Positions 1 through 49,081 of a DNA stretch of 49,081 nucleotides are shown here, one piece after another. Position 1 is the stretch's first letter. The number at the start of each line of letters is the position of its first letter. Made by a program: the position numbers and the translations under genes. Origin of the DNA: an uncultured Lachnospiraceae bacterium (GTDB lineage Bacteria; Bacillota; Clostridia; Lachnospirales; Lachnospiraceae). The notes beneath the pieces were generated by a model that made no database searches, was not told the DNA's origin, and was given only the letters and a program-made list of their open reading frames with translations. Where the stretch lies: positions 1 through 49,081 of the forward strand of contig CALWGM010000141.1 of the NCBI GenBank assembly GCA_944380065.1, written 5' to 3'.

Positions 1-72
1 AGGAAAAGTGGTTGATTAAAAGGATGAATTCAAGTATGCTGATAAGAGAACTGTGGGAAGGAGCATGGCAGA

Positions 73-717
73 ATGAAAACAATTCTTTATATCAACGCCT
101 GTATGCGGGGAGAAGAGGTTTCCCGTACCGGGCGGCTGGCCCGGGCGTTCCTGGAAGCCTGCAGGAAACGGAATCCGGATCTTATGATAAAAGAACGGAA
201 TGTTCTGGATTCTGCTCTGCCGGTGCTGACGGGTGCTCTGGCAGAAAAGCGGGATCAGACGTTCCGGGAGAATCCTCATGATTCCATGTTTGATGCGGCC
301 TGGGAAATGGCCGGAGCGGATCTGATTGTGATTGCCGCGCCTTACTGGGATCTGACGTTTCCGGCGGCGCTGAAGGTGTATCTGGAGTGGTGCAGTATCC
401 TGGGAATTACCTTCCATTACACACGGGAAGGGAAACAGGAGGGATTGTGCAGGGCAGAAAAGCTGGTATACATTACCACGGCAGGCGGGATCATCGGGAA
501 TCAGAACTACGGCTATGAGTACATCAGAGGTCTGGGCGGAATGTTCGGAATTCATGACAGCGCCTGGCTTTCCGCTGAGGGACTGGATATTCAGGAAAAT
601 GATCCGGAGGAAATTATGCGGGAGGCAGAAAAGGAAGCGGCGCGTCTGGCGGATATGTATTTGAATGGAAGTACAGGAGTAAATCCGGAACAGGAGAAAA
701 CATGGCCAATATCATAG
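73..717 (+). CDS. NAD(P)H-dependent azoreductase/quinone reductase-like flavoprotein
   Basis: The 214-residue product has a flavodoxin-like fold pattern: an N-terminal beta strand (MKTILYINAC), a helix starting SRTGRLARAF in the FMN-phosphate loop position, and a central hydrophobic strand followed by APYWDLTFPAALKVYLEW, as in FMN-dependent NADH-azoreductase/NQO-type enzymes. TTAGGI near residue 135 fits the second flavin-contacting loop. Family members reduce quinones or azo compounds in the cytosol; the real substrate is unknown. The start follows an AAGGAG motif at 58-63. The 3' end overlaps the downstream methyltransferase gene by 16 nt, so translation is probably coupled. Confidence 0.8.
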   Translation: MKTILYINACMRGEEVSRTGRLARAFLEACRKRNPDLMIKERNVLDSALPVLTGALAEKRDQTFRENPHDSMFDAAWEMAGADLIVIAAPYWDLTFPAALKVYLEWCSILGITFHYTREGKQEGLCRAEKLVYITTAGGIIGNQNYGYEYIRGLGGMFGIHDSAWLSAEGLDIQENDPEEIMREAEKEAARLADMYLNGSTGVNPEQEKTWPIS

Positions 718-1559
718 AAATTACAGATCCCATGGCCCCGGAGCTGGATGTTTACGGACGGCTGAGTGAAGTGCAGCTGCTGAACCGGCATGATCCGGAG
801 CATGGGATGTTTATTGCGGAAAGCCCGAAGGTGATCGAACGGGCGCTGGACGCCGGCTGCGTGCCGGTCTCGCTGATGATGGAAGGGCGCCATGTAAAGA
901 CCCAGGGGAGGGAAGTGATCGCCCGCTGCGGCGACATCCCGGTGTATACGGCGGAATTTGATGTTTTGACAAAGGTGACCGGTTTTCCCATGGTCCGGGG
1001 GCCGCTGTGTGCCATGTACCGTCCCAGACTGCCGCTGGTGGAGGAGGTGTGCCGGGACGCGCACCGAATTGTGGTGCTGGAGAATGTGATGAATCCGACC
1101 AATGTGGGAGCGATTTTCCGTTCGGCGGCGGCGCTGGGGATGGAAGCGGTGCTTCTGACCTATGCTTGCAGCAATCCGCTGTACCGCCGGGCGATCCGGG
1201 TCAGCATGGGAACGGTATTTCAGATTCCCTGGACTTACTGGGGATCCGGGAGAAAACGGGAAAAGGTGATTACGGAGACTATGACCTGGCCGGAGGAAGG
1301 AATCCGCTATCTGCATAAGATGGGATTCCGGACGGCGGCGCTGGCCTTAAAGGAGGACTCCGTGAGCATTGATGACCCAGGATTGCTGGCAGAGGATAAG
1401 CTGGCCATCATCCTGGGAACGGAGGGAGACGGCCTGGCAGATGAGACCATTGCGGACTGTGATTATACAGTGAAGATCCCCATGGCCCACGGCGTGGACT
1501 CCCTGAATGTGGCGGCCGCCAGCGCAGTGGCCTTCTGGCAGCTGCGCGGGCGGGGATAA
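702..1559 (+). CDS. TrmH/SpoU-family RNA 2'-O-methyltransferase
   Basis: This 285-residue protein carries the SPOUT methyltransferase motifs: motif 1 in VLENVMNPTNVGAIFRSAAA (about residues 126-145), motif 2 in IILGTEGDGL, and motif 3 in IPMAHGVDSLNVAAASAV near the C terminus, which forms the knotted SAM-binding site. The family methylates ribose 2'-OH in tRNA or rRNA; the target cannot be read from sequence. The N-terminal ~100 residues (SEVQLLNRHDPEHGMFIAES) look like the substrate-binding L30e-like domain of the TrmH group. The start overlaps the preceding reductase gene. Confidence 0.88.
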   Translation: MANIIEITDPMAPELDVYGRLSEVQLLNRHDPEHGMFIAESPKVIERALDAGCVPVSLMMEGRHVKTQGREVIARCGDIPVYTAEFDVLTKVTGFPMVRGPLCAMYRPRLPLVEEVCRDAHRIVVLENVMNPTNVGAIFRSAAALGMEAVLLTYACSNPLYRRAIRVSMGTVFQIPWTYWGSGRKREKVITETMTWPEEGIRYLHKMGFRTAALALKEDSVSIDDPGLLAEDKLAIILGTEGDGLADETIADCDYTVKIPMAHGVDSLNVAAASAVAFWQLRGRG

Positions 1560-1657
1560 GCCGGGGAAATCCGGACAGAGGTTTGCCGGAAGAAACCATT
1601 CATGTGCAGTGGGGAGGATACAGCAAAAAAGGGACAGAATTGTGAGGAGGGATAAGC

Positions 1658-2299
1658 TTGAAAACGATATTGTGTTACGGAGATTCCAATACGCATGGGT
1701 TTAACCCGGCCAACGGGCTTCGCTATCCGCGCCATGTGCGGTGGCCGGGGGCGCTGGCTGACCTGCTGGGGGCGGAATATCATGTGGTGGAGGAAGGATG
1801 CAACGGAAGAACTACCGTGCATGCAGATCCCCTGGAGCCATGGAAAGACGGGAAATTTTATTTGAAGCCCTGTCTGAATACCCACAAACCCATCGACCTG
1901 GTAATTCTGATGCTGGGAAGCAATGACCTGAAAAAAATATTTCATGCGGACGCGGCGCAGGCTGCGGACGGGGCTGGGACGCTGGTGTATGAGATCCTGA
2001 AATTTACAGAACAAAAGCAGGGCTATCAGCCGCAGATCCTGCTGGTATCGCCGCCGGAGATCGGACCGGCAGTGGCGCGTTCCCATTTCCGGGGCCAGTT
2101 TGACGCCTCGGCGGTGGAGCAGTCAAAAGAGTTTGCTGCGGAGTATGCGCGGGTGGCAGCAGAAAAAGGAGTCCGTTTTTTTGACGCGGCGAAATATGCC
2201 AGAGCATCTGAGATCGACGGCCTGCATCTGATGCCGGAGGAGCACCGGAAGCTGGCAAATGCCCTGTATCATGTGATCACAGAGGAGATATTTCCATGA
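1658..2299 (+). CDS. SGNH/GDSL-family hydrolase (esterase-like)
   Basis: The 213-residue product has all four SGNH blocks: YGDSNTHG near residues 7-14 (nucleophile Ser), a Gly in block II, GSNDLK near residue 88 (block III Asn) and DGLHLMPEEHRK near the C terminus (Asp-x-x-His dyad). It most resembles the arylesterase/acyl-esterase group that acts on small esters or acylated sugars. There is no signal peptide, so it should be cytosolic. It begins with TTG, supported by a GAGGAGG site a few bases upstream. It overlaps the next gene by 4 nt. Confidence 0.85.
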   Translation: MKTILCYGDSNTHGFNPANGLRYPRHVRWPGALADLLGAEYHVVEEGCNGRTTVHADPLEPWKDGKFYLKPCLNTHKPIDLVILMLGSNDLKKIFHADAAQAADGAGTLVYEILKFTEQKQGYQPQILLVSPPEIGPAVARSHFRGQFDASAVEQSKEFAAEYARVAAEKGVRFFDAAKYARASEIDGLHLMPEEHRKLANALYHVITEEIFP

Positions 2300-3234
2300 T
2301 CATTCAGACGGGGATGCGCACGGATATCCCGGCTTTTTACGCGGAATGGTTCTGTAACCGCCTGCGGGCAGGCTCTGTCTGTGTCAGAAATCCATATCAT
2401 TTTCAGCAGGTATCCCGCTACCGTCTGTCGCCGGAGGTGGTGGATCTGATCGGATTCTGTACCAAGAACCCGGCGCCCATGCTGTCCCATATAGATCTGC
2501 TGAAGCCTTATGGGATGTACTGGTTTGTGACCATCACGCCTTATGGGAAGGAGATCGAGCCGGGCGTGCCGCCCAAAGAGCAGGTGCTGGCGGATTTCCG
2601 GCGGCTGTCAGAGATGGTGGGAAAGGATGCTGTCGCCTGGCGCTATGATCCCATTTTTATTCATGATATGTATACAGAGGAATACCATCTGCGAAGCTTT
2701 GAGCGGATGGCGCGGCAGCTGAAGGGCTATACCCATATCTGTGTGATCAGTTTTATTGATCTGTACGAAAAGGTAAAACGGAATTTTCCGGAGGCCAGGG
2801 CAGTCAGGCGGGAACAGCGGCTCCGGCTGGGAAAACGGATGATTGAGATTGCAGGGGACTGTGGGATGACGGTGCGTCCCTGCGGCGAGGGTGAGGAACT
2901 GGCGGCGTATGGAGCCGACTGCCGGGGCTGCATGACCCAGGCGGTTTATGAGGAAGCGCTGCATATGCGCCTGCGGATGCCGAAGAAACAGCATGCCCGC
3001 AGCGAGTGTGCCTGTTTCCTCAGCGGGGATATCGGGCAGTACGATACCTGCGGCCATCTCTGCCGCTATTGTTATGCCAATACCAGCGGGGAGCGTGTGC
3101 GGCAAAACCGTCTGGCTCACGATCCTGAATCACCGCTGCTGATCGGGCAGCTCCGCCCGGAAGACATGATCCACGATGTGGAACAGAAAAGCTGGCTGGA
3201 CCGGCAGATCAGCCTGTTTGACACGATTTTATAA
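2296..3234 (+). CDS. DUF1848 family protein
   Basis: This 312-residue protein matches the DUF1848 family, common in Clostridia and of unknown function. The N-terminal half contains VDLIGFCTKNPAPMLSHI and TITPYGKEIEPGVPPKEQVL, with a TIM-barrel-like look. The C-terminal part has a cysteine-rich segment (CGHLCRYCYAN) that could bind an iron-sulfur cluster or zinc, although it lacks the surrounding features of a classical radical SAM enzyme. ATGA overlap with the SGNH hydrolase gene indicates co-translation. No function is assigned. Confidence 0.85.
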   Translation: MIIQTGMRTDIPAFYAEWFCNRLRAGSVCVRNPYHFQQVSRYRLSPEVVDLIGFCTKNPAPMLSHIDLLKPYGMYWFVTITPYGKEIEPGVPPKEQVLADFRRLSEMVGKDAVAWRYDPIFIHDMYTEEYHLRSFERMARQLKGYTHICVISFIDLYEKVKRNFPEARAVRREQRLRLGKRMIEIAGDCGMTVRPCGEGEELAAYGADCRGCMTQAVYEEALHMRLRMPKKQHARSECACFLSGDIGQYDTCGHLCRYCYANTSGERVRQNRLAHDPESPLLIGQLRPEDMIHDVEQKSWLDRQISLFDTIL

Positions 3235-3251
3235 GGAAAGGAAGAGGGAAA

Positions 3252-3485
3252 ATGAAAGACTACATGAAATGGCACAAGTACAGTACAATGGTGATGATGA
3301 TCAGCGCGCTGATTGGTTTCTGCACCGGAGGAGCGAAAACGAAAAAAATCCGCGGGTGGAGCATTCTGATCGCGGGACTCAGCGCGATGGTCTGCATCTG
3401 GTCAGGACATAAGATGGTGGGAGCGAAGAAGCTGTCAGATGAAGAACCGGCGGAAGAAACGGCCGGCGCAGAGGCGGAGGCGTAA
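3252..3485 (+). CDS. Small hypothetical membrane protein
   Basis: A 77-residue protein with two predicted membrane segments: about residues 11-28 (TMVMMISALIGFCTGG) and 36-52 (SILIAGLSAMVCIWSG). A short basic loop separates them, and the C-terminal tail is Glu/Ala-rich and acidic. GGAAGAGGG sits just upstream of the ATG, 17 nt after the DUF1848 gene, suggesting operon membership. I do not recognise a family. Codon use matches its neighbours, so it is probably real. Confidence 0.6.
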   Translation: MKDYMKWHKYSTMVMMISALIGFCTGGAKTKKIRGWSILIAGLSAMVCIWSGHKMVGAKKLSDEEPAEETAGAEAEA

Positions 3486-3592
3486 AGTCTGCAGAGGAAA
3501 AGGAAGATGCTGTGCAGGCAGAAGTAATTCAGCACAGAAACGAGGCTCACAGAATTTTGAAAAGATGATTCAGACATCGGGTGGAAAAGAAT

Positions 3593-4063
3593 ATGTCGAT
3601 AGAGAATGCAAAGGAACATTTGAAAAAATATGGATTTGAAAACCGTGTACAGGAGTTTGACGTTTCCAGCGCCACGGTGGAGCTGGCGGCGCAGGCTGTG
3701 GGCGTGGAACCCTGCCGGATCGCAAAGACCCTATCCTTTCTGACAAAGGAAGGGCCGATTCTGATCGTGGCGGCAGGCGACGCGCGGATCGATAACCACA
3801 AATACAAAGAGCGTTTTCACACGAAGGCCAAAATGCTGTCGCCGGAGCAGGTGACAGAGCTGATCGGACACGCTGTAGGCGGCGTCTGCCCGTTTGGGAT
3901 CAGGGATGGCGTGCTGGTTTACCTGGATGAATCCCTGAAACGGTTCGAGACCGTGTTCCCCGCAGTCGGCAGCGCCAACAGCGCGGTGGAACTGACGATC
4001 CCGGAGCTGGAGCTGTGCTCAGAGGCAGACGGCTGGGTGGATGTGTGCAAGGATGTGGGGTAG
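3593..4063 (+). CDS. YbaK/EbsC-family aminoacyl-tRNA deacylase
   Basis: This ~156-residue protein belongs to the YbaK/ProX editing superfamily. It has the conserved Lys in RIAKTLSFL (about residue 44), a central hydrophobic core (PILIVAAGDARID) and VGGVCPFGI, the signature glycine-rich loop of YbaK (Cys-tRNAPro deacylase). The role is hydrolysis of mischarged aminoacyl-tRNA in trans in the cytosol. The frame opens with GTG at 3581; I prefer the ATG at 3593, with a GGTGG motif about 8 nt upstream. This is one of two members of the superfamily in the window; the other is fused to a carbonic anhydrase. Confidence 0.85.
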   Translation: MSIENAKEHLKKYGFENRVQEFDVSSATVELAAQAVGVEPCRIAKTLSFLTKEGPILIVAAGDARIDNHKYKERFHTKAKMLSPEQVTELIGHAVGGVCPFGIRDGVLVYLDESLKRFETVFPAVGSANSAVELTIPELELCSEADGWVDVCKDVG

Positions 4064-4111
4064 GAGACATGGATAAAATCAGATTTTTATGTTTATAATT
4101 GATTGTGCAGA

Positions 4112-4408
4112 ATGACCGCCAGGAAAACGCAGCAGATGAGTTTTTCCGGTGGTTGTTTTTGTCAGATAGAAATTGCGGCAGTGGAAGGGAAAGAGCCTGT
4201 AATAGAAGAACGTTTTGATCCGGACAGAACAATCTTAACACTGGAATTTGTTGAAAAAGAAATAGACAACAAAAACAAGCGAAGAAAACAAGCGAAGAAA
4301 ACAAGCGAAGAAAGCAAGCGAAGAAAGCAAGCGAAGAAAACAAGCGAAGAAAAAACTGATATGAAGGTGAGTACTCATATTTTGATTGGGGTAGAGAAGT
4401 GCGTTTGA
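4112..4408 (+). CDS. Doubtful short ORF containing the tandem repeat
   Basis: An open frame of about 98 residues. The first half has no recognised family (it includes SGGCFCQIEIAAVEGKEP and RFDPDRTILTLEF); the second half is Lys/Glu/Arg-rich because it reads through six 13-nt repeats, which encode a 13-residue period. No convincing ribosome binding site precedes the ATG at 4112 or the TTG at 4103. It could be a gene remnant or a spurious ORF created by the repeat, and I do not assign a function. Confidence 0.25.
   Translation: MTARKTQQMSFSGGCFCQIEIAAVEGKEPVIEERFDPDRTILTLEFVEKEIDNKNKRRKQAKKTSEESKRRKQAKKTSEEKTDMKVSTHILIGVEKCV
4276..4353 (+). repeat. Six tandem copies of a 13-nt unit
   Basis: Six uninterrupted units of CAAGCGAAGAAAR start at 4276, 4289, 4302, 4315, 4328 and 4341. 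Only the last base varies (A or G). The unit length is not a multiple of three, so the repeat cycles through frames. It lies upstream of the agrC-like gene. Copy number could vary by slipped-strand replication; the function is unknown. Confidence 0.95.
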
Positions 4409-4420
4409 GATAACATTCTT

Positions 4421-4462
4421 TATAATATATCACAAAAAGTTCATATTTATGCTATAATATAT
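4421..4462 (+). promoter_or_regulatory. Candidate promoter region of the agrCA-like operon with a LytTR-like box
   Basis: The decamer TATAATATAT occurs twice, at 4421-4430 and 4453-4462. The second copy gives a consensus -10 (TATAAT 4453-4458) about 50 nt before the kinase start. Between them AAAGTTCAT (4436-4444) fits, as I recall it, the 9-nt LytTR box consensus, at a position that would replace a poor -35. Only one clear box is present whereas direct pairs are usual, so autoregulation by the downstream regulator is a guess. Confidence 0.35.
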
Positions 4463-4507
4463 AAAGATATTATGCTGATTCAGTATAAAAAACGGGGAGC
4501 ATGGAGG

Positions 4508-5815
4508 ATGGCATTTTATATTGTAAGTTTTTGCGGATATTTTTTACTTATAAGTAACTGTATTACATTTCGAATGAAGGCTCGCTATTATTTTCTGCTG
4601 GCGGGGATGATCGGCGCTTTTATTTTTGTCGGAATACCACTGATCGGAGAGATCTCGGTGGTGTTGATGTATCTCTGCGTAATGGTTCTGCTGGCAATAT
4701 TAAAACGGGAGGATACCGTCTGGAATATTCTTTCCCTGGTGTTTGTATATGCGATTTCAGCGATTCTGGACAATGTGGTTGGCGCAATTTTCAGTATGTT
4801 TGGTATAAATCTGCAGCAGCATATGTGGCTGTATGCACTGATTGTATGGCCTGAATTTGTGCTGATCAGCCGTTTTATTTCCGGAAAGATCAGACAGATC
4901 AGACAGCGGGCGTCTGTGGTGTTCCCTCTGCGCATTACGGTTGTATTGGCGGCAAATGTAATTTTGTGTATGCTGATTTTTATCGTGCAGGTGCTGTTCG
5001 AGCGGATGGTGGGAAGTTCTTCCACTCTTCTCTGGGGGAATGTACTTTTGTTTGCTGCCTATTTTGCACTGACGTTTTTTATGGTTTACGTCTTTGTAAA
5101 AGAATACAGTAAAAATGCGGAGATGAAGGTGAAACAGCAGTCCTATGAGAACCTGCGGATTTATATGGCGCAGATCGAAGAGCTGTATCAGCAGCTTCGG
5201 GGATTTAAGCACGATTATGCGAATATCATGGCCAGCATGGCTTCCTATATCGAGACGGAGGATCTGGAGGGGCTGAAGACATACTATGAGAGGGAGATTC
5301 TGCCGGTCAGTGTGAAGATCAGCAGGGGGAATGATGCGGTAGTGAAGCTGCATAATCTGAATATTTTAGAGCTGAAGAGCCTGCTGTCCCTGAAGCTGAA
5401 CTATGCGCTGGAGCTGAACATCGAGGTGGCGCTGGAGATCACGGAGCAGATTGACCGGGTGGAGATGAAGACGCTGGATCTGGTGAGGGTCATGGGAATT
5501 TTGCTGGACAATGCGATTGAAGCCTGCCAGGAATGCGAACGGCCCGGGCTGCAGATTGCCGTGATCCGCATGGAGGAGAATGTTACATTCATTATCCGCA
5601 ATACCTACGTGCAGCATGATCTGGATTATTCCAGACTGGGGACGGCGGGCGTCAGTTCGAAGGGAGAGCAGCGCGGCATCGGCCTGTATAATATCAGGCG
5701 GATTCTGAAGGAATATGAGAATGTCTTTCTGGATACGGAGTACGGGGATGGATTCTTTACGCAGACCCTGCAGGTCTGTGAGAGCAAAGACGACAGGGAG
5801 GAAATGGAAAAGTGA
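4508..5815 (+). CDS. AgrC-like sensor histidine kinase (GHKL ATPase)
   Basis: This ~435-residue protein has an N-terminal region of about six to seven hydrophobic segments (roughly residues 1-200) like AgrC peptide sensors. A dimerisation segment carries the phospho-acceptor His at about residue 235 in RGFKHDYANI. The C-terminal GHKL ATPase has an N box (LDNAIEACQ) and a G box (QRGIGLYNIRRIL). It probably senses an extracellular cyclic peptide and phosphorylates the downstream LytTR regulator. The frame is open from ATG 4472, but ATG 4508 with GGGGAG about 8 nt upstream is the likelier start. It overlaps the regulator gene by 4 nt (GTGA). Confidence 0.88.
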   Translation: MAFYIVSFCGYFLLISNCITFRMKARYYFLLAGMIGAFIFVGIPLIGEISVVLMYLCVMVLLAILKREDTVWNILSLVFVYAISAILDNVVGAIFSMFGINLQQHMWLYALIVWPEFVLISRFISGKIRQIRQRASVVFPLRITVVLAANVILCMLIFIVQVLFERMVGSSSTLLWGNVLLFAAYFALTFFMVYVFVKEYSKNAEMKVKQQSYENLRIYMAQIEELYQQLRGFKHDYANIMASMASYIETEDLEGLKTYYEREILPVSVKISRGNDAVVKLHNLNILELKSLLSLKLNYALELNIEVALEITEQIDRVEMKTLDLVRVMGILLDNAIEACQECERPGLQIAVIRMEENVTFIIRNTYVQHDLDYSRLGTAGVSSKGEQRGIGLYNIRRILKEYENVFLDTEYGDGFFTQTLQVCESKDDREEMEK

Positions 5816-6546
5816 TCGACATATATATCTGTGAGGATATTCAGAAGCAGAGGGAGCGGATTGCTTACTACGTGGAGACCGCCATTATGATCGAGGAATA
5901 CGATATGGAGCTGAAGCTGGCGACGGATGATGCGGGTGCGTTTCTGCAGGCTGTGAAGAAATCAAAAAATACGGGCTTATATTTTCTGGATATTGACCTG
6001 GGAAGCGGGAAAAACGGGCTGGAGCTGGCGCGGGAGATCCGGGAGTATGATCCGCGGGGCTTTATCGTTTTTGTGACGTCCCACTCTGAAATGTCGTTGC
6101 TGACCTTCCAGTACAAGGTGGAAGCGCTGGACTTTATCGTCAAGGATGACCCGCAAAATATTCAGCGCCGGATCGCGGAGTGCATGGAGAAGGCGATTCA
6201 GAGATCGGAGAATATATCCCGGGGAGAGGGCAGGACGCTGACCATTGTGCGGGGCGGCCAGAGGATCACGCTGAAGCAGGATGAGATCCTGTTTTTTGAG
6301 ACTTCTGTGAACGAGCATAAGCTGATCGTTCATACCGGCCAGAAGTCCATGGAATTTTCCGGAAAAATCAGGGAAATCGAACAGGAAGCGGGAGAGGATT
6401 TTCTGCGGTGCCACAGATCTTATCTGATCAATAAGAAGAATGTAAAAGAGGTGGATTACAGCAATAAGATCATCCGCATGAAAGACGGATCGGAGTGTCC
6501 GATCGCCAGCCGGATGCTCAGCCAGGTAAAACGGCAGTTAAAATAA
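5812..6546 (+). CDS. AgrA-like LytTR-family response regulator
   Basis: The 244-residue product has a receiver domain (residues 1-~125) with acidic IYICEDIQKQ, the likely phospho-acceptor Asp60 in YFLDIDLG, and a signalling Ser/Thr/Lys region (FVTSHSEM ... FIVKDD). The C-terminal LytTR DNA-binding domain (about 140-244) has ILFFETSVNEHKLIVHT and FLRCHRSYLINKKNV, typical of AgrA/ComE proteins that bind paired GTT-containing boxes. It starts with GTG inside the stop codon of the kinase gene, so the two are co-translated. The probable targets are the divergent agrB and biosynthetic promoters nearby. Confidence 0.9.
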   Translation: MIDIYICEDIQKQRERIAYYVETAIMIEEYDMELKLATDDAGAFLQAVKKSKNTGLYFLDIDLGSGKNGLELAREIREYDPRGFIVFVTSHSEMSLLTFQYKVEALDFIVKDDPQNIQRRIAECMEKAIQRSENISRGEGRTLTIVRGGQRITLKQDEILFFETSVNEHKLIVHTGQKSMEFSGKIREIEQEAGEDFLRCHRSYLINKKNVKEVDYSNKIIRMKDGSECPIASRMLSQVKRQLK

Positions 6547-6576
6547 AAACGTGTTTTTGTGAGGAAGCGGTAAAAG

Positions 6577-6620
6577 AAGCAGCCGGTTCCGTTTGCCAGA
6601 GCAGACGGAACCGGCTGCTT
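6577..6620. terminator. Bidirectional hairpin terminator between agrA-like and agrB-like genes
   Basis: A perfect 16-bp stem: AAGCAGCCGGTTCCGT at 6577-6592 and ACGGAACCGGCTGCTT at 6605-6620, with a 12-nt loop. It lies between convergent genes ending at 6546 (+) and 6642 (-). T-rich bases flank each side (TTTGCATTT on the plus, CTTCTTTTA on the minus), consistent with use in both directions. Confidence 0.8.
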
Positions 6621-6641
6621 TGCATTTGGTATGTCGGCTGT

Positions 6642-7217
6642 TTAGTCAGCCGGTTCAGAAGATTTTTTTCTGAAAACCGGGGACAGAAAGAGCGCAGCAA
6701 ACAGCATGGCGGGAAGAATACACGAGCGGATTGGGGGGAGGAAAATTGCAGCGCAGGACAGAGTGATGGATGCGATTCGCAGTCTTCGTTTCTGCAGTCT
6801 GCTGTAGGAATCAGAAAAAGGATTTTTTGCCGTTCCTCTGGGCGTATGGGACAGAAATATGGCGTTCAGGTCAATGCACAGCAGAATCGTGACTGGCAGG
6901 GAAAAAGCAATGAACTGTGCACATTTTCCCGATCCGACAATCACTGCGGTGGTGGTAAGCAGACATTTCGCCATGCTGTTGCAGTGATAGCCTCCGGCCA
7001 GAATCCGGAAAGTGCCGAACACAGCGAATATTAGGAGGCTGGTCAGGAAACAGCGGCAAATAGCGGCGAGGATCAGGATGACAGATATGACAAAAACATT
7101 GTATGCAAACACCTGCAGTCCATAAATCAGTTGTTTCCGCCGCGCTTCTGAACACAAGGTATCTTTTGTGAGAAAATCTGTAATTTTTTCTATGGTCGAA
7201 TAAAAAATATGTTCCAT
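6642..7217 (-). CDS. AgrB-like membrane endopeptidase (accessory gene regulator B)
   Basis: This 191-residue membrane protein has the AgrB signature FRILAGGYHCNSMAKCLL, with His78 and Cys85 spaced like the catalytic His77/Cys84 of Staphylococcus aureus AgrB. Several hydrophobic segments follow (about 35-55, 58-72, 86-105, 107-125, 145-175). AgrB cleaves the C terminus of the AgrD propeptide and forms the (thio)lactone ring. It is encoded opposite to the kinase/regulator pair and divergent from the biosynthetic operon, not in the canonical agrBDCA order. An AAAGGAG site precedes the ATG. No agrD-like frame follows it on the same strand, because the next bases form the terminator hairpin. Confidence 0.9.
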   Translation of the reverse strand: MEHIFYSTIEKITDFLTKDTLCSEARRKQLIYGLQVFAYNVFVISVILILAAICRCFLTSLLIFAVFGTFRILAGGYHCNSMAKCLLTTTAVIVGSGKCAQFIAFSLPVTILLCIDLNAIFLSHTPRGTAKNPFSDSYSRLQKRRLRIASITLSCAAIFLPPIRSCILPAMLFAALFLSPVFRKKSSEPAD

Positions 7218-7251
7218 TGTGAGAAAAACTCCTTTTTCATTTTATAAAAAA

Positions 7252-7260
7252 AGTATAACA
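7252..7260 (-). promoter_or_regulatory. Extended -10 promoter for the agrB-like gene
   Basis: On the minus strand the sequence reads TGTTATACT, an extended -10 (TGn plus TATACT at 7252-7257), about 35 nt before the agrB ATG. No good -35 hexamer lies 17 nt upstream (CCTCCG), which fits an activator-assisted promoter. This is inferred from sequence only. Confidence 0.45.
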
Positions 7261-7300
7261 GAAAAGATCGGAATCGGAGGAATATTTCCCAGACGCGGAG

Positions 7301-7345
7301 AAAAAGCACGTTCAGGCCGGTTCAGATGGCGTGAACGTACTTTTT
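7301..7345. promoter_or_regulatory. Inverted repeat between divergent agrB-like and biosynthetic operon
   Basis: Arms AAAAAGCACGTTCA (7301-7314) and TGAACGTACTTTTT (7332-7345) match at 13 of 14 positions around a 17-nt spacer. Each arm contains an ACGTTCA core similar to a LytTR box, and a further GGTTCAG lies in the spacer. It could be an AgrA-type operator for both divergent promoters or a bidirectional insulating hairpin with T runs on both strands. The sequence alone does not decide. Confidence 0.5.
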
Positions 7346-7416
7346 ACCGGGGAGAGGATACGGTTGCGACATCATTTCCGCTTTTCAGGAAAAAAACGGG
7401 TTTCCGGGGATGTGCA

Positions 7417-7425
7417 TGGTAAACT
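7417..7425 (+). promoter_or_regulatory. Weak candidate -10 for the biosynthetic operon
   Basis: TGGTAAACT is an extended -10-like element (TG at 7417-7418, TAAACT at 7420-7425) about 33 nt upstream of the ATG at 7458. No -35 match is visible, so dependence on an activator such as the AgrA-like regulator would be needed. Low confidence. Confidence 0.25.
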
Positions 7426-7457
7426 TGAGTCATCAACAGACAGGAGATGAGGAAACG

Positions 7458-7667
7458 ATGGAATATGTAAGAAACTTAAAAGAAACCGGGATTGAGTTAC
7501 TGTGCAGGTTTGGGAGATTTGGTGTTGGAAAATCCATAATTGCAGGAATGTTCGAATTTGAGATCCCGAAAGAATGCCGAAGTTGCAGTGCAGATCAGTG
7601 GGACAGAGAAAAATGGAGTGAAACCGGAGGACGGGCAGATGAGACGGGAAACTATGATCTGCTGTGA
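7458..7667 (+). CDS. Candidate AgrD-like autoinducer propeptide
   Basis: A 69-residue frame with a GAGG site 5 nt before the ATG. Its layout recalls AgrD: an amphipathic N-terminal helix (about residues 1-20), then FGVGKSIIAGMF, then an acidic Pro-containing segment EFEIPKE, reminiscent of EVEVPKEL in staphylococcal AgrD. Ser26 followed by Ile-Ile-Ala-Gly could give a five-membered lactone ring. It is longer than usual (AgrD is mostly 40-50 residues): after Glu42 there is a hydrophilic tail to residue 69, and the 3' end overlaps the next gene by 29 nt. It could instead be a non-AgrD leader ORF. The call rests on pattern and on the adjacent agrB, not on a search. Confidence 0.5.
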   Translation: MEYVRNLKETGIELLCRFGRFGVGKSIIAGMFEFEIPKECRSCSADQWDREKWSETGGRADETGNYDLL

Positions 7668-8631
7668 TGAATATTTACTTGGGAAGATGTCACATCATTT
7701 GTCGTATGAAGATCTGGTTCTGGCAAATGGGATTGCGAATTCTATGAGAAGTTTTTCTTATGGAGGAATGGAAATCCGGTTTCCCTGCGGACGCTGGAAT
7801 GTAGATTTCCGGAATCTTCTGGAGTCCATGCACATTGCCTGGCAGAACAGAACAGTATCGGATCTGCTGCGCAGTACCTGTTTTGACCGCTTCATTGTTT
7901 TGGCTCCGAAAGAATTTTTGGAGGATTTTCAGAAGCTGAAAACAGATGTCACTCAGATTGCTGTCGTATATTCTGCCTTTCAAATCACAGAATGTGATGG
8001 ACAGCAGATCCGGTTACAGCTTTCCGGCGGAGATGGCGGCGAAAAGATTACTTTACCGATATACCAGTTAAAGGTATTGGAAAATCTATCAGCGGTTCCC
8101 GGCGGGAATGGGCTGAAGATCGTAGAAATTGCGGAAAAACAATCTTATATTTCCCGGGAAATGATCCGGAAAAACATGGTGGACAGTTTACAGAATTGTC
8201 TGATCGACCGGGAATATGAAAAGGAAGGCTGCCATTGCATTTCGGGTCCGGCATTTTACGATTTGTTTGAAAAAAGTATTTATGACCTGTATGAAATGGG
8301 CGGCAGCCAGGCGGTTTCAAGGGTGCGGAGGCACATTTTCATATCCAGCCTGAATACCGGCGGAGAAGCCTTTTTCAGAGGAGCTTTTTTCTATTGGTAT
8401 ATGAAGCGGCAGATGCGAGCTGATAGGAATTCGAAAAAATATTCTGAAAGAATGGAATTGTTAGTAAAATTGTGGAATGAACTGTGCAGGAAAATGCGTT
8501 TCTGGGAAGCAGGCGATTTCGCAGGAGACAAGGTTCAGGAACTGGTTGTCCTGATCCGGAAGATCAGAAAGCTGGAACCGGAAACCGTGCAGTTTTTGAC
8601 AGACAGAGAGGTGGGGAGAAATGATTTGTGA
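7639..8631 (+). CDS. Unrecognised 330-residue protein of the RiPP cluster
   Basis: I do not recognise a family. The frame is open from 7540, but ATG 7639 has GGAGG 8 nt upstream and is preferred. The protein looks soluble with alternating alpha/beta character: an N-terminal part with EIRFPCGRWNVDFRNLLESM, a middle part with IVEIAEKQSYISREMIRKNMVDSL (possibly a helix-turn-helix-like stretch), and a C-terminal Lys/Arg/Glu-rich helical part. Cysteines occur but no metal motif is clear. It overlaps the radical SAM gene by 11 nt, so it is probably co-translated and dedicated to peptide maturation, perhaps as a partner or substrate-recognition protein. Confidence 0.7.
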   Translation: MRRETMICCDEYLLGKMSHHLSYEDLVLANGIANSMRSFSYGGMEIRFPCGRWNVDFRNLLESMHIAWQNRTVSDLLRSTCFDRFIVLAPKEFLEDFQKLKTDVTQIAVVYSAFQITECDGQQIRLQLSGGDGGEKITLPIYQLKVLENLSAVPGGNGLKIVEIAEKQSYISREMIRKNMVDSLQNCLIDREYEKEGCHCISGPAFYDLFEKSIYDLYEMGGSQAVSRVRRHIFISSLNTGGEAFFRGAFFYWYMKRQMRADRNSKKYSERMELLVKLWNELCRKMRFWEAGDFAGDKVQELVVLIRKIRKLEPETVQFLTDREVGRNDL

Positions 8632-9907
8632 TCTGGGGCAGTCTGTATATTTTGATAATACGAATCTGTATATTATCCACGGGGAAGACCATTTGCAGCA
8701 GTATGAGGAAGAGATAGAGCAGTATCCGGAAATCCGACACAGGACGCACGAAAAACGGTATCCGACTCTGATTTTCCTTTCAGCGACGGCGTGTAATCTG
8801 CACTGCAAATATTGTTATGCGGAGGCCGGAACTTATGGAAATGTGTCGGAAGAAAAACAGTTTACTTTTGAAAAATACAGATATTGTTATGAAACAGCCA
8901 GAAAAATCTTTGGAGGAGTAAAAGCAATCAGCTTTTTTGGAGGAGAACCTCTTCTGAATTATCCGGAGATCAGGCGCTTTGTAGAGTATTTGCATAACAC
9001 ATATGCCAAAGATGAGATTCCGGAAATGGCGGTATCCTCAAATGGAACGATTATGAACGGGGATATAAAAGCGTTTTTGAAAAAGTATCAGATTGCGTTT
9101 TCCACCAGTCTGGATGGGACAAAGTTTTACAATGATTATAACCGGATTGGCGATGGAGTAGAAAGCGTGTATGACGCTGTAGTAAAAACGCTGCAGGAGC
9201 TGGAAGATACCGGGATAGAGAAAGGACTGCAGTTGACTTTTTCGAAAATACATTTGCAGCATTACCGTAAAGACGATGCGAAAAAATGGCTGGAAGAGAT
9301 AGAGAAGCTGGGGATCAGTAATTATGCCATGGTGGCTGCGACTACCGATCATCCGGACTGCCATATTGATTTGAAAGATCCGGAAATCTGCCGCAATTAT
9401 GTGCAAATGTGCAACGACATGGCAGATTATTATCTGGAACAGATTCTTCAGGGGGAGAAAATATATTCCTATATATTTCCCGGTATGCTTCTGCGTATTA
9501 TAAAAAGAGAGTATCAGGAGGATTGCAATGCGGGATTTTCGATCGCCCTATCGCCGGATCTGAGAGTGTACCCGTGTCATGTGTGCGCGGATAAAGCAGA
9601 AAACGGATTTGAGTTTGATGAGGATTTTCTGAAAAAGAAAAAAGAGCATACATTTTTCTCCGGGATAGAGCATCTGGGAAGGGAAAATACCGACGCCTGC
9701 CGGAAATGTGTGGCCTATGCAATCTGCCCGAGTTTCTGCAAGGGAATGGTGTCCGAAAATGAGTATCAGGAAGTAGATGAAAGATGTCTGATGTATCAGA
9801 TTTTTGCCGGGAGAGCAGTTCTGTTTTTGGCAAACGAATATAAGAATCATAAGGAAGAAATCAAAGCGTCCTTGAAAGCGGTGTCAGAAAATGCGCGAAA
9901 AAAGTGA
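8621..9907 (+). CDS. Radical SAM/SPASM peptide maturase
   Basis: This 428-residue protein has the radical SAM Cys58-x3-Cys62-x2-Cys65 motif (ACNLHCKYCY), the SAM-binding GGEPLLNYPEI block, and a C-terminal SPASM-type region with Cys302, Cys319, Cys322, Cys360, Cys363, Cys369, Cys373 and Cys389, enough for auxiliary [4Fe-4S] clusters. Enzymes of this build modify ribosomal peptides, for example by sactionine thioether or C-C crosslinks. The first ~45 residues may be a peptide-recognition extension. The start has GGGGAGAA directly upstream. The likely substrate is the short peptide encoded at 11140-11298. Its family resembles the Cys-rich-peptide maturases of Clostridia, which I could not confirm. 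Confidence 0.9.
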   Translation: MICDLGQSVYFDNTNLYIIHGEDHLQQYEEEIEQYPEIRHRTHEKRYPTLIFLSATACNLHCKYCYAEAGTYGNVSEEKQFTFEKYRYCYETARKIFGGVKAISFFGGEPLLNYPEIRRFVEYLHNTYAKDEIPEMAVSSNGTIMNGDIKAFLKKYQIAFSTSLDGTKFYNDYNRIGDGVESVYDAVVKTLQELEDTGIEKGLQLTFSKIHLQHYRKDDAKKWLEEIEKLGISNYAMVAATTDHPDCHIDLKDPEICRNYVQMCNDMADYYLEQILQGEKIYSYIFPGMLLRIIKREYQEDCNAGFSIALSPDLRVYPCHVCADKAENGFEFDEDFLKKKKEHTFFSGIEHLGRENTDACRKCVAYAICPSFCKGMVSENEYQEVDERCLMYQIFAGRAVLFLANEYKNHKEEIKASLKAVSENARKK

Positions 9908-11006
9908 GATCCGGCTGAAAGAAGATTTCAGGTATGTGGAAAACAGAACTTTGCTGGGGAAAAAACTGGTAGTTGGTTTAAAAAACAGTAATTCGTATGT
10001 ACAGATACCGGAGAAGTATCGGGAGAGTTTCTATACGTTTGTTTATAAAATCCAGAACAATTTGACACGGAACAGGTTGTCGGATCAGGAAATGACATTA
10101 TATGAGCTCTTCAGAAAACACGGATATTTTGAAGGGGCGAAAGATGTCAGGCCGTCTTTTAATGAATACAATTCTCTGGTGAAAGTTTTCTGGAAAATGG
10201 ATTTTCCCAAAAGCGGAACATCTGAGGTAATGCGCTGGAAGAAAGGGATCGTTTACTGTCTGTTCTTTCTGATCTGTGTTTTGGGAACTCTGATATTTTT
10301 TCAGAATTATCAATATGTTGATTATGTGATTGATTTGCGGAAATTTTCGGTTTTGGAAATTGTACTGAGTATTACATTGGTTCCCTGTCTGATAGATGGA
10401 ATACATGAGTTCGGACATTTTGTTATGGCAAGGTTGCTGGGAATAGAACCGAAAGATATTAATATTGGTTTTTTTGTGACATGGCCGGTGATTTATATTC
10501 GTTATAAGGGACTGAATCTGAATTCCACGTTAGACAAAGTATGTGTTCTGTCCGGCGGTGTGATCGGACATTTGGCTGGAATTGTAATTGGGAAATGTCT
10601 TCTCATGGCCGGTGTGGATTCCAATGTACTGAGCATATGGATTGTGGCAAATGTAAGCATGATTGTCTCGAATTTGCTGCCCGGACTTCCCGGAGACGGG
10701 TATTTTATACTGGCATCGGTGATTGGCATTTTCAATCTCCGGTATAAAGGTTATAAAAATCTGTTTCTGGTTCTGAAAAATGGAAGAAAACTTTTTTCAA
10801 AAGATGTTATCTGTCCGGCTATTATGCTGGGATTATGGATTCATTCATTTATCGGAATCTTTAAGTCTATGGATTATTATGGAAAGGTTTTTATGATACA
10901 GGGAGATGTAATTATAATCGCAGGAATCATTTATGTGGCAATTCTGGCGGCACGCTTTCTCTGGAAGCTTTCGAAGATGAGAAGGCAGTTTGAGGTTGTG
11001 AATTAA
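9891..11006 (+). CDS. M50 (site-2-type) membrane metalloprotease
   Basis: This 371-residue protein has a soluble N-terminal region (about 1-115) and then several membrane segments. The zinc motif HEFGH is at residues 172-176 within GIHEFGHFVMARLLG. A second motif NLLPGLPGDGYF supplies the third ligand (Asp269), as in the NxxPxxPxDG signature of site-2 proteases. More membrane helices follow to the C terminus. In RiPP clusters such proteases are candidates for leader removal or membrane-linked processing; they can also serve in immunity or signalling. The start lies 17 nt inside the radical SAM gene, indicating coupling. Confidence 0.85.
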   Translation: MREKSEIRLKEDFRYVENRTLLGKKLVVGLKNSNSYVQIPEKYRESFYTFVYKIQNNLTRNRLSDQEMTLYELFRKHGYFEGAKDVRPSFNEYNSLVKVFWKMDFPKSGTSEVMRWKKGIVYCLFFLICVLGTLIFFQNYQYVDYVIDLRKFSVLEIVLSITLVPCLIDGIHEFGHFVMARLLGIEPKDINIGFFVTWPVIYIRYKGLNLNSTLDKVCVLSGGVIGHLAGIVIGKCLLMAGVDSNVLSIWIVANVSMIVSNLLPGLPGDGYFILASVIGIFNLRYKGYKNLFLVLKNGRKLFSKDVICPAIMLGLWIHSFIGIFKSMDYYGKVFMIQGDVIIIAGIIYVAILAARFLWKLSKMRRQFEVVN

Positions 11007-11096
11007 TATTTTATATAATTCAAAGTCAGATGAAGAAGGGGGGCTTAAAAAATGGCGTGGAAACATAAGTAGCGAAAAATGAAGATGGTAGAGAAT

Positions 11097-11102
11097 TATA
11101 AT
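11097..11102 (+). promoter_or_regulatory. Candidate -10 element upstream of the precursor peptide gene
   Basis: A perfect TATAAT about 38 nt before the peptide ATG, in the 133-nt gap after the protease gene. The -35 position is A-rich (about 11074-11079) with no TTGACA match. A separate, activator-dependent promoter would explain high precursor expression, but it may be chance in A/T-rich DNA. Confidence 0.35.
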
Positions 11103-11139
11103 ATGTAAGAACAGATTTAAAGTAAAAAAGGAGAAAAAT

Positions 11140-11298
11140 ATGATGAAAGAATTAATCAAGGAAAAGAAAATGGAAAATCTGAAAACACAGAATACGAAAG
11201 AAATGAATGAGGGGATTGAAACCTTTGCCGATTTTGAGGAAGTAGAAGATATTGTTACGGCAGGAAGCAAAGGTTCGATTGGGTGTTGCAATAACTAG
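11140..11298 (+). CDS. RiPP precursor-like peptide (52 residues)
   Basis: A short frame with AAAGGAG about 7 nt upstream of tandem ATG codons (11140 and 11143). The N-terminal ~40 residues are charged and Lys/Glu-rich (MMKELIKEKKMENLK, then ETFADFEEVEDIV), a leader-like composition. The C terminus TAGSKGSIGCCNN is small, Gly/Ser-rich and holds the only two cysteines as an adjacent pair. It follows the radical SAM and protease genes and precedes the transporters, the expected place for a substrate peptide. A core of roughly 10 residues after Ala-Gly is inferred. No other short peptide in the cluster fits this role as well. Confidence 0.7.
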   Translation: MMKELIKEKKMENLKTQNTKEMNEGIETFADFEEVEDIVTAGSKGSIGCCNN

Positions 11299-11306
11299 AC
11301 TGAGAA

Positions 11307-11348
11307 AATACCTGCCATATGTTAAATAATTAACATATGGCAGGTATT
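11307..11348 (+). terminator. Perfect 19-bp hairpin after the precursor gene
   Basis: AATACCTGCCATATGTTAA (11307-11325) and its exact reverse complement (11330-11348) flank a 4-nt ATAA loop, starting 9 nt after the peptide stop codon. The hairpin is not followed by a T run (GGTTAGTGC), so it is not a textbook intrinsic terminator. It may protect the precursor mRNA 3' end or reduce read-through into the transporter genes. Confidence 0.7.
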
Positions 11349-11473
11349 GGTTAGTGCAAGAATTGCTAAAGAGTAGATCATGATTAGATGTTCATTTTTT
11401 AGGGAATTTTTATGGAAGAAATTGCGGGAAAAGAAATCACGATATAAATGCATGGATACCGGAGGAGTAACTC

Positions 11474-13372
11474 ATGGGAAAGATGGTTATGCTGCTGCGT
11501 GCAAGCAGTAAAAAAGAGAAAAGATTTCTATATATATCTTATTTGCTGGATGTTTTTTTAATATCCATTGTATTGATGATTGTGAAATTACTGGAAGAGA
11601 CTTCCTTTGATCTGTCGGCCTCGGATGCAGGTCAGTCGGCGATGATGGCGACAGGAATTATATTAGTTGCGGTGATGATTATTGTTTTTTTCCTCTGGCT
11701 GATCGCAATGGAGTTTAAGGGGTTATATGACAGCAGGGCTGTCTTTAATCGAAACGTAAAGCTTATGGGGTGTCCGGGGAGAAAATTGATGATGCTGTAT
11801 ATTCTGGAAATGCTGTATATGCAGATTCCCTGTGTGGCGGGGGGATGTGTACTGGGGGCAGCTGTCTATCATTTTTATGCGGTAGGGAATTCAGAAGTGA
11901 TTGTATGGATGAAACCGGGAATTCTGGTTGCAGCGATTGTCATCCATATGTGCATTCTGTTTCTGACTGTCGCAATTGTTGGCAGGCAATGTGTGCGGCA
12001 GAGCGCAGTGACAGAACAGCGGGGCGGGTATGTCCGCAAAGAAAAAAGACCGGTATCAATAATCGTTCAGTTGATCATTGTGGCGGCGGCGGTTTTCGTG
12101 ATTCAGGGAGTCTGCAGGAAAATGGAGACATTGTTTTCGGCGACAGACGCTCTGGTGTATACGCAGGCGCTGAAACTGGCATATATGGCGGTGGTTGCTT
12201 TGGGTTTTGCACCTGTTATGAGACTGGTATTTGCGATAGCGGATGCGATCGGAAAGAGAGCGGGAGCATTCCATTTTGTGATCAGCCTGAAGCTGACGAA
12301 AAGCTACTGGGGAAGATTTTTAGTGATGACGTTCCTGATTATTTTCAGCGGCGCTTTTTTCAGCGGATTATACGCCCTGTTTGGAACGACCCGTACCAGT
12401 GCAGATAATCTGTCAAGGGAAAGTATTCATTATCAGAGTTATTATATCTTTAATCAGACAGAGGCGCGGGGCGCAGATGAGAGGGACGATGAGGCTTTTT
12501 ATACGCTCCGATACCGGGCGCAAATGGAAGATGGCGGTCATATCTGGGTGACAGGAATTAACGATCAGTATTTGAAAGAATATGAAACTTTTCAACTGGC
12601 AGAGTTGACAGCGGATGGAGAAACTCCGGAGTTGACGGCAGATGAAAGACTGATGGATGCCGTAGATCGGGACGATTTTGACGGTATTATTTTGCCGCAT
12701 GATTTTCTGGGGCTGAATGGTGAGAAAATTACACTGACAATCAATCATCAGGATGTTACATTCACAATTTATGCATGTGTACTGTCTCATGCTATAGATC
12801 GAATGGATGCATATGTCAGCAGAGCTTATCTGGAAAAACAATTAGGAGCGGATGGCCTGTATAATACCGTTTTTTATATGGAGGAGCCGGAAGCGGTCGA
12901 TATGGATCATGTTTCTGTGTCGCAGACGAATGAGCAGATCTGGGAGGAGAATTACGATCATGTTGTGCAGGGAACAGAAACCATGGAGCTGATCTTCTGG
13001 ATGATTTTGATTTGTTCTATATTCGCAGTATGCACCTGCCTGGTGATGTCCGGATTTGATAATGAGAGGAATCTCGCGTATTTGCAGGGACTTGGCACAG
13101 GGAAAAAGGTTTTGAGAAAGATTTATATTTTTCAGGTGATCTGGAATGTCGCCTGTACGGTGCTGCCGGTTTCATTTTTGACGTATATTTTTGCAAAAGG
13201 AATCGGATACCTGCTGTTGAATCCGGGTTACTATCAGGGCAAGTTTTCGGTGAATTCGGCAGATTTGACTGCGTTGTTTGTGGTATATCTGGCAGTATCT
13301 ATAGCGATGCAGTTATTTATGATCAAAAAAGCGACGAACAATGAGAAATATATTCGGGTGCTCAGAAGCTGA
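11474..13372 (+). CDS. FtsX/BceB-type ABC transporter permease
   Basis: This 632-residue protein has about ten membrane segments: pairs near residues 20-40 and 55-85, several to ~320, then a large extracytoplasmic domain (about 325-505), and C-terminal helices starting MELIFWMILICSIFAVCTCLVM with the FtsX-like region. BceB-type permeases with this length and layout confer resistance to, or export, antimicrobial peptides. GGAGGAG precedes the ATG. The ATPase gene follows 65 nt downstream. In context it most likely handles the cluster's own peptide as export or self-immunity. Confidence 0.85.
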   Translation: MGKMVMLLRASSKKEKRFLYISYLLDVFLISIVLMIVKLLEETSFDLSASDAGQSAMMATGIILVAVMIIVFFLWLIAMEFKGLYDSRAVFNRNVKLMGCPGRKLMMLYILEMLYMQIPCVAGGCVLGAAVYHFYAVGNSEVIVWMKPGILVAAIVIHMCILFLTVAIVGRQCVRQSAVTEQRGGYVRKEKRPVSIIVQLIIVAAAVFVIQGVCRKMETLFSATDALVYTQALKLAYMAVVALGFAPVMRLVFAIADAIGKRAGAFHFVISLKLTKSYWGRFLVMTFLIIFSGAFFSGLYALFGTTRTSADNLSRESIHYQSYYIFNQTEARGADERDDEAFYTLRYRAQMEDGGHIWVTGINDQYLKEYETFQLAELTADGETPELTADERLMDAVDRDDFDGIILPHDFLGLNGEKITLTINHQDVTFTIYACVLSHAIDRMDAYVSRAYLEKQLGADGLYNTVFYMEEPEAVDMDHVSVSQTNEQIWEENYDHVVQGTETMELIFWMILICSIFAVCTCLVMSGFDNERNLAYLQGLGTGKKVLRKIYIFQVIWNVACTVLPVSFLTYIFAKGIGYLLLNPGYYQGKFSVNSADLTALFVVYLAVSIAMQLFMIKKATNNEKYIRVLRS

Positions 13373-13437
13373 TGGAAATCAGAAAGTAGGAAGACAGTAA
13401 ATAGTAAAGGATGCTTTTCATTGTGGAGGGAATAAAT

Positions 13438-14112
13438 ATGAGATCTGCGGCGACAGTAGAAAACCTGACATATACCATACAGGAGGCAGGAAGAGATCGT
13501 TGTATTTTGAAAAATATAAATTATGATTTTGAACAGGGAATGATATATACCATATCCGGTCCGTCCGGTTCCGGGAAAACCACATTTTTATATGCAATTG
13601 CCGGGCTTCTGGATCGTGTGCAGGGGCGTGTGAAAATCGGGGATACAGAAATTCTGGCGCAAAAACGCAGTGTGCGCGACCGTATCCGTCTGAATCAGAT
13701 CGGAATGGTTTTTCAGAATCTGAATCTGTTTGACTTTATGAACGTGGAAGATAACCTGTTGATGCCGTATTATCTGAGAAAACAGAAGATACCGATGCTT
13801 GTGCACAGGCAGATACAGGAGTATCTGGATCAACTGAATCTGGGGCAGATTCAGAAGAAGCAGATCAGCGCCCTTTCGGGCGGGGAGCAGCAGAGAGTGG
13901 CGATCATTCGGGCGATTGTATCCAAACCGCAGATCATTCTCTGTGATGAACCGACGGCGAGTCTGGACAGTCAGAATGTGCACATTTTTATGGAGGCCTT
14001 GCTGAAATTGCAGCGGGAAAGCAGGAGTACCATTATTATAGTGACACATGATCAGCGGGTATATGATTATGGAGATAAAAAAATTCAGATCATGGATGGC
14101 GTGCTGAAGTAA
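13438..14112 (+). CDS. ABC transporter ATP-binding protein (BceA/LolD-like)
   Basis: A 224-residue MacB/BceA-type ATPase. Walker A is SGPSGSGKTT near residue 38, the Q loop is in IGMVFQNLNLFDFM, the signature is LSGGEQQRVAIIRA, Walker B is IILCDEPTASLD, and the switch His lies in IIVTHDQRV. It energises the preceding permease. The frame is open from 13411, but ATG 13438 with GGAGGG 7 nt upstream is preferred. Confidence 0.92.
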   Translation: MRSAATVENLTYTIQEAGRDRCILKNINYDFEQGMIYTISGPSGSGKTTFLYAIAGLLDRVQGRVKIGDTEILAQKRSVRDRIRLNQIGMVFQNLNLFDFMNVEDNLLMPYYLRKQKIPMLVHRQIQEYLDQLNLGQIQKKQISALSGGEQQRVAIIRAIVSKPQIILCDEPTASLDSQNVHIFMEALLKLQRESRSTIIIVTHDQRVYDYGDKKIQIMDGVLK

Positions 14113-14125
14113 GAAATGAAATCTG

Positions 14126-14165
14126 TTTGCAGACATCTGTGCGGAGACGGACAGATGCCTGCAAA
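14126..14165 (+). terminator. Hairpin after the ABC ATPase gene
   Basis: Arms TTTGCAGACATCTGT (14126-14140) and ACAGATGCCTGCAAA (14151-14165) pair at 14 of 15 positions around a 10-nt loop, 14 nt after the ATPase stop. No long T run follows (TATATGATTTT), so it may be a weak terminator or mRNA-stabilising element. Confidence 0.6.
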
Positions 14166-14173
14166 TATATGAT

Positions 14174-14230
14174 TTTACCAAGGGAAATATCCAGCTATAT
14201 TCCCGCAGGTATGACAGATGCTATGGTAAA
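14174..14230 (+). promoter_or_regulatory. Nested inverted repeats in the leader of the acyl-adenylating gene
   Basis: An outer pair TTTACCA (14174-14180) and TGGTAAA (14224-14230) encloses an inner near-match GGGAAATAT (14182-14190) and ATATTCCC (14197-14204). The structure ends just before the GAGGAG site of the next gene. It could be an operator or an RNA fold affecting translation; no known riboswitch class is recognised. Confidence 0.35.
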
Positions 14231-14247
14231 TGAGTGAGGAGACGATT

Positions 14248-16032
14248 ATGAAGAGAGGGACATTGGCACAGTTGATAGAGGACAGGAGCTGTCAAAATGC
14301 AGATAAGATATTTGTAACAGAAAGAGACGGAGAACAGTTGGTGAGCAGGACATATGCGCAATTAAAAGCAGATGTAGATAAACTGGCGCTTTATCTGAGG
14401 CTTCATGTGGGAACCGGAGAGAAGATAGCGCTTGCAGGGGAGAACAGTTATCAGTGGATTCTGGTTTATTTAGCTGTGATTTATAGTGGAAATATTATTT
14501 TGCCATTGGACTATAGGCTGCTGGAAACAGAGGAAAATGATTTGCTCCGGATGATGCAGGTATCTCTTTTGTTTGTACAGGATAAATATGCTTCCGAAGA
14601 AATCACGAATGAAACGCAGTGCCAAAAAATCCTGATGGCATCCGGGGGACAGGGGGATTTAGACGAGATTTTAAGTCAGAAAATAATGGATTCCTCTGTC
14701 TGTTTTACAGAGTCGGTACAGGAGACAGATATTTGTACGATCTTATTTACCTCCGGGACAACAAGTAAACGAAAGGGCGTTGTTCTGACGCAGGGACAGA
14801 TCTATAGCAATATTTGTTCTCTTTGCGCACGAATGGATGAGACAACAGGAAAACGGGGATATGGAGTCCTGCCGCTTTTCCATGCATTCGCTCTTCTATG
14901 CGATTTGTGGCGGACGATATATCTGGGAACCTCTTTTTATGTTTTAGGGGAAATGAAATATTTTTTTCGGGAATTGACGGTATATGAACCGGATTATATG
15001 TTTCTGGTGCCGGAGATTGCTGAAAGTATCCTGAAAGAATTAAAAAGACGATCCGGAGCCTGCCCGGACAGAAAGACAGAGAAACTCAGAGATGAGGTGC
15101 TGGGAAGGAATTTAAGTATACTAATATCCGGAGGAGCAGCGCTGCCGCCGTCTCTGGTAGAAGAATTTGAAAAGGCAGGCGTAATGCTGCTTCGCGGATA
15201 TGGAATGACAGAATGTTCTCCTGTGATTGCAGTCCTGTCTCATAAAGAACACGTGGACAACAGAACAGTCGGGAAACCTCTGGATTGCAATGAAGTGCAG
15301 ATTCAGGACGGAGAGATCTGTGTGCGGGGCAAAAATGTCATGCTGGGATATTATCAGGATCCGGAGGCAACGTCCGAGATCTTGCGTGAGGGTTGGCTTC
15401 ATACGGGGGATATGGGCTATTTATCTGAAGAGGGATATTTGTATGTGACCGGCAGAAAAAAAGAAATGATTGTTCTGAAAAATGGAGAAAATGTTTCGCC
15501 TGCGGCGCCGGAAAGCCTGTTGCGGGAGAAAGATGTTGTTTCTGACGCGTTAGTGTATTCCTATACCGATGCGCAGGGAGAGGAACTGCGGGCAATCTTT
15601 GAGGTGGAAAACGGGATGGAGGAAAAAGTCAGGGAGATAGTTGATCAATATAATCGGGAACAGCCCTGCTGCAGAAAGATCCGCAGGTATGACTGTGCAG
15701 ACGGTGTGATTTCGAAAACGGCGACGGGAAAACGGAACCGGCGGGAAAGCCTGAAACGGTTTCTGTTACAGATGATACGGAAACAGATAGAGGACTGTAT
15801 CAATGATCTTGTGCTGACGCCGGTGAAGCTGTCGGAAGAAATGCGGTTATATGAGGATCTGGAGCTGGATTCTTTTGAGATGGTACGCCTGGCGGGAAGT
15901 CTGGAAGATGTTTTCCACATAGAGCTGGAATTACAGAAAGTATCTGCTTTTCTTACAGTCAATGATGTGTGCACTTACATTTTGGAACAGCTTTATCAGA
16001 TAGATGGGACTGGGGTAGTATGTCATGCGTAA
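14248..16032 (+). CDS. AMP-dependent acyl-adenylating enzyme fused to an acyl carrier domain
   Basis: About 594 residues. The adenylate-forming domain (1-~510) has ILFTSGTTSKRKG (phosphate loop), the GYGMTECSPV motif, the hinge region YVTGRKKEMIVLKNGENVSP, and the C-terminal catalytic Lys495 in SKTATGKRNR, closest to long-chain acyl-CoA/acyl-ACP synthetases. A C-terminal carrier domain (~515-594) has Ser542 in LELDSFEM, a phosphopantetheine attachment site. It should activate a carboxylic acid, probably a fatty acid, and load it onto its own carrier. In a peptide cluster this suggests acylation of the product. ATG 14248 with GAGGAG upstream is preferred over ATG 14230. Confidence 0.87.
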   Translation: MKRGTLAQLIEDRSCQNADKIFVTERDGEQLVSRTYAQLKADVDKLALYLRLHVGTGEKIALAGENSYQWILVYLAVIYSGNIILPLDYRLLETEENDLLRMMQVSLLFVQDKYASEEITNETQCQKILMASGGQGDLDEILSQKIMDSSVCFTESVQETDICTILFTSGTTSKRKGVVLTQGQIYSNICSLCARMDETTGKRGYGVLPLFHAFALLCDLWRTIYLGTSFYVLGEMKYFFRELTVYEPDYMFLVPEIAESILKELKRRSGACPDRKTEKLRDEVLGRNLSILISGGAALPPSLVEEFEKAGVMLLRGYGMTECSPVIAVLSHKEHVDNRTVGKPLDCNEVQIQDGEICVRGKNVMLGYYQDPEATSEILREGWLHTGDMGYLSEEGYLYVTGRKKEMIVLKNGENVSPAAPESLLREKDVVSDALVYSYTDAQGEELRAIFEVENGMEEKVREIVDQYNREQPCCRKIRRYDCADGVISKTATGKRNRRESLKRFLLQMIRKQIEDCINDLVLTPVKLSEEMRLYEDLELDSFEMVRLAGSLEDVFHIELELQKVSAFLTVNDVCTYILEQLYQIDGTGVVCHA

Positions 16033-16718
16033 TCAGAATGAACAGCGTCACAAAAGAGAAGAAGGGAAGGCGCATTCTCAGTAGTCTTTCCCTGCAGGTG
16101 GAAGAGGCGGAAATCTACGGTCTTCTGGGAAGCAACGGGGCGGGGAAAACCAGCGTCATACGGCTGCTTTTAAATCTCTGGCGGCCCACGGAGGGCGAAG
16201 TGGAGATCTTCGGCCGGCGGATTGTGGAATCTTCCTGCCTGTACCGACGGCAGATCGGCGTGGTGTGGGAACATCCTGTTTTCCGGGAGCGGCTCACCGG
16301 CAGGGAGAATCTGGAATTGCACTGTGCTTATATGGATAATGCAGACAGCGGTAATATCCGCCGGACGATAGCGCTTCTGGGGCTGAAGGAGATGGCGGAT
16401 GTGCCGGTGCAGGCGTATTCGGAGGGGATGAGACGGCGGCTGGACATTGCCAGAGCGGTGGTGACGAAACCGGAGCTGCTGCTTCTGGATGAGCCGTTTC
16501 AGAAGCTTGATCTGAAAAACAGAGAAAATCTGGCCCTGTTTCTGAGATTGCTCCGGGAGCGGCTGGGCACGTCGGTTCTGATTACAGCCGGTTCGGCGGA
16601 TGATCTGAACGGGCTGGCAGACCGGATCGGCTTTCTGGAGGCTGGAGCGATGGTCCGCGAACTGGATGCGGAAGCATATGCAGAGTGGCTGGCGGAACAG
16701 AAAAAGGCGGTGTGGTGA
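16020..16718 (+). CDS. ABC transporter ATP-binding protein (lantibiotic-immunity type)
   Basis: A 232-residue ATPase: Walker A in LLGSNGAGKTS near residue 39, VWEHPVFRERLTGRENL at the Q-loop region, a degenerate signature YSEGMRRRLDIARA, and Walker B LLLLDEPFQKLD. The switch His is replaced in the segment VLITAGSADDL, as happens in some members. It resembles LanF/BcrA-type ATPases used for producer immunity. It overlaps the acyl-adenylating gene by 13 nt. G/C content rises again here compared with the preceding genes. Confidence 0.85.
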   Translation: MSCVIRMNSVTKEKKGRRILSSLSLQVEEAEIYGLLGSNGAGKTSVIRLLLNLWRPTEGEVEIFGRRIVESSCLYRRQIGVVWEHPVFRERLTGRENLELHCAYMDNADSGNIRRTIALLGLKEMADVPVQAYSEGMRRRLDIARAVVTKPELLLLDEPFQKLDLKNRENLALFLRLLRERLGTSVLITAGSADDLNGLADRIGFLEAGAMVRELDAEAYAEWLAEQKKAVW

Positions 16719-16719
16719 T

Positions 16720-17373
16720 ATGAGCACAATTTTTCGGCTGATTTATCTGGAATGGAAACAGTGTAGCAGGAAACTGCATTTATGGAATACAGTGGGAATT
16801 GCCTGTATCGGTTTTCTGGCAGCCTGGGGCATGAGTCAGGGCAGACAGATAGAAGATGTATCATGGTTGAGCTGGCCTGTGGATCTGTGCTTTATGGTAT
16901 ACAGTAATGTACTGTTTGCAGTTTGTGTTATGGACAGATGTCAGGGGGCGGCTGCAGAGAGACTTTTTTCTTATCCGTTCCGTCTGCGCAGTTTGGTGTC
17001 AGCGCAGGTGGGGGCTGTGTGGATTCGGATGGCTGTTACATGGATTCTGTCCAGAGTATGGATTGTTGGCAGTGTAGCTCTGATTTGCCGGTCGGAGAAA
17101 ATTGATATAGAATGGGGTGGGTATGGATTTCTTGCACTGCTATTGGATGTGGTTTCCGTGTTGAATGGATGTTTCGTTCCGCTCATAATTGGTGTGTGTT
17201 TGAGAACGGCCAAAGTGGGAGCCGCCTGCTCTGTTTTATCAGCGGTGTTAGTAAGACGGATTGCAGTATCGGGTGGTGTGGCGACCCATGTCTGTTGTTG
17301 TCTTTTGTCAACAGGGATTGTTGTATCCCTGGTATTCCTGATGCTCAGAGTGCTGGAAAAGCGGGAAATATAA
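16720..17373 (+). CDS. ABC transporter membrane subunit (ABC-2-like)
   Basis: A 217-residue hydrophobic protein with about six membrane segments (near residues 22-40, 50-70, 95-120, 132-155, 160-180, 185-210) and EWKQCSR at the N terminus, as in LanE/LanG-type permeases. It starts one base after the stop of the ATPase gene, so the two form a unit. No recognisable catalytic feature. It probably completes the immunity/export transporter of the cluster and is the last gene of the island. Confidence 0.75.
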   Translation: MSTIFRLIYLEWKQCSRKLHLWNTVGIACIGFLAAWGMSQGRQIEDVSWLSWPVDLCFMVYSNVLFAVCVMDRCQGAAAERLFSYPFRLRSLVSAQVGAVWIRMAVTWILSRVWIVGSVALICRSEKIDIEWGGYGFLALLLDVVSVLNGCFVPLIIGVCLRTAKVGAACSVLSAVLVRRIAVSGGVATHVCCCLLSTGIVVSLVFLMLRVLEKREI

Positions 17374-17424
17374 AGGACTGACTGTGAATTCGATTCATTG
17401 CAGGAAAGACTTCTTAAAAAGTAA

Positions 17425-18366
17425 TCATTTGCGCCTGTCCCGCTTGCGCCCTACCGGCACCTGCGCCAGCAGGATCGCCGCGAACAGCAGCGCGCAGCCG
17501 CCCAGCTCCCGGGCGCTCAGAGTCTGGTGCAGGATGATCCATCCGGCCAGGACGGAAAAGACCGATTCCAGGCTCATGAGCAGAGAAGCCACGGCGGGAT
17601 GCAGGCCCTCCTGGCCGATGATCTGCAGGGTATAGCCCACACCGCAGGACAGGATTCCCGCGTAGAGGAGGGAGATCCAGGCCTGGGGGGAGGCCAGTAC
17701 GGCGCTCCAGCTGAGGATCCCGGCGGGAGAGTGGTGCATATCGCTGAAAAAGGCGGGGATCAGACCAATGATCCCGCATACCAGGAACTGGATGCAGGAC
17801 ATGCGCACCCCGTCCACCAGCGGGGAGAAATGGTCGATCACCAGAATGTGCAGGGCAAAGCAGACGGAGCAGATCAGAAGCAGCAGGTCTGAGGTCTGCA
17901 GGAAAAATCCGGCTTTGATGCACAGCAGATACAGCCCGGCGACCGCGATCACCACGCCGATCCAGATGTTCCACCCGCATTTCTTTTTCAGGAACAGCCC
18001 CAGGATCGGTACCAGGACGATATAGCAGGCAGTCAGGAATCCGGCCTTCCCGGCAGGGGAGCCCAGGTAAAGGCCCACCTGCTGGAACGTGCTGCCGAGA
18101 AACAGCATGATTCCGCAGCAGAGTCCGCCGAGGAACAGCTGCTTTTTCTGCGCCGGAGTGTGGGGCTTTTTCCCGGAAGGAGCGATCCGGTCCAAGAGGG
18201 CGATGACCGGCAGCAGCGCCAGCCCGCCGATCAGGGAGCGGATGGAGTTAAACGCATAGGGGCCGACGGCGTCGCCGCCGGTAGACTGCGCGACAAAAGC
18301 AACGCCCCAGATCAGGGCGGTGAGTATCAGTAAAAGTGAATGGGTCAGTTTCTTTGAATTTCTCAT
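17425..18366 (-). CDS. EamA-family (DMT) transporter
   Basis: About 313 residues with ten predicted membrane helices in two EamA repeats. The first repeat includes LLILTALIWGVAFVAQ and FNSIRSLIGGLALL; the second includes GYTLQIIGQEGLHPAVASLL and SVFSVLAGWIILHQTLSARELGGCALLF. The C terminus is Arg/Lys-rich. Members export or import metabolites such as amino acids; the substrate cannot be predicted. I chose the inner ATG at 18366 (MRNSKKLTHS) because GAGG lies upstream and the extra 23 residues of the open frame look non-coding. It converges with the island's last gene, with no clear terminator between them. Confidence 0.85.
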   Translation of the reverse strand: MRNSKKLTHSLLLILTALIWGVAFVAQSTGGDAVGPYAFNSIRSLIGGLALLPVIALLDRIAPSGKKPHTPAQKKQLFLGGLCCGIMLFLGSTFQQVGLYLGSPAGKAGFLTACYIVLVPILGLFLKKKCGWNIWIGVVIAVAGLYLLCIKAGFFLQTSDLLLLICSVCFALHILVIDHFSPLVDGVRMSCIQFLVCGIIGLIPAFFSDMHHSPAGILSWSAVLASPQAWISLLYAGILSCGVGYTLQIIGQEGLHPAVASLLMSLESVFSVLAGWIILHQTLSARELGGCALLFAAILLAQVPVGRKRDRRK

Positions 18367-18503
18367 ATCTTCAGTCCTCAAAACGCATATCGTGTTTCTC
18401 CCGTACAGGGGAAGCGTTCCTAAATGATAGCACAAAATCTGCGGATTTCAATGGATTGTCGCGGAAAAAATACAGAAAACCTGTATAGATATGCAAAAAA
18501 GAT

Positions 18504-18531
18504 TTGATTTATTTTCAAATCGTGATAGAAT
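18504..18531 (+). promoter_or_regulatory. Promoter of the amino acid ABC operon with overlapping palindrome
   Basis: TTGATT (18504-18509) and TAGAAT (18526-18531) are separated by 16 nt. A palindrome GATTTGA (18501-18507) and TCAAATC (18515-18521) covers the -35, a plausible repressor operator. The start codon lies about 47 nt downstream of the -10. Confidence 0.5.
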
Positions 18532-18577
18532 GTACCTATCTGTGAGTAATAATTTATATAGAAAAGAGGAAAAAGAT

Positions 18578-19378
18578 ATGAAACTGAAAAGAATCATCGC
18601 GCTTGCAGCAGCGGCGGCAATGGTATTTTCCCTGGCAGCCTGCGGATCCAACGGCGGAAATGCACAGGGCAGCGCAGAGGCAGAAGGCGGCGCAGAGAAA
18701 GATACTCTGATCATGGCGACGAACGCGGCTTTCCCGCCTTATGAGTATGTAGAAGATAATGAGATCGTTGGTATTGACGCAGAGATCGCCGGAGCGATTG
18801 CGGAAGACCTGGGGATGACCCTGCAGATCGATGATATGGAGTTTGACTCTATTATCCCTGCAATTACTACCGGAAAGGCAGATATCGGCGTGGCAGGTAT
18901 GACGGTAACGGAGGATCGTCTGCAGAATGTCGCCTTCTCCGACAGCTATGCTACCGGTGTCCAGGTGATCATTGTTCCGGAGGATTCCGATATCACTTCT
19001 CCGGATGATCTGGCAAACGACAAGATGATTGGCGTTCAGCAGGGTACTACCGGACACATTTACTGTGCAGATACGCCGGAGAACGGAGGATTCGGCGAGG
19101 AGCATGTATCCGCATTCCCCAACGGCGCCAGCGCTGTGGAAGCGTTAAAGAGCGGCAAGGTAGACTGTGTGGTAATTGACAATGAGCCTGCCAAGGCATT
19201 TGTAGAGCAGAACGAGGGATTAAAGATCCTGGATACGGAGTTCGTAGTAGAGGATTATGCGATTGCGGTCGCAAAGGATAATGATGAACTGCTGGAGAAG
19301 ATCAACGCTTCCCTTGCAAAATTAAAAGAGGACGGAACTTTACAGCAGATTATCGACAAATATATCACAGCAGAGTAA
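18578..19378 (+). CDS. Polar amino acid ABC transporter substrate-binding lipoprotein
   Basis: A 266-residue solute-binding protein. It has a signal peptide with a lipobox ending LAAC (Cys about residue 22), then an SBP family 3 fold: TLIMATNAAFPPYEYVEDNEIVGID, ITTGKADIGVAGMTVTEDR, and GVQQGTTGHIY. It should bind a polar amino acid (glutamine/cystine/arginine class) outside the membrane and deliver it to the downstream permease. I chose ATG 18578, which follows AAGAGG and starts the signal peptide; the longer frame from 18491 is non-coding. Confidence 0.92.
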   Translation: MKLKRIIALAAAAAMVFSLAACGSNGGNAQGSAEAEGGAEKDTLIMATNAAFPPYEYVEDNEIVGIDAEIAGAIAEDLGMTLQIDDMEFDSIIPAITTGKADIGVAGMTVTEDRLQNVAFSDSYATGVQVIIVPEDSDITSPDDLANDKMIGVQQGTTGHIYCADTPENGGFGEEHVSAFPNGASAVEALKSGKVDCVVIDNEPAKAFVEQNEGLKILDTEFVVEDYAIAVAKDNDELLEKINASLAKLKEDGTLQQIIDKYITAE

Positions 19379-19404
19379 ATACCGTTGTCAAAAGGAAGTT
19401 TGAA

Positions 19405-19433
19405 AGAGGCAGCAAGCTGGCTGCCTCTTTTTT
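19405..19433 (+). terminator. Intercistronic attenuator hairpin after the substrate-binding gene
   Basis: AGAGGCAGC (19405-19413) pairs with GCTGCCTCT (19420-19428), followed by a run of T. Lying between the binding protein and permease genes, it would partially terminate and give more binding protein than permease. Confidence 0.75.
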
Positions 19434-19461
19434 CACAAATGACTGAAAAAGGAGAGAAGTT

Positions 19462-20190
19462 ATGCAGGAATGGTTTTCAGAATTAGGGAATGCTTTTGTG
19501 CAGACATTCATTAGCGATGACCGCTGGCAGATCTTTCTGAGAGGCTTTGGCGTGACGATCCGTACGGCGGTTCTGGCGCTTCTGATCGGTATTGTGCTGG
19601 GCGTCCTGGTGGCGATTGTCCGGACACAGCATGATTCCAGGAGGAGCAGCAAAAAAGGCCCCGGCACAGTGCTTTTGAATATTTTAGACGCTATCTGCCG
19701 GCTCTATCTGACCGTGATCCGCGGAACGCCGATGATGGTTCAGCTGATGATCATGTATTTTGTTATTTTCGCATCCACCAGAAGGGCGGGTATGGTAGCC
19801 ATCCTGGCCTTCGGTATCAATTCCGGCGCTTATGTGGCAGAGATTGTCCGCGGCGGTATCATGTCTGTAGATCAGGGACAGATGGAAGCCGGACGGTCTC
19901 TGGGTATGAACTACAAGCAGACCATGCGGCATATCATTATCCCGCAGGCGATCAAAAATATTCTGCCTGCCCTGGGAAATGAAATGATCACCCTGCTGAA
20001 GGATACGTCCCTGATGACGGTTATCAGCGCCAAGGATCTGACGAAAGCGGCACAGACGGTTACGGCAGTCACCTATGAGCCGTTTATGCCATATATCAGT
20101 ATTGCAGTGGTATATCTTGTCTGCGTTATCATATTATCGAAGGTACTCGGTATGTTTGAGAGGAGGTTGAGAACCAGTGATCGACGTTAA
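19462..20190 (+). CDS. Polar amino acid ABC transporter permease
   Basis: A 242-residue HisM/GlnP-type permease with about five membrane helices. It has the EAA-loop region [33 protein letters not shown] split around residues 138-170, which contacts the ATPase. It forms the membrane channel of the importer with the neighbouring genes. GGAGAGAAG precedes the ATG, and the end overlaps the ATPase gene by 14 nt. Confidence 0.92.
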
Positions 20191-20899
20191 GAATCTGGAG
20201 AAAAGCTTTGGAGACCATAAGGTATTAAAGGGAATCAACGAACATATCTATCCCGGCGAAAAAGTGGTTGTGATCGGCCCATCCGGTTCCGGTAAGTCCA
20301 CCTTCTTACGCTGTCTGAATCTGCTGGAAGAGCCCACGGCGGGGACGATTACCGTGGACGGCGTGGATATCACAGACCCGAAGGTCAATATTGACCAGGT
20401 GCGCCGGAAAATGGGTATGGTGTTCCAGCAGTTCAACCTGTTTCCCCATCTGTCCATCCGGGATAACATCAAGCTGGCGCCTACCACATTGAAGCTGATG
20501 AGCGATAAAGAAGCGGACGAGAAGGCGATGCAGCTGTTGGAACGTGTGGGATTGCCGGACAAGGCGGACGCCTTTCCGAAGCAGCTCTCCGGCGGACAGC
20601 AGCAGCGGATCGCCATCGCCAGGGCGTTGGCCATGAACCCGGAAGTAATGCTGTTTGACGAGCCTACCTCTGCGCTGGATCCGGAGATGGTCGGCGAGGT
20701 TCTGGAGCTGATGAAGGAGCTGGCGGACGATGGTATGACCATGGTGGTAGTGACCCATGAGATGGGATTTGCCCGGGAAGTGGGAACCCGCGTGCTGTTT
20801 ATGGACGAGGGTGTGATCGCGGAGCAGAACAATCCGAAGGATTTCTTTGAGCATCCGCAGAATCCCCGGCTGAAAGAATTTTTATCCAAGGTATTATAA
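20177..20899 (+). CDS. Polar amino acid ABC transporter ATP-binding protein
   Basis: A 240-residue GlnQ-type ATPase: Walker [16 protein letters not shown] loop [12 protein letters not shown], signature [14 protein letters not shown], Walker [15 protein letters not shown], and switch His in VVVTHEMGF. It begins with GTG inside the permease gene and couples ATP hydrolysis to uptake. It is the last gene of the operon before a strong terminator. Confidence 0.95.
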
Positions 20900-20916
20900 T
20901 TGAGATGATAGGAAAG

Positions 20917-20962
20917 ACGGCGCTGCAGGATCAGCTTTGGCTGATCGGCAGCGCCGTTTTTT
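20917..20962 (+). terminator. Intrinsic terminator of the amino acid ABC operon
   Basis: The stem ACGGCGCTGC (20917-20926) with GCAGCGCCGT (20948-20957), extended inward by GATCAGC/GCTGATC, is followed by TTTTTT. It lies just before the convergent gene ending at 20968. Confidence 0.9.
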
Positions 20963-20967
20963 CGGAG

Positions 20968-22203
20968 TTATTTTTCTGGTTCCAGCAGCCAGTCGGTCAG
21001 ATTTTTTACCTGTATACCGTTATAGTTGCCTGTGGTTAGAAAATCTGCAGTAAGCACAATCTTTTCGTAATGATCCTTAATGGCTTTTAGCGGACGCATT
21101 TCGCGTTCAAATGTTTCTCTTGCAGTCATATCTGCAGTAACCTGAAAGTATTTGTATGTGCCCTGTTTTTCTGCCACGAAATCTACTTCAGTATTTCCCT
21201 GCTTGCCTGCTGCGACTCTGTATCCGCAGCGGAGCAGTTCAAAATAAACGAGATTTTCTAACGAAAAGCCAAGGTCATAATTCCTGCGCGGCAAAATATG
21301 GTTCCGCAGCCCAAGATCGACGATGTACAGTTTTTTGTTTGCCTTTAAAATCTGTTTTCCCACAATGTCAAATCGCTCTGTCGGATAAAAAATGAAGGAC
21401 TCTGTAAGCGCCGCTACGTAATCGTTTACCGTATTTGGAGAGATTTTTCTGCCGCTGGAAACAAGATAATTTGTAATGCTTCGGACAGAGACAGGGCTGC
21501 CAATCACACTGGCCAGATATCTGGCAATTGTTTTCAGGAGCGTGATATCGGTAATTTTGCGTTTGCCGGGATCTGTCGTCTGGTGAGCCTGTCTGTCCTC
21601 GATATCCCGTACAATCACGGTATTGTAGATTCCTTCCAGATAGGTATCCACTTTTTCAGCGGTACGCACCATGGAAGCAACGTAAGGAAGTCCGCCGGTT
21701 TGCAGATATTCTGCAAGTCCCTGTTGTTTGTCCAGCTTTGTGATTTCAAGGAATTCACGGAAGGACAGGGGGAGCATTCTGATTTCTACATATCTGCCGG
21801 TCAGTAAAGTCGCCAGATCGCCGGACAGCAAATAGGCATTGGAACCAGTAATATATAGGTCTACATTTGGTTTTACATAGATGCTGTCAACAGCTTTTTC
21901 AAAATACGGAACTTTCTGAACTTCATCTAAAAAAATGTAAGTGGTTCTGCCGGGGCAAAGCCGTTCCTTCAGATAAGTATACAGCTTTTTGTAATCCAGC
22001 AGTTCTTCATATTCTAATTCTTCAAAATTGATTGAGATGATCTGGTTTTCAGATACGTTGTTTTTTAAAAGCCATGATTGATATTGTACGAGCAGGGTTG
22101 ATTTTCCACAGCGGCGAATTCCGGTCACGACCTTAATTACCTGCTCTTCTTTCCATTGAATCAGCGAATTTAGGTATTCTTTACGTTCTACCAAGGGAGC
22201 CAC
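20968..22203 (-). CDS. AAA_14/DUF4143 ATP-binding protein
   Basis: A 411-residue protein of the AAA_14 plus DUF4143 type. Walker A is TGIRRCGKSTLL near residue 29, Walker B is YIFLDEVQKV, and DLYITGSNAYLLSGDLATLLTGRY is the sensor/arginine-finger region. The C-terminal DUF4143 half (about 220-380) has a restriction-endonuclease-like segment GNTEVDFVAEKQGTYKYFQV. These proteins are widespread and multi-copy in gut bacteria and poorly understood. It is monocistronic. The start ATG at 22203 has GGAGGTGGC just upstream on the minus strand. Confidence 0.9.
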   Translation of the reverse strand: MAPLVERKEYLNSLIQWKEEQVIKVVTGIRRCGKSTLLVQYQSWLLKNNVSENQIISINFEELEYEELLDYKKLYTYLKERLCPGRTTYIFLDEVQKVPYFEKAVDSIYVKPNVDLYITGSNAYLLSGDLATLLTGRYVEIRMLPLSFREFLEITKLDKQQGLAEYLQTGGLPYVASMVRTAEKVDTYLEGIYNTVIVRDIEDRQAHQTTDPGKRKITDITLLKTIARYLASVIGSPVSVRSITNYLVSSGRKISPNTVNDYVAALTESFIFYPTERFDIVGKQILKANKKLYIVDLGLRNHILPRRNYDLGFSLENLVYFELLRCGYRVAAGKQGNTEVDFVAEKQGTYKYFQVTADMTARETFEREMRPLKAIKDHYEKIVLTADFLTTGNYNGIQVKNLTDWLLEPEK

Positions 22204-22286
22204 CTCCTGTGTGTTGAGTGATTGTTTACTCTATGATTGTCTATGATTTGCATTATATCCTAAGTTATGAAAAAATCAATACAATA

Positions 22287-22340
22287 TTCCGAAATCAGAA
22301 CGAAATTGGTAAAAACAAGTAAAATATTCCGAAATCGGAA
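22287..22340. repeat. Two operator-like repeats upstream of divergent genes
   Basis: TTCCGAAATCAGAA (22287-22300) and TTCCGAAATCGGAA (22327-22340) lie 40 bp apart. The second is a perfect 6-bp palindrome (TTCCGA/TCGGAA, 2-bp centre); the first has one change. Flanking ATA before and a short A-rich tail after are shared too. They lie in the 245-nt gap between the DUF4143 gene (reverse) and the deacylase/carbonic anhydrase gene (forward), so a transcription factor site is likely. Confidence 0.6.
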
Positions 22341-22448
22341 CAAAAAACTGCTGGTCACTGCAGCAGTTTCTTTTATGATGTGGAAAATACTGTATTTCCC
22401 ATCCAAAACATGATAAGATAGAGAAAGATTTGCAAGGAGTATGAGAAA

Positions 22449-23444
22449 ATGAAGCGGATAAAAGGAAGGCCGGCGTCCGCAGAGGGACGTCTGGCAAAGG
22501 AACTGCGTGTTTATGATTATCTGGACAGCCTGGGGATCGAATATGAGCGGATCGACCATGAGGCAGCTATGACCATGGAGGCGTGCCGGGAGATCGATCT
22601 GGCTCTGGAGGCGACCATTTGTAAAAATCTGTTTTTGTGCAACCGGCAGGAGACGGAGTTTTATCTGCTGCTGATGCCGGGAGAGAAAAAGTTTAAGACG
22701 AAGGAACTGTCAAAACAGATCGGTTCCGCCCGTCTGTCTTTTGCGAAAGACGAATATCTGCTGAAATATCTGGATCTTACGCCGGGATCGGTGAGCGTGC
22801 TGGGACTGATGAACGACCGGGAGAAAAAGGTGCGGCTGATCATCGATGAGGATGTGACGAAGGGAGCGTATATCGGCTGCCATCCCTGCATCAACACCGC
22901 CAGCCTGAGGCTGAAAACTGCAGACCTGATGCAGGTGATCCTGCCGGATCTGGGCTATGAACCAATGATTGTGCGTCTGAAAGGCGCTTATATTGCACAA
23001 AGCGCAGATGTAACAGGAAACGTCAGGCTGGCAGACGATGTGAGCATCTGGTATCAGGCGGTGCTGCGGGCGGATCATGATGCGATTTCCATCGGGAAGG
23101 GAAGCAATGTCCAGGATGGCTGCGTGCTCCATGTGGATGAGGGCTATCCGCTCCGGATCGGGGAAGCTGTGACCGTAGGACACGGGGCGATCCTGCATGG
23201 ATGCAGCATCGGGGACAATTCTCTGATCGGCATGGGCGCGATCGTGCTGAATGGAGCCTCCATTGGGAAAAACTGTATCATCGGAGCCGGGGCGCTGGTG
23301 ACGCAGGGAACCGTGATCCCGGACGGGATGCTGGCGCTGGGATCCCCGGCAAAGGTGAAACGTCCGCTGACCAGTGAAGAAATCAGGGAAAACAGACAGA
23401 GCGCACTGGACTATATTGACTGCGCGAAAAAGCATTTTGGGTGA
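22449..23444 (+). CDS. ProX-like aminoacyl-tRNA deacylase fused to gamma-carbonic anhydrase-like domain
   Basis: A 331-residue single frame with two domains. Residues ~15-175 match ProX/PrdX-type editing deacylases: IEYERIDHEAAMTMEAC, ICKNLFL (conserved Lys), LDLTPGSVSVLGLMND and GCHPCINTASL. Residues ~180-331 form a left-handed beta-helix of the gamma-carbonic anhydrase family, with the three zinc-ligand histidines in VLHVDEG, VGHGAILHG (both His) and hexapeptide repeats. The role could combine tRNA proofreading with an anhydrase or scaffold activity. GCAAGGAG precedes the ATG. No break or frameshift separates the halves. Confidence 0.88.
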   Translation: MKRIKGRPASAEGRLAKELRVYDYLDSLGIEYERIDHEAAMTMEACREIDLALEATICKNLFLCNRQETEFYLLLMPGEKKFKTKELSKQIGSARLSFAKDEYLLKYLDLTPGSVSVLGLMNDREKKVRLIIDEDVTKGAYIGCHPCINTASLRLKTADLMQVILPDLGYEPMIVRLKGAYIAQSADVTGNVRLADDVSIWYQAVLRADHDAISIGKGSNVQDGCVLHVDEGYPLRIGEAVTVGHGAILHGCSIGDNSLIGMGAIVLNGASIGKNCIIGAGALVTQGTVIPDGMLALGSPAKVKRPLTSEEIRENRQSALDYIDCAKKHFG

Positions 23445-23480
23445 GATGTGAAGCAGACAGAAACTGCGGCAGGGTGAATC

Positions 23481-25517
23481 ATGATGGCGTATGAAAAATT
23501 GTTAAACGAAATTTATGCGGCGATTTCGCTGGAATATCTCTGGCCGGAATACCGGCCGTTTTTTGTAAAGAGTGAGTCCCCGGACTGGATCAATGAGGGG
23601 ATGGATCTGGGGCTGGAGGTGAGCCAGGCGCTGCTTCCGGAGGACGGGCAGGCAGAAAGCTTTATTGAAAAATATTTAGGGTGTCCGGAGGAGGAACTTC
23701 CGGAATCCGCTTTCGACCGATATGGCGACCGGCTCCATTTTTATAATGGACGGTTCTGGGCGATTCTGCCGGAGGATGGAAAATGGCAGGACGAATTTTA
23801 TAAGGCAAAATATCGCTTCGACCGGAAGTTGGAGAAGTTGAATACCAACTATCGGCGCTGTAAAAGGAATGCTCTGTATCTGTTCCTGCATCCTTCGGAC
23901 AGACAGGATGTGGATGAAAAACGTCTGTTTCAATATATGAAGGACCGGCAGCAGGGAGAAAAGATCCAGTTTGACTGGGTATTTTTGAACTGCGTGGATC
24001 TGATCTGGGTCTGCAATTTCGAGAAGGGCTGTCTGTCTTCCATTCCATTGCCCGGGAATGCGGAAGCATTTTTGAGCGTGGAGGCGGAACGGCTCCGGCA
24101 TGAACGGCTCTGGGAGGAAGGAACCGTTCTGAGACACGGTGCGGCTGACGGGGGCGGAGCGGAGAAACCCTGGCAGCAGGAGGAGCAGCCTGTTTCCGGC
24201 CCGCAGGAAACAGCAGACGCCGCTGCCGGAGAGCCTGAAAGAAAAAGCAGCCTGACCCGGCCTCTGAAAGAAAAAGCCGGCTCTCTGAAACGGCCGGCGG
24301 GATACCAGATTTTCATCAGTTACCGGCGGGAGGGCGGCGATGTGCTGGCGGGACGGCTGCACGAGCGGTTTACCCGTATGGGCTATCGGGTCTTTTATGA
24401 TATTGAGTCTCTGCGTTCCGGTGATTTTAACACCAAGCTGCTGGAGGTGATCGAGGAATGCGAGGATATGCTGCTGGTGCTTCCGCCTGGCGGGCTGGAC
24501 CGGTGTGTCAATGAAGACGACTGGGTGCGCCAGGAAGTGGTGCATGCGCTGAAGCATCAGAAGAATATCATTCCGGTTATGATGCGCAACTTTACTTTCC
24601 CGAAAGTGCTGCCGCCGGATATGGAGCCGCTGCGGAACAAAAACGGGATTACGGCCAATATGGAGTTTTTTGACGCTGTGATTGAGCGCATTGCCAACTC
24701 CCTTTTGCTCAGCAGGGTGTCGGACCGCCGTGTGGAGGAAGAGGAACGGGTGGAAAATCTGCGCCGCAGGATGGAGCGCGGAGAGGCAGATGCGATGAAT
24801 GAGCTGGGGATCCTCTATGAGAGCGGCAGCCTGGATGTCCTGCCGCAGAACCTGCGCAGGGCGCGGGAGCTTTACGGGCAGGCCTGGGAAGCGGGCGTGG
24901 TGGCGGCCGGATACAATTTGGGGGATGTGTATGAGCGGGCGGCGCAGGATCTGACCCTGGTGGGGGACTATGGACTGGAAGCAAGCCGGAAGGATTCTGT
25001 GAATGAAGTGCGCCAGAAACTGATGAGCCGGGCGGTTTCCTATTATCAGGCGGCCGCAGGGCGGGAGTATGCCCCGGCGCTCTACAAGCTTGGAAATTTA
25101 AAAGAAGAAGAGCGGATGATGCCGGAGGCGTTCTCCTATTATGAGCGGGCGGCGGCGCAGAAATATCCGCCGGCCATGAATGCTTTAGGGTGGATGTACC
25201 GGAACGGCGTCGGGACAGAGGCAGATCCCGACCGGGCGCTGGCGCTCTATAAGGAGGCCGGGGATACCGGATATCCTGCCGCCATTTATAATTATGCCAA
25301 TATGATCGAGGGGGAAGATATCTCCCGGGCAATGAATCTTTACCGGAAAGTGGCTTACGGGGAACATCCGCTGCCGGCGGCCGCCTACGCGCTGGGAAGG
25401 CTGTATGAGAACCAGCGGCAGCTCAGGGAGGCCATCAACTGTTATGAACGGGCCATTGACGGAGGCGTTACGGAGGCGCTGCGGGCTCTGGAGCGCTGCC
25501 GGAATACGCTCTGCTAA
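23481..25517 (+). CDS. TIR domain protein with Sel1-like repeats
   Basis: A 678-residue protein in three parts. Residues 1-~235 are an unrecognised domain (SLEYLWPEYRPFFV, LYLFLHPSDRQDVDEKRLFQY). Residues ~272-415 are a TIR domain: YQIFISYRREGGDVLAGRL, YRVFYDIESLRSGDF, and an Asp-Asp-Trp-Val-Arg-Gln-Glu segment in the position of the catalytic-type Glu of NADase TIRs. Residues ~430-678 hold Sel1/TPR-like repeats (AMNELGILYESG, AGYNLGDVYERA, AMNALGWMYRNGVG, AAYALGRLYENQ). It could sense through the repeats and act through TIR. It starts 36 nt after the deacylase gene and is followed 16 nt later by its probable partner. Confidence 0.85.
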   Translation: MMAYEKLLNEIYAAISLEYLWPEYRPFFVKSESPDWINEGMDLGLEVSQALLPEDGQAESFIEKYLGCPEEELPESAFDRYGDRLHFYNGRFWAILPEDGKWQDEFYKAKYRFDRKLEKLNTNYRRCKRNALYLFLHPSDRQDVDEKRLFQYMKDRQQGEKIQFDWVFLNCVDLIWVCNFEKGCLSSIPLPGNAEAFLSVEAERLRHERLWEEGTVLRHGAADGGGAEKPWQQEEQPVSGPQETADAAAGEPERKSSLTRPLKEKAGSLKRPAGYQIFISYRREGGDVLAGRLHERFTRMGYRVFYDIESLRSGDFNTKLLEVIEECEDMLLVLPPGGLDRCVNEDDWVRQEVVHALKHQKNIIPVMMRNFTFPKVLPPDMEPLRNKNGITANMEFFDAVIERIANSLLLSRVSDRRVEEEERVENLRRRMERGEADAMNELGILYESGSLDVLPQNLRRARELYGQAWEAGVVAAGYNLGDVYERAAQDLTLVGDYGLEASRKDSVNEVRQKLMSRAVSYYQAAAGREYAPALYKLGNLKEEERMMPEAFSYYERAAAQKYPPAMNALGWMYRNGVGTEADPDRALALYKEAGDTGYPAAIYNYANMIEGEDISRAMNLYRKVAYGEHPLPAAAYALGRLYENQRQLREAINCYERAIDGGVTEALRALERCRNTLC

Positions 25518-25533
25518 GGAAGGATAGTGCAAG

Positions 25534-27771
25534 ATGAATCATTCGGAGGAAAAACGAATTCAAAAAAAGAAACGCACAGGATATAACATTTACGGCATCA
25601 GGGATTCCCTGTTTTATCTGCTGGCGGCGCTGGCCTGCGCTGTGATCCTGATCGCTCTGGCTGACCTGATGGTATCCGGCTGGCCGCTGATGACAAGGGT
25701 GGTTCTCTATGTCGTAATTCTTGCTGCGGCCGCCGCAGCCGCCGTGGCTTTTGGAAAAAGCAGCCAGGCGCAGGTGGAAGCCTACCGGAGACAGGAGGGA
25801 TTCGAGTTCATCGGCCTTTATGATCTGGCAGATGCACAGCTGACGGACAGTTCCGATATCCTGTCCCGGGAGGAGGAAGCGCATTATCTCAGCGCTGTCC
25901 TGGAAAATCTGATCTTCCGGCAGACCGGGATCAAGCAGGCGCTGTGCCTGACCGGGCGGAGCGGATGCGGAAAGTCTACGATTCTGTCTTTTTTTAAGAA
26001 GGAATACCGGGAACAGTATCAGATATATGATTTCACTGGTTATTATTACAATTTTGAGGCGGCCCTGGCGGAGATGCTGGGCAGTGATCCGGAACAGCGT
26101 CTGCAGCAGGAATGCCGGGAGAAAAAAGTGATCTTCATCCTGGATCAGTTCGAGCGGTTTTTCTTCCTCCCGCCGGAAAAACGGGAGCGGATGCGGGAAC
26201 TGATGATCCGTGTCAGCAGAAAGAACACCGCCATGATCCTGTCGATGCGCGAAGAATATCTGGCAGACTTTATGAAAGAATTTGATGTGAACAATATGAA
26301 GCGCGACAACCGGCAGGGAACGGCGGCTTTGCCCATGGGGATTTTAAACAATCTGACCAGCGTGATCCGGGACGATGTGAAGAACTACCACGTGATCCGG
26401 CGGCAGCAGCAGAATGTGTTCCGCGAGTGGAAAGGAATGTCTGTGAAGGAGAATTTCCTGACCCATCTGGACACGGTGGGCGGTTATCTGGAAACCACGA
26501 CAGTGGATCCGGTGGGCAACACGATTTTTTACTGTGAAAATCAGAATGACGCGCCCGGCGGCAAGGCGGACAAGGGGATTATCCTGGAAAACAAATGTGA
26601 GCGGCTCTTCGGGGAGCGCGGACAGGAATACTTCGCAAAACACCGGGAGGAGCCGCTGATCGAGCAGCAGATTATTTTTCATATGGCGGAGTATGAGAAG
26701 AAGACGAAGCAGCGCCCGGAGGATGAGGTGAGGGAGCTTCTCCGGTTGGAGGAATATGAGCTGCTGGAGCACTATTTTGACACCCAGCTGGCGGCCACGG
26801 GGGACTATTATGATGCTTCCCGGATTCTGTATCTGCTGAGTCAGGCGAGGATCAACCAGATGGTGCTGAAGCGGGAGGATCTGGAATACGGCCTGTTTGA
26901 AAACCAGTTTTCACGGGACGGGCACCGGAAGGTTAACGACGTGATCGAATGTCTGGAGGATCTGCAGCTGCTCCGTAAAAACATCAGGCGGTCAGACCAG
27001 GAATACGAGATTGCCCATGATTTTATTGCGCAGGCATTTTTGAGCTACAGTTCATCGAATCTGGACCGGAATGTCAGGAGCGCCCTGGATCTTTTTATGG
27101 CGGAGATGAGGGATACCAACCGTCAGGCTTATATGGAGGAGAAACGCAGGTACAATGAAAAGGCGCAGAAATCCCGCTATTACGCAGTGGTGGGAATCGT
27201 TGCTGCGGTGGCCGCGGCGGCGGCGCAGCTGATCCTGACGGCGGCTGCAAACCCCTGGGATTCCATTTGGGCAGCCTGGAATGTATACGGCGATGTGACG
27301 ACAGTGCTGCCCATGCTGGTGATGCTGACCAGTATGCTGTACATGTATCAGGTATACCAAAAGGTGCTGCAGTACTGCCGGGGCAGGCGGGAACGCCAGT
27401 GCAGGGTCATCTATCTGATCCTGATGGCGGGGGCTGTCTTAGGCGTGGTGTTTTATCCTTATGGCATGATGTTTTTCGGGATTTTCCTGGCGGTGATGGG
27501 ACTGAACTGTGTGTTCCTGCTGGACGGGAGCTATCAGAAATCCAGCAGAAAGGAGCTGCAGAATTACGGCTGGAAATGCAGCCTGATCGGGATTGCCTAT
27601 GCGGTGCTCCATGTGCTGTTTTTCCTGTTTAATGAGGTGTTCCCGGTGTATTATGTATTCATCGAGATGGTGATGATGTTTTTGCTGATTGGTTATTCCT
27701 TCATTGCCCATATGACCAGGGAATATCTGTACGGCCGGAGGATGGACGCCGGAAGCGAGCGGGTGCGGTAG
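25534..27771 (+). CDS. Membrane-anchored STAND-like (nSTAND1-type) NTPase
   Basis: A 745-residue protein with two N-terminal membrane segments (about 24-45 and 48-72). The NTPase core has Walker A TGRSGCGKSTILSF (~residue 143), Walker B VIFILDQFERFFF (~200) and a sensor region ILSMREEYLADF. A winged-helix segment includes YEIAHDFIAQAF near residue 495. The last ~200 residues hold about six further membrane helices. Walker B followed by FERF and the HDFIAQ motif are typical of STAND NTPases in conflict systems. The short gap after the TIR gene implies a two-gene operon. Whether it is defence or signalling is not known. Confidence 0.8.
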   Translation: MNHSEEKRIQKKKRTGYNIYGIRDSLFYLLAALACAVILIALADLMVSGWPLMTRVVLYVVILAAAAAAAVAFGKSSQAQVEAYRRQEGFEFIGLYDLADAQLTDSSDILSREEEAHYLSAVLENLIFRQTGIKQALCLTGRSGCGKSTILSFFKKEYREQYQIYDFTGYYYNFEAALAEMLGSDPEQRLQQECREKKVIFILDQFERFFFLPPEKRERMRELMIRVSRKNTAMILSMREEYLADFMKEFDVNNMKRDNRQGTAALPMGILNNLTSVIRDDVKNYHVIRRQQQNVFREWKGMSVKENFLTHLDTVGGYLETTTVDPVGNTIFYCENQNDAPGGKADKGIILENKCERLFGERGQEYFAKHREEPLIEQQIIFHMAEYEKKTKQRPEDEVRELLRLEEYELLEHYFDTQLAATGDYYDASRILYLLSQARINQMVLKREDLEYGLFENQFSRDGHRKVNDVIECLEDLQLLRKNIRRSDQEYEIAHDFIAQAFLSYSSSNLDRNVRSALDLFMAEMRDTNRQAYMEEKRRYNEKAQKSRYYAVVGIVAAVAAAAAQLILTAAANPWDSIWAAWNVYGDVTTVLPMLVMLTSMLYMYQVYQKVLQYCRGRRERQCRVIYLILMAGAVLGVVFYPYGMMFFGIFLAVMGLNCVFLLDGSYQKSSRKELQNYGWKCSLIGIAYAVLHVLFFLFNEVFPVYYVFIEMVMMFLLIGYSFIAHMTREYLYGRRMDAGSERVR

Positions 27772-27914
27772 AAATCCGGCTGCTGTGAATGGGGCGGACC
27801 GTAACGAAATCCGTGAATGAGGATTCTGATACGCATGATGGACGGTTTCCTTCAAATCTGCCGGAGAAACGGCGGATAAAAAATCCGATTTGGTGAATCT
27901 TTTTTTGCTGCGGC

Positions 27915-27923
27915 TGTTATAAT
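27915..27923 (+). promoter_or_regulatory. Extended -10 promoter for the L25/Ctc gene
   Basis: TGTTATAAT gives an extended -10 (TATAAT 27918-27923) about 84 nt upstream of the ATG at 28007. No -35 at standard distance was found. The 235-nt gap (27772-28006) otherwise shows no gene; the ribosome binding site is TTTGGAGGAAAAG near 27992-28003. Confidence 0.45.
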
Positions 27924-28006
27924 ATACCTGTAACAAAAAAGAATACTTAACAAAACCTCTTCGTGGAAGGCTGCTAAGCAAATCAGATTTTTGGAGGAAA
28001 AGTCAA

Positions 28007-28594
28007 ATGAATACTTTAAAAGCTGAAAAAAGAAGCATGGATGTCAAAGCAAAGAAACTCAGAAGAGAAGGTTATGTGACCGGCAATCTGTTCGGAAAAG
28101 AGATCGAGGGTTCCATTCCGGTGAAGATGAACCGCCTGGAGGTAGACAGGATTCTGAAAACAGACCACAAGGGCAGCCAGATTATGCTGGATGTGGAAGG
28201 GACAGCCTATGACGTCCTGATTAAGGAAATCGATTACAACTCCATGGCCAGAAGAGTTGACGAGATAGATTTCCAGGCGCTGGTCAGCAACGAAGAGGTA
28301 CATTCTACTGCCGCTGTCGAGATCATCAACCATGAGATGGTACAGGAGGGCGCGCTTCAGGAGATGCTGAGCGAGATCGCGTACAAAGCGCTGCCGGCAG
28401 ACCTGATTGACCATGTTACGGTGGATGTGAGCGGCATGAAGGTCGGAGACACGGTTTATGTGAAGGATCTGGAGATCGCGAAGAACCCGAAGATCCATCT
28501 GCATACGGATCCGGAAGCGATTGTCCTGACGATCGATGCGATCCGCAATGCGGTTCCGGAGGATGAGGAAGCTGACGGAGAAGCGGCGGAATAG
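28007..28594 (+). CDS. rplY: 50S ribosomal protein L25/general stress protein Ctc
   Basis: A 195-residue L25 of the long Ctc/TL5 type: an N-terminal 5S rRNA-binding domain (ending about residue 95) with REGYVTGNLFGKEIEGSIPV, then a C-terminal beta domain (VEIINHEMVQEGALQEMLSEI, LPADLIDHVTVDVSGMKVGDTVYVKDL) and an acidic tail. It binds 5S rRNA in the large subunit. It stands alone between its own promoter and a terminator. Confidence 0.93.
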   Translation: MNTLKAEKRSMDVKAKKLRREGYVTGNLFGKEIEGSIPVKMNRLEVDRILKTDHKGSQIMLDVEGTAYDVLIKEIDYNSMARRVDEIDFQALVSNEEVHSTAAVEIINHEMVQEGALQEMLSEIAYKALPADLIDHVTVDVSGMKVGDTVYVKDLEIAKNPKIHLHTDPEAIVLTIDAIRNAVPEDEEADGEAAE

Positions 28595-28640
28595 TTACGG
28601 CTCACTATGTTCACAGTAACGTGGAATAACCTGTATAAAA

Positions 28641-28681
28641 GACCTGTGCGGCTGTGTGAAACAGCTGCGCAGGTCTTTTTT
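28641..28681. terminator. Terminator between L25 gene and reverse amino acid ABC operon
   Basis: GACCTGTGCGGCTGT (28641-28655) pairs with ACAGCTGCGCAGGTC (28661-28675) around a 5-nt loop, followed by six T. It serves the plus-strand gene and may also act on the convergent operon ending at 28683. Confidence 0.88.
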
Positions 28682-28682
28682 G

Positions 28683-29471
28683 TCAGGACTGCTGATTGAA
28701 ACGGGACAGGAACTGCCTGGTCCGTTCCTGGGTGGGGTGCTCAAATACCTGATGGGGATCTCCCTGCTCTAAGATAAAGCCGTCGTCCATAAAGACCACC
28801 TGGTCGGAAACATCCCGGGCGAAGGCCATCTCGTGGGTGACGATCACCATGGTAGTTTTCTGCTCCGCCAGCTCCTGGATTACCTTTAATACTTCGCCGG
28901 TCAGCTCCGGATCCAGCGCGGAGGTGGGTTCGTCGAAACAGAGGATATCCGGTTTTAAGGCCAGGGCGCGGGCGATCGCCACACGCTGGCACTGACCGCC
29001 GGACAGCTGGTGCGGGTAGTTGCCCATCCGGTCTCCCAGACCGATCTGTTTTAACAGGGCCTCCGCTTCCGCCTCGATCTCAGCTAAGATCTCCTTTTTC
29101 CGCGATTTGTAATCCGGCAGGGATTTTGCCTGCAGCTGCTTTGCCAGCATCACATTCCCCAGGGCTGTGTACTGGGGGAACAGGTTAAACGACTGGAAAA
29201 CCAGGCCGAAGTGCAGCCTGTTTTTCCGGATTTCGGATTCCTGCAGGGTATGGGGGTCGCTGCCGTCAAACAGCGTTTTCCCGCTGACACGGATGATGCC
29301 CCGGTCCGGCGTCTCCAGAAAATTCAGGCAGCGCAGCAGCGTTGTCTTTCCGCTGCCGGAGGAACCGATGATGGAAAGCACCTGGCTTTTTTCCAGCTGA
29401 AAGCTGATATCTTTTAAAACCTCTGTCTGGTCAAAAGATTTACATACGTGTTCTACTTCTAAAATTGCCAT
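28683..29471 (-). CDS. Amino acid ABC transporter ATP-binding protein
   Basis: A 262-residue GlnQ/HisP-type ATPase: Walker A IGSSGSGKTTLLRC, Q loop GLVFQSFNLFPQYTAL, signature LSGGQCQRVAIARA, Walker [15 protein letters not shown], and switch His VIVTHEMAF. It has a somewhat longer helical insert (SLPDYKSRKKEILAEIEAEAE) than the plus-strand paralogue at 20177. It is the last gene of a reverse three-gene importer operon. Confidence 0.95.
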   Translation of the reverse strand: MAILEVEHVCKSFDQTEVLKDISFQLEKSQVLSIIGSSGSGKTTLLRCLNFLETPDRGIIRVSGKTLFDGSDPHTLQESEIRKNRLHFGLVFQSFNLFPQYTALGNVMLAKQLQAKSLPDYKSRKKEILAEIEAEAEALLKQIGLGDRMGNYPHQLSGGQCQRVAIARALALKPDILCFDEPTSALDPELTGEVLKVIQELAEQKTTMVIVTHEMAFARDVSDQVVFMDDGFILEQGDPHQVFEHPTQERTRQFLSRFNQQS

Positions 29472-29486
29472 TCTGCCATTTCCTCC

Positions 29487-30173
29487 TTACCTGAAATAAT
29501 CCAGCTTTTTCTCCAGGCGTCCCAGCACAACTGTCAGGATGCCGTTGAAGATCAGATAGTACACTGCCGTAAAGAACAGGGGCCAGATCGCGCCGGAAAT
29601 ACCCTGCGATCCCTTCATGAAGGACTGGCCGGCCCAGATAATTTCCTGCAGCGCGATGATGCGGGCAAGAGAAGTATCCTTTACCAGCGTCAGGATCTCA
29701 TTGGACATGGGCGGTACGATCCGTTTGATCATCTGCAGCAGCTTGACGCGGAAGAAGATCTGGCGCTTGGTCATGCCCAGTACCAGGCCGGCTTCCTCCT
29801 GTCCCACCGGAATTGCCTGGATGCCGCCCCGGTAAATCTCGGAGAAGTAACAGGCGTAATTGATGATAAAAGCCACTGACGCGGCAATGAAACGTCCGGA
29901 CTCCCCGCCGCCCCAGATGGTTTTGCCCCATACCAGGCCGGGGAAAAAGTAAATAATCAGCAGCTGGATCATCAGCGGGGTACCGCGGACAACCCAGATG
30001 ATGACTTTGAAAATGCTTCTGACGATCAGAATCCTGGATCTGGAGCCAAAAGAGATAGCCAGTCCCAGAGGAACGGCGCCCAGCAGCGTGATCCCGAAGA
30101 GTCTCAAAGTCTGCAGGAAGCCGATATTCAGAGACTTCAGAACGATCGGCAGCTGTTCGAGAAATACTTCCAT
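29487..30173 (-). CDS. Amino acid ABC transporter permease
   Basis: A 228-residue HisM/GlnP-type permease with about five membrane helices and the EAA-like loop EEAGLVLGMTKRQIFFRVKL followed by MIKRIVPPMSNE. It sits between the binding protein and ATPase genes, 15 nt from the latter. Its N terminus FLEQLPIVLKSLNIGFLQTL is the usual permease start. GGAGG precedes the ATG. Confidence 0.93.
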   Translation of the reverse strand: MEVFLEQLPIVLKSLNIGFLQTLRLFGITLLGAVPLGLAISFGSRSRILIVRSIFKVIIWVVRGTPLMIQLLIIYFFPGLVWGKTIWGGGESGRFIAASVAFIINYACYFSEIYRGGIQAIPVGQEEAGLVLGMTKRQIFFRVKLLQMIKRIVPPMSNEILTLVKDTSLARIIALQEIIWAGQSFMKGSQGISGAIWPLFFTAVYYLIFNGILTVVLGRLEKKLDYFR

Positions 30174-30204
30174 AATCTGTTATCCTCCCTGTGTAAAAAT
30201 CGCG

Positions 30205-30246
30205 CGGGATCCGGCGCGGCGGCTGATGCGCCCCGCCCTGATCCCG
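30205..30246 (-). terminator. Intercistronic hairpin between binding protein and permease genes
   Basis: CGGGATC (30205-30211) pairs with GATCCCG (30240-30246), with GC-rich inner pairing (GGCGC/GCGCC). There is no clear T run. By position, like the plus-strand operon at 19405, it probably lowers permease/ATPase expression relative to the binding protein. Confidence 0.55.
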
Positions 30247-30297
30247 ACAGCAGAAAAAGAGAGCGGATTTTACACCACTCTCTTGGCAAAATCATGT

Positions 30298-31152
30298 TTA
30301 CTGCTCCACAATGCTTCCCTCGATACCGTAGGTGGTTGCGATTTCCGTCATGGTGCCGTCAGCATACTTCTCTGCGAAGAAGCTGTTCAGCTCGTCTACC
30401 AGATCGGAACCCTTGCGGAAACCAACGCCATATTCTTCGTCGATCAGGGTCACGCCCATGGTCAGGCTGTCGTAGCTGGTGCCCTCGCCTACCATTGCCT
30501 TCGCCATCAGCAGGTCGATGATCGCTGCGTCAGAGGTTCCTGCGGAAACTTCCATCAGGGCGGTGGCCTGTGTGTCTACCGGCGTATAATTCAGTTCGTT
30601 GTCGATGGCTGCCTGTTCGCCGGCGCTGCCGGTCTCAACTGCGAAGGACAGGTCTGCCAGGCTGGCTGCATCCGGATACTGGTCTGCAATATCGGAAGGA
30701 AGAACAACCACCTGGGAATTGCTGCTGTAAGCATTGGTGCAGTCCATGGAACTGGTTACCTCAGGAGTCAGGGTCATGCCGTTCCATACACAGTCGATGG
30801 TTTTGGTGTCCAGCTCTAAGATCTTATTGTCCCAGTCGATCTCGATGAATTCTACATCCACGCCCAGGCTTTCCGCGAACAGCTTTGCCATGTCGGCGTC
30901 AAAACCGATCCATTCACCGTTCTCGTCCTGGTAATCCATCGGCTCGAAATTGGTAATGCCGACGATCAGGGTGCCTTTGTCCTTTACATAAGCCAGATCA
31001 CTCTCGTCAGAGCCTGCTTCGGACTCTGCGGAGGAAGCCTCACCGGCTGCGGAAGTGTTGTCCTGGCTGTCGCCTTCCTTATTGTTGCCGCCGCAGGCTG
31101 TCATAGACAGCACCATTCCTGCGACCAGTGCAAGTGCAAGTAACTTTTTCAT
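30298..31152 (-). CDS. Amino acid ABC transporter substrate-binding lipoprotein
   Basis: A 284-residue SBP family 3 lipoprotein. The signal peptide is MKKLLALALVAGMVLSMTAC with lipobox Cys20, followed by an acidic Ser/Glu linker (EASSAESEAGSDESDL). The binding domain has TLIVGITNFEPMDYQDENGEW, DCVWNGMTLTPEV, FAVETGSAGEQAA and GVTLIDEEYGVGFRKGSDL. It probably binds a polar amino acid. I took the inner ATG at 31152, which starts the signal peptide and has GAGGAGAAT upstream. Confidence 0.92.
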   Translation of the reverse strand: MKKLLALALVAGMVLSMTACGGNNKEGDSQDNTSAAGEASSAESEAGSDESDLAYVKDKGTLIVGITNFEPMDYQDENGEWIGFDADMAKLFAESLGVDVEFIEIDWDNKILELDTKTIDCVWNGMTLTPEVTSSMDCTNAYSSNSQVVVLPSDIADQYPDAASLADLSFAVETGSAGEQAAIDNELNYTPVDTQATALMEVSAGTSDAAIIDLLMAKAMVGEGTSYDSLTMGVTLIDEEYGVGFRKGSDLVDELNSFFAEKYADGTMTEIATTYGIEGSIVEQ

Positions 31153-31323
31153 GATATTCTCCTCTTTTTCCTTTTCTTTTCTGCGGTATTGTCCCGAGCC
31201 GGAGGCCGTCCTCCCATCAGGCTCTGCAGGCAATACACAGAACATATAAGCATGTTGCCATGGTAGCATGTTAGCAGACTAAAGTCAAGGGAAAATAACA
31301 GAGTTTCCGCGAAAATACAAAAA

Positions 31324-31350
31324 CCCCTGCCGCGGTTCGCGCGGAAGGGG
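31324..31350 (-). terminator. Terminator of the potassium-uptake operon
   Basis: On the minus strand a hairpin (CCCCTTCCGCGC paired with GCGGCAGGGG, small loop) is followed by TTTTTG, 18 nt after the stop of the regulatory-subunit gene. Confidence 0.85.
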
Positions 31351-31367
31351 AAAAAGCATACGTTGTT

Positions 31368-32015
31368 TCAGATCCCGAAATGTTTCTGGACATCTTTGAT
31401 GCTTCCCAGCACCAGCATGGTGTTGTCTGCGGAAAGCAGGGTGTCCGGGGTAATGGTGAGGTTCATCTCGCCATGGCTTTTGGTTCCCATGACGTTCACC
31501 TGGTATTTTTTACGGATATCTAATTCGCCGATGGTTTTTCCTACCCACTCGGGCGGAACGGAGATCTCGAAAATACCGTGGCTGCCGTCTAACTGGATAT
31601 AATCTAAAATGTGGTCTGCTGTGTAGCGGACAGCGGTCCAGTTGGCCAGCTGGCGTTCCGGATACACGACCTCGTCCGCGCCGTTGCGCAGGAGGAACTT
31701 CTCATGCACTGTCCGCGCGGCACGGGAAATGACCATTTTCGCCCCCAGCTCTTTGAGCAGGGAGGTCGTTTCCAGGGAACTCTGGAAGTCGTCGCCGATG
31801 GCTACGATGCAGAGGTCAAAGTTGCGGATTCCCAGGGAACTCATAAAAGCGTAATCGGTACTGTCGCCGATCAGCGCTTTGGTCAGGTAGGGCAGCGCGT
31901 CGTCCACCCTCTTTTCATCCACATCGACGGCCATGACCTGATGTCCCAGTTCGTCCAGTCTTTTTGCTGCGTGGCGGCCAAATCTCCCGAGGCCGATCAA
32001 TAAAACGTTTTTCAT
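31368..32015 (-). CDS. TrkA/KtrA-type potassium channel regulatory subunit
   Basis: A 215-residue RCK protein. The N-terminal Rossmann (TrkA_N) domain begins NVLLIGLGRFGRHAAKRL, with DVDEKRVDD at the ribose-binding acidic position. The C-terminal TrkA_C domain (about 135-215) includes SVPPEWVGKTIGELDIRKKY. It gates the membrane subunit encoded upstream in response to nucleotides. I used ATG 32015 (MKNVLLIG), with GAGGTG upstream; the frame is open to 32030. One RCK domain, as in KtrA. Confidence 0.9.
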   Translation of the reverse strand: MKNVLLIGLGRFGRHAAKRLDELGHQVMAVDVDEKRVDDALPYLTKALIGDSTDYAFMSSLGIRNFDLCIVAIGDDFQSSLETTSLLKELGAKMVISRAARTVHEKFLLRNGADEVVYPERQLANWTAVRYTADHILDYIQLDGSHGIFEISVPPEWVGKTIGELDIRKKYQVNVMGTKSHGEMNLTITPDTLLSADNTMLVLGSIKDVQKHFGI

Positions 32016-32062
32016 AAGGATACACCTCATTTCCTGTAATGATAGAATTTTTTATGTAATGG

Positions 32063-33415
32063 TTATCCGACTGTAATTTCCTCTTTCGGATATTTGGAAT
32101 GCTTTTTATAAGTATTGGATACTGCGGCAAACACGAGGGTCAGCCCGCCGACCCGTCCCAGGTACATCAGGAGCACCAGGATGATATGGGACACCGTGCC
32201 CAGCTCTGTTGTGATCCCCAGTGTCAGCCCTACCGTACCGACTGCGGATGCGGTTTCAAACAGGCATTCCAGCAGCGGGATATCTTCCAGGGCGCTGATG
32301 GTAAATGCGCTGAAAAAGAACAGGCACATATACATCAGGAAGATCGTGGCCGCGTTCTTTACGGTATCCGTCTCAATGCGGCGGTTGAGCAGCCGGGTGT
32401 CTTCCCTGCGGCGGAAGACGGAGATGGCGCAGGCGATCAGGACGGCAATCGTGGTGGTTTTCATACCGCCGGCCGTGGATCCCGGAGAACCTCCGATCAG
32501 CATCAGCAGGGTCATCAGCGCCTGCCCCGGTTCGCTGACCGCCGTCAGGTCTGTGGTATTGAACCCGGCCGTGCGCAGCGTGACGGACTGGAAAAAGGAA
32601 GCCAGTACCCGTTCGCCCTGTGTCATGGAAGCCTGCGCGTATTCATGGAAATACATCCAGATAGCCGGAAGGACAATCAGGATCGCGGTGACCAGGAAAA
32701 TAACCTTTGTCTGCATCCTGTATCTGCGGAAATGAAACCGGTTCCGCCGGATGTCATCCCAGGTGAGGAAGCCGATGCCGCCGAAGACGATCAGGAACAT
32801 GATCGTGATGTTGATCACCGGCTGCCCCACAAAGGTGGTCAGCGAAGAGAATTCCCCGCGGACGCCCATCAGGTCAAATCCAGCGTTGCAAAATGCCGAT
32901 ATGGAATGGAAAATGGAGTACCAGATCCCCTTCCCCAGGCCGAACTCCCGGTAAAAGACAGGGAACATGATGGCTGCGCAGATCAGCTCCGTGCAGGCTG
33001 TAACCTTCAGGATGAATCCGGTCAGCCGGACAATTCCGCCCATACGGGGGGCGGAAATCGCCTCCTGCATGGTGTTTCGCTGCATGATGCCGATCTTTCT
33101 TCCGGAAATCGTGGTGATCGCCATGGCCAGGGTGATGACGCCCAGGCCGCCCACCTGGATCAGGCTGATAATCACGGCCTGCCCGAAGTAAGACCAGTAG
33201 GTGGCCGTATCCTGCACGATCAGACCTGTCACGCACATGGCTGATGTGGCGGTAAACAGGGCGTCCTCAAAGCAGGCTCCCTGTCGGTCGATGGTGGCAA
33301 TGGGGAGCATCAGCAGCAGGCTGCCCACCAGGATCGCAGCCGCAAATCCCATTATGATAATCTGAAAAGAACTCAGGTGTCTGCGTGTCTTTTTGCGTTT
33401 CTGAGTTGTTTCCAT
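32063..33415 (-). CDS. TrkH/KtrB-type potassium uptake membrane protein
   Basis: A 450-residue membrane protein with four pore-loop repeats, as in TrkH/KtrB. Visible elements are the segments near FTATSAMCVTGL, STISAFCNAGFDLMG (as FHSISAFCNAGFD), TAGFNTTDL and LFETASAVGTVGLTLG, each carrying a filter-type Gly. It forms the K+ (Na+-dependent) uptake pore. AAGGAGGTG precedes the ATG. With the adjacent RCK protein it is a two-gene operon with promoter -10 TATAAT just upstream. Confidence 0.93.
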   Translation of the reverse strand: METTQKRKKTRRHLSSFQIIIMGFAAAILVGSLLLMLPIATIDRQGACFEDALFTATSAMCVTGLIVQDTATYWSYFGQAVIISLIQVGGLGVITLAMAITTISGRKIGIMQRNTMQEAISAPRMGGIVRLTGFILKVTACTELICAAIMFPVFYREFGLGKGIWYSIFHSISAFCNAGFDLMGVRGEFSSLTTFVGQPVINITIMFLIVFGGIGFLTWDDIRRNRFHFRRYRMQTKVIFLVTAILIVLPAIWMYFHEYAQASMTQGERVLASFFQSVTLRTAGFNTTDLTAVSEPGQALMTLLMLIGGSPGSTAGGMKTTTIAVLIACAISVFRRREDTRLLNRRIETDTVKNAATIFLMYMCLFFFSAFTISALEDIPLLECLFETASAVGTVGLTLGITTELGTVSHIILVLLMYLGRVGGLTLVFAAVSNTYKKHSKYPKEEITVG

Positions 33416-33444
33416 AAGAGTTCACCTCCTTCGTGATATCGCAA

Positions 33445-33472
33445 ATTATAGCAGGAGAAAACGGAAAGTCAA
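33445..33472 (-). promoter_or_regulatory. Promoter of the potassium-uptake operon
   Basis: On the minus strand TTGACT (33467-33472) and TATAAT (33445-33450) are separated by 16 nt. The -10 lies about 30 nt before the ATG of the membrane subunit gene. Confidence 0.7.
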
Positions 33473-33509
33473 GTATGGAAATTTCTGTGCGGTATATTTT
33501 TAATAATGT

Positions 33510-33538
33510 TTGCAAAGAATATACATTTGTGATATAAA
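33510..33538 (+). promoter_or_regulatory. Promoter of argC
   Basis: TTGCAA (33510-33515) and TATAAA (33533-33538) with a 17-nt spacer, about 38 nt before the argC ATG. Confidence 0.6.
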
Positions 33539-33576
33539 AAGAAAGGAAAATGCGGAGAAATCTGAGGTGACAGAAT

Positions 33577-34521
33577 ATGAAAAAAGTATTTATAGATGGC
33601 AGCGAGGGAACTACCGGGCTGCGGATTTTTGAGCGCTTTGAAAAGCGGGATGATATAGAACTTCTGAAGATCCCTTCGGAACTGAGAAAGGATCCGGCGG
33701 AGATCCGGAAATATATCAATGCCTCCGACGTGACGTTTTTGTGCCTGCCGGACGCGGCGGCCCGGGAGGCTGTGACTTATGTGGAAAATGACCGGGTGAT
33801 CCTGATCGACACCTCTACGGCTCACCGCACAGAGACAGGATGGGCGTATGGATATCCGGAGCTGTCCGCGGCTCACCGGGAGGCCGTGCGGAATGGAAAG
33901 AGGATCGCGGTCCCGGGATGTCACGCCACCGGATTTATTACGCTGATTTATCCGCTGGTGGCCTCCGGCGTGATGCCGAAGGATTATCCGGTGTCCAGCT
34001 TTTCCCTGACCGGCTACAGCGGCGGCGGGAAAAAGATGATTGCGGAATATGAGGGGACAGAGCGGAAGGCGGAGCTGGATGCTCCCCGGCAGTATGGCCT
34101 GTCCCAGATGCATAAGCATCTGAAAGAGATGAAGGCTGTGACCGGTCTGGAGCGGGACCCGCTGTTTTCCCCGATTGTGGCCGATTATTACAGCGGCATG
34201 CTGGTGTCGGTGCCGCTTTACGCAGATCTGTTAAACGGGAAGCCGTCCCCGGAGGAGATTCACCGGCTCTATGAATCGCATTTTGCCGGGGAGCGGTTTG
34301 TGAAGGTGATGCCGTTTGGGGCAGAGGCGGAAACGGGGAACTTCCTGGGCAGCAATAACTGTTCCGGCTGGGACGGGATCCAGATCTTCGTGACCGGAAA
34401 TCAGGAGCGGATCCTGGTGTCCTCCCGGTTTGACAATCTTGGAAAAGGAGCTTCCGGCGCGGCGATCCAGTGCCTGAACCTGGTTCTGGGCTGTGACGAG
34501 GTGAAAGGACTGAATCTTTAG
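33577..34521 (+). CDS. argC: N-acetyl-gamma-glutamyl-phosphate reductase (type 2)
   Basis: A 314-residue ArgC of the shorter type 2 class. The NADP-binding N terminus is VFIDGSEGTTGLRIFERF, the catalytic Cys115 lies in AVPGCHATGF, and SLTGYSGGGKKMIAEYE and FGAEAETGNFLGSNNC follow. It reduces N-acetylglutamyl phosphate to the semialdehyde in arginine/ornithine synthesis. The other arg genes are not in this window, so it is probably transcribed alone. CGGAGAAATCTGAGGTGA provides the ribosome binding region. Confidence 0.93.
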   Translation: MKKVFIDGSEGTTGLRIFERFEKRDDIELLKIPSELRKDPAEIRKYINASDVTFLCLPDAAAREAVTYVENDRVILIDTSTAHRTETGWAYGYPELSAAHREAVRNGKRIAVPGCHATGFITLIYPLVASGVMPKDYPVSSFSLTGYSGGGKKMIAEYEGTERKAELDAPRQYGLSQMHKHLKEMKAVTGLERDPLFSPIVADYYSGMLVSVPLYADLLNGKPSPEEIHRLYESHFAGERFVKVMPFGAEAETGNFLGSNNCSGWDGIQIFVTGNQERILVSSRFDNLGKGASGAAIQCLNLVLGCDEVKGLNL

Positions 34522-34644
34522 GAAAACATGCTCTGCGGACAGATATATAATATAGATATAGGTAGAAACTGTTGCGGCAGGGCGAAGTTCCCTCTGCGGA
34601 TACCGCGGGGGAGGATCCTGCGGCGTCAGTGAAAGGATGGGAAG

Positions 34645-35157
34645 ATGGAATACTGGGATATTTATGACAAGAACAAACAGCGAACCGGACGCACCATGAA
34701 GCGCAACGACTGGTGTCTGAAGGATGATGAATATCATCTGACCGTGCTGGGTGTGGTGTGCAGGCCGGATGGGAAGTTCCTGATCACGAAACGGGTGATG
34801 GGCAAAAGCTGGGCAGCCGGCTGGTGGGAGGTTCCCGGCGGCGGCGTGCAGGCCGGGGAGGAGTCCAGGGACGCGGTAAACCGGGAGATTCTGGAGGAGA
34901 CAGGGCTGGACGTATCTGACTGTCCGGACGGATATCTGTTTACCTACCACAGGGAAAACCCGGGTGAGGGCGACAATTATTTTGTGGATGTGTACCGCTT
35001 TGTGCTGGATTTTGATGAGGCTGACGTCAGGATCCGGGAGTCGGAGGCGGACGGATTCCTGCTGGCGGACATCAGCCAGATCCGCAGCCTGGCAGAACAG
35101 GGGATTTTCCTGCATTATGACAGTATCCGGCAGGCGTTTGAACCATTTGAACAGTAG
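34645..35157 (+). CDS. Nudix hydrolase
   Basis: A 170-residue protein with a full Nudix box: Gly-x5-Glu-x7-Arg-Glu-x2-Glu-Glu-x-Gly in GGGVQAGEES...REILEETGL (about residues 67-92). The N terminus MEYWDIYDKNKQRTGRTMKRND resembles the IDI-like/YfcD-type members. It hydrolyses a nucleoside diphosphate-linked substrate; specificity unknown. A GAAAGGATGG site precedes the ATG. It lies between argC and the ribosomal block and is probably its own unit. Confidence 0.9.
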   Translation: MEYWDIYDKNKQRTGRTMKRNDWCLKDDEYHLTVLGVVCRPDGKFLITKRVMGKSWAAGWWEVPGGGVQAGEESRDAVNREILEETGLDVSDCPDGYLFTYHRENPGEGDNYFVDVYRFVLDFDEADVRIRESEADGFLLADISQIRSLAEQGIFLHYDSIRQAFEPFEQ

Positions 35158-35170
35158 ATGAAGAAAAGTG

Positions 35171-35200
35171 TTGACGGAGACCTGTTTCCTGTGCTATAGT
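35171..35200 (+). promoter_or_regulatory. Promoter of the rpmG-secE-nusG unit
   Basis: TTGACG (35171-35176) and TATAGT (35195-35200) are separated by 18 nt, about 68 nt ahead of the rpmG start. Confidence 0.7.
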
Positions 35201-35267
35201 AGATGAGCGATGGAAGTAGGTCTTTTTTTTATGCCTAAAATCAAGAATTTAATGGAGGTGGAAAGTT

Positions 35268-35417
35268 GTGCGCGTAAAAATTACTTTAGCATGTACGGAG
35301 TGCAAGCAGCGTAATTACAACCTGACAAAGGATAAGAAAGCTCATCCGGAAAGAATGGAAGTAAACAAGTACTGCAGATTCTGCAGGAAACATACTCCGC
35401 ATAAAGAAACCAAATAA
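35268..35417 (+). CDS. rpmG: 50S ribosomal protein L33
   Basis: A 49-residue zinc-ribbon L33: [18 protein letters not shown] then [17 protein letters not shown], with two Cys-x2-Cys pairs, so this is the C+ (zinc-binding) form. It starts with GTG, with AATGGAGGTGG ending 8 nt upstream. Directly followed by secE, the usual order in Firmicutes. Confidence 0.95.
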
Positions 35418-35443
35418 TCCGGTACGGCAGAGGGAGTGACAAG

Positions 35444-35650
35444 ATGGCAGAAAGCAATAAGGACAAAGTTTCGAAAAAAAGCTGGTTTGCAGGTCTTCAG
35501 GCAGAGTTCCACAAGATCATCTGGCCTGACAAGAAATCCCTTGGGAAACAGACAGTGGCAGTGATTGTTGTTTCCGTGATCCTGGGTGTGATTATTGCTG
35601 TGCTGGATATGGGAATCCAGCATGGGGTTGATTTCCTGGTAAACTTATAA
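35444..35650 (+). CDS. secE: Preprotein translocase subunit SecE
   Basis: A 68-residue single-span SecE: an amphipathic cytoplasmic helix with SWFAGLQAEFHKIIWPDKKSL, the conserved Trp-Pro, then a membrane helix (about 40-60: TVAVIVVSVILGVIIAVLDM). It is the short Gram-positive form. It stabilises the SecYEG channel. The gene sits between rpmG and nusG. Confidence 0.95.
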   Translation: MAESNKDKVSKKSWFAGLQAEFHKIIWPDKKSLGKQTVAVIVVSVILGVIIAVLDMGIQHGVDFLVNL

Positions 35651-35668
35651 GGAGGCAAAGGTGAGGAT

Positions 35669-36184
35669 ATGGCAGAAGCGAACTGGTATGTAGTTCACAC
35701 TTATTCCGGTTATGAGAATAAGGTAAAAGCTGACATTGAAAAGACAATCGAGAACAGACATCTGGAAAATGAGATCCTTGAGGTTCGTATCCCGATGGAA
35801 GAAGTTGTTGAATTGAAAAACGGGGCGAAGAAAAAGGTTCAGAAGAAGCTGTTTCCCGGATATGTGCTCATCAACATGTATATGAATGATGACACCTGGT
35901 ACGTTGTCAGAAATACCAGAGGTGTGACCGGGTTTGTCGGTCCGGGCTCCAAGCCGGTACCGCTCACGGAAGCCGAGATGAGACCCTTGGGAATCAGAGA
36001 CGAAAACATTGTGGTTGACTTTAAGGTCGGCGACATGGTGGCGGTGATTGCAGGCGTATGGAAAGACACCGTCGGCGTGATCCAGTCGATGAACGAGAGC
36101 AAACAGACAGTTACCATCAATGTGGAATTGTTCGGCCGCGAAACGCCGGTAGAAATAAGTTTCGCAGAAATTCAGAAAAAGTAG
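35669..36184 (+). CDS. nusG: Transcription termination/antitermination protein NusG
   Basis: A 171-residue NusG with an N-terminal NGN domain (ANWYVVHTYSGYENKVKADI, FPGYVLINMYMNDDTWYVVRNTRGVTGFVG) and a C-terminal KOW domain (VDFKVGDMVAVIAGVWKDTVGVIQ). It binds RNA polymerase and modulates pausing and termination. GGAGGCAAAGGTGAGG precedes the ATG; secE ends 18 nt upstream. Confidence 0.96.
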   Translation: MAEANWYVVHTYSGYENKVKADIEKTIENRHLENEILEVRIPMEEVVELKNGAKKKVQKKLFPGYVLINMYMNDDTWYVVRNTRGVTGFVGPGSKPVPLTEAEMRPLGIRDENIVVDFKVGDMVAVIAGVWKDTVGVIQSMNESKQTVTINVELFGRETPVEISFAEIQKK

Positions 36185-36228
36185 ACGTAAGAAGTGACGG
36201 ATACAGAATGTAAAGGAGGCTATCTCAA

Positions 36229-36654
36229 ATGGCAAAGAAAGTAGAAGGATATATCAAACTGCAGATTCCTGCCGGGAAGGCTACACCTGCTCCTCCGGTT
36301 GGTCCTGCACTTGGACAGCACGGCGTAAACATTGTTGAGTTTACAAAGCAGTTTAACGCCAGAACAGCAGATCAGGGCGATCTGATCATCCCCGTAGTGA
36401 TCACTGTTTATACAGACAGAAGCTTCAGCTTCGTGACAAAGACACCGCCGGCACCGGTTCTGATCAAGAAAGCCTGCAATATCAAATCCGGTTCTGGTGT
36501 ACCGAATAAGACGAAAGTTGCTACCATCACAAAAGCCCAGATCCAGGAGATCGCTGAGCTGAAGATGCCTGACTTAAACGCGGCATCCTTAGAGGCGGCC
36601 ATGAGCATGATCGCCGGAACAGCAAGAAGCATGGGCGTTACCGTAGAAGAGTAA
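36229..36654 (+). CDS. rplK: 50S ribosomal protein L11
   Basis: A 141-residue L11 with the N-terminal [21 protein letters not shown] and the C-terminal rRNA-binding domain ending [17 protein letters not shown]. It forms the GTPase-associated centre with 23S rRNA, the thiopeptide target. AAAGGAGGCT precedes the ATG. Confidence 0.97.
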
Positions 36655-36679
36655 TTACGGATCGTTGCAGAGAATGAGT

Positions 36680-36695
36680 GGGAGGGGCCTCTCCC
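36680..36695 (+). promoter_or_regulatory. Small hairpin between rplK and rplA
   Basis: GGGAG (36680-36684) and CTCCC (36691-36695) with a 6-nt loop in the rplK-rplA gap. It could be part of an L1 autoregulatory site or simply an intercistronic hairpin; evidence is slight. Confidence 0.25.
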
Positions 36696-36720
36696 GACAT
36701 AACCACAGGAGGTTTTATTC

Positions 36721-37413
36721 ATGAAAAGAGGAAAAAAATATGTCGATACTTTAAAGAAGTTCGACAAGACAGTTCAGTATGATACCGCAGATGCGATCAA
36801 ACTTGTAAAAGAGAACGCAACCGCAAAATTTGACGAGACGATTGAGGTGCATATCCGGACAGGATGTGACGGACGTCATGCCGAGCAGCAGATCCGTGGC
36901 GCAGTTGTACTGCCGCACGGTACAGGTAAGACTGTAAAAGTTCTGGTATTTGCAAAGGGAACCAAGATTGACGAGGCTCAGGCAGCAGGCGCTGATTTCG
37001 TTGGCGGCGAGGAGCTGATCCCCAGAATCCAGAACGAGGGATGGCTTGATTTCGACGTTGTGGTAGCTACCCCTGATATGATGGGCGTTGTGGGACGTCT
37101 GGGACGTATCCTTGGACCGAAAGGCCTGATGCCCAACCCGAAGGCAGGCACCGTAACGATGGATGTTACCAAAGCGGTGAACGATATCAAAGCAGGTAAG
37201 ATCGAGTACAGACTGGACAAGACAAACATTATCCATGTGCCGATTGGCAAAGCATCCTTTACAGAAGAACAATTAGCGGACAACTTCCAGACCCTTATGG
37301 ATGCCATCATCAAGGCAAGACCCAGTGCGCTGAAAGGCCAGTATTTAAGAAGCGTTGTTATGACCTCTACCATGGGCCCGGGCGTGAAGTTAAATACAGC
37401 CAGATTCGCATAA
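36721..37413 (+). CDS. rplA: 50S ribosomal protein L1
   Basis: A 230-residue L1. The N-terminal part has [17 protein letters not shown]; the middle has [18 protein letters not shown], the family signature, and the end has [22 protein letters not shown]. It binds 23S rRNA in the L1 stalk and commonly represses its own mRNA. ACAGGAGG lies upstream of the ATG. Confidence 0.97.
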
Positions 37414-37432
37414 GATTTGTTTTGTGTTGTTG

Positions 37433-37461
37433 TTGACATTTCAAAAATATAATGCTATAAT
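37433..37461 (+). promoter_or_regulatory. Consensus promoter for rplJL
   Basis: TTGACA (37433-37438) and TATAAT (37456-37461) with a 17-nt spacer, a perfect sigma-70 match, just after rplA. Confidence 0.92.
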
Positions 37462-37470
37462 GCATACGCA

Positions 37471-37592
37471 ATTGCCGAAGACAGCAGGTGCCGAGAGGCG
37501 TAACATGTTGGCCTGCCGAGGGAATCTACAGAGCACGCATGTGCCTGTGTAACGGACATTATTCCCTCTGCCGTCACGGCAGGGGGATTTTT
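37471..37592 (+). ncRNA. L10 leader of rplJ
   Basis: The leader before rplJ carries GCCGAAGACAGCAGGTGCC, GCGTAACATGTTGGCCTGCC and a closing helix ending at a hairpin CCCTCTGCCGTC/ACGGCAGGGGG (37564-37586) followed by TTTTT. This is the L10 ribosomal protein leader seen in Firmicutes, which binds the L10-L7/L12 complex and controls read-through. The match is by recognition of segments, not by a covariance search. Confidence 0.85.
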
Positions 37593-37669
37593 CATTTACA
37601 TCATCAGATGCAGATGTGATTTCCTTTTAAGTCCAGGCATTGAAAAATTTAGAAGGAGGTGCACGAATC

Positions 37670-38233
37670 GTGGCAAAAGTTGAGCTGAAACAGCCTGTAG
37701 TACAGGAAATCGCCGATCACGTAGACGGCGCGCAGTCTGTTGTAGTTGTAGACTACCGCGGACTTACTGTTGCTCAGGATACACAGTTACGTAAAGAATT
37801 AAGAGAAGCTGGTGTGGTTTATAAGGTTTATAAAAACACACTGATGAGACGCGCATTTGAAGGTACAGATTTTGCAGCACTGGATCCGGTGCTGGAAGGA
37901 CCCAGCGCGATCGCAATTTCCAAAGATGATGCGACAGCTCCGGCGAGAATCCTTGCAAAGTTTGCAAAGACAGCAGACGCTCTTGAGATCAAGGCCGGTG
38001 TTGTGGAAGGCGGTTTTTATGATGCAGAAGGAATGAAGGCAATCTCTGCTGTTCCTTCCAGAGAAGAACTGCTTGGCAAGCTGCTTGGCAGCATCCAGTC
38101 ACCGATCACAAACTTCGCACGTGTGATCAACCAGATTGCAGAGCAGGGCGGCGCAGCAAACTGTGAAGCTGCTCCGGCAGAGGAAGCTCCCGCTGAGGAG
38201 GCTCCTGCAGCAGAAGCTCCCGCAGCTGAGTAA
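37670..38233 (+). CDS. rplJ: 50S ribosomal protein L10
   Basis: A 187-residue L10: EIADHVDGAQSVVVVDYRGLTV and KVYKNTLMRRAFEGT mark the N-terminal rRNA-binding domain, and the C terminus binds L7/L12 dimers. The tail is Ala/Glu/Pro-rich (AEEAPAEEAPAAEAP). It starts with GTG at 37670, with AGAAGGAGGT 9 nt upstream; the TTG at 37640 in the same frame has no site. Confidence 0.95.
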   Translation: MAKVELKQPVVQEIADHVDGAQSVVVVDYRGLTVAQDTQLRKELREAGVVYKVYKNTLMRRAFEGTDFAALDPVLEGPSAIAISKDDATAPARILAKFAKTADALEIKAGVVEGGFYDAEGMKAISAVPSREELLGKLLGSIQSPITNFARVINQIAEQGGAANCEAAPAEEAPAEEAPAAEAPAAE

Positions 38234-38274
38234 TCAGCATATTATAATATTGAAGAAATTGGAGGAAAATGAAA

Positions 38275-38649
38275 ATGGCAAAATTAACAACAGAAGAATT
38301 TATTGCAGCTATTAAAGAGCTTACCGTTTTAGAGTTAAATGACCTTGTAAAAGCATGCGAGGAAGAGTTCGGCGTATCCGCAGCAGCAGGCGTTGTTGTT
38401 GCAGCAGCAGGCGGCGAGGCAGCTGCAGCTGAGGAGCAGACTGAGTTTACTGTAGAGCTGACAGAGGTTGGCCCGAACAAGGTTAAAGTTATCAAAGTTG
38501 TTCGTGAGGTAACTGGTCTGGGTCTGAAAGAGGCTAAGGCTGTTGTAGACGAAGCTCCGAAGGCAGTAAAAGAGGGCGTTGAGAAGGCTGAGGCTGAGGA
38601 CATCAAGGCAAAACTTGAGGCTGAAGGCGCGAAAGTTACTCTTAAGTAA
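38275..38649 (+). CDS. rplL: 50S ribosomal protein L7/L12
   Basis: A 124-residue stalk protein: N-terminal dimerisation region ([30 protein letters not shown]), an Ala/Gly-rich hinge and the C-terminal factor-binding domain ([52 protein letters not shown]). GGAGG lies 9 nt before the ATG at 38275, better spaced than the ATG at 38269. Confidence 0.96.
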
Positions 38650-38689
38650 TTCTTTCCGGATTATCATTTTCAACATGTTAAAACAAAAG

Positions 38690-38726
38690 AAGGCTCTGAC
38701 GGACATAAGTCCGGCGGAGCCTTTTT
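38690..38726 (+). terminator. Attenuator between rplL and rpoB
   Basis: AAGGCTC (38690-38696) pairs with GAGCCTT (38717-38723), with an inner CGGAC/GTCCG stem, then a T run. It lies in the 315-nt rplL-rpoB gap (38650-38964) and would reduce read-through into rpoBC, as known in other bacteria. Confidence 0.85.
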
Positions 38727-38831
38727 GCGTCGTGTGCGGCAGATGCTGTAAAAGTTATATGGGCGGAGCCTGTATTGCGGTAAAACAGCAAAAACTGTGA
38801 TAAATTTTCTGTATTTTCCTGGAATTTCTGC

Positions 38832-38860
38832 TTGACCCCCGAAAACCTTTGTGTTACTAT
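38832..38860 (+). promoter_or_regulatory. Secondary promoter for rpoBC
   Basis: TTGACC (38832-38837) and TACTAT (38855-38860) with a 17-nt spacer, about 105 nt before rpoB. Together with the upstream attenuator it gives rpoBC separate control from rplJL. Confidence 0.6.
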
Positions 38861-38964
38861 GGTAAATGCACTATTGTGGTTTGGTGGGTGTTGTGCGCCC
38901 TTTTTCAGGGAGCCGCACTGAATGGTTGGGGCGAGTAGAAAATAAAACGAGAGGTGAAACGTCA

Positions 38965-41900
38965 ATGGAGAAAAACAGGATACGTCCGGTCAAAAACGGA
39001 AAAGCAATGCGTATGAGTTATTCCAGACAGAAACAGGTTTTGGAGATGCCGAACCTGATCGAGGTTCAGAAAAACTCCTATAACTGGTTCCTGAACGAGG
39101 GTCTCAGGGAAGTGTTTGACGATATTTCCCCGATTGCCGATTACAGCGGCCATCTGAGCCTGGAATTCACAGATTTCACGCTTTGCGAAGATGATGTGAA
39201 GTATACCATTCCGGAATGCAAGGAACGGGATGCGACATACGCGGCTCCTTTGAAGGTAAGGGTCAGACTTTACAACAAAGAGGCGGATGAGATCAATGAG
39301 CACGAGATCTTTATGGGTGATCTGCCGTTGATGACAGAGACAGGTACGTTCGTAATTAATGGCGCGGAGCGTGTTATCGTCAGCCAGCTGGTGCGTTCTC
39401 CGGGCATTTATTACGGGATTACTCACGATAAAGTGGGAAAAGAACTGTTTTCCTGTACGGTGATTCCGAACCGCGGCGCCTGGTTAGAGTATGAGACAGA
39501 TTCCAATGACGTTTTTTATGTTAGAGTTGACCGTACCCGTAAGGTGCCGATCACAGTCCTGATCCGTGCCCTGGGTATCGGTACGAATGCGGAGATCCTG
39601 GAGCTGTTCGGCGAGGAGCCGAAGATTGTGGCCAGCTTCGGAAAGGATGTTGCGACCAATTATCAGGAAGGTCTTCTGGAATTGTATAAGAAGATCCGTC
39701 CCGGCGAGCCGCTTTCTGTAGAGAGCGCCGAGAGCCTGATCATGGCAATGTTCTTCGATCCGCGCCGCTATGACCTGGCAAAGGTAGGTAGATATAAATT
39801 CAATAAAAAACTGATGCTCCGCAACCGGATCAATGGACAGGTTCTGGCTGAGGATGTGGTGGATCCTTCCACCGGGGAGATCCTGGCAGAGGCCGGCGCT
39901 GCGGTTGACCGGGAACTGGCAGACCGTATCCAGAATGCGGCGGTTCCCTATGTGTGGATCCAGTGCGAGGAGCGCAATGTGAAAGTGCTGTCCAGCATGA
40001 TGGTGGATATCACCCATTTTGTGGATGTGGATCCGCAGGAAGTGGGCGTGACGGAGCTGGTATATTATCCGGTTCTGGCGCAGATCCTTGAGGAGCATGA
40101 CGGGCTGGATGAGATCAAGGAGGCGATCCGCCGCAATATCCACGACCTGATTCCGAAGCATATTACCAAGGAAGATATTTTGGCTTCCATCAATTATAAT
40201 ATGCATCTGGAGTATGGCCTTGGAAATGACGATGATATCGATCACCTGGGCAACCGCCGGATCCGTGCAGTGGGCGAGCTGCTTCAGAATCAGTACAGGA
40301 TCGGTCTGTCCAGGCTGGAGAGAGTTGTCCGTGAGAGAATGACCACACAGGATCTGGAGACGATCACGCCCCAGAGCCTGATCAATATCAAGCCGGTGAC
40401 GGCTGCTGTGAAAGAGTTCTTCGGCTCCTCCCAGCTGTCACAGTTTATGGATCAGAATAACCCGCTGGGCGAGCTGACCCACAAACGGCGTCTGTCTGCC
40501 CTGGGACCTGGCGGTCTGTCCAGAGACCGTGCAGGTTTTGAGGTGCGTGATATCCATTATTCCCATTATGGAAGAATGTGCCCGATCGAGACGCCTGAGG
40601 GACCGAACATCGGTCTGATCAACTCCCTGGCGTCTTATGCGCGCATCAACCAGTATGGTTTTGTGGAGGCGCCGTACCGTAAAATAGATAAAACAGACCC
40701 CAAAAATCCGCGTGTTACGGAAGAAGTGGTTTATATGACCGCGGATGAGGAGGATAATTACCATGTGGCTCAGGCGAACGAGCAGCTGGATGAAGAGGGA
40801 CACTTTGTCCGCAAGATGGTATCCGGACGGTATCGTGAGGAGACCCAGGAATACGAGCGCAGTATGTTTGATTACATGGACGTATCTCCGCAGATGGTAT
40901 TCTCTGTAGCTACCGCCCTGATTCCGTTCCTGCAGAACGACGATGCGAACCGCGCCCTGATGGGAGCCAACATGCAGCGTCAGGCCGTGCCGCTTCTGAC
41001 TACGGAAGCGCCTGTGGTTGGTACCGGCATGGAGGCAAAGACTGCTGTAGACTCGGGCGTCTGCGTGGTGGCGAAACGTGCCGGCGTGATCGAGCGCGCC
41101 TGCTCCAATGAGATCACAATCAAATATGACGACGATGGCAGCAGGGAAGTCTTCAAGCTGACCAAGTTTGCGCGAAGCAACCAGTCGAACTGCTACAATC
41201 AGCGCCCCATCGTGTTCAAGGGTGAGCACGTAGAGGCCGGGCAGGTGATTGCAGATGGCCCTTCCACCGCAAATGGCGAGCTGGGTCTTGGCAAAAACCC
41301 GTTGATCGGATTCATGACCTGGGAAGGTTATAACTACGAGGACGCCGTTCTTCTGAGCGAGCGCCTGGTTCAGGATGATGTGTATACATCCATCCATATT
41401 GAGGAGTATGAGGCAGAGGCCCGCGACACCAAGCTGGGGCCGGAGGAAATCACCCGTGATGTCCCCGGTGTTGGCGATGACGCGCTGAAGGATCTGGATG
41501 AGAGAGGAATCATCCGCATTGGCGCGGAAGTGCGTGCCGGTGATATCTTAGTTGGTAAAGTAACGCCCAAGGGCGAGACGGAGCTGACCGCGGAGGAGCG
41601 CCTTTTGAGGGCTATCTTCGGCGAGAAGGCAAGAGAAGTGCGCGACACTTCCCTGAAGGTGCCGCACGGAGAGTACGGTATCGTTGTGGATGCCAAGGTC
41701 TTTACCCGGGAGAACGGGGATGAGCTGTCTCCGGGCGTGAACCAGGCGGTGCGCATCTATATCGCGCAGAAGAGAAAGATCTCTGTGGGCGACAAGATGG
41801 CCGGCCGTCATGGTAACAAGGGTGTGGTTTCCCGCGTGCTTCCGGTGGAGGATATGCCGTTCCTGCCGAACGGACGGCCGCTGGATATCGTGCTGAACCC

Positions 41901-42849
41901 GCTGGGCGTGCCTTCCCGTATGAATATCGGGCAGGTGCTGGAGATCCATCTGAGCCTGGCTGCAAAGGCGCTGGGATTCAATATCGCGACCCCGATTTTT
42001 GATGGCGCAAACGAGAAAGATATTATGGATACGCTGGATCTGGCAAACGATTACGTCAATATGCCGTTTGACGCGGAGGAAGCCGGTGAGGGCGAAGAAT
42101 GTTTCTTTGAAAAATATAAGGATATCCTGCCGCAGGATGTGATGGATTACCTGGATGTAAACCGCGCGCACAGGAGCCTCTGGAAAGGCGTTCCGATTTC
42201 CCGCGACGGAAAGGTAAGGCTGCGTGACGGCCGTACCGGCGAGTATTTCGACAGCCCGGTTACCATCGGTCACATGCATTACCTGAAGCTGCATCATCTG
42301 GTAGATGATAAGATCCATGCGCGTTCCACCGGTCCTTACTCTCTGGTAACACAGCAGCCACTGGGCGGTAAAGCACAGTTCGGCGGTCAGCGTTTCGGAG
42401 AGATGGAGGTATGGGCGCTGGAGGCATACGGCGCTGCTTACACGCTGCAGGAGATCCTGACTGTGAAGTCGGATGATGTGATCGGCCGTGTGAAGACCTA
42501 TGAGGCGATCATTAAGGGCGACAATATTCCGGAGCCTGGCATTCCGGAGTCCTTCAAGGTTCTGTTGAAAGAGCTGCAGTCTCTGGGCCTGGACATTACG
42601 CTGGAGGATGAAAACGGTGAAGAGGTGACTCTGCTGGAGACCAGTGAGTATGGCAATACAGACCTGAATTCCATTATTCAGGGAGACCGGGATTTCAATT
42701 GTGAAGAGAAAGAGTCCTTTGGGGCAATGGGCTTCTCCAAGCAGGAGTTCAATGAGAATGAGGAGCTTGTGAATATTGACGAAGAGCCCGATAGTTATGA
42801 GGATGACTTTGATATGCAGGATGATGAGCTGATCCTTGACGAAGAATAA
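38965..42849 (+). CDS. rpoB: DNA-directed RNA polymerase subunit beta
   Basis: A 1294-residue RpoB. Conserved landmarks are the fork/rifampicin region [22 protein letters not shown] with wild-type-like residues at the positions where resistance changes occur, [16 protein letters not shown], and [13 protein letters not shown] near the active site. The C terminus carries an acidic tail ([15 protein letters not shown]). It forms the catalytic core with rpoC. GAGGTGAAACGTCA precedes the ATG at 38965; the frame is open from 38866 but the extra part has no site. Followed 18 nt later by rpoC. Confidence 0.97.
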
Positions 42850-42867
42850 AGGAAGGGAGTGTCATAA

Positions 42868-45800
42868 ATGCCGGAAACAAACAAGAACGAAGCAAAACAG
42901 GTTGTAACGTTTGATGCGATCCGAATCGGTCTGGCTTCACCGGAGAAGATTTTAGAGTGGTCCCGCGGCGAAGTAAAAAAGCCGGAGACCATCAATTACA
43001 GGACCCTGAAACCGGAGAAAGACGGTTTGTTCTGTGAGCGTATTTTCGGTCCCAGCAAGGACTGGGAGTGCCACTGCGGAAAATATAAAAAGATCCGCTA
43101 TAAAGGTGTTGTGTGCGACCGATGCGGCGTAGAGGTTACAAAATCCAATGTGCGTAGAGAGCGTATGGGACATATTGAGCTGGCGGCTCCTGTTTCCCAT
43201 ATCTGGTATTTCAAGGGCATTCCCAGCCGCATGGGTCTGATCCTTGACTTATCTCCCCGTATCCTTGAGCGGGTGCTTTACTTTGCGTCCTACATTGTGC
43301 TGGATAAAGGCACCACAGACCTTCAGTATAAGCAGGTGCTGTCTGAGGCTGAGTATCAGGAGGCAAGAGAAAAATACGGCAGTGATTTCCGTGTGGGAAT
43401 GGGCGCCGAATCCATCATGGAGCTGTTAAAGGCGATTGATCTGGAAAAGGATTCCGCAGAGCTGAAGGCCGCCCTGAAGACAGCGACCGGCCAGAAGCGC
43501 GCCAGGATCATCAAGAGACTGGAAGTGGTAGAGTCTTTCCGTGAATCCGGGAACCGTCCGGAATGGATGGTTATGACAATGATCCCGGTGATCCCGCCTG
43601 ATCTGCGACCGATGGTTCAGTTGGACGGCGGACGTTTCGCCACCTCCGACCTGAATGATTTATACAGAAGAATTATCAACCGGAATAACCGTCTGCGCAG
43701 GCTGCTGGAGCTGGGCGCGCCGGACATCATCGTCCGCAACGAAAAGCGTATGCTCCAGGAGGCGGTGGACGCCCTGATCGACAACGGACGCCGCGGGCGG
43801 CCGGTAACAGGGCCGGGCAACCGTGCGTTAAAGTCCCTGTCTGATATGCTGAAAGGTAAATCCGGACGTTTCCGTCAGAACCTTCTGGGAAAACGTGTAG
43901 ACTATTCCGGACGTTCCGTTATCGTAGTAGGACCGGAACTGAAGATTTACCAGTGCGGTCTGCCGAAAGAGATGGCGATTGAGCTGTTCAAGCCTTTCGT
44001 GATGAAAGAACTGGTGGCAAACGGCACGGCGCACAATATCAAGAGCGCGAAGAAGATGGTGGAGAAGCTTCAGACCGAGGTCTGGGATGTGCTGGAAGAG
44101 GTGATCAAAGAGCATCCGGTGATGCTGAACCGCGCGCCAACACTGCACAGGCTCGGTATCCAGGCGTTTGAGCCGATCCTGGTAGAAGGTAAGGCGATCA
44201 AGCTTCATCCGCTGGTATGTACGGCTTTCAACGCGGATTTCGACGGAGACCAGATGGCGGTACACCTTCCGCTTTCCGTGGAAGCCCAGGCGGAGTGCCG
44301 TTTCATGCTGCTCTCCCCCAACAACCTGCTGAAGCCTTCAGACGGAGGCCCGGTAGCGGTTCCTTCCCAGGATATGGTGCTTGGTATTTATTATCTGACC
44401 ATGCACAAGTTCCCGGATTACAAGGGAACCGAAAAAGAGGCTGAGGTTGTGGCTGAGTTTGGCGTGGATCCGGCAGAGGCGGCAGCTGTGGTAGAGCGCG
44501 GGGAAGACAGCGAATATTTCATGAATCAGGCGACGGATGCTTTCCGCGCGTCACAGGCAGAGCTGGCAGAGATTGCCGCGCAGTATGCGACAGTGGAGGA
44601 AGCACAGGAAGCGCTGAAAAAATACAAAGAAGAGCATGTGGTTCTCTGCGAGGATTCCATTGTCCGGGTAAATATTGATCCAAAGCGGAACCGCATTGTG
44701 GTCTGCACCGTGGAGGATATCCTGGGACACTATTTTGACAGTATCAACAAGGCGATCCTGGCATATGAGAACGGATATATTTCCCTGCATCAGAAGCTGT
44801 TTGTCCGCCGGGAAGGCGAATTTGAGGGCAGACATATCTCCGCCATGGTGGAGACAACGCTGGGACGTATGCTGTTTAACGAAATCCTGCCGCAGGATCT
44901 GGGATTTGTAGACCGGTCTGTGGAGGAGAACGCCCTTAAGTTTGAGGTGGATTTCCATGTGGGCAAAAAGGGACTGAAACAGATCCTGGAGAAAGTCATC
45001 AATATTCATGGAGCTACCAAGACCGCTGAGGTTCTGGACGATATCAAGGCGATGGGATATAAATATTCCACCAGAGCAGCCATGACAGTATCCATCTCTG
45101 ATATGACGGTGCCGGCAAAGAAGCCGGAACTGATCAAACAGGCGCAGGATACGGTGGATCTGATCACCAAGAACTTCAAACGTGGTCTGATCAACGAGGA
45201 AGAGCGCTACAAAGAAGTGATCGAGACCTGGAAAGAGACGGATGATATCCTGACGCATGAGCTGCTTTCCGGGCTGGATAAATACAACAACATCTTTATG
45301 ATGGCGGATTCCGGAGCCCGTGGTTCTGATAAGCAGATCAAACAGCTGGCAGGTATGCGTGGATTGATGGCGGATACCACAGGACGTACCATCGAGCTGC
45401 CGATCAAGTCCAACTTCCGTGAGGGTCTGGACGTACTGGAGTACTTCATGTCCGCCCATGGAGCCCGTAAGGGTCTGTCCGATACGGCTCTGCGTACGGC
45501 CGATTCCGGTTACCTGACCCGTCGTCTGGTAGACGTATCCCAGGATCAGATCATCCGCGAGATCGACTGCTGCGCAGATGGCGATGAGATCCCGGGTATG
45601 TATGTATATGCCTTCATGGACGGCAAAGAAGAGATCGAGAGCCTGCAGGAGCGTATTACAGGACGGTTCTCCTGTGAGGATATCTGTGACAGGGACGGAA
45701 ATGTCCTGGTAAAGGCAAATCATATGATTACGCCCAGACGCGCCGCGCTCATTATGAGCAAAGGTGTGGATGAGAAGGGCGAGCCGCTGACGAAGATCAA

Positions 45801-46848
45801 GATCCGTACGGTATTGAGCTGCCGTTCCCATGTGGGAATCTGCGCGAAGTGCTATGGCGCCAACATGGCTACCGGTCAGGCCGTACAGGTTGGTGAAGCG
45901 GTTGGTATTATCGCTGCCCAGTCCATCGGTGAGCCGGGTACACAGCTGACGATGCGTACCTTCCATACCGGCGGTGTGGCCGGAAACGATATCACACAGG
46001 GTCTTCCCCGTGTGGAGGAGCTTTTTGAGGCCAGAAAACCGAAGGGTCTTGCGATCATCACGGAGATTCCCGGTACAGTTACCATCAAGGACACCAAGAA
46101 GAAACGTGAGATCGTGGTGAGCAATCCGGAGAATGGAGAGGCTAAGACTTACCTGATTCCCTACGGATCCAGAATCAAGGTTCTGGACGGGGATGTGCTG
46201 GAAGCCGGCGATGTGCTGACAGAAGGTAGTGTGAACCCCCATGACATTCTGAAGATCAAGGGGATCCGGGCGGTTCAGGATTATCTGCTCCGTGAGGTTC
46301 AGAGAGTTTACCGTCTGCAGGGTGTAGAGATCAACGACAAGCATGTGGAAGTGATCGTGCGCCAGATGATGAAGAATGTCCGCGTGGAGAACAACGGCGA
46401 TTCTGATTTCCTTCCGGGTACGTTAGTGGATGTTCTGGAATATGAGGATGAAAATGCTTTGCTGGAAGCAGAAGGCAAAGAGCTGGTGGAGGCAAAACAG
46501 GTGCTGCTGGGAATCACCAAGGCTTCCCTGGCGAAGAAATCCTGGCTGTCGGCCGCATCCTTCCAGGAGACTACCAAGGTTCTGACAGACGCTGCCATCA
46601 AGGGCAAGGCGGATCCGCTGATTGGTCTGAAGGAGAATGTAATCATCGGACAGCTGATCCCGGCGGGAACCGGTATGAAGAGATACCGCTCCATCCGCCT
46701 GGATTCTGATATCAACGAGGAAGAGGAACTCGATCTCGGAGATCTGGATCTCGGGGAAGAGGAGCTGATGGCGGATATGCCGGAGGAAGCGGCAGAGGAA
46801 GCTTCCGGGACAGATGATTTTGCAGAGGAGGAACTGGTAACAGAATAA
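42868..46848 (+). CDS. rpoC: DNA-directed RNA polymerase subunit beta'
   Basis: A 1326-residue RpoC with an N-terminal zinc ribbon ([24 protein letters not shown]), the catalytic [12 protein letters not shown] at Asp457/459/461, the bridge helix/trigger loop region ([26 protein letters not shown]) and an acidic C-terminal tail. Compared with the ~1200-residue Bacillus form, a helical segment of roughly 90 residues is inserted at about 515-620, between GIYYLTM and [14 protein letters not shown]. It is co-transcribed with rpoB; GGAAGGGAGTG precedes the ATG. Confidence 0.97.
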
Positions 46849-46868
46849 TTCCTATAGAAGCATAAGGA

Positions 46869-46910
46869 CAGAGAGACTGGATATTTTGGATCAAATATCT
46901 GGTCTCTCTG
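46869..46910 (+). terminator. Terminator after rpoC
   Basis: CAGAGAGACTGGATATTT (46869-46886) pairs with AAATATCTGGTCTCTCTG (46893-46910), with two G-U pairs, around a 6-nt loop; only a short T stretch follows. The remaining 46911-47091 shows no gene. Confidence 0.75.
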
Positions 46911-47091
46911 TTTCCATAAAAGCAGAAGCTGGATGGGGGATTGTGATCGGGACCTGGGCTGCGGCTGCCTGTGCCGGTACTGTTCTGTGCCTGATTTTCC
47001 GGGTAAAATGGCGGAACAGGTGGAATTCATGAAAAGACAGATAATTTCGGGTTTTTTCTATATAGAATGGGTAAAATTGCAGAAAAGATGC

Positions 47092-47120
47092 TTGACAAGG
47101 GAAAATGCATTTACTATAAT
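47092..47120 (+). promoter_or_regulatory. Consensus promoter of the str operon
   Basis: TTGACA (47092-47097) and TATAAT (47115-47120) with exactly 17 nt between, about 56 nt ahead of rpsL. Confidence 0.92.
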
Positions 47121-47175
47121 GTTTTAGCGTGCATAAAAGCGGGCACACTTATTACAAATACAGGAGGTGAATAGA

Positions 47176-47595
47176 ATGCCAACATTTAACCAGTTAGTAA
47201 GGAAAGGTCGTCAGACTACTGTGAAAAAATCCACCGCACCGGCTCTGCAGAAAGGGTACAACTCTTTGCAGAAGAAACCTACCAATGTTTCTTCCCCGCA
47301 GAAGAGAGGCGTGTGTACAGCAGTTAAGACAGCTACACCTAAAAAACCTAACTCAGCTCTTAGAAAGATCGCCAGAGTACGTCTTTCCAACGGAATCGAG
47401 GTAACAAGCTACATTCCGGGTGAGGGACACAATCTGCAGGAGCACAGCGTTGTTCTGATCCGTGGCGGCCGTGTAAAAGACTTACCCGGTACCAGATACC
47501 ACATCATCAGAGGAACACTGGATACAGCAGGCGTTGCAAACAGACGTCAGGCTCGTTCCAAATACGGCGCTAAGAGACCGAAAGCAGGTAAGTAA
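47176..47595 (+). CDS. rpsL: 30S ribosomal protein S12
   Basis: A 139-residue S12 ([19 protein letters not shown]). The decoding-site segment [11 protein letters not shown] has wild-type Lys at the K42/K43 positions, and GRVKDLPG has Lys at the K87/K88 position, so no streptomycin-resistance substitution is visible. Start ATG 47176 with AGGAGGTGA upstream. Confidence 0.97.
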
Positions 47596-48308
<713 letters not shown>

Positions 48309-48326
48309 TTATAGGAGGATAAGCCA

Positions 48327-49081
48327 ATGGCTGGAAGAGAATATCCGCTTGAGAGAACCAGGAATATTGGTATCATGGCTCATATCGATGCCGGTAAGAC
48401 CACATTGACAGAGCGTATCCTCTATTATACTGGTATCAATTATAAGATTGGTGATACTCATGAGGGTACTGCTACCATGGACTGGATGGAGCAGGAGCAG
48501 GAGAGAGGTATCACAATTACTTCAGCTGCTACGACTTGCCACTGGACGCTGCAGGAGAACAACAAGCCTGCACCGGGCGCTTTAGAGCACCGTATCAATA
48601 TCATTGATACTCCTGGTCACGTGGACTTTACAGTTGAAGTAGAGCGTTCCCTTCGTGTACTGGATGGCGCTGTGGGCGTCTTCTGTGCAAAGGGCGGTGT
48701 TGAGCCTCAGTCAGAGAATGTATGGCGTCAGGCTGACACCTATAATGTACCCCGTATGGCATTCATCAACAAGATGGACATTCTGGGTGCGAACTTCTAC
48801 GGAGCTGTAGACCAGATCCGTGAGAGACTTGGAAAAAATGCCATCATCCTTCAGCTTCCCATTGGAAAAGAGGATGAGTTCAAGGGCATTATCGACCTGT
48901 TCGAGATGAAGGCATATATCTATAATGATGATAAGGGCGAGGACATCTCTATCGAGGATATCCCGGAGGATATGAAGGATGACGCTGAGCTTTATCATGA
49001 TGAGCTGGTTGAGAAGATCTGTGAGCTTGACGACGATCTGACACTCATGTATCTGGAGGGCGAGGAGCCGTCCGTTGAGGA
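48327..49081 (+). CDS. fusA: Elongation factor G, 5' part (runs off the window)
   Basis: The first ~251 codons of [32 protein letters not shown] (G1 P-loop AHIDAGKTT), switch I with [14 protein letters not shown]3 DTPGHVDF in [18 protein letters not shown], and G4 NKMD in [10 protein letters not shown]. It drives ribosomal translocation. ATAGGAGGATAAGCC precedes the ATG; rpsG ends 18 nt upstream. The 3' end is outside the window. Confidence 0.97.

Follow-up and report, generated by a model that had tools for sequence, protein, structure and literature searches.

What does the gene block near the left end of this window (the whole 49,081-nucleotide stretch of DNA that was analysed, from an uncultured Lachnospiraceae bacterium) make, and do its parts form one system? 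An earlier note on this DNA had proposed an agr-controlled RiPP island in which a radical SAM enzyme (rSAM) matures a possibly lipidated peptide. The AgrC/AgrA pair, AgrB, rSAM-SPASM enzyme, M50 protease, two ABC pairs and ligase-carrier fusion that it listed are all present, with the M50 Pfam score below the cut-off.

Precursor peptide, biosynthetic genes and their recurrence

The precursor gene (11140–11298, + strand; 52 aa, ...FEEVEDIVTAGSKGSIGCCNN) is supported by blastp relatives and by a pattern common to five loci. Its product combines a leader that is acidic/hydrophobic (FEEVEDIVT) with a ~10-residue core (SKGSIGCCNN). The peptide had been described as Cys-Cys-ending, but its C-terminus is GSIGCCNN, with the Cys-Cys pair near the end rather than terminal. 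Matches to the precursor were found by blastp in L012 (E = 8e-8 and 6e-7), L013 (4e-5) and L025 (2e-4), with no match in L063. The peptides of five loci have E[ED][IVM]V[TC]-x(3-4)-G[STV]xxCC in common; this pattern was written after the peptides had been seen, and motif counts are therefore descriptive, constitute no test and come from overlapping loci. A peptide profile searched against 200 family genomes recovered the window itself and one weak match, G032 (E = 0.003), which we rejected as chance, as the surrounding ORFs show by eye no comparable cluster.

The radical SAM/SPASM peptide maturase (8621–9907, + strand; 428 aa; Pfam Radical_SAM 55.4 bits) carries a CxxxCxxC motif (CNLHCKYC) and seven more cysteines that are invariant across five aligned sequences, as in SPASM-type enzymes, and the window protein itself gave no Pfam SPASM match. 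Its best NCBIfam match was PapB (NF047865) at 110 bits (cut-off 340), with 80.4 bits for the SCIFF maturase (TIGR03974; cut-off 425) and 74.1 bits for the CcpM Cys-rich peptide maturase (TIGR04068; cut-off 500); the best PDB chain by profile was 5wgg, which we take to be CteB. Seven distant rSAM matches (G037, G073, G063, G074, G069, G084 and G213) had no peptide pattern in the fetched DNA, which for five of them was at most ~4 kb. An M50-like intramembrane metalloprotease (9891–11006, + strand; 371 aa; HEFGH seen by eye) scored 21.2 bits in Pfam (cut-off 27.2) and 39.6 and 37.4 bits with daptide and epipeptide M50 models, both below their cut-offs (225 for the epipeptide model, NF058609).

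Export would be served by an FtsX-type ABC exporter permease (11474–13372, + strand; 632 aa; Pfam FtsX 19.9 bits, cut-off 25.5), with blastp relatives in L012, L023 and L063, and by an ABC exporter ATPase (13411–14112, + strand; 233 aa; NCBIfam bacteriocin-export ABC 181.1 bits, cut-off 254.85). A second ABC ATPase (15969–16718, + strand; Pfam ABC_tran 109.5 bits), possibly a self-protection transporter, matched drrA (159.9 bits) best in NCBIfam and lantibiotic-protection ABC at 127.6 bits, both below cut-offs; its membrane partner (16666–17373, + strand) is assigned by position and hydrophobic sequence only and has no family match. The acyl-AMP ligase with a C-terminal acyl carrier domain (14230–16032, + strand; 600 aa; Pfam AMP-binding 213.8 bits, PP-binding 23.8 bits) shows by eye the adenylation motifs and the carrier serine (DSF), and its best PDB matches were oxalate-CoA ligase and fatty-acyl-CoA synthase. 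Of the description "possibly lipidated", acyl activation stands, but "lipidated" is too specific because the ligase, by its sequence, resembles acyl-CoA ligases in general.

We compared six loci, window included (the others being L012, L063, L013/L071, L025/L072 and L023), some of them cut by contig ends: L013 begins at one, and L023 and L063 are whole contigs. The rSAM, BtrH-like, M50 and ABC exporter genes occur in all six (one locus is decayed and one BtrH-like assignment is weak), the 'GxxxCC' peptide in five (it is lost in the decayed L023), a carrier protein in three (window, L012 and L063) and AgrB in two (window and L023). Judged from these counts, the biosynthetic core is real and modular and agr is an optional add-on. 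Peptide, rSAM, M50 and exporter were found together again in other genera, which upholds the reading as a RiPP island. The neighbourhoods of rSAM homologues had been proposed as a check for accidental grouping; there the peptide is kept, the carrier gives a mixed result and agr is mostly absent. L012, from another genus, keeps the seven-gene order BtrH-like/rSAM/M50/peptide/permease/ATPase/ligase-ACP at just 26–46% protein identity to the window, peptide aside. In L063 the same peptide type, rSAM, M50 and BtrH-like protein are accompanied by a free ACP and by a ketosynthase, a ketosynthase-like/reductase fusion, a second reductase, two FabA-like dehydratases, a class-III aminotransferase and a thioesterase; this fatty-acid-type gene set is a predicted second way to supply acyl-ACP.

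Because blastp with the window AgrB had missed the AgrB of L023, we checked the absences of AgrB and ACP again, using small profile HMMs made from four AgrB and three ACP sequences; true positives of these HMMs are among the sequences that built them, and the loci are of limited length. The ACP HMM detected only the window, L012 (with a second copy, L015) and L063, all others scoring ≤7.9 bits; L013/L071, L025/L072 and L023 gave no carrier protein, an absence that is not firm for L013 and L023 because contig ends cut both. Acyl activation thus recurs as part of the system, through a collinear ligase-ACP in L012 and an ACP in L063, but is not universal. A first whole-collection genome scan found no relative; a second found L015, which overlaps L012, and three weak matches.

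The agr genes

An AgrC-like GHKL sensor kinase (4472–5815, + strand; 447 aa; Pfam HATPase_c_5 (GHKL) 74.7 bits; NCBIfam AgrC 189.8 bits, cut-off 500) and an AgrA-like LytTR response regulator (5812–6546, + strand; 244 aa; Pfam LytTR 76.8 bits, Response_reg 49.8 bits) stand opposite to a divergent AgrB (6642–7217, − strand; 191 aa; Pfam AgrB 95.3 bits). This AgrB has His and Cys at seven-residue distance (GGYHCNSMAKC), presumably the AgrB active-site motif, and the island holds all three of AgrB with its His/Cys pair, AgrC and AgrA. In AgrD, a Cys (or Ser) closes a five-residue ring ahead of an acidic tail. The AgrD-like ORF of the earlier note (7458–7667, + strand; 69 aa, ...GKSIIAGMFEFEIPKEC...) is present but is a weak candidate rather than a convincing AgrD: by eye, Cys is missing at the expected core position and only a Ser stands at six-residue spacing, and it had no NCBIfam match at E ≤ 10 and only a chance-level Pfam match. 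No better AgrD was found among ORFs of at least 22 aa in 6400–7800 or by a pattern scan of 3500–18000. With no core Cys in the candidate, the agr signal is doubtful. Hairpins lie near 6578–6621 and 7305–7347 and are not among the terminator scan's 10 sites.

A role of the agr genes in producing or sensing a peptide signal that switches the cluster on is compatible with any reading of the product, and we hold it tentatively, with somewhat less than even confidence. It is favoured by the presence of the three genes on the island, by the absence of a match to the window AgrB at E ≤ 1e-8 among the 19 congeners searched, and by the decayed L023, in which AgrB adjoins the BtrH-like gene, with a GHKL fragment just upstream. 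The AgrB HMM, however, scored 265.9 bits for the window and 199.1 bits for L023 but ≤5.2 bits for all others, and the stretches analysed around L012, L063, L013 and L025 gave no AgrB; moreover, the AgrD candidate has no ring Cys, and in the L023 AgrB the +7 position is, by eye, without Cys. Quorum regulation is thus supported only in part, with AgrB in two loci and a non-canonical AgrD candidate.

The BtrH-like protein and the proposed product

A gene at 7639–8631 (+ strand), absent from the earlier note's description, encodes a 330-aa protein for which we propose carrier-to-peptide acyltransferase activity. This protein had no direct match to Pfam BtrH_N (PF14399), and direct profile comparison with a BtrH_N set gave no match (prob 0.2–0.3). 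A profile of the window, L012 and L023 proteins matched the L013/L025/L063 set (prob 95.1, E = 3.4e-8, 296 columns), as it did L013 and L025 when L063 was moved to the query side (prob 94.8, E = 5.1e-8; prob 25.4 without L063). The L013/L025/L063 profile, in turn, compared with 11 same-family proteins from the BtrH_N search gave prob 53.7 and E = 1.3e-4. Sequence profiles suggest a link of the 330-aa protein, through intermediates, to BtrH-like (carrier-dependent acyltransferase/C39-like) proteins beside related rSAM genes; the route goes via L063 and L013, single comparisons of L025 being not significant. An N-terminal Cys is aligned in 12 of 12 sequences, and no His of the C39-like pair stands in the proteins of the window, L023 and L025. 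Searched against PDB sequences, the protein's profile gave weak matches only (best E = 0.15), and an AlphaFold model from two sequences was unusable (pLDDT 36.6).

We give about an even chance to the reading that the cluster makes an acylated, radical-SAM-modified short RiPP, with the BtrH-like protein moving the acyl group from carrier to peptide; we infer the acylation of the peptide. Guided by the leader, the rSAM would join the paired cysteines to core residues upstream of them by one or two thioethers, and the ligase would adenylate a carboxylic acid and then load its own carrier domain. The BtrH-like cysteine enzyme would pass the acyl group to a peptide amine; the new N-terminus is the simplest candidate, since lysine is absent from the cores of several relatives (GWGTIGCCYA and AAGTALCC). 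The M50 protease would cut off the leader, the FtsX-type pump would export the product, the second ABC pair would protect the producer, and the timing of expression may lie with the agr genes of the same island. Somewhat less probably, these loci represent an undescribed RiPP class, defined by short 'GxxxCC' peptides, PapB/SCIFF-like rSAM crosslinks, N-terminal acylation by a BtrH-like (papain-fold) acyltransferase and interchangeable carrier modules (a ligase-ACP fusion, or an ACP with fatty-acid-type enzymes).

L013 and L025, for which the ACP profile found no carrier protein, have BtrH-like proteins too, and the basic role of these proteins may therefore not be acyl transfer. The protein might have a C39-like fold and act as a leader peptidase or as a recognition/scaffold protein on which all peptides of the family depend, with the acyl group of the ligase-carrier going to another target (a Ser/Thr or Lys side chain, or a separate small molecule). 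According to the accessible parts of the sources, BtrH_N lies close to the C39 peptidases (PMC10318531) and C39 proteases cleave after GG/GA/GS-like sites (PMC10885120); around the border of leader and core, the window and L012 peptides have AG, GG and SS. We nevertheless consider this reading unlikely: the five intact loci already have an M50 protease and L023 has a remnant of one, the window protein has no His of the C39 pair, and a carrier protein accompanies the BtrH-like protein in half of the loci. Less probable still is an ordinary non-acylated rSAM bacteriocin with the ligase-carrier gene as a passenger, which would suit L013/L071 and L025/L072, where no carrier was found and the core set could work alone, but not the ligase-ACP at the same place in the window and L012, whose 28% identity (E = 5e-66) argues for a long-kept linkage, nor L063, in which this peptide type is accompanied by another acyl-ACP gene set.

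The acylated, radical-SAM-modified RiPP that we favour resembles several known systems in part. As described in the accessible part of PMC10731318, CcpM/CLI_3235-type clusters such as SacP23 likewise combine an rSAM maturase, a Cys-containing peptide, an acyl-carrier-related protein (TIGR04069) and an ABC transporter; SacP23 differs in its 42-aa Cys-rich core and predicted subtilase, Table 3 there contains no acyl-AMP ligase or BtrH-like protein, and the window rSAM falls below the CcpM cut-off. Lipolanthines, goadvionins and selidamides are ribosomal peptides with an acyl chain, which for the window is a proposal; the first two hybridise with polyketides, as we propose for L063, and in selidamides a GNAT acyltransferase acts on (hydroxy)Orn/Lys (PMC9505594, accessible part). 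Neither a GNAT acyltransferase nor a lanthionine synthetase was found among the island proteins scanned (Pfam; the best 25 NCBIfam matches per protein). Epipeptide (Yyd/Epe) clusters likewise place an rSAM, an M50 protease and an ABC exporter around a short peptide, but the window M50 protein scores below the YydH/LiaK cut-off, its rSAM is of SPASM type and nearest to thioether formers, and it has a BtrH-like protein and a ligase-carrier in addition. The SCIFF/CteB and PapB ranthipeptide maturases are among the closest rSAM families, with a different precursor, and the window enzyme lies below both cut-offs. The proposed transfer from an ACP thioester to an amine is shared with butirosin BtrH, which is distant and reached only via intermediate sequences.

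In the accessible part of a 2022 review, RiPP lipidation was still very rare, with only lipolanthines, goadvionins and prenylated cyanobactins besides selidamides (PMC9505594); the acylated lanthipeptides nostolysamides are a later addition (PMC13060382, accessible part). Among the literature matches listed, titles and abstract starts, mostly from outside subscription journals, mentioned neither a BtrH-like protein nor a ligase-ACP fusion in an rSAM RiPP cluster. If the favoured reading is true, the cluster offers a new way to build a lipid-like ribosomal peptide, with lipopeptide assembly independent of a GNAT enzyme, and RiPP lipidation chemistry would gain a second, unrelated acyl-transfer enzyme that works together with radical SAM crosslinking. 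The peptide motif, BtrH-like protein and PapB-like rSAM would then form a gene handle for finding such products in anaerobes, and the acyl-loading module would be compact and swappable for peptide engineering. The gene set also makes the role of carrier-related proteins beside rSAM peptide clusters testable.

Extent and origin of the island

In blastn against the nearest congener (L038), which is without the island at the same spot, window positions 3593–4055 end at L038 3114 and positions 17461–20899 begin at L038 3268. Because the flanks are only 153 bp apart there, we regard 4056–17460 (~13 kb, no strand assigned) as an insertion. One compact block was thus correctly recognized, but not its start at 4508, as the first gene begins at 4472 and the insertion at ~4056. 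Its description as A/T-richer also holds: GC is 38–54% per kb in the island versus 53–57% over 4 kb on its left and 50–56% over 4 kb on its right. Lateral gain of the cluster belongs to the best explanation jointly with the acylated, radical-SAM-modified short RiPP, and we hold it with the same balanced confidence.

Carriage on a mobile element was considered and rejected, as the plasmids and viral contigs searched gave no close rSAM relatives and no tRNA was found in the window. Plasmids gave no rSAM relative at E ≤ 1e-20 and viral contigs no match to the single rSAM protein; a five-sequence rSAM profile recovered distant viral-contig rSAMs (best E = 7e-20 and 21–34% identity among the best 80 of 158), and the peptide pattern is absent from these best 80 of 158 loci. 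Outside the island, GC is also low at 21001–23000 (44–45%).

Boundaries and gene content of the island

The block at ~4056–17460 holds 12 clear genes, including that of the precursor peptide, plus a weak AgrD candidate (7458–7667); agrB alone lies on the minus strand. Compared at the nucleotide level to its nearest congener (G003), the window was collinear to 4055 and collinearity resumed at 17461, with only 153 bp between these points in G003. When the flanking genes (left, 3581–4063; right, 17425–18435, minus strand) were used as queries against 20 genus-set genomes including the window's own, their G003 counterparts fell on one contig, at 12148–12612 and 12734–13672. The island is an insertion. 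GC content per kb was 38–54% within it, compared to 50–57% in the 4 kb on each side, and was also low further right, outside the island (44–45% at 21001–23000). In the 19 congeners covered by each search, neither AgrB (E ≤ 1e-8) nor the radical SAM/SPASM maturase (rSAM, 8621–9907; E ≤ 1e-20) had a match, and thus both agr and rSAM are confined to the island in this genus sample. By eye, no integrase-like gene was seen in the island, and no tRNA was found in the window. A 13-bp tandem repeat (4259–4362) lies in a short lysine/glutamate-rich ORF (4103–4408) just within the left boundary.

The gene content claimed in the earlier note was borne out with three corrections. Its listed components are present, but a 330-residue gene (7639–8631) had gone undescribed; the proposed AgrD-like peptide is not canonical; and the peptide described as ending in Cys-Cys does carry that pair but ends in CCNN.

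Conserved core and optional modules

Searches with rSAM in overlapping draws of 98, 397, 392, 79, 391, and 48 genomes showed close relatives to be rare. Those found lie on G370 contig 41 (surrounding stretch L012; 43% identity) and G494 contig 37 (L023; 44% over the open stretch), with more distant relatives on G551 contig 72 (L024/L063; E 4.5e-67, profile), G370 contig 59 (L025/L072; E 1.1e-48, profile), and G405 contig 50 (L013/L071; E 1.2e-45). L012 has seven genes in the same order as the window, with identities of 26% (BtrH-like protein), 42% (rSAM), 32% (M50 protease), 26% (permease), 46% (ATPase), and 28% (ligase-ACP), and has two peptides between M50 and permease.

Across six loci (the window, L012, L023, L063, L013, and L025), rSAM, the BtrH-like protein, M50, an FtsX-type permease, and an ATPase were each present in all six, counting a broken rSAM and M50 remnant in L023 and with several M50, FtsX, and BtrH_N scores below Pfam cut-offs. 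The weakest BtrH-like assignment was in L025 (BtrH_N 14.9 bits, E 0.033), where M50 and FtsX form a single 1181-residue protein. A precursor peptide occurred in five of the six. The grouping is therefore real rather than accidental, with a conserved core of peptide, rSAM, BtrH-like protein, M50, and exporter.

The proposed acyl-activation part recurs but is not universal: carrier proteins were present in three of six loci (window, L012, and L063), with L013, L023, and L063 bounded by contig ends. PP-binding scores for the ligase-ACP (14230–16032) were 23.8 bits in the window and 20.9 in L012 (cut-off 20.8), and a free ACP in L063 scored 37.3 bits. Two distinct versions of an acyl-carrier module therefore recur among the loci. 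Beside the L063 ACP lie a ketosynthase, a ketosynthase-like/reductase fusion, another reductase, two FabA-like dehydratases, a class-III aminotransferase, and a thioesterase; this peptide/rSAM/BtrH-like cluster is a candidate fatty-acid/RiPP hybrid in its own right.

The claim of agr control was partly supported: agr genes lie on the island, but AgrB was present in only two loci, the window and L023 (Pfam 96.7 bits), the latter also carrying part of a GHKL gene and an AgrD whose frame is broken (core TTCMFFINQP, by eye). Within the sequence examined, in which L013, L023, and L063 end at contig ends, custom profile HMMs detected no additional AgrB or ACP. L012 and L013 have LytTR-type regulators without AgrB a few kb from the core. 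We judge agr to be an optional regulatory addition. L023 itself is a decaying copy: agrC is fragmented, agrD and rSAM are frame-broken, M50 is an N-terminal remnant, and the peptide is gone, with the BtrH-like, permease, and ATPase genes still open.

An inverted repeat at 6578–6621 (GCAGCCGGTTCCG...CGGAACCGGCTGC, by eye), right beyond the convergent agrA/agrB ends, is probably a two-way terminator and leaves little space for an agrD after agrB. A strong hairpin (7305–7347; arms AGCACGTTCAGGCC / GGCGTGAACGTACT), flanked by A and T runs, lies in the gap that separates divergent agrB from the biosynthetic operon. The region around it (7230–7460) folded better than shuffles (z −2.86), and the hairpin was not among the sites of the terminator scan; it is possibly a terminator or attenuator.

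The BtrH-like protein

The 330-residue protein matched no Pfam or NCBIfam family, and the L013 protein at the same place before rSAM reached 24.4 bits against BtrH_N (E 3.6e-5), short of the 29.7-bit cut-off. A window/L012/L023 profile matched an L013/L025/L063 profile over 296 columns (probability 95.1, E 3.4e-8) and L063 alone (95.9, E 5.5e-9), with values of 2.2 for L013 alone, 0.5 for L025 alone, ≤0.4 for reversed sequences, and 3.2 for an rSAM decoy. With L063 moved to the query side, the match to L013 plus L025 gave 94.8 (E 5.1e-8, 320 columns; reversed controls ≤0.3), compared to 25.4 without L063; L013 against L063 alone gave 73.5. The L013/L025/L063 set matched 11 same-family proteins from a BtrH_N search at 53.7 (E 1.3e-4), a match carried mostly by L013 (64.5 alone). 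The window family had no direct match to these 11 (0.2) or to the six best BtrH_N proteins (0.3). The proposed link to BtrH_N is thus a chain through intermediates, whose first link, from the window, is strong and whose last, to BtrH, is moderate.

An N-terminal Cys aligned in 12 of 12 sequences; His did not. BtrH, with its partner BtrG, is described as putting an AHBA group on an aminoglycoside amine (PMC8430323), and BtrH_N, described as part of the ACP:aminoglycoside acyltransferase, is placed near C39 peptidases (PMC10318531). The protein may act in acyl transfer or as a peptidase, and acyl transfer is favoured because carrier genes are present.

Precursor family, enzymes, and neighbouring genes

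Nine aligned peptides share E33, E36, V39, G45, C49, and C50 (window numbering; precursor at 11140–11298). Eight residues separate the V[TC] pair from CC in the window, L012, L025, and L013, and seven do so in L063. The peptides of the window, L012, and L025 continue for two residues after CC and that of L013 for 16, whereas that of L063 stops at CC. A permissive filter requiring CC and an acidic pair, rather than the window profile, first recovered the peptides of L063 and L025; blastp with the window peptide matched those of L012, L013, and L025 and did not find that of L063. The strict pattern had no other occurrence in 472,169 bases examined and was absent from 80 viral-contig rSAM loci (789,343 bases). 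Because several cores lack lysine (GWGTIGCCYA, AAGTALCC, GWGTVGCC), the N-terminus would be the simplest site for a family-wide acyl group.

The top NCBIfam model for rSAM was PapB, then SCIFF and others, all below cut-off (best 25 of 65), and the best PDB chain for its profile was 5wgg. Epipeptides and pearlins offer precedents for an M50 protease (PMC10885120). By eye, the ligase has adenylation motifs and the carrier serine. Its 34 PDB relatives at E ≤ 1e-20 include oxalate-, fatty-acyl-, coumaroyl-, and succinylbenzoate-CoA ligases and luciferases, with fatty acyl-AMP ligase the weakest, a mixture too broad to name its acid. For the second ABC ATPase, the closest models were those for drrA and lantibiotic protection, and neither cut-off was reached.

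Close systems are the CcpM/SacP23 clusters, which include a carrier-related protein (PMC10731318), and lipidated RiPPs (PMC9505594). The island fell outside the named rSAM families and the GNAT-type lipidated RiPPs, and no published system with its gene set was among the literature matches listed; there is a fair chance that it represents a new class.

Outside the family pattern, a small peptide ending LGLLACC (L026, 3084–3239; genome G213) lies directly ahead of a different rSAM gene and one resembling an ABC transporter. At 23481–27771 of the window, a protein with, by eye, TIR-like and Sel1-repeat segments is followed by a P-loop membrane protein (25534–27771); together they resemble a TIR/STAND-type defence pair.
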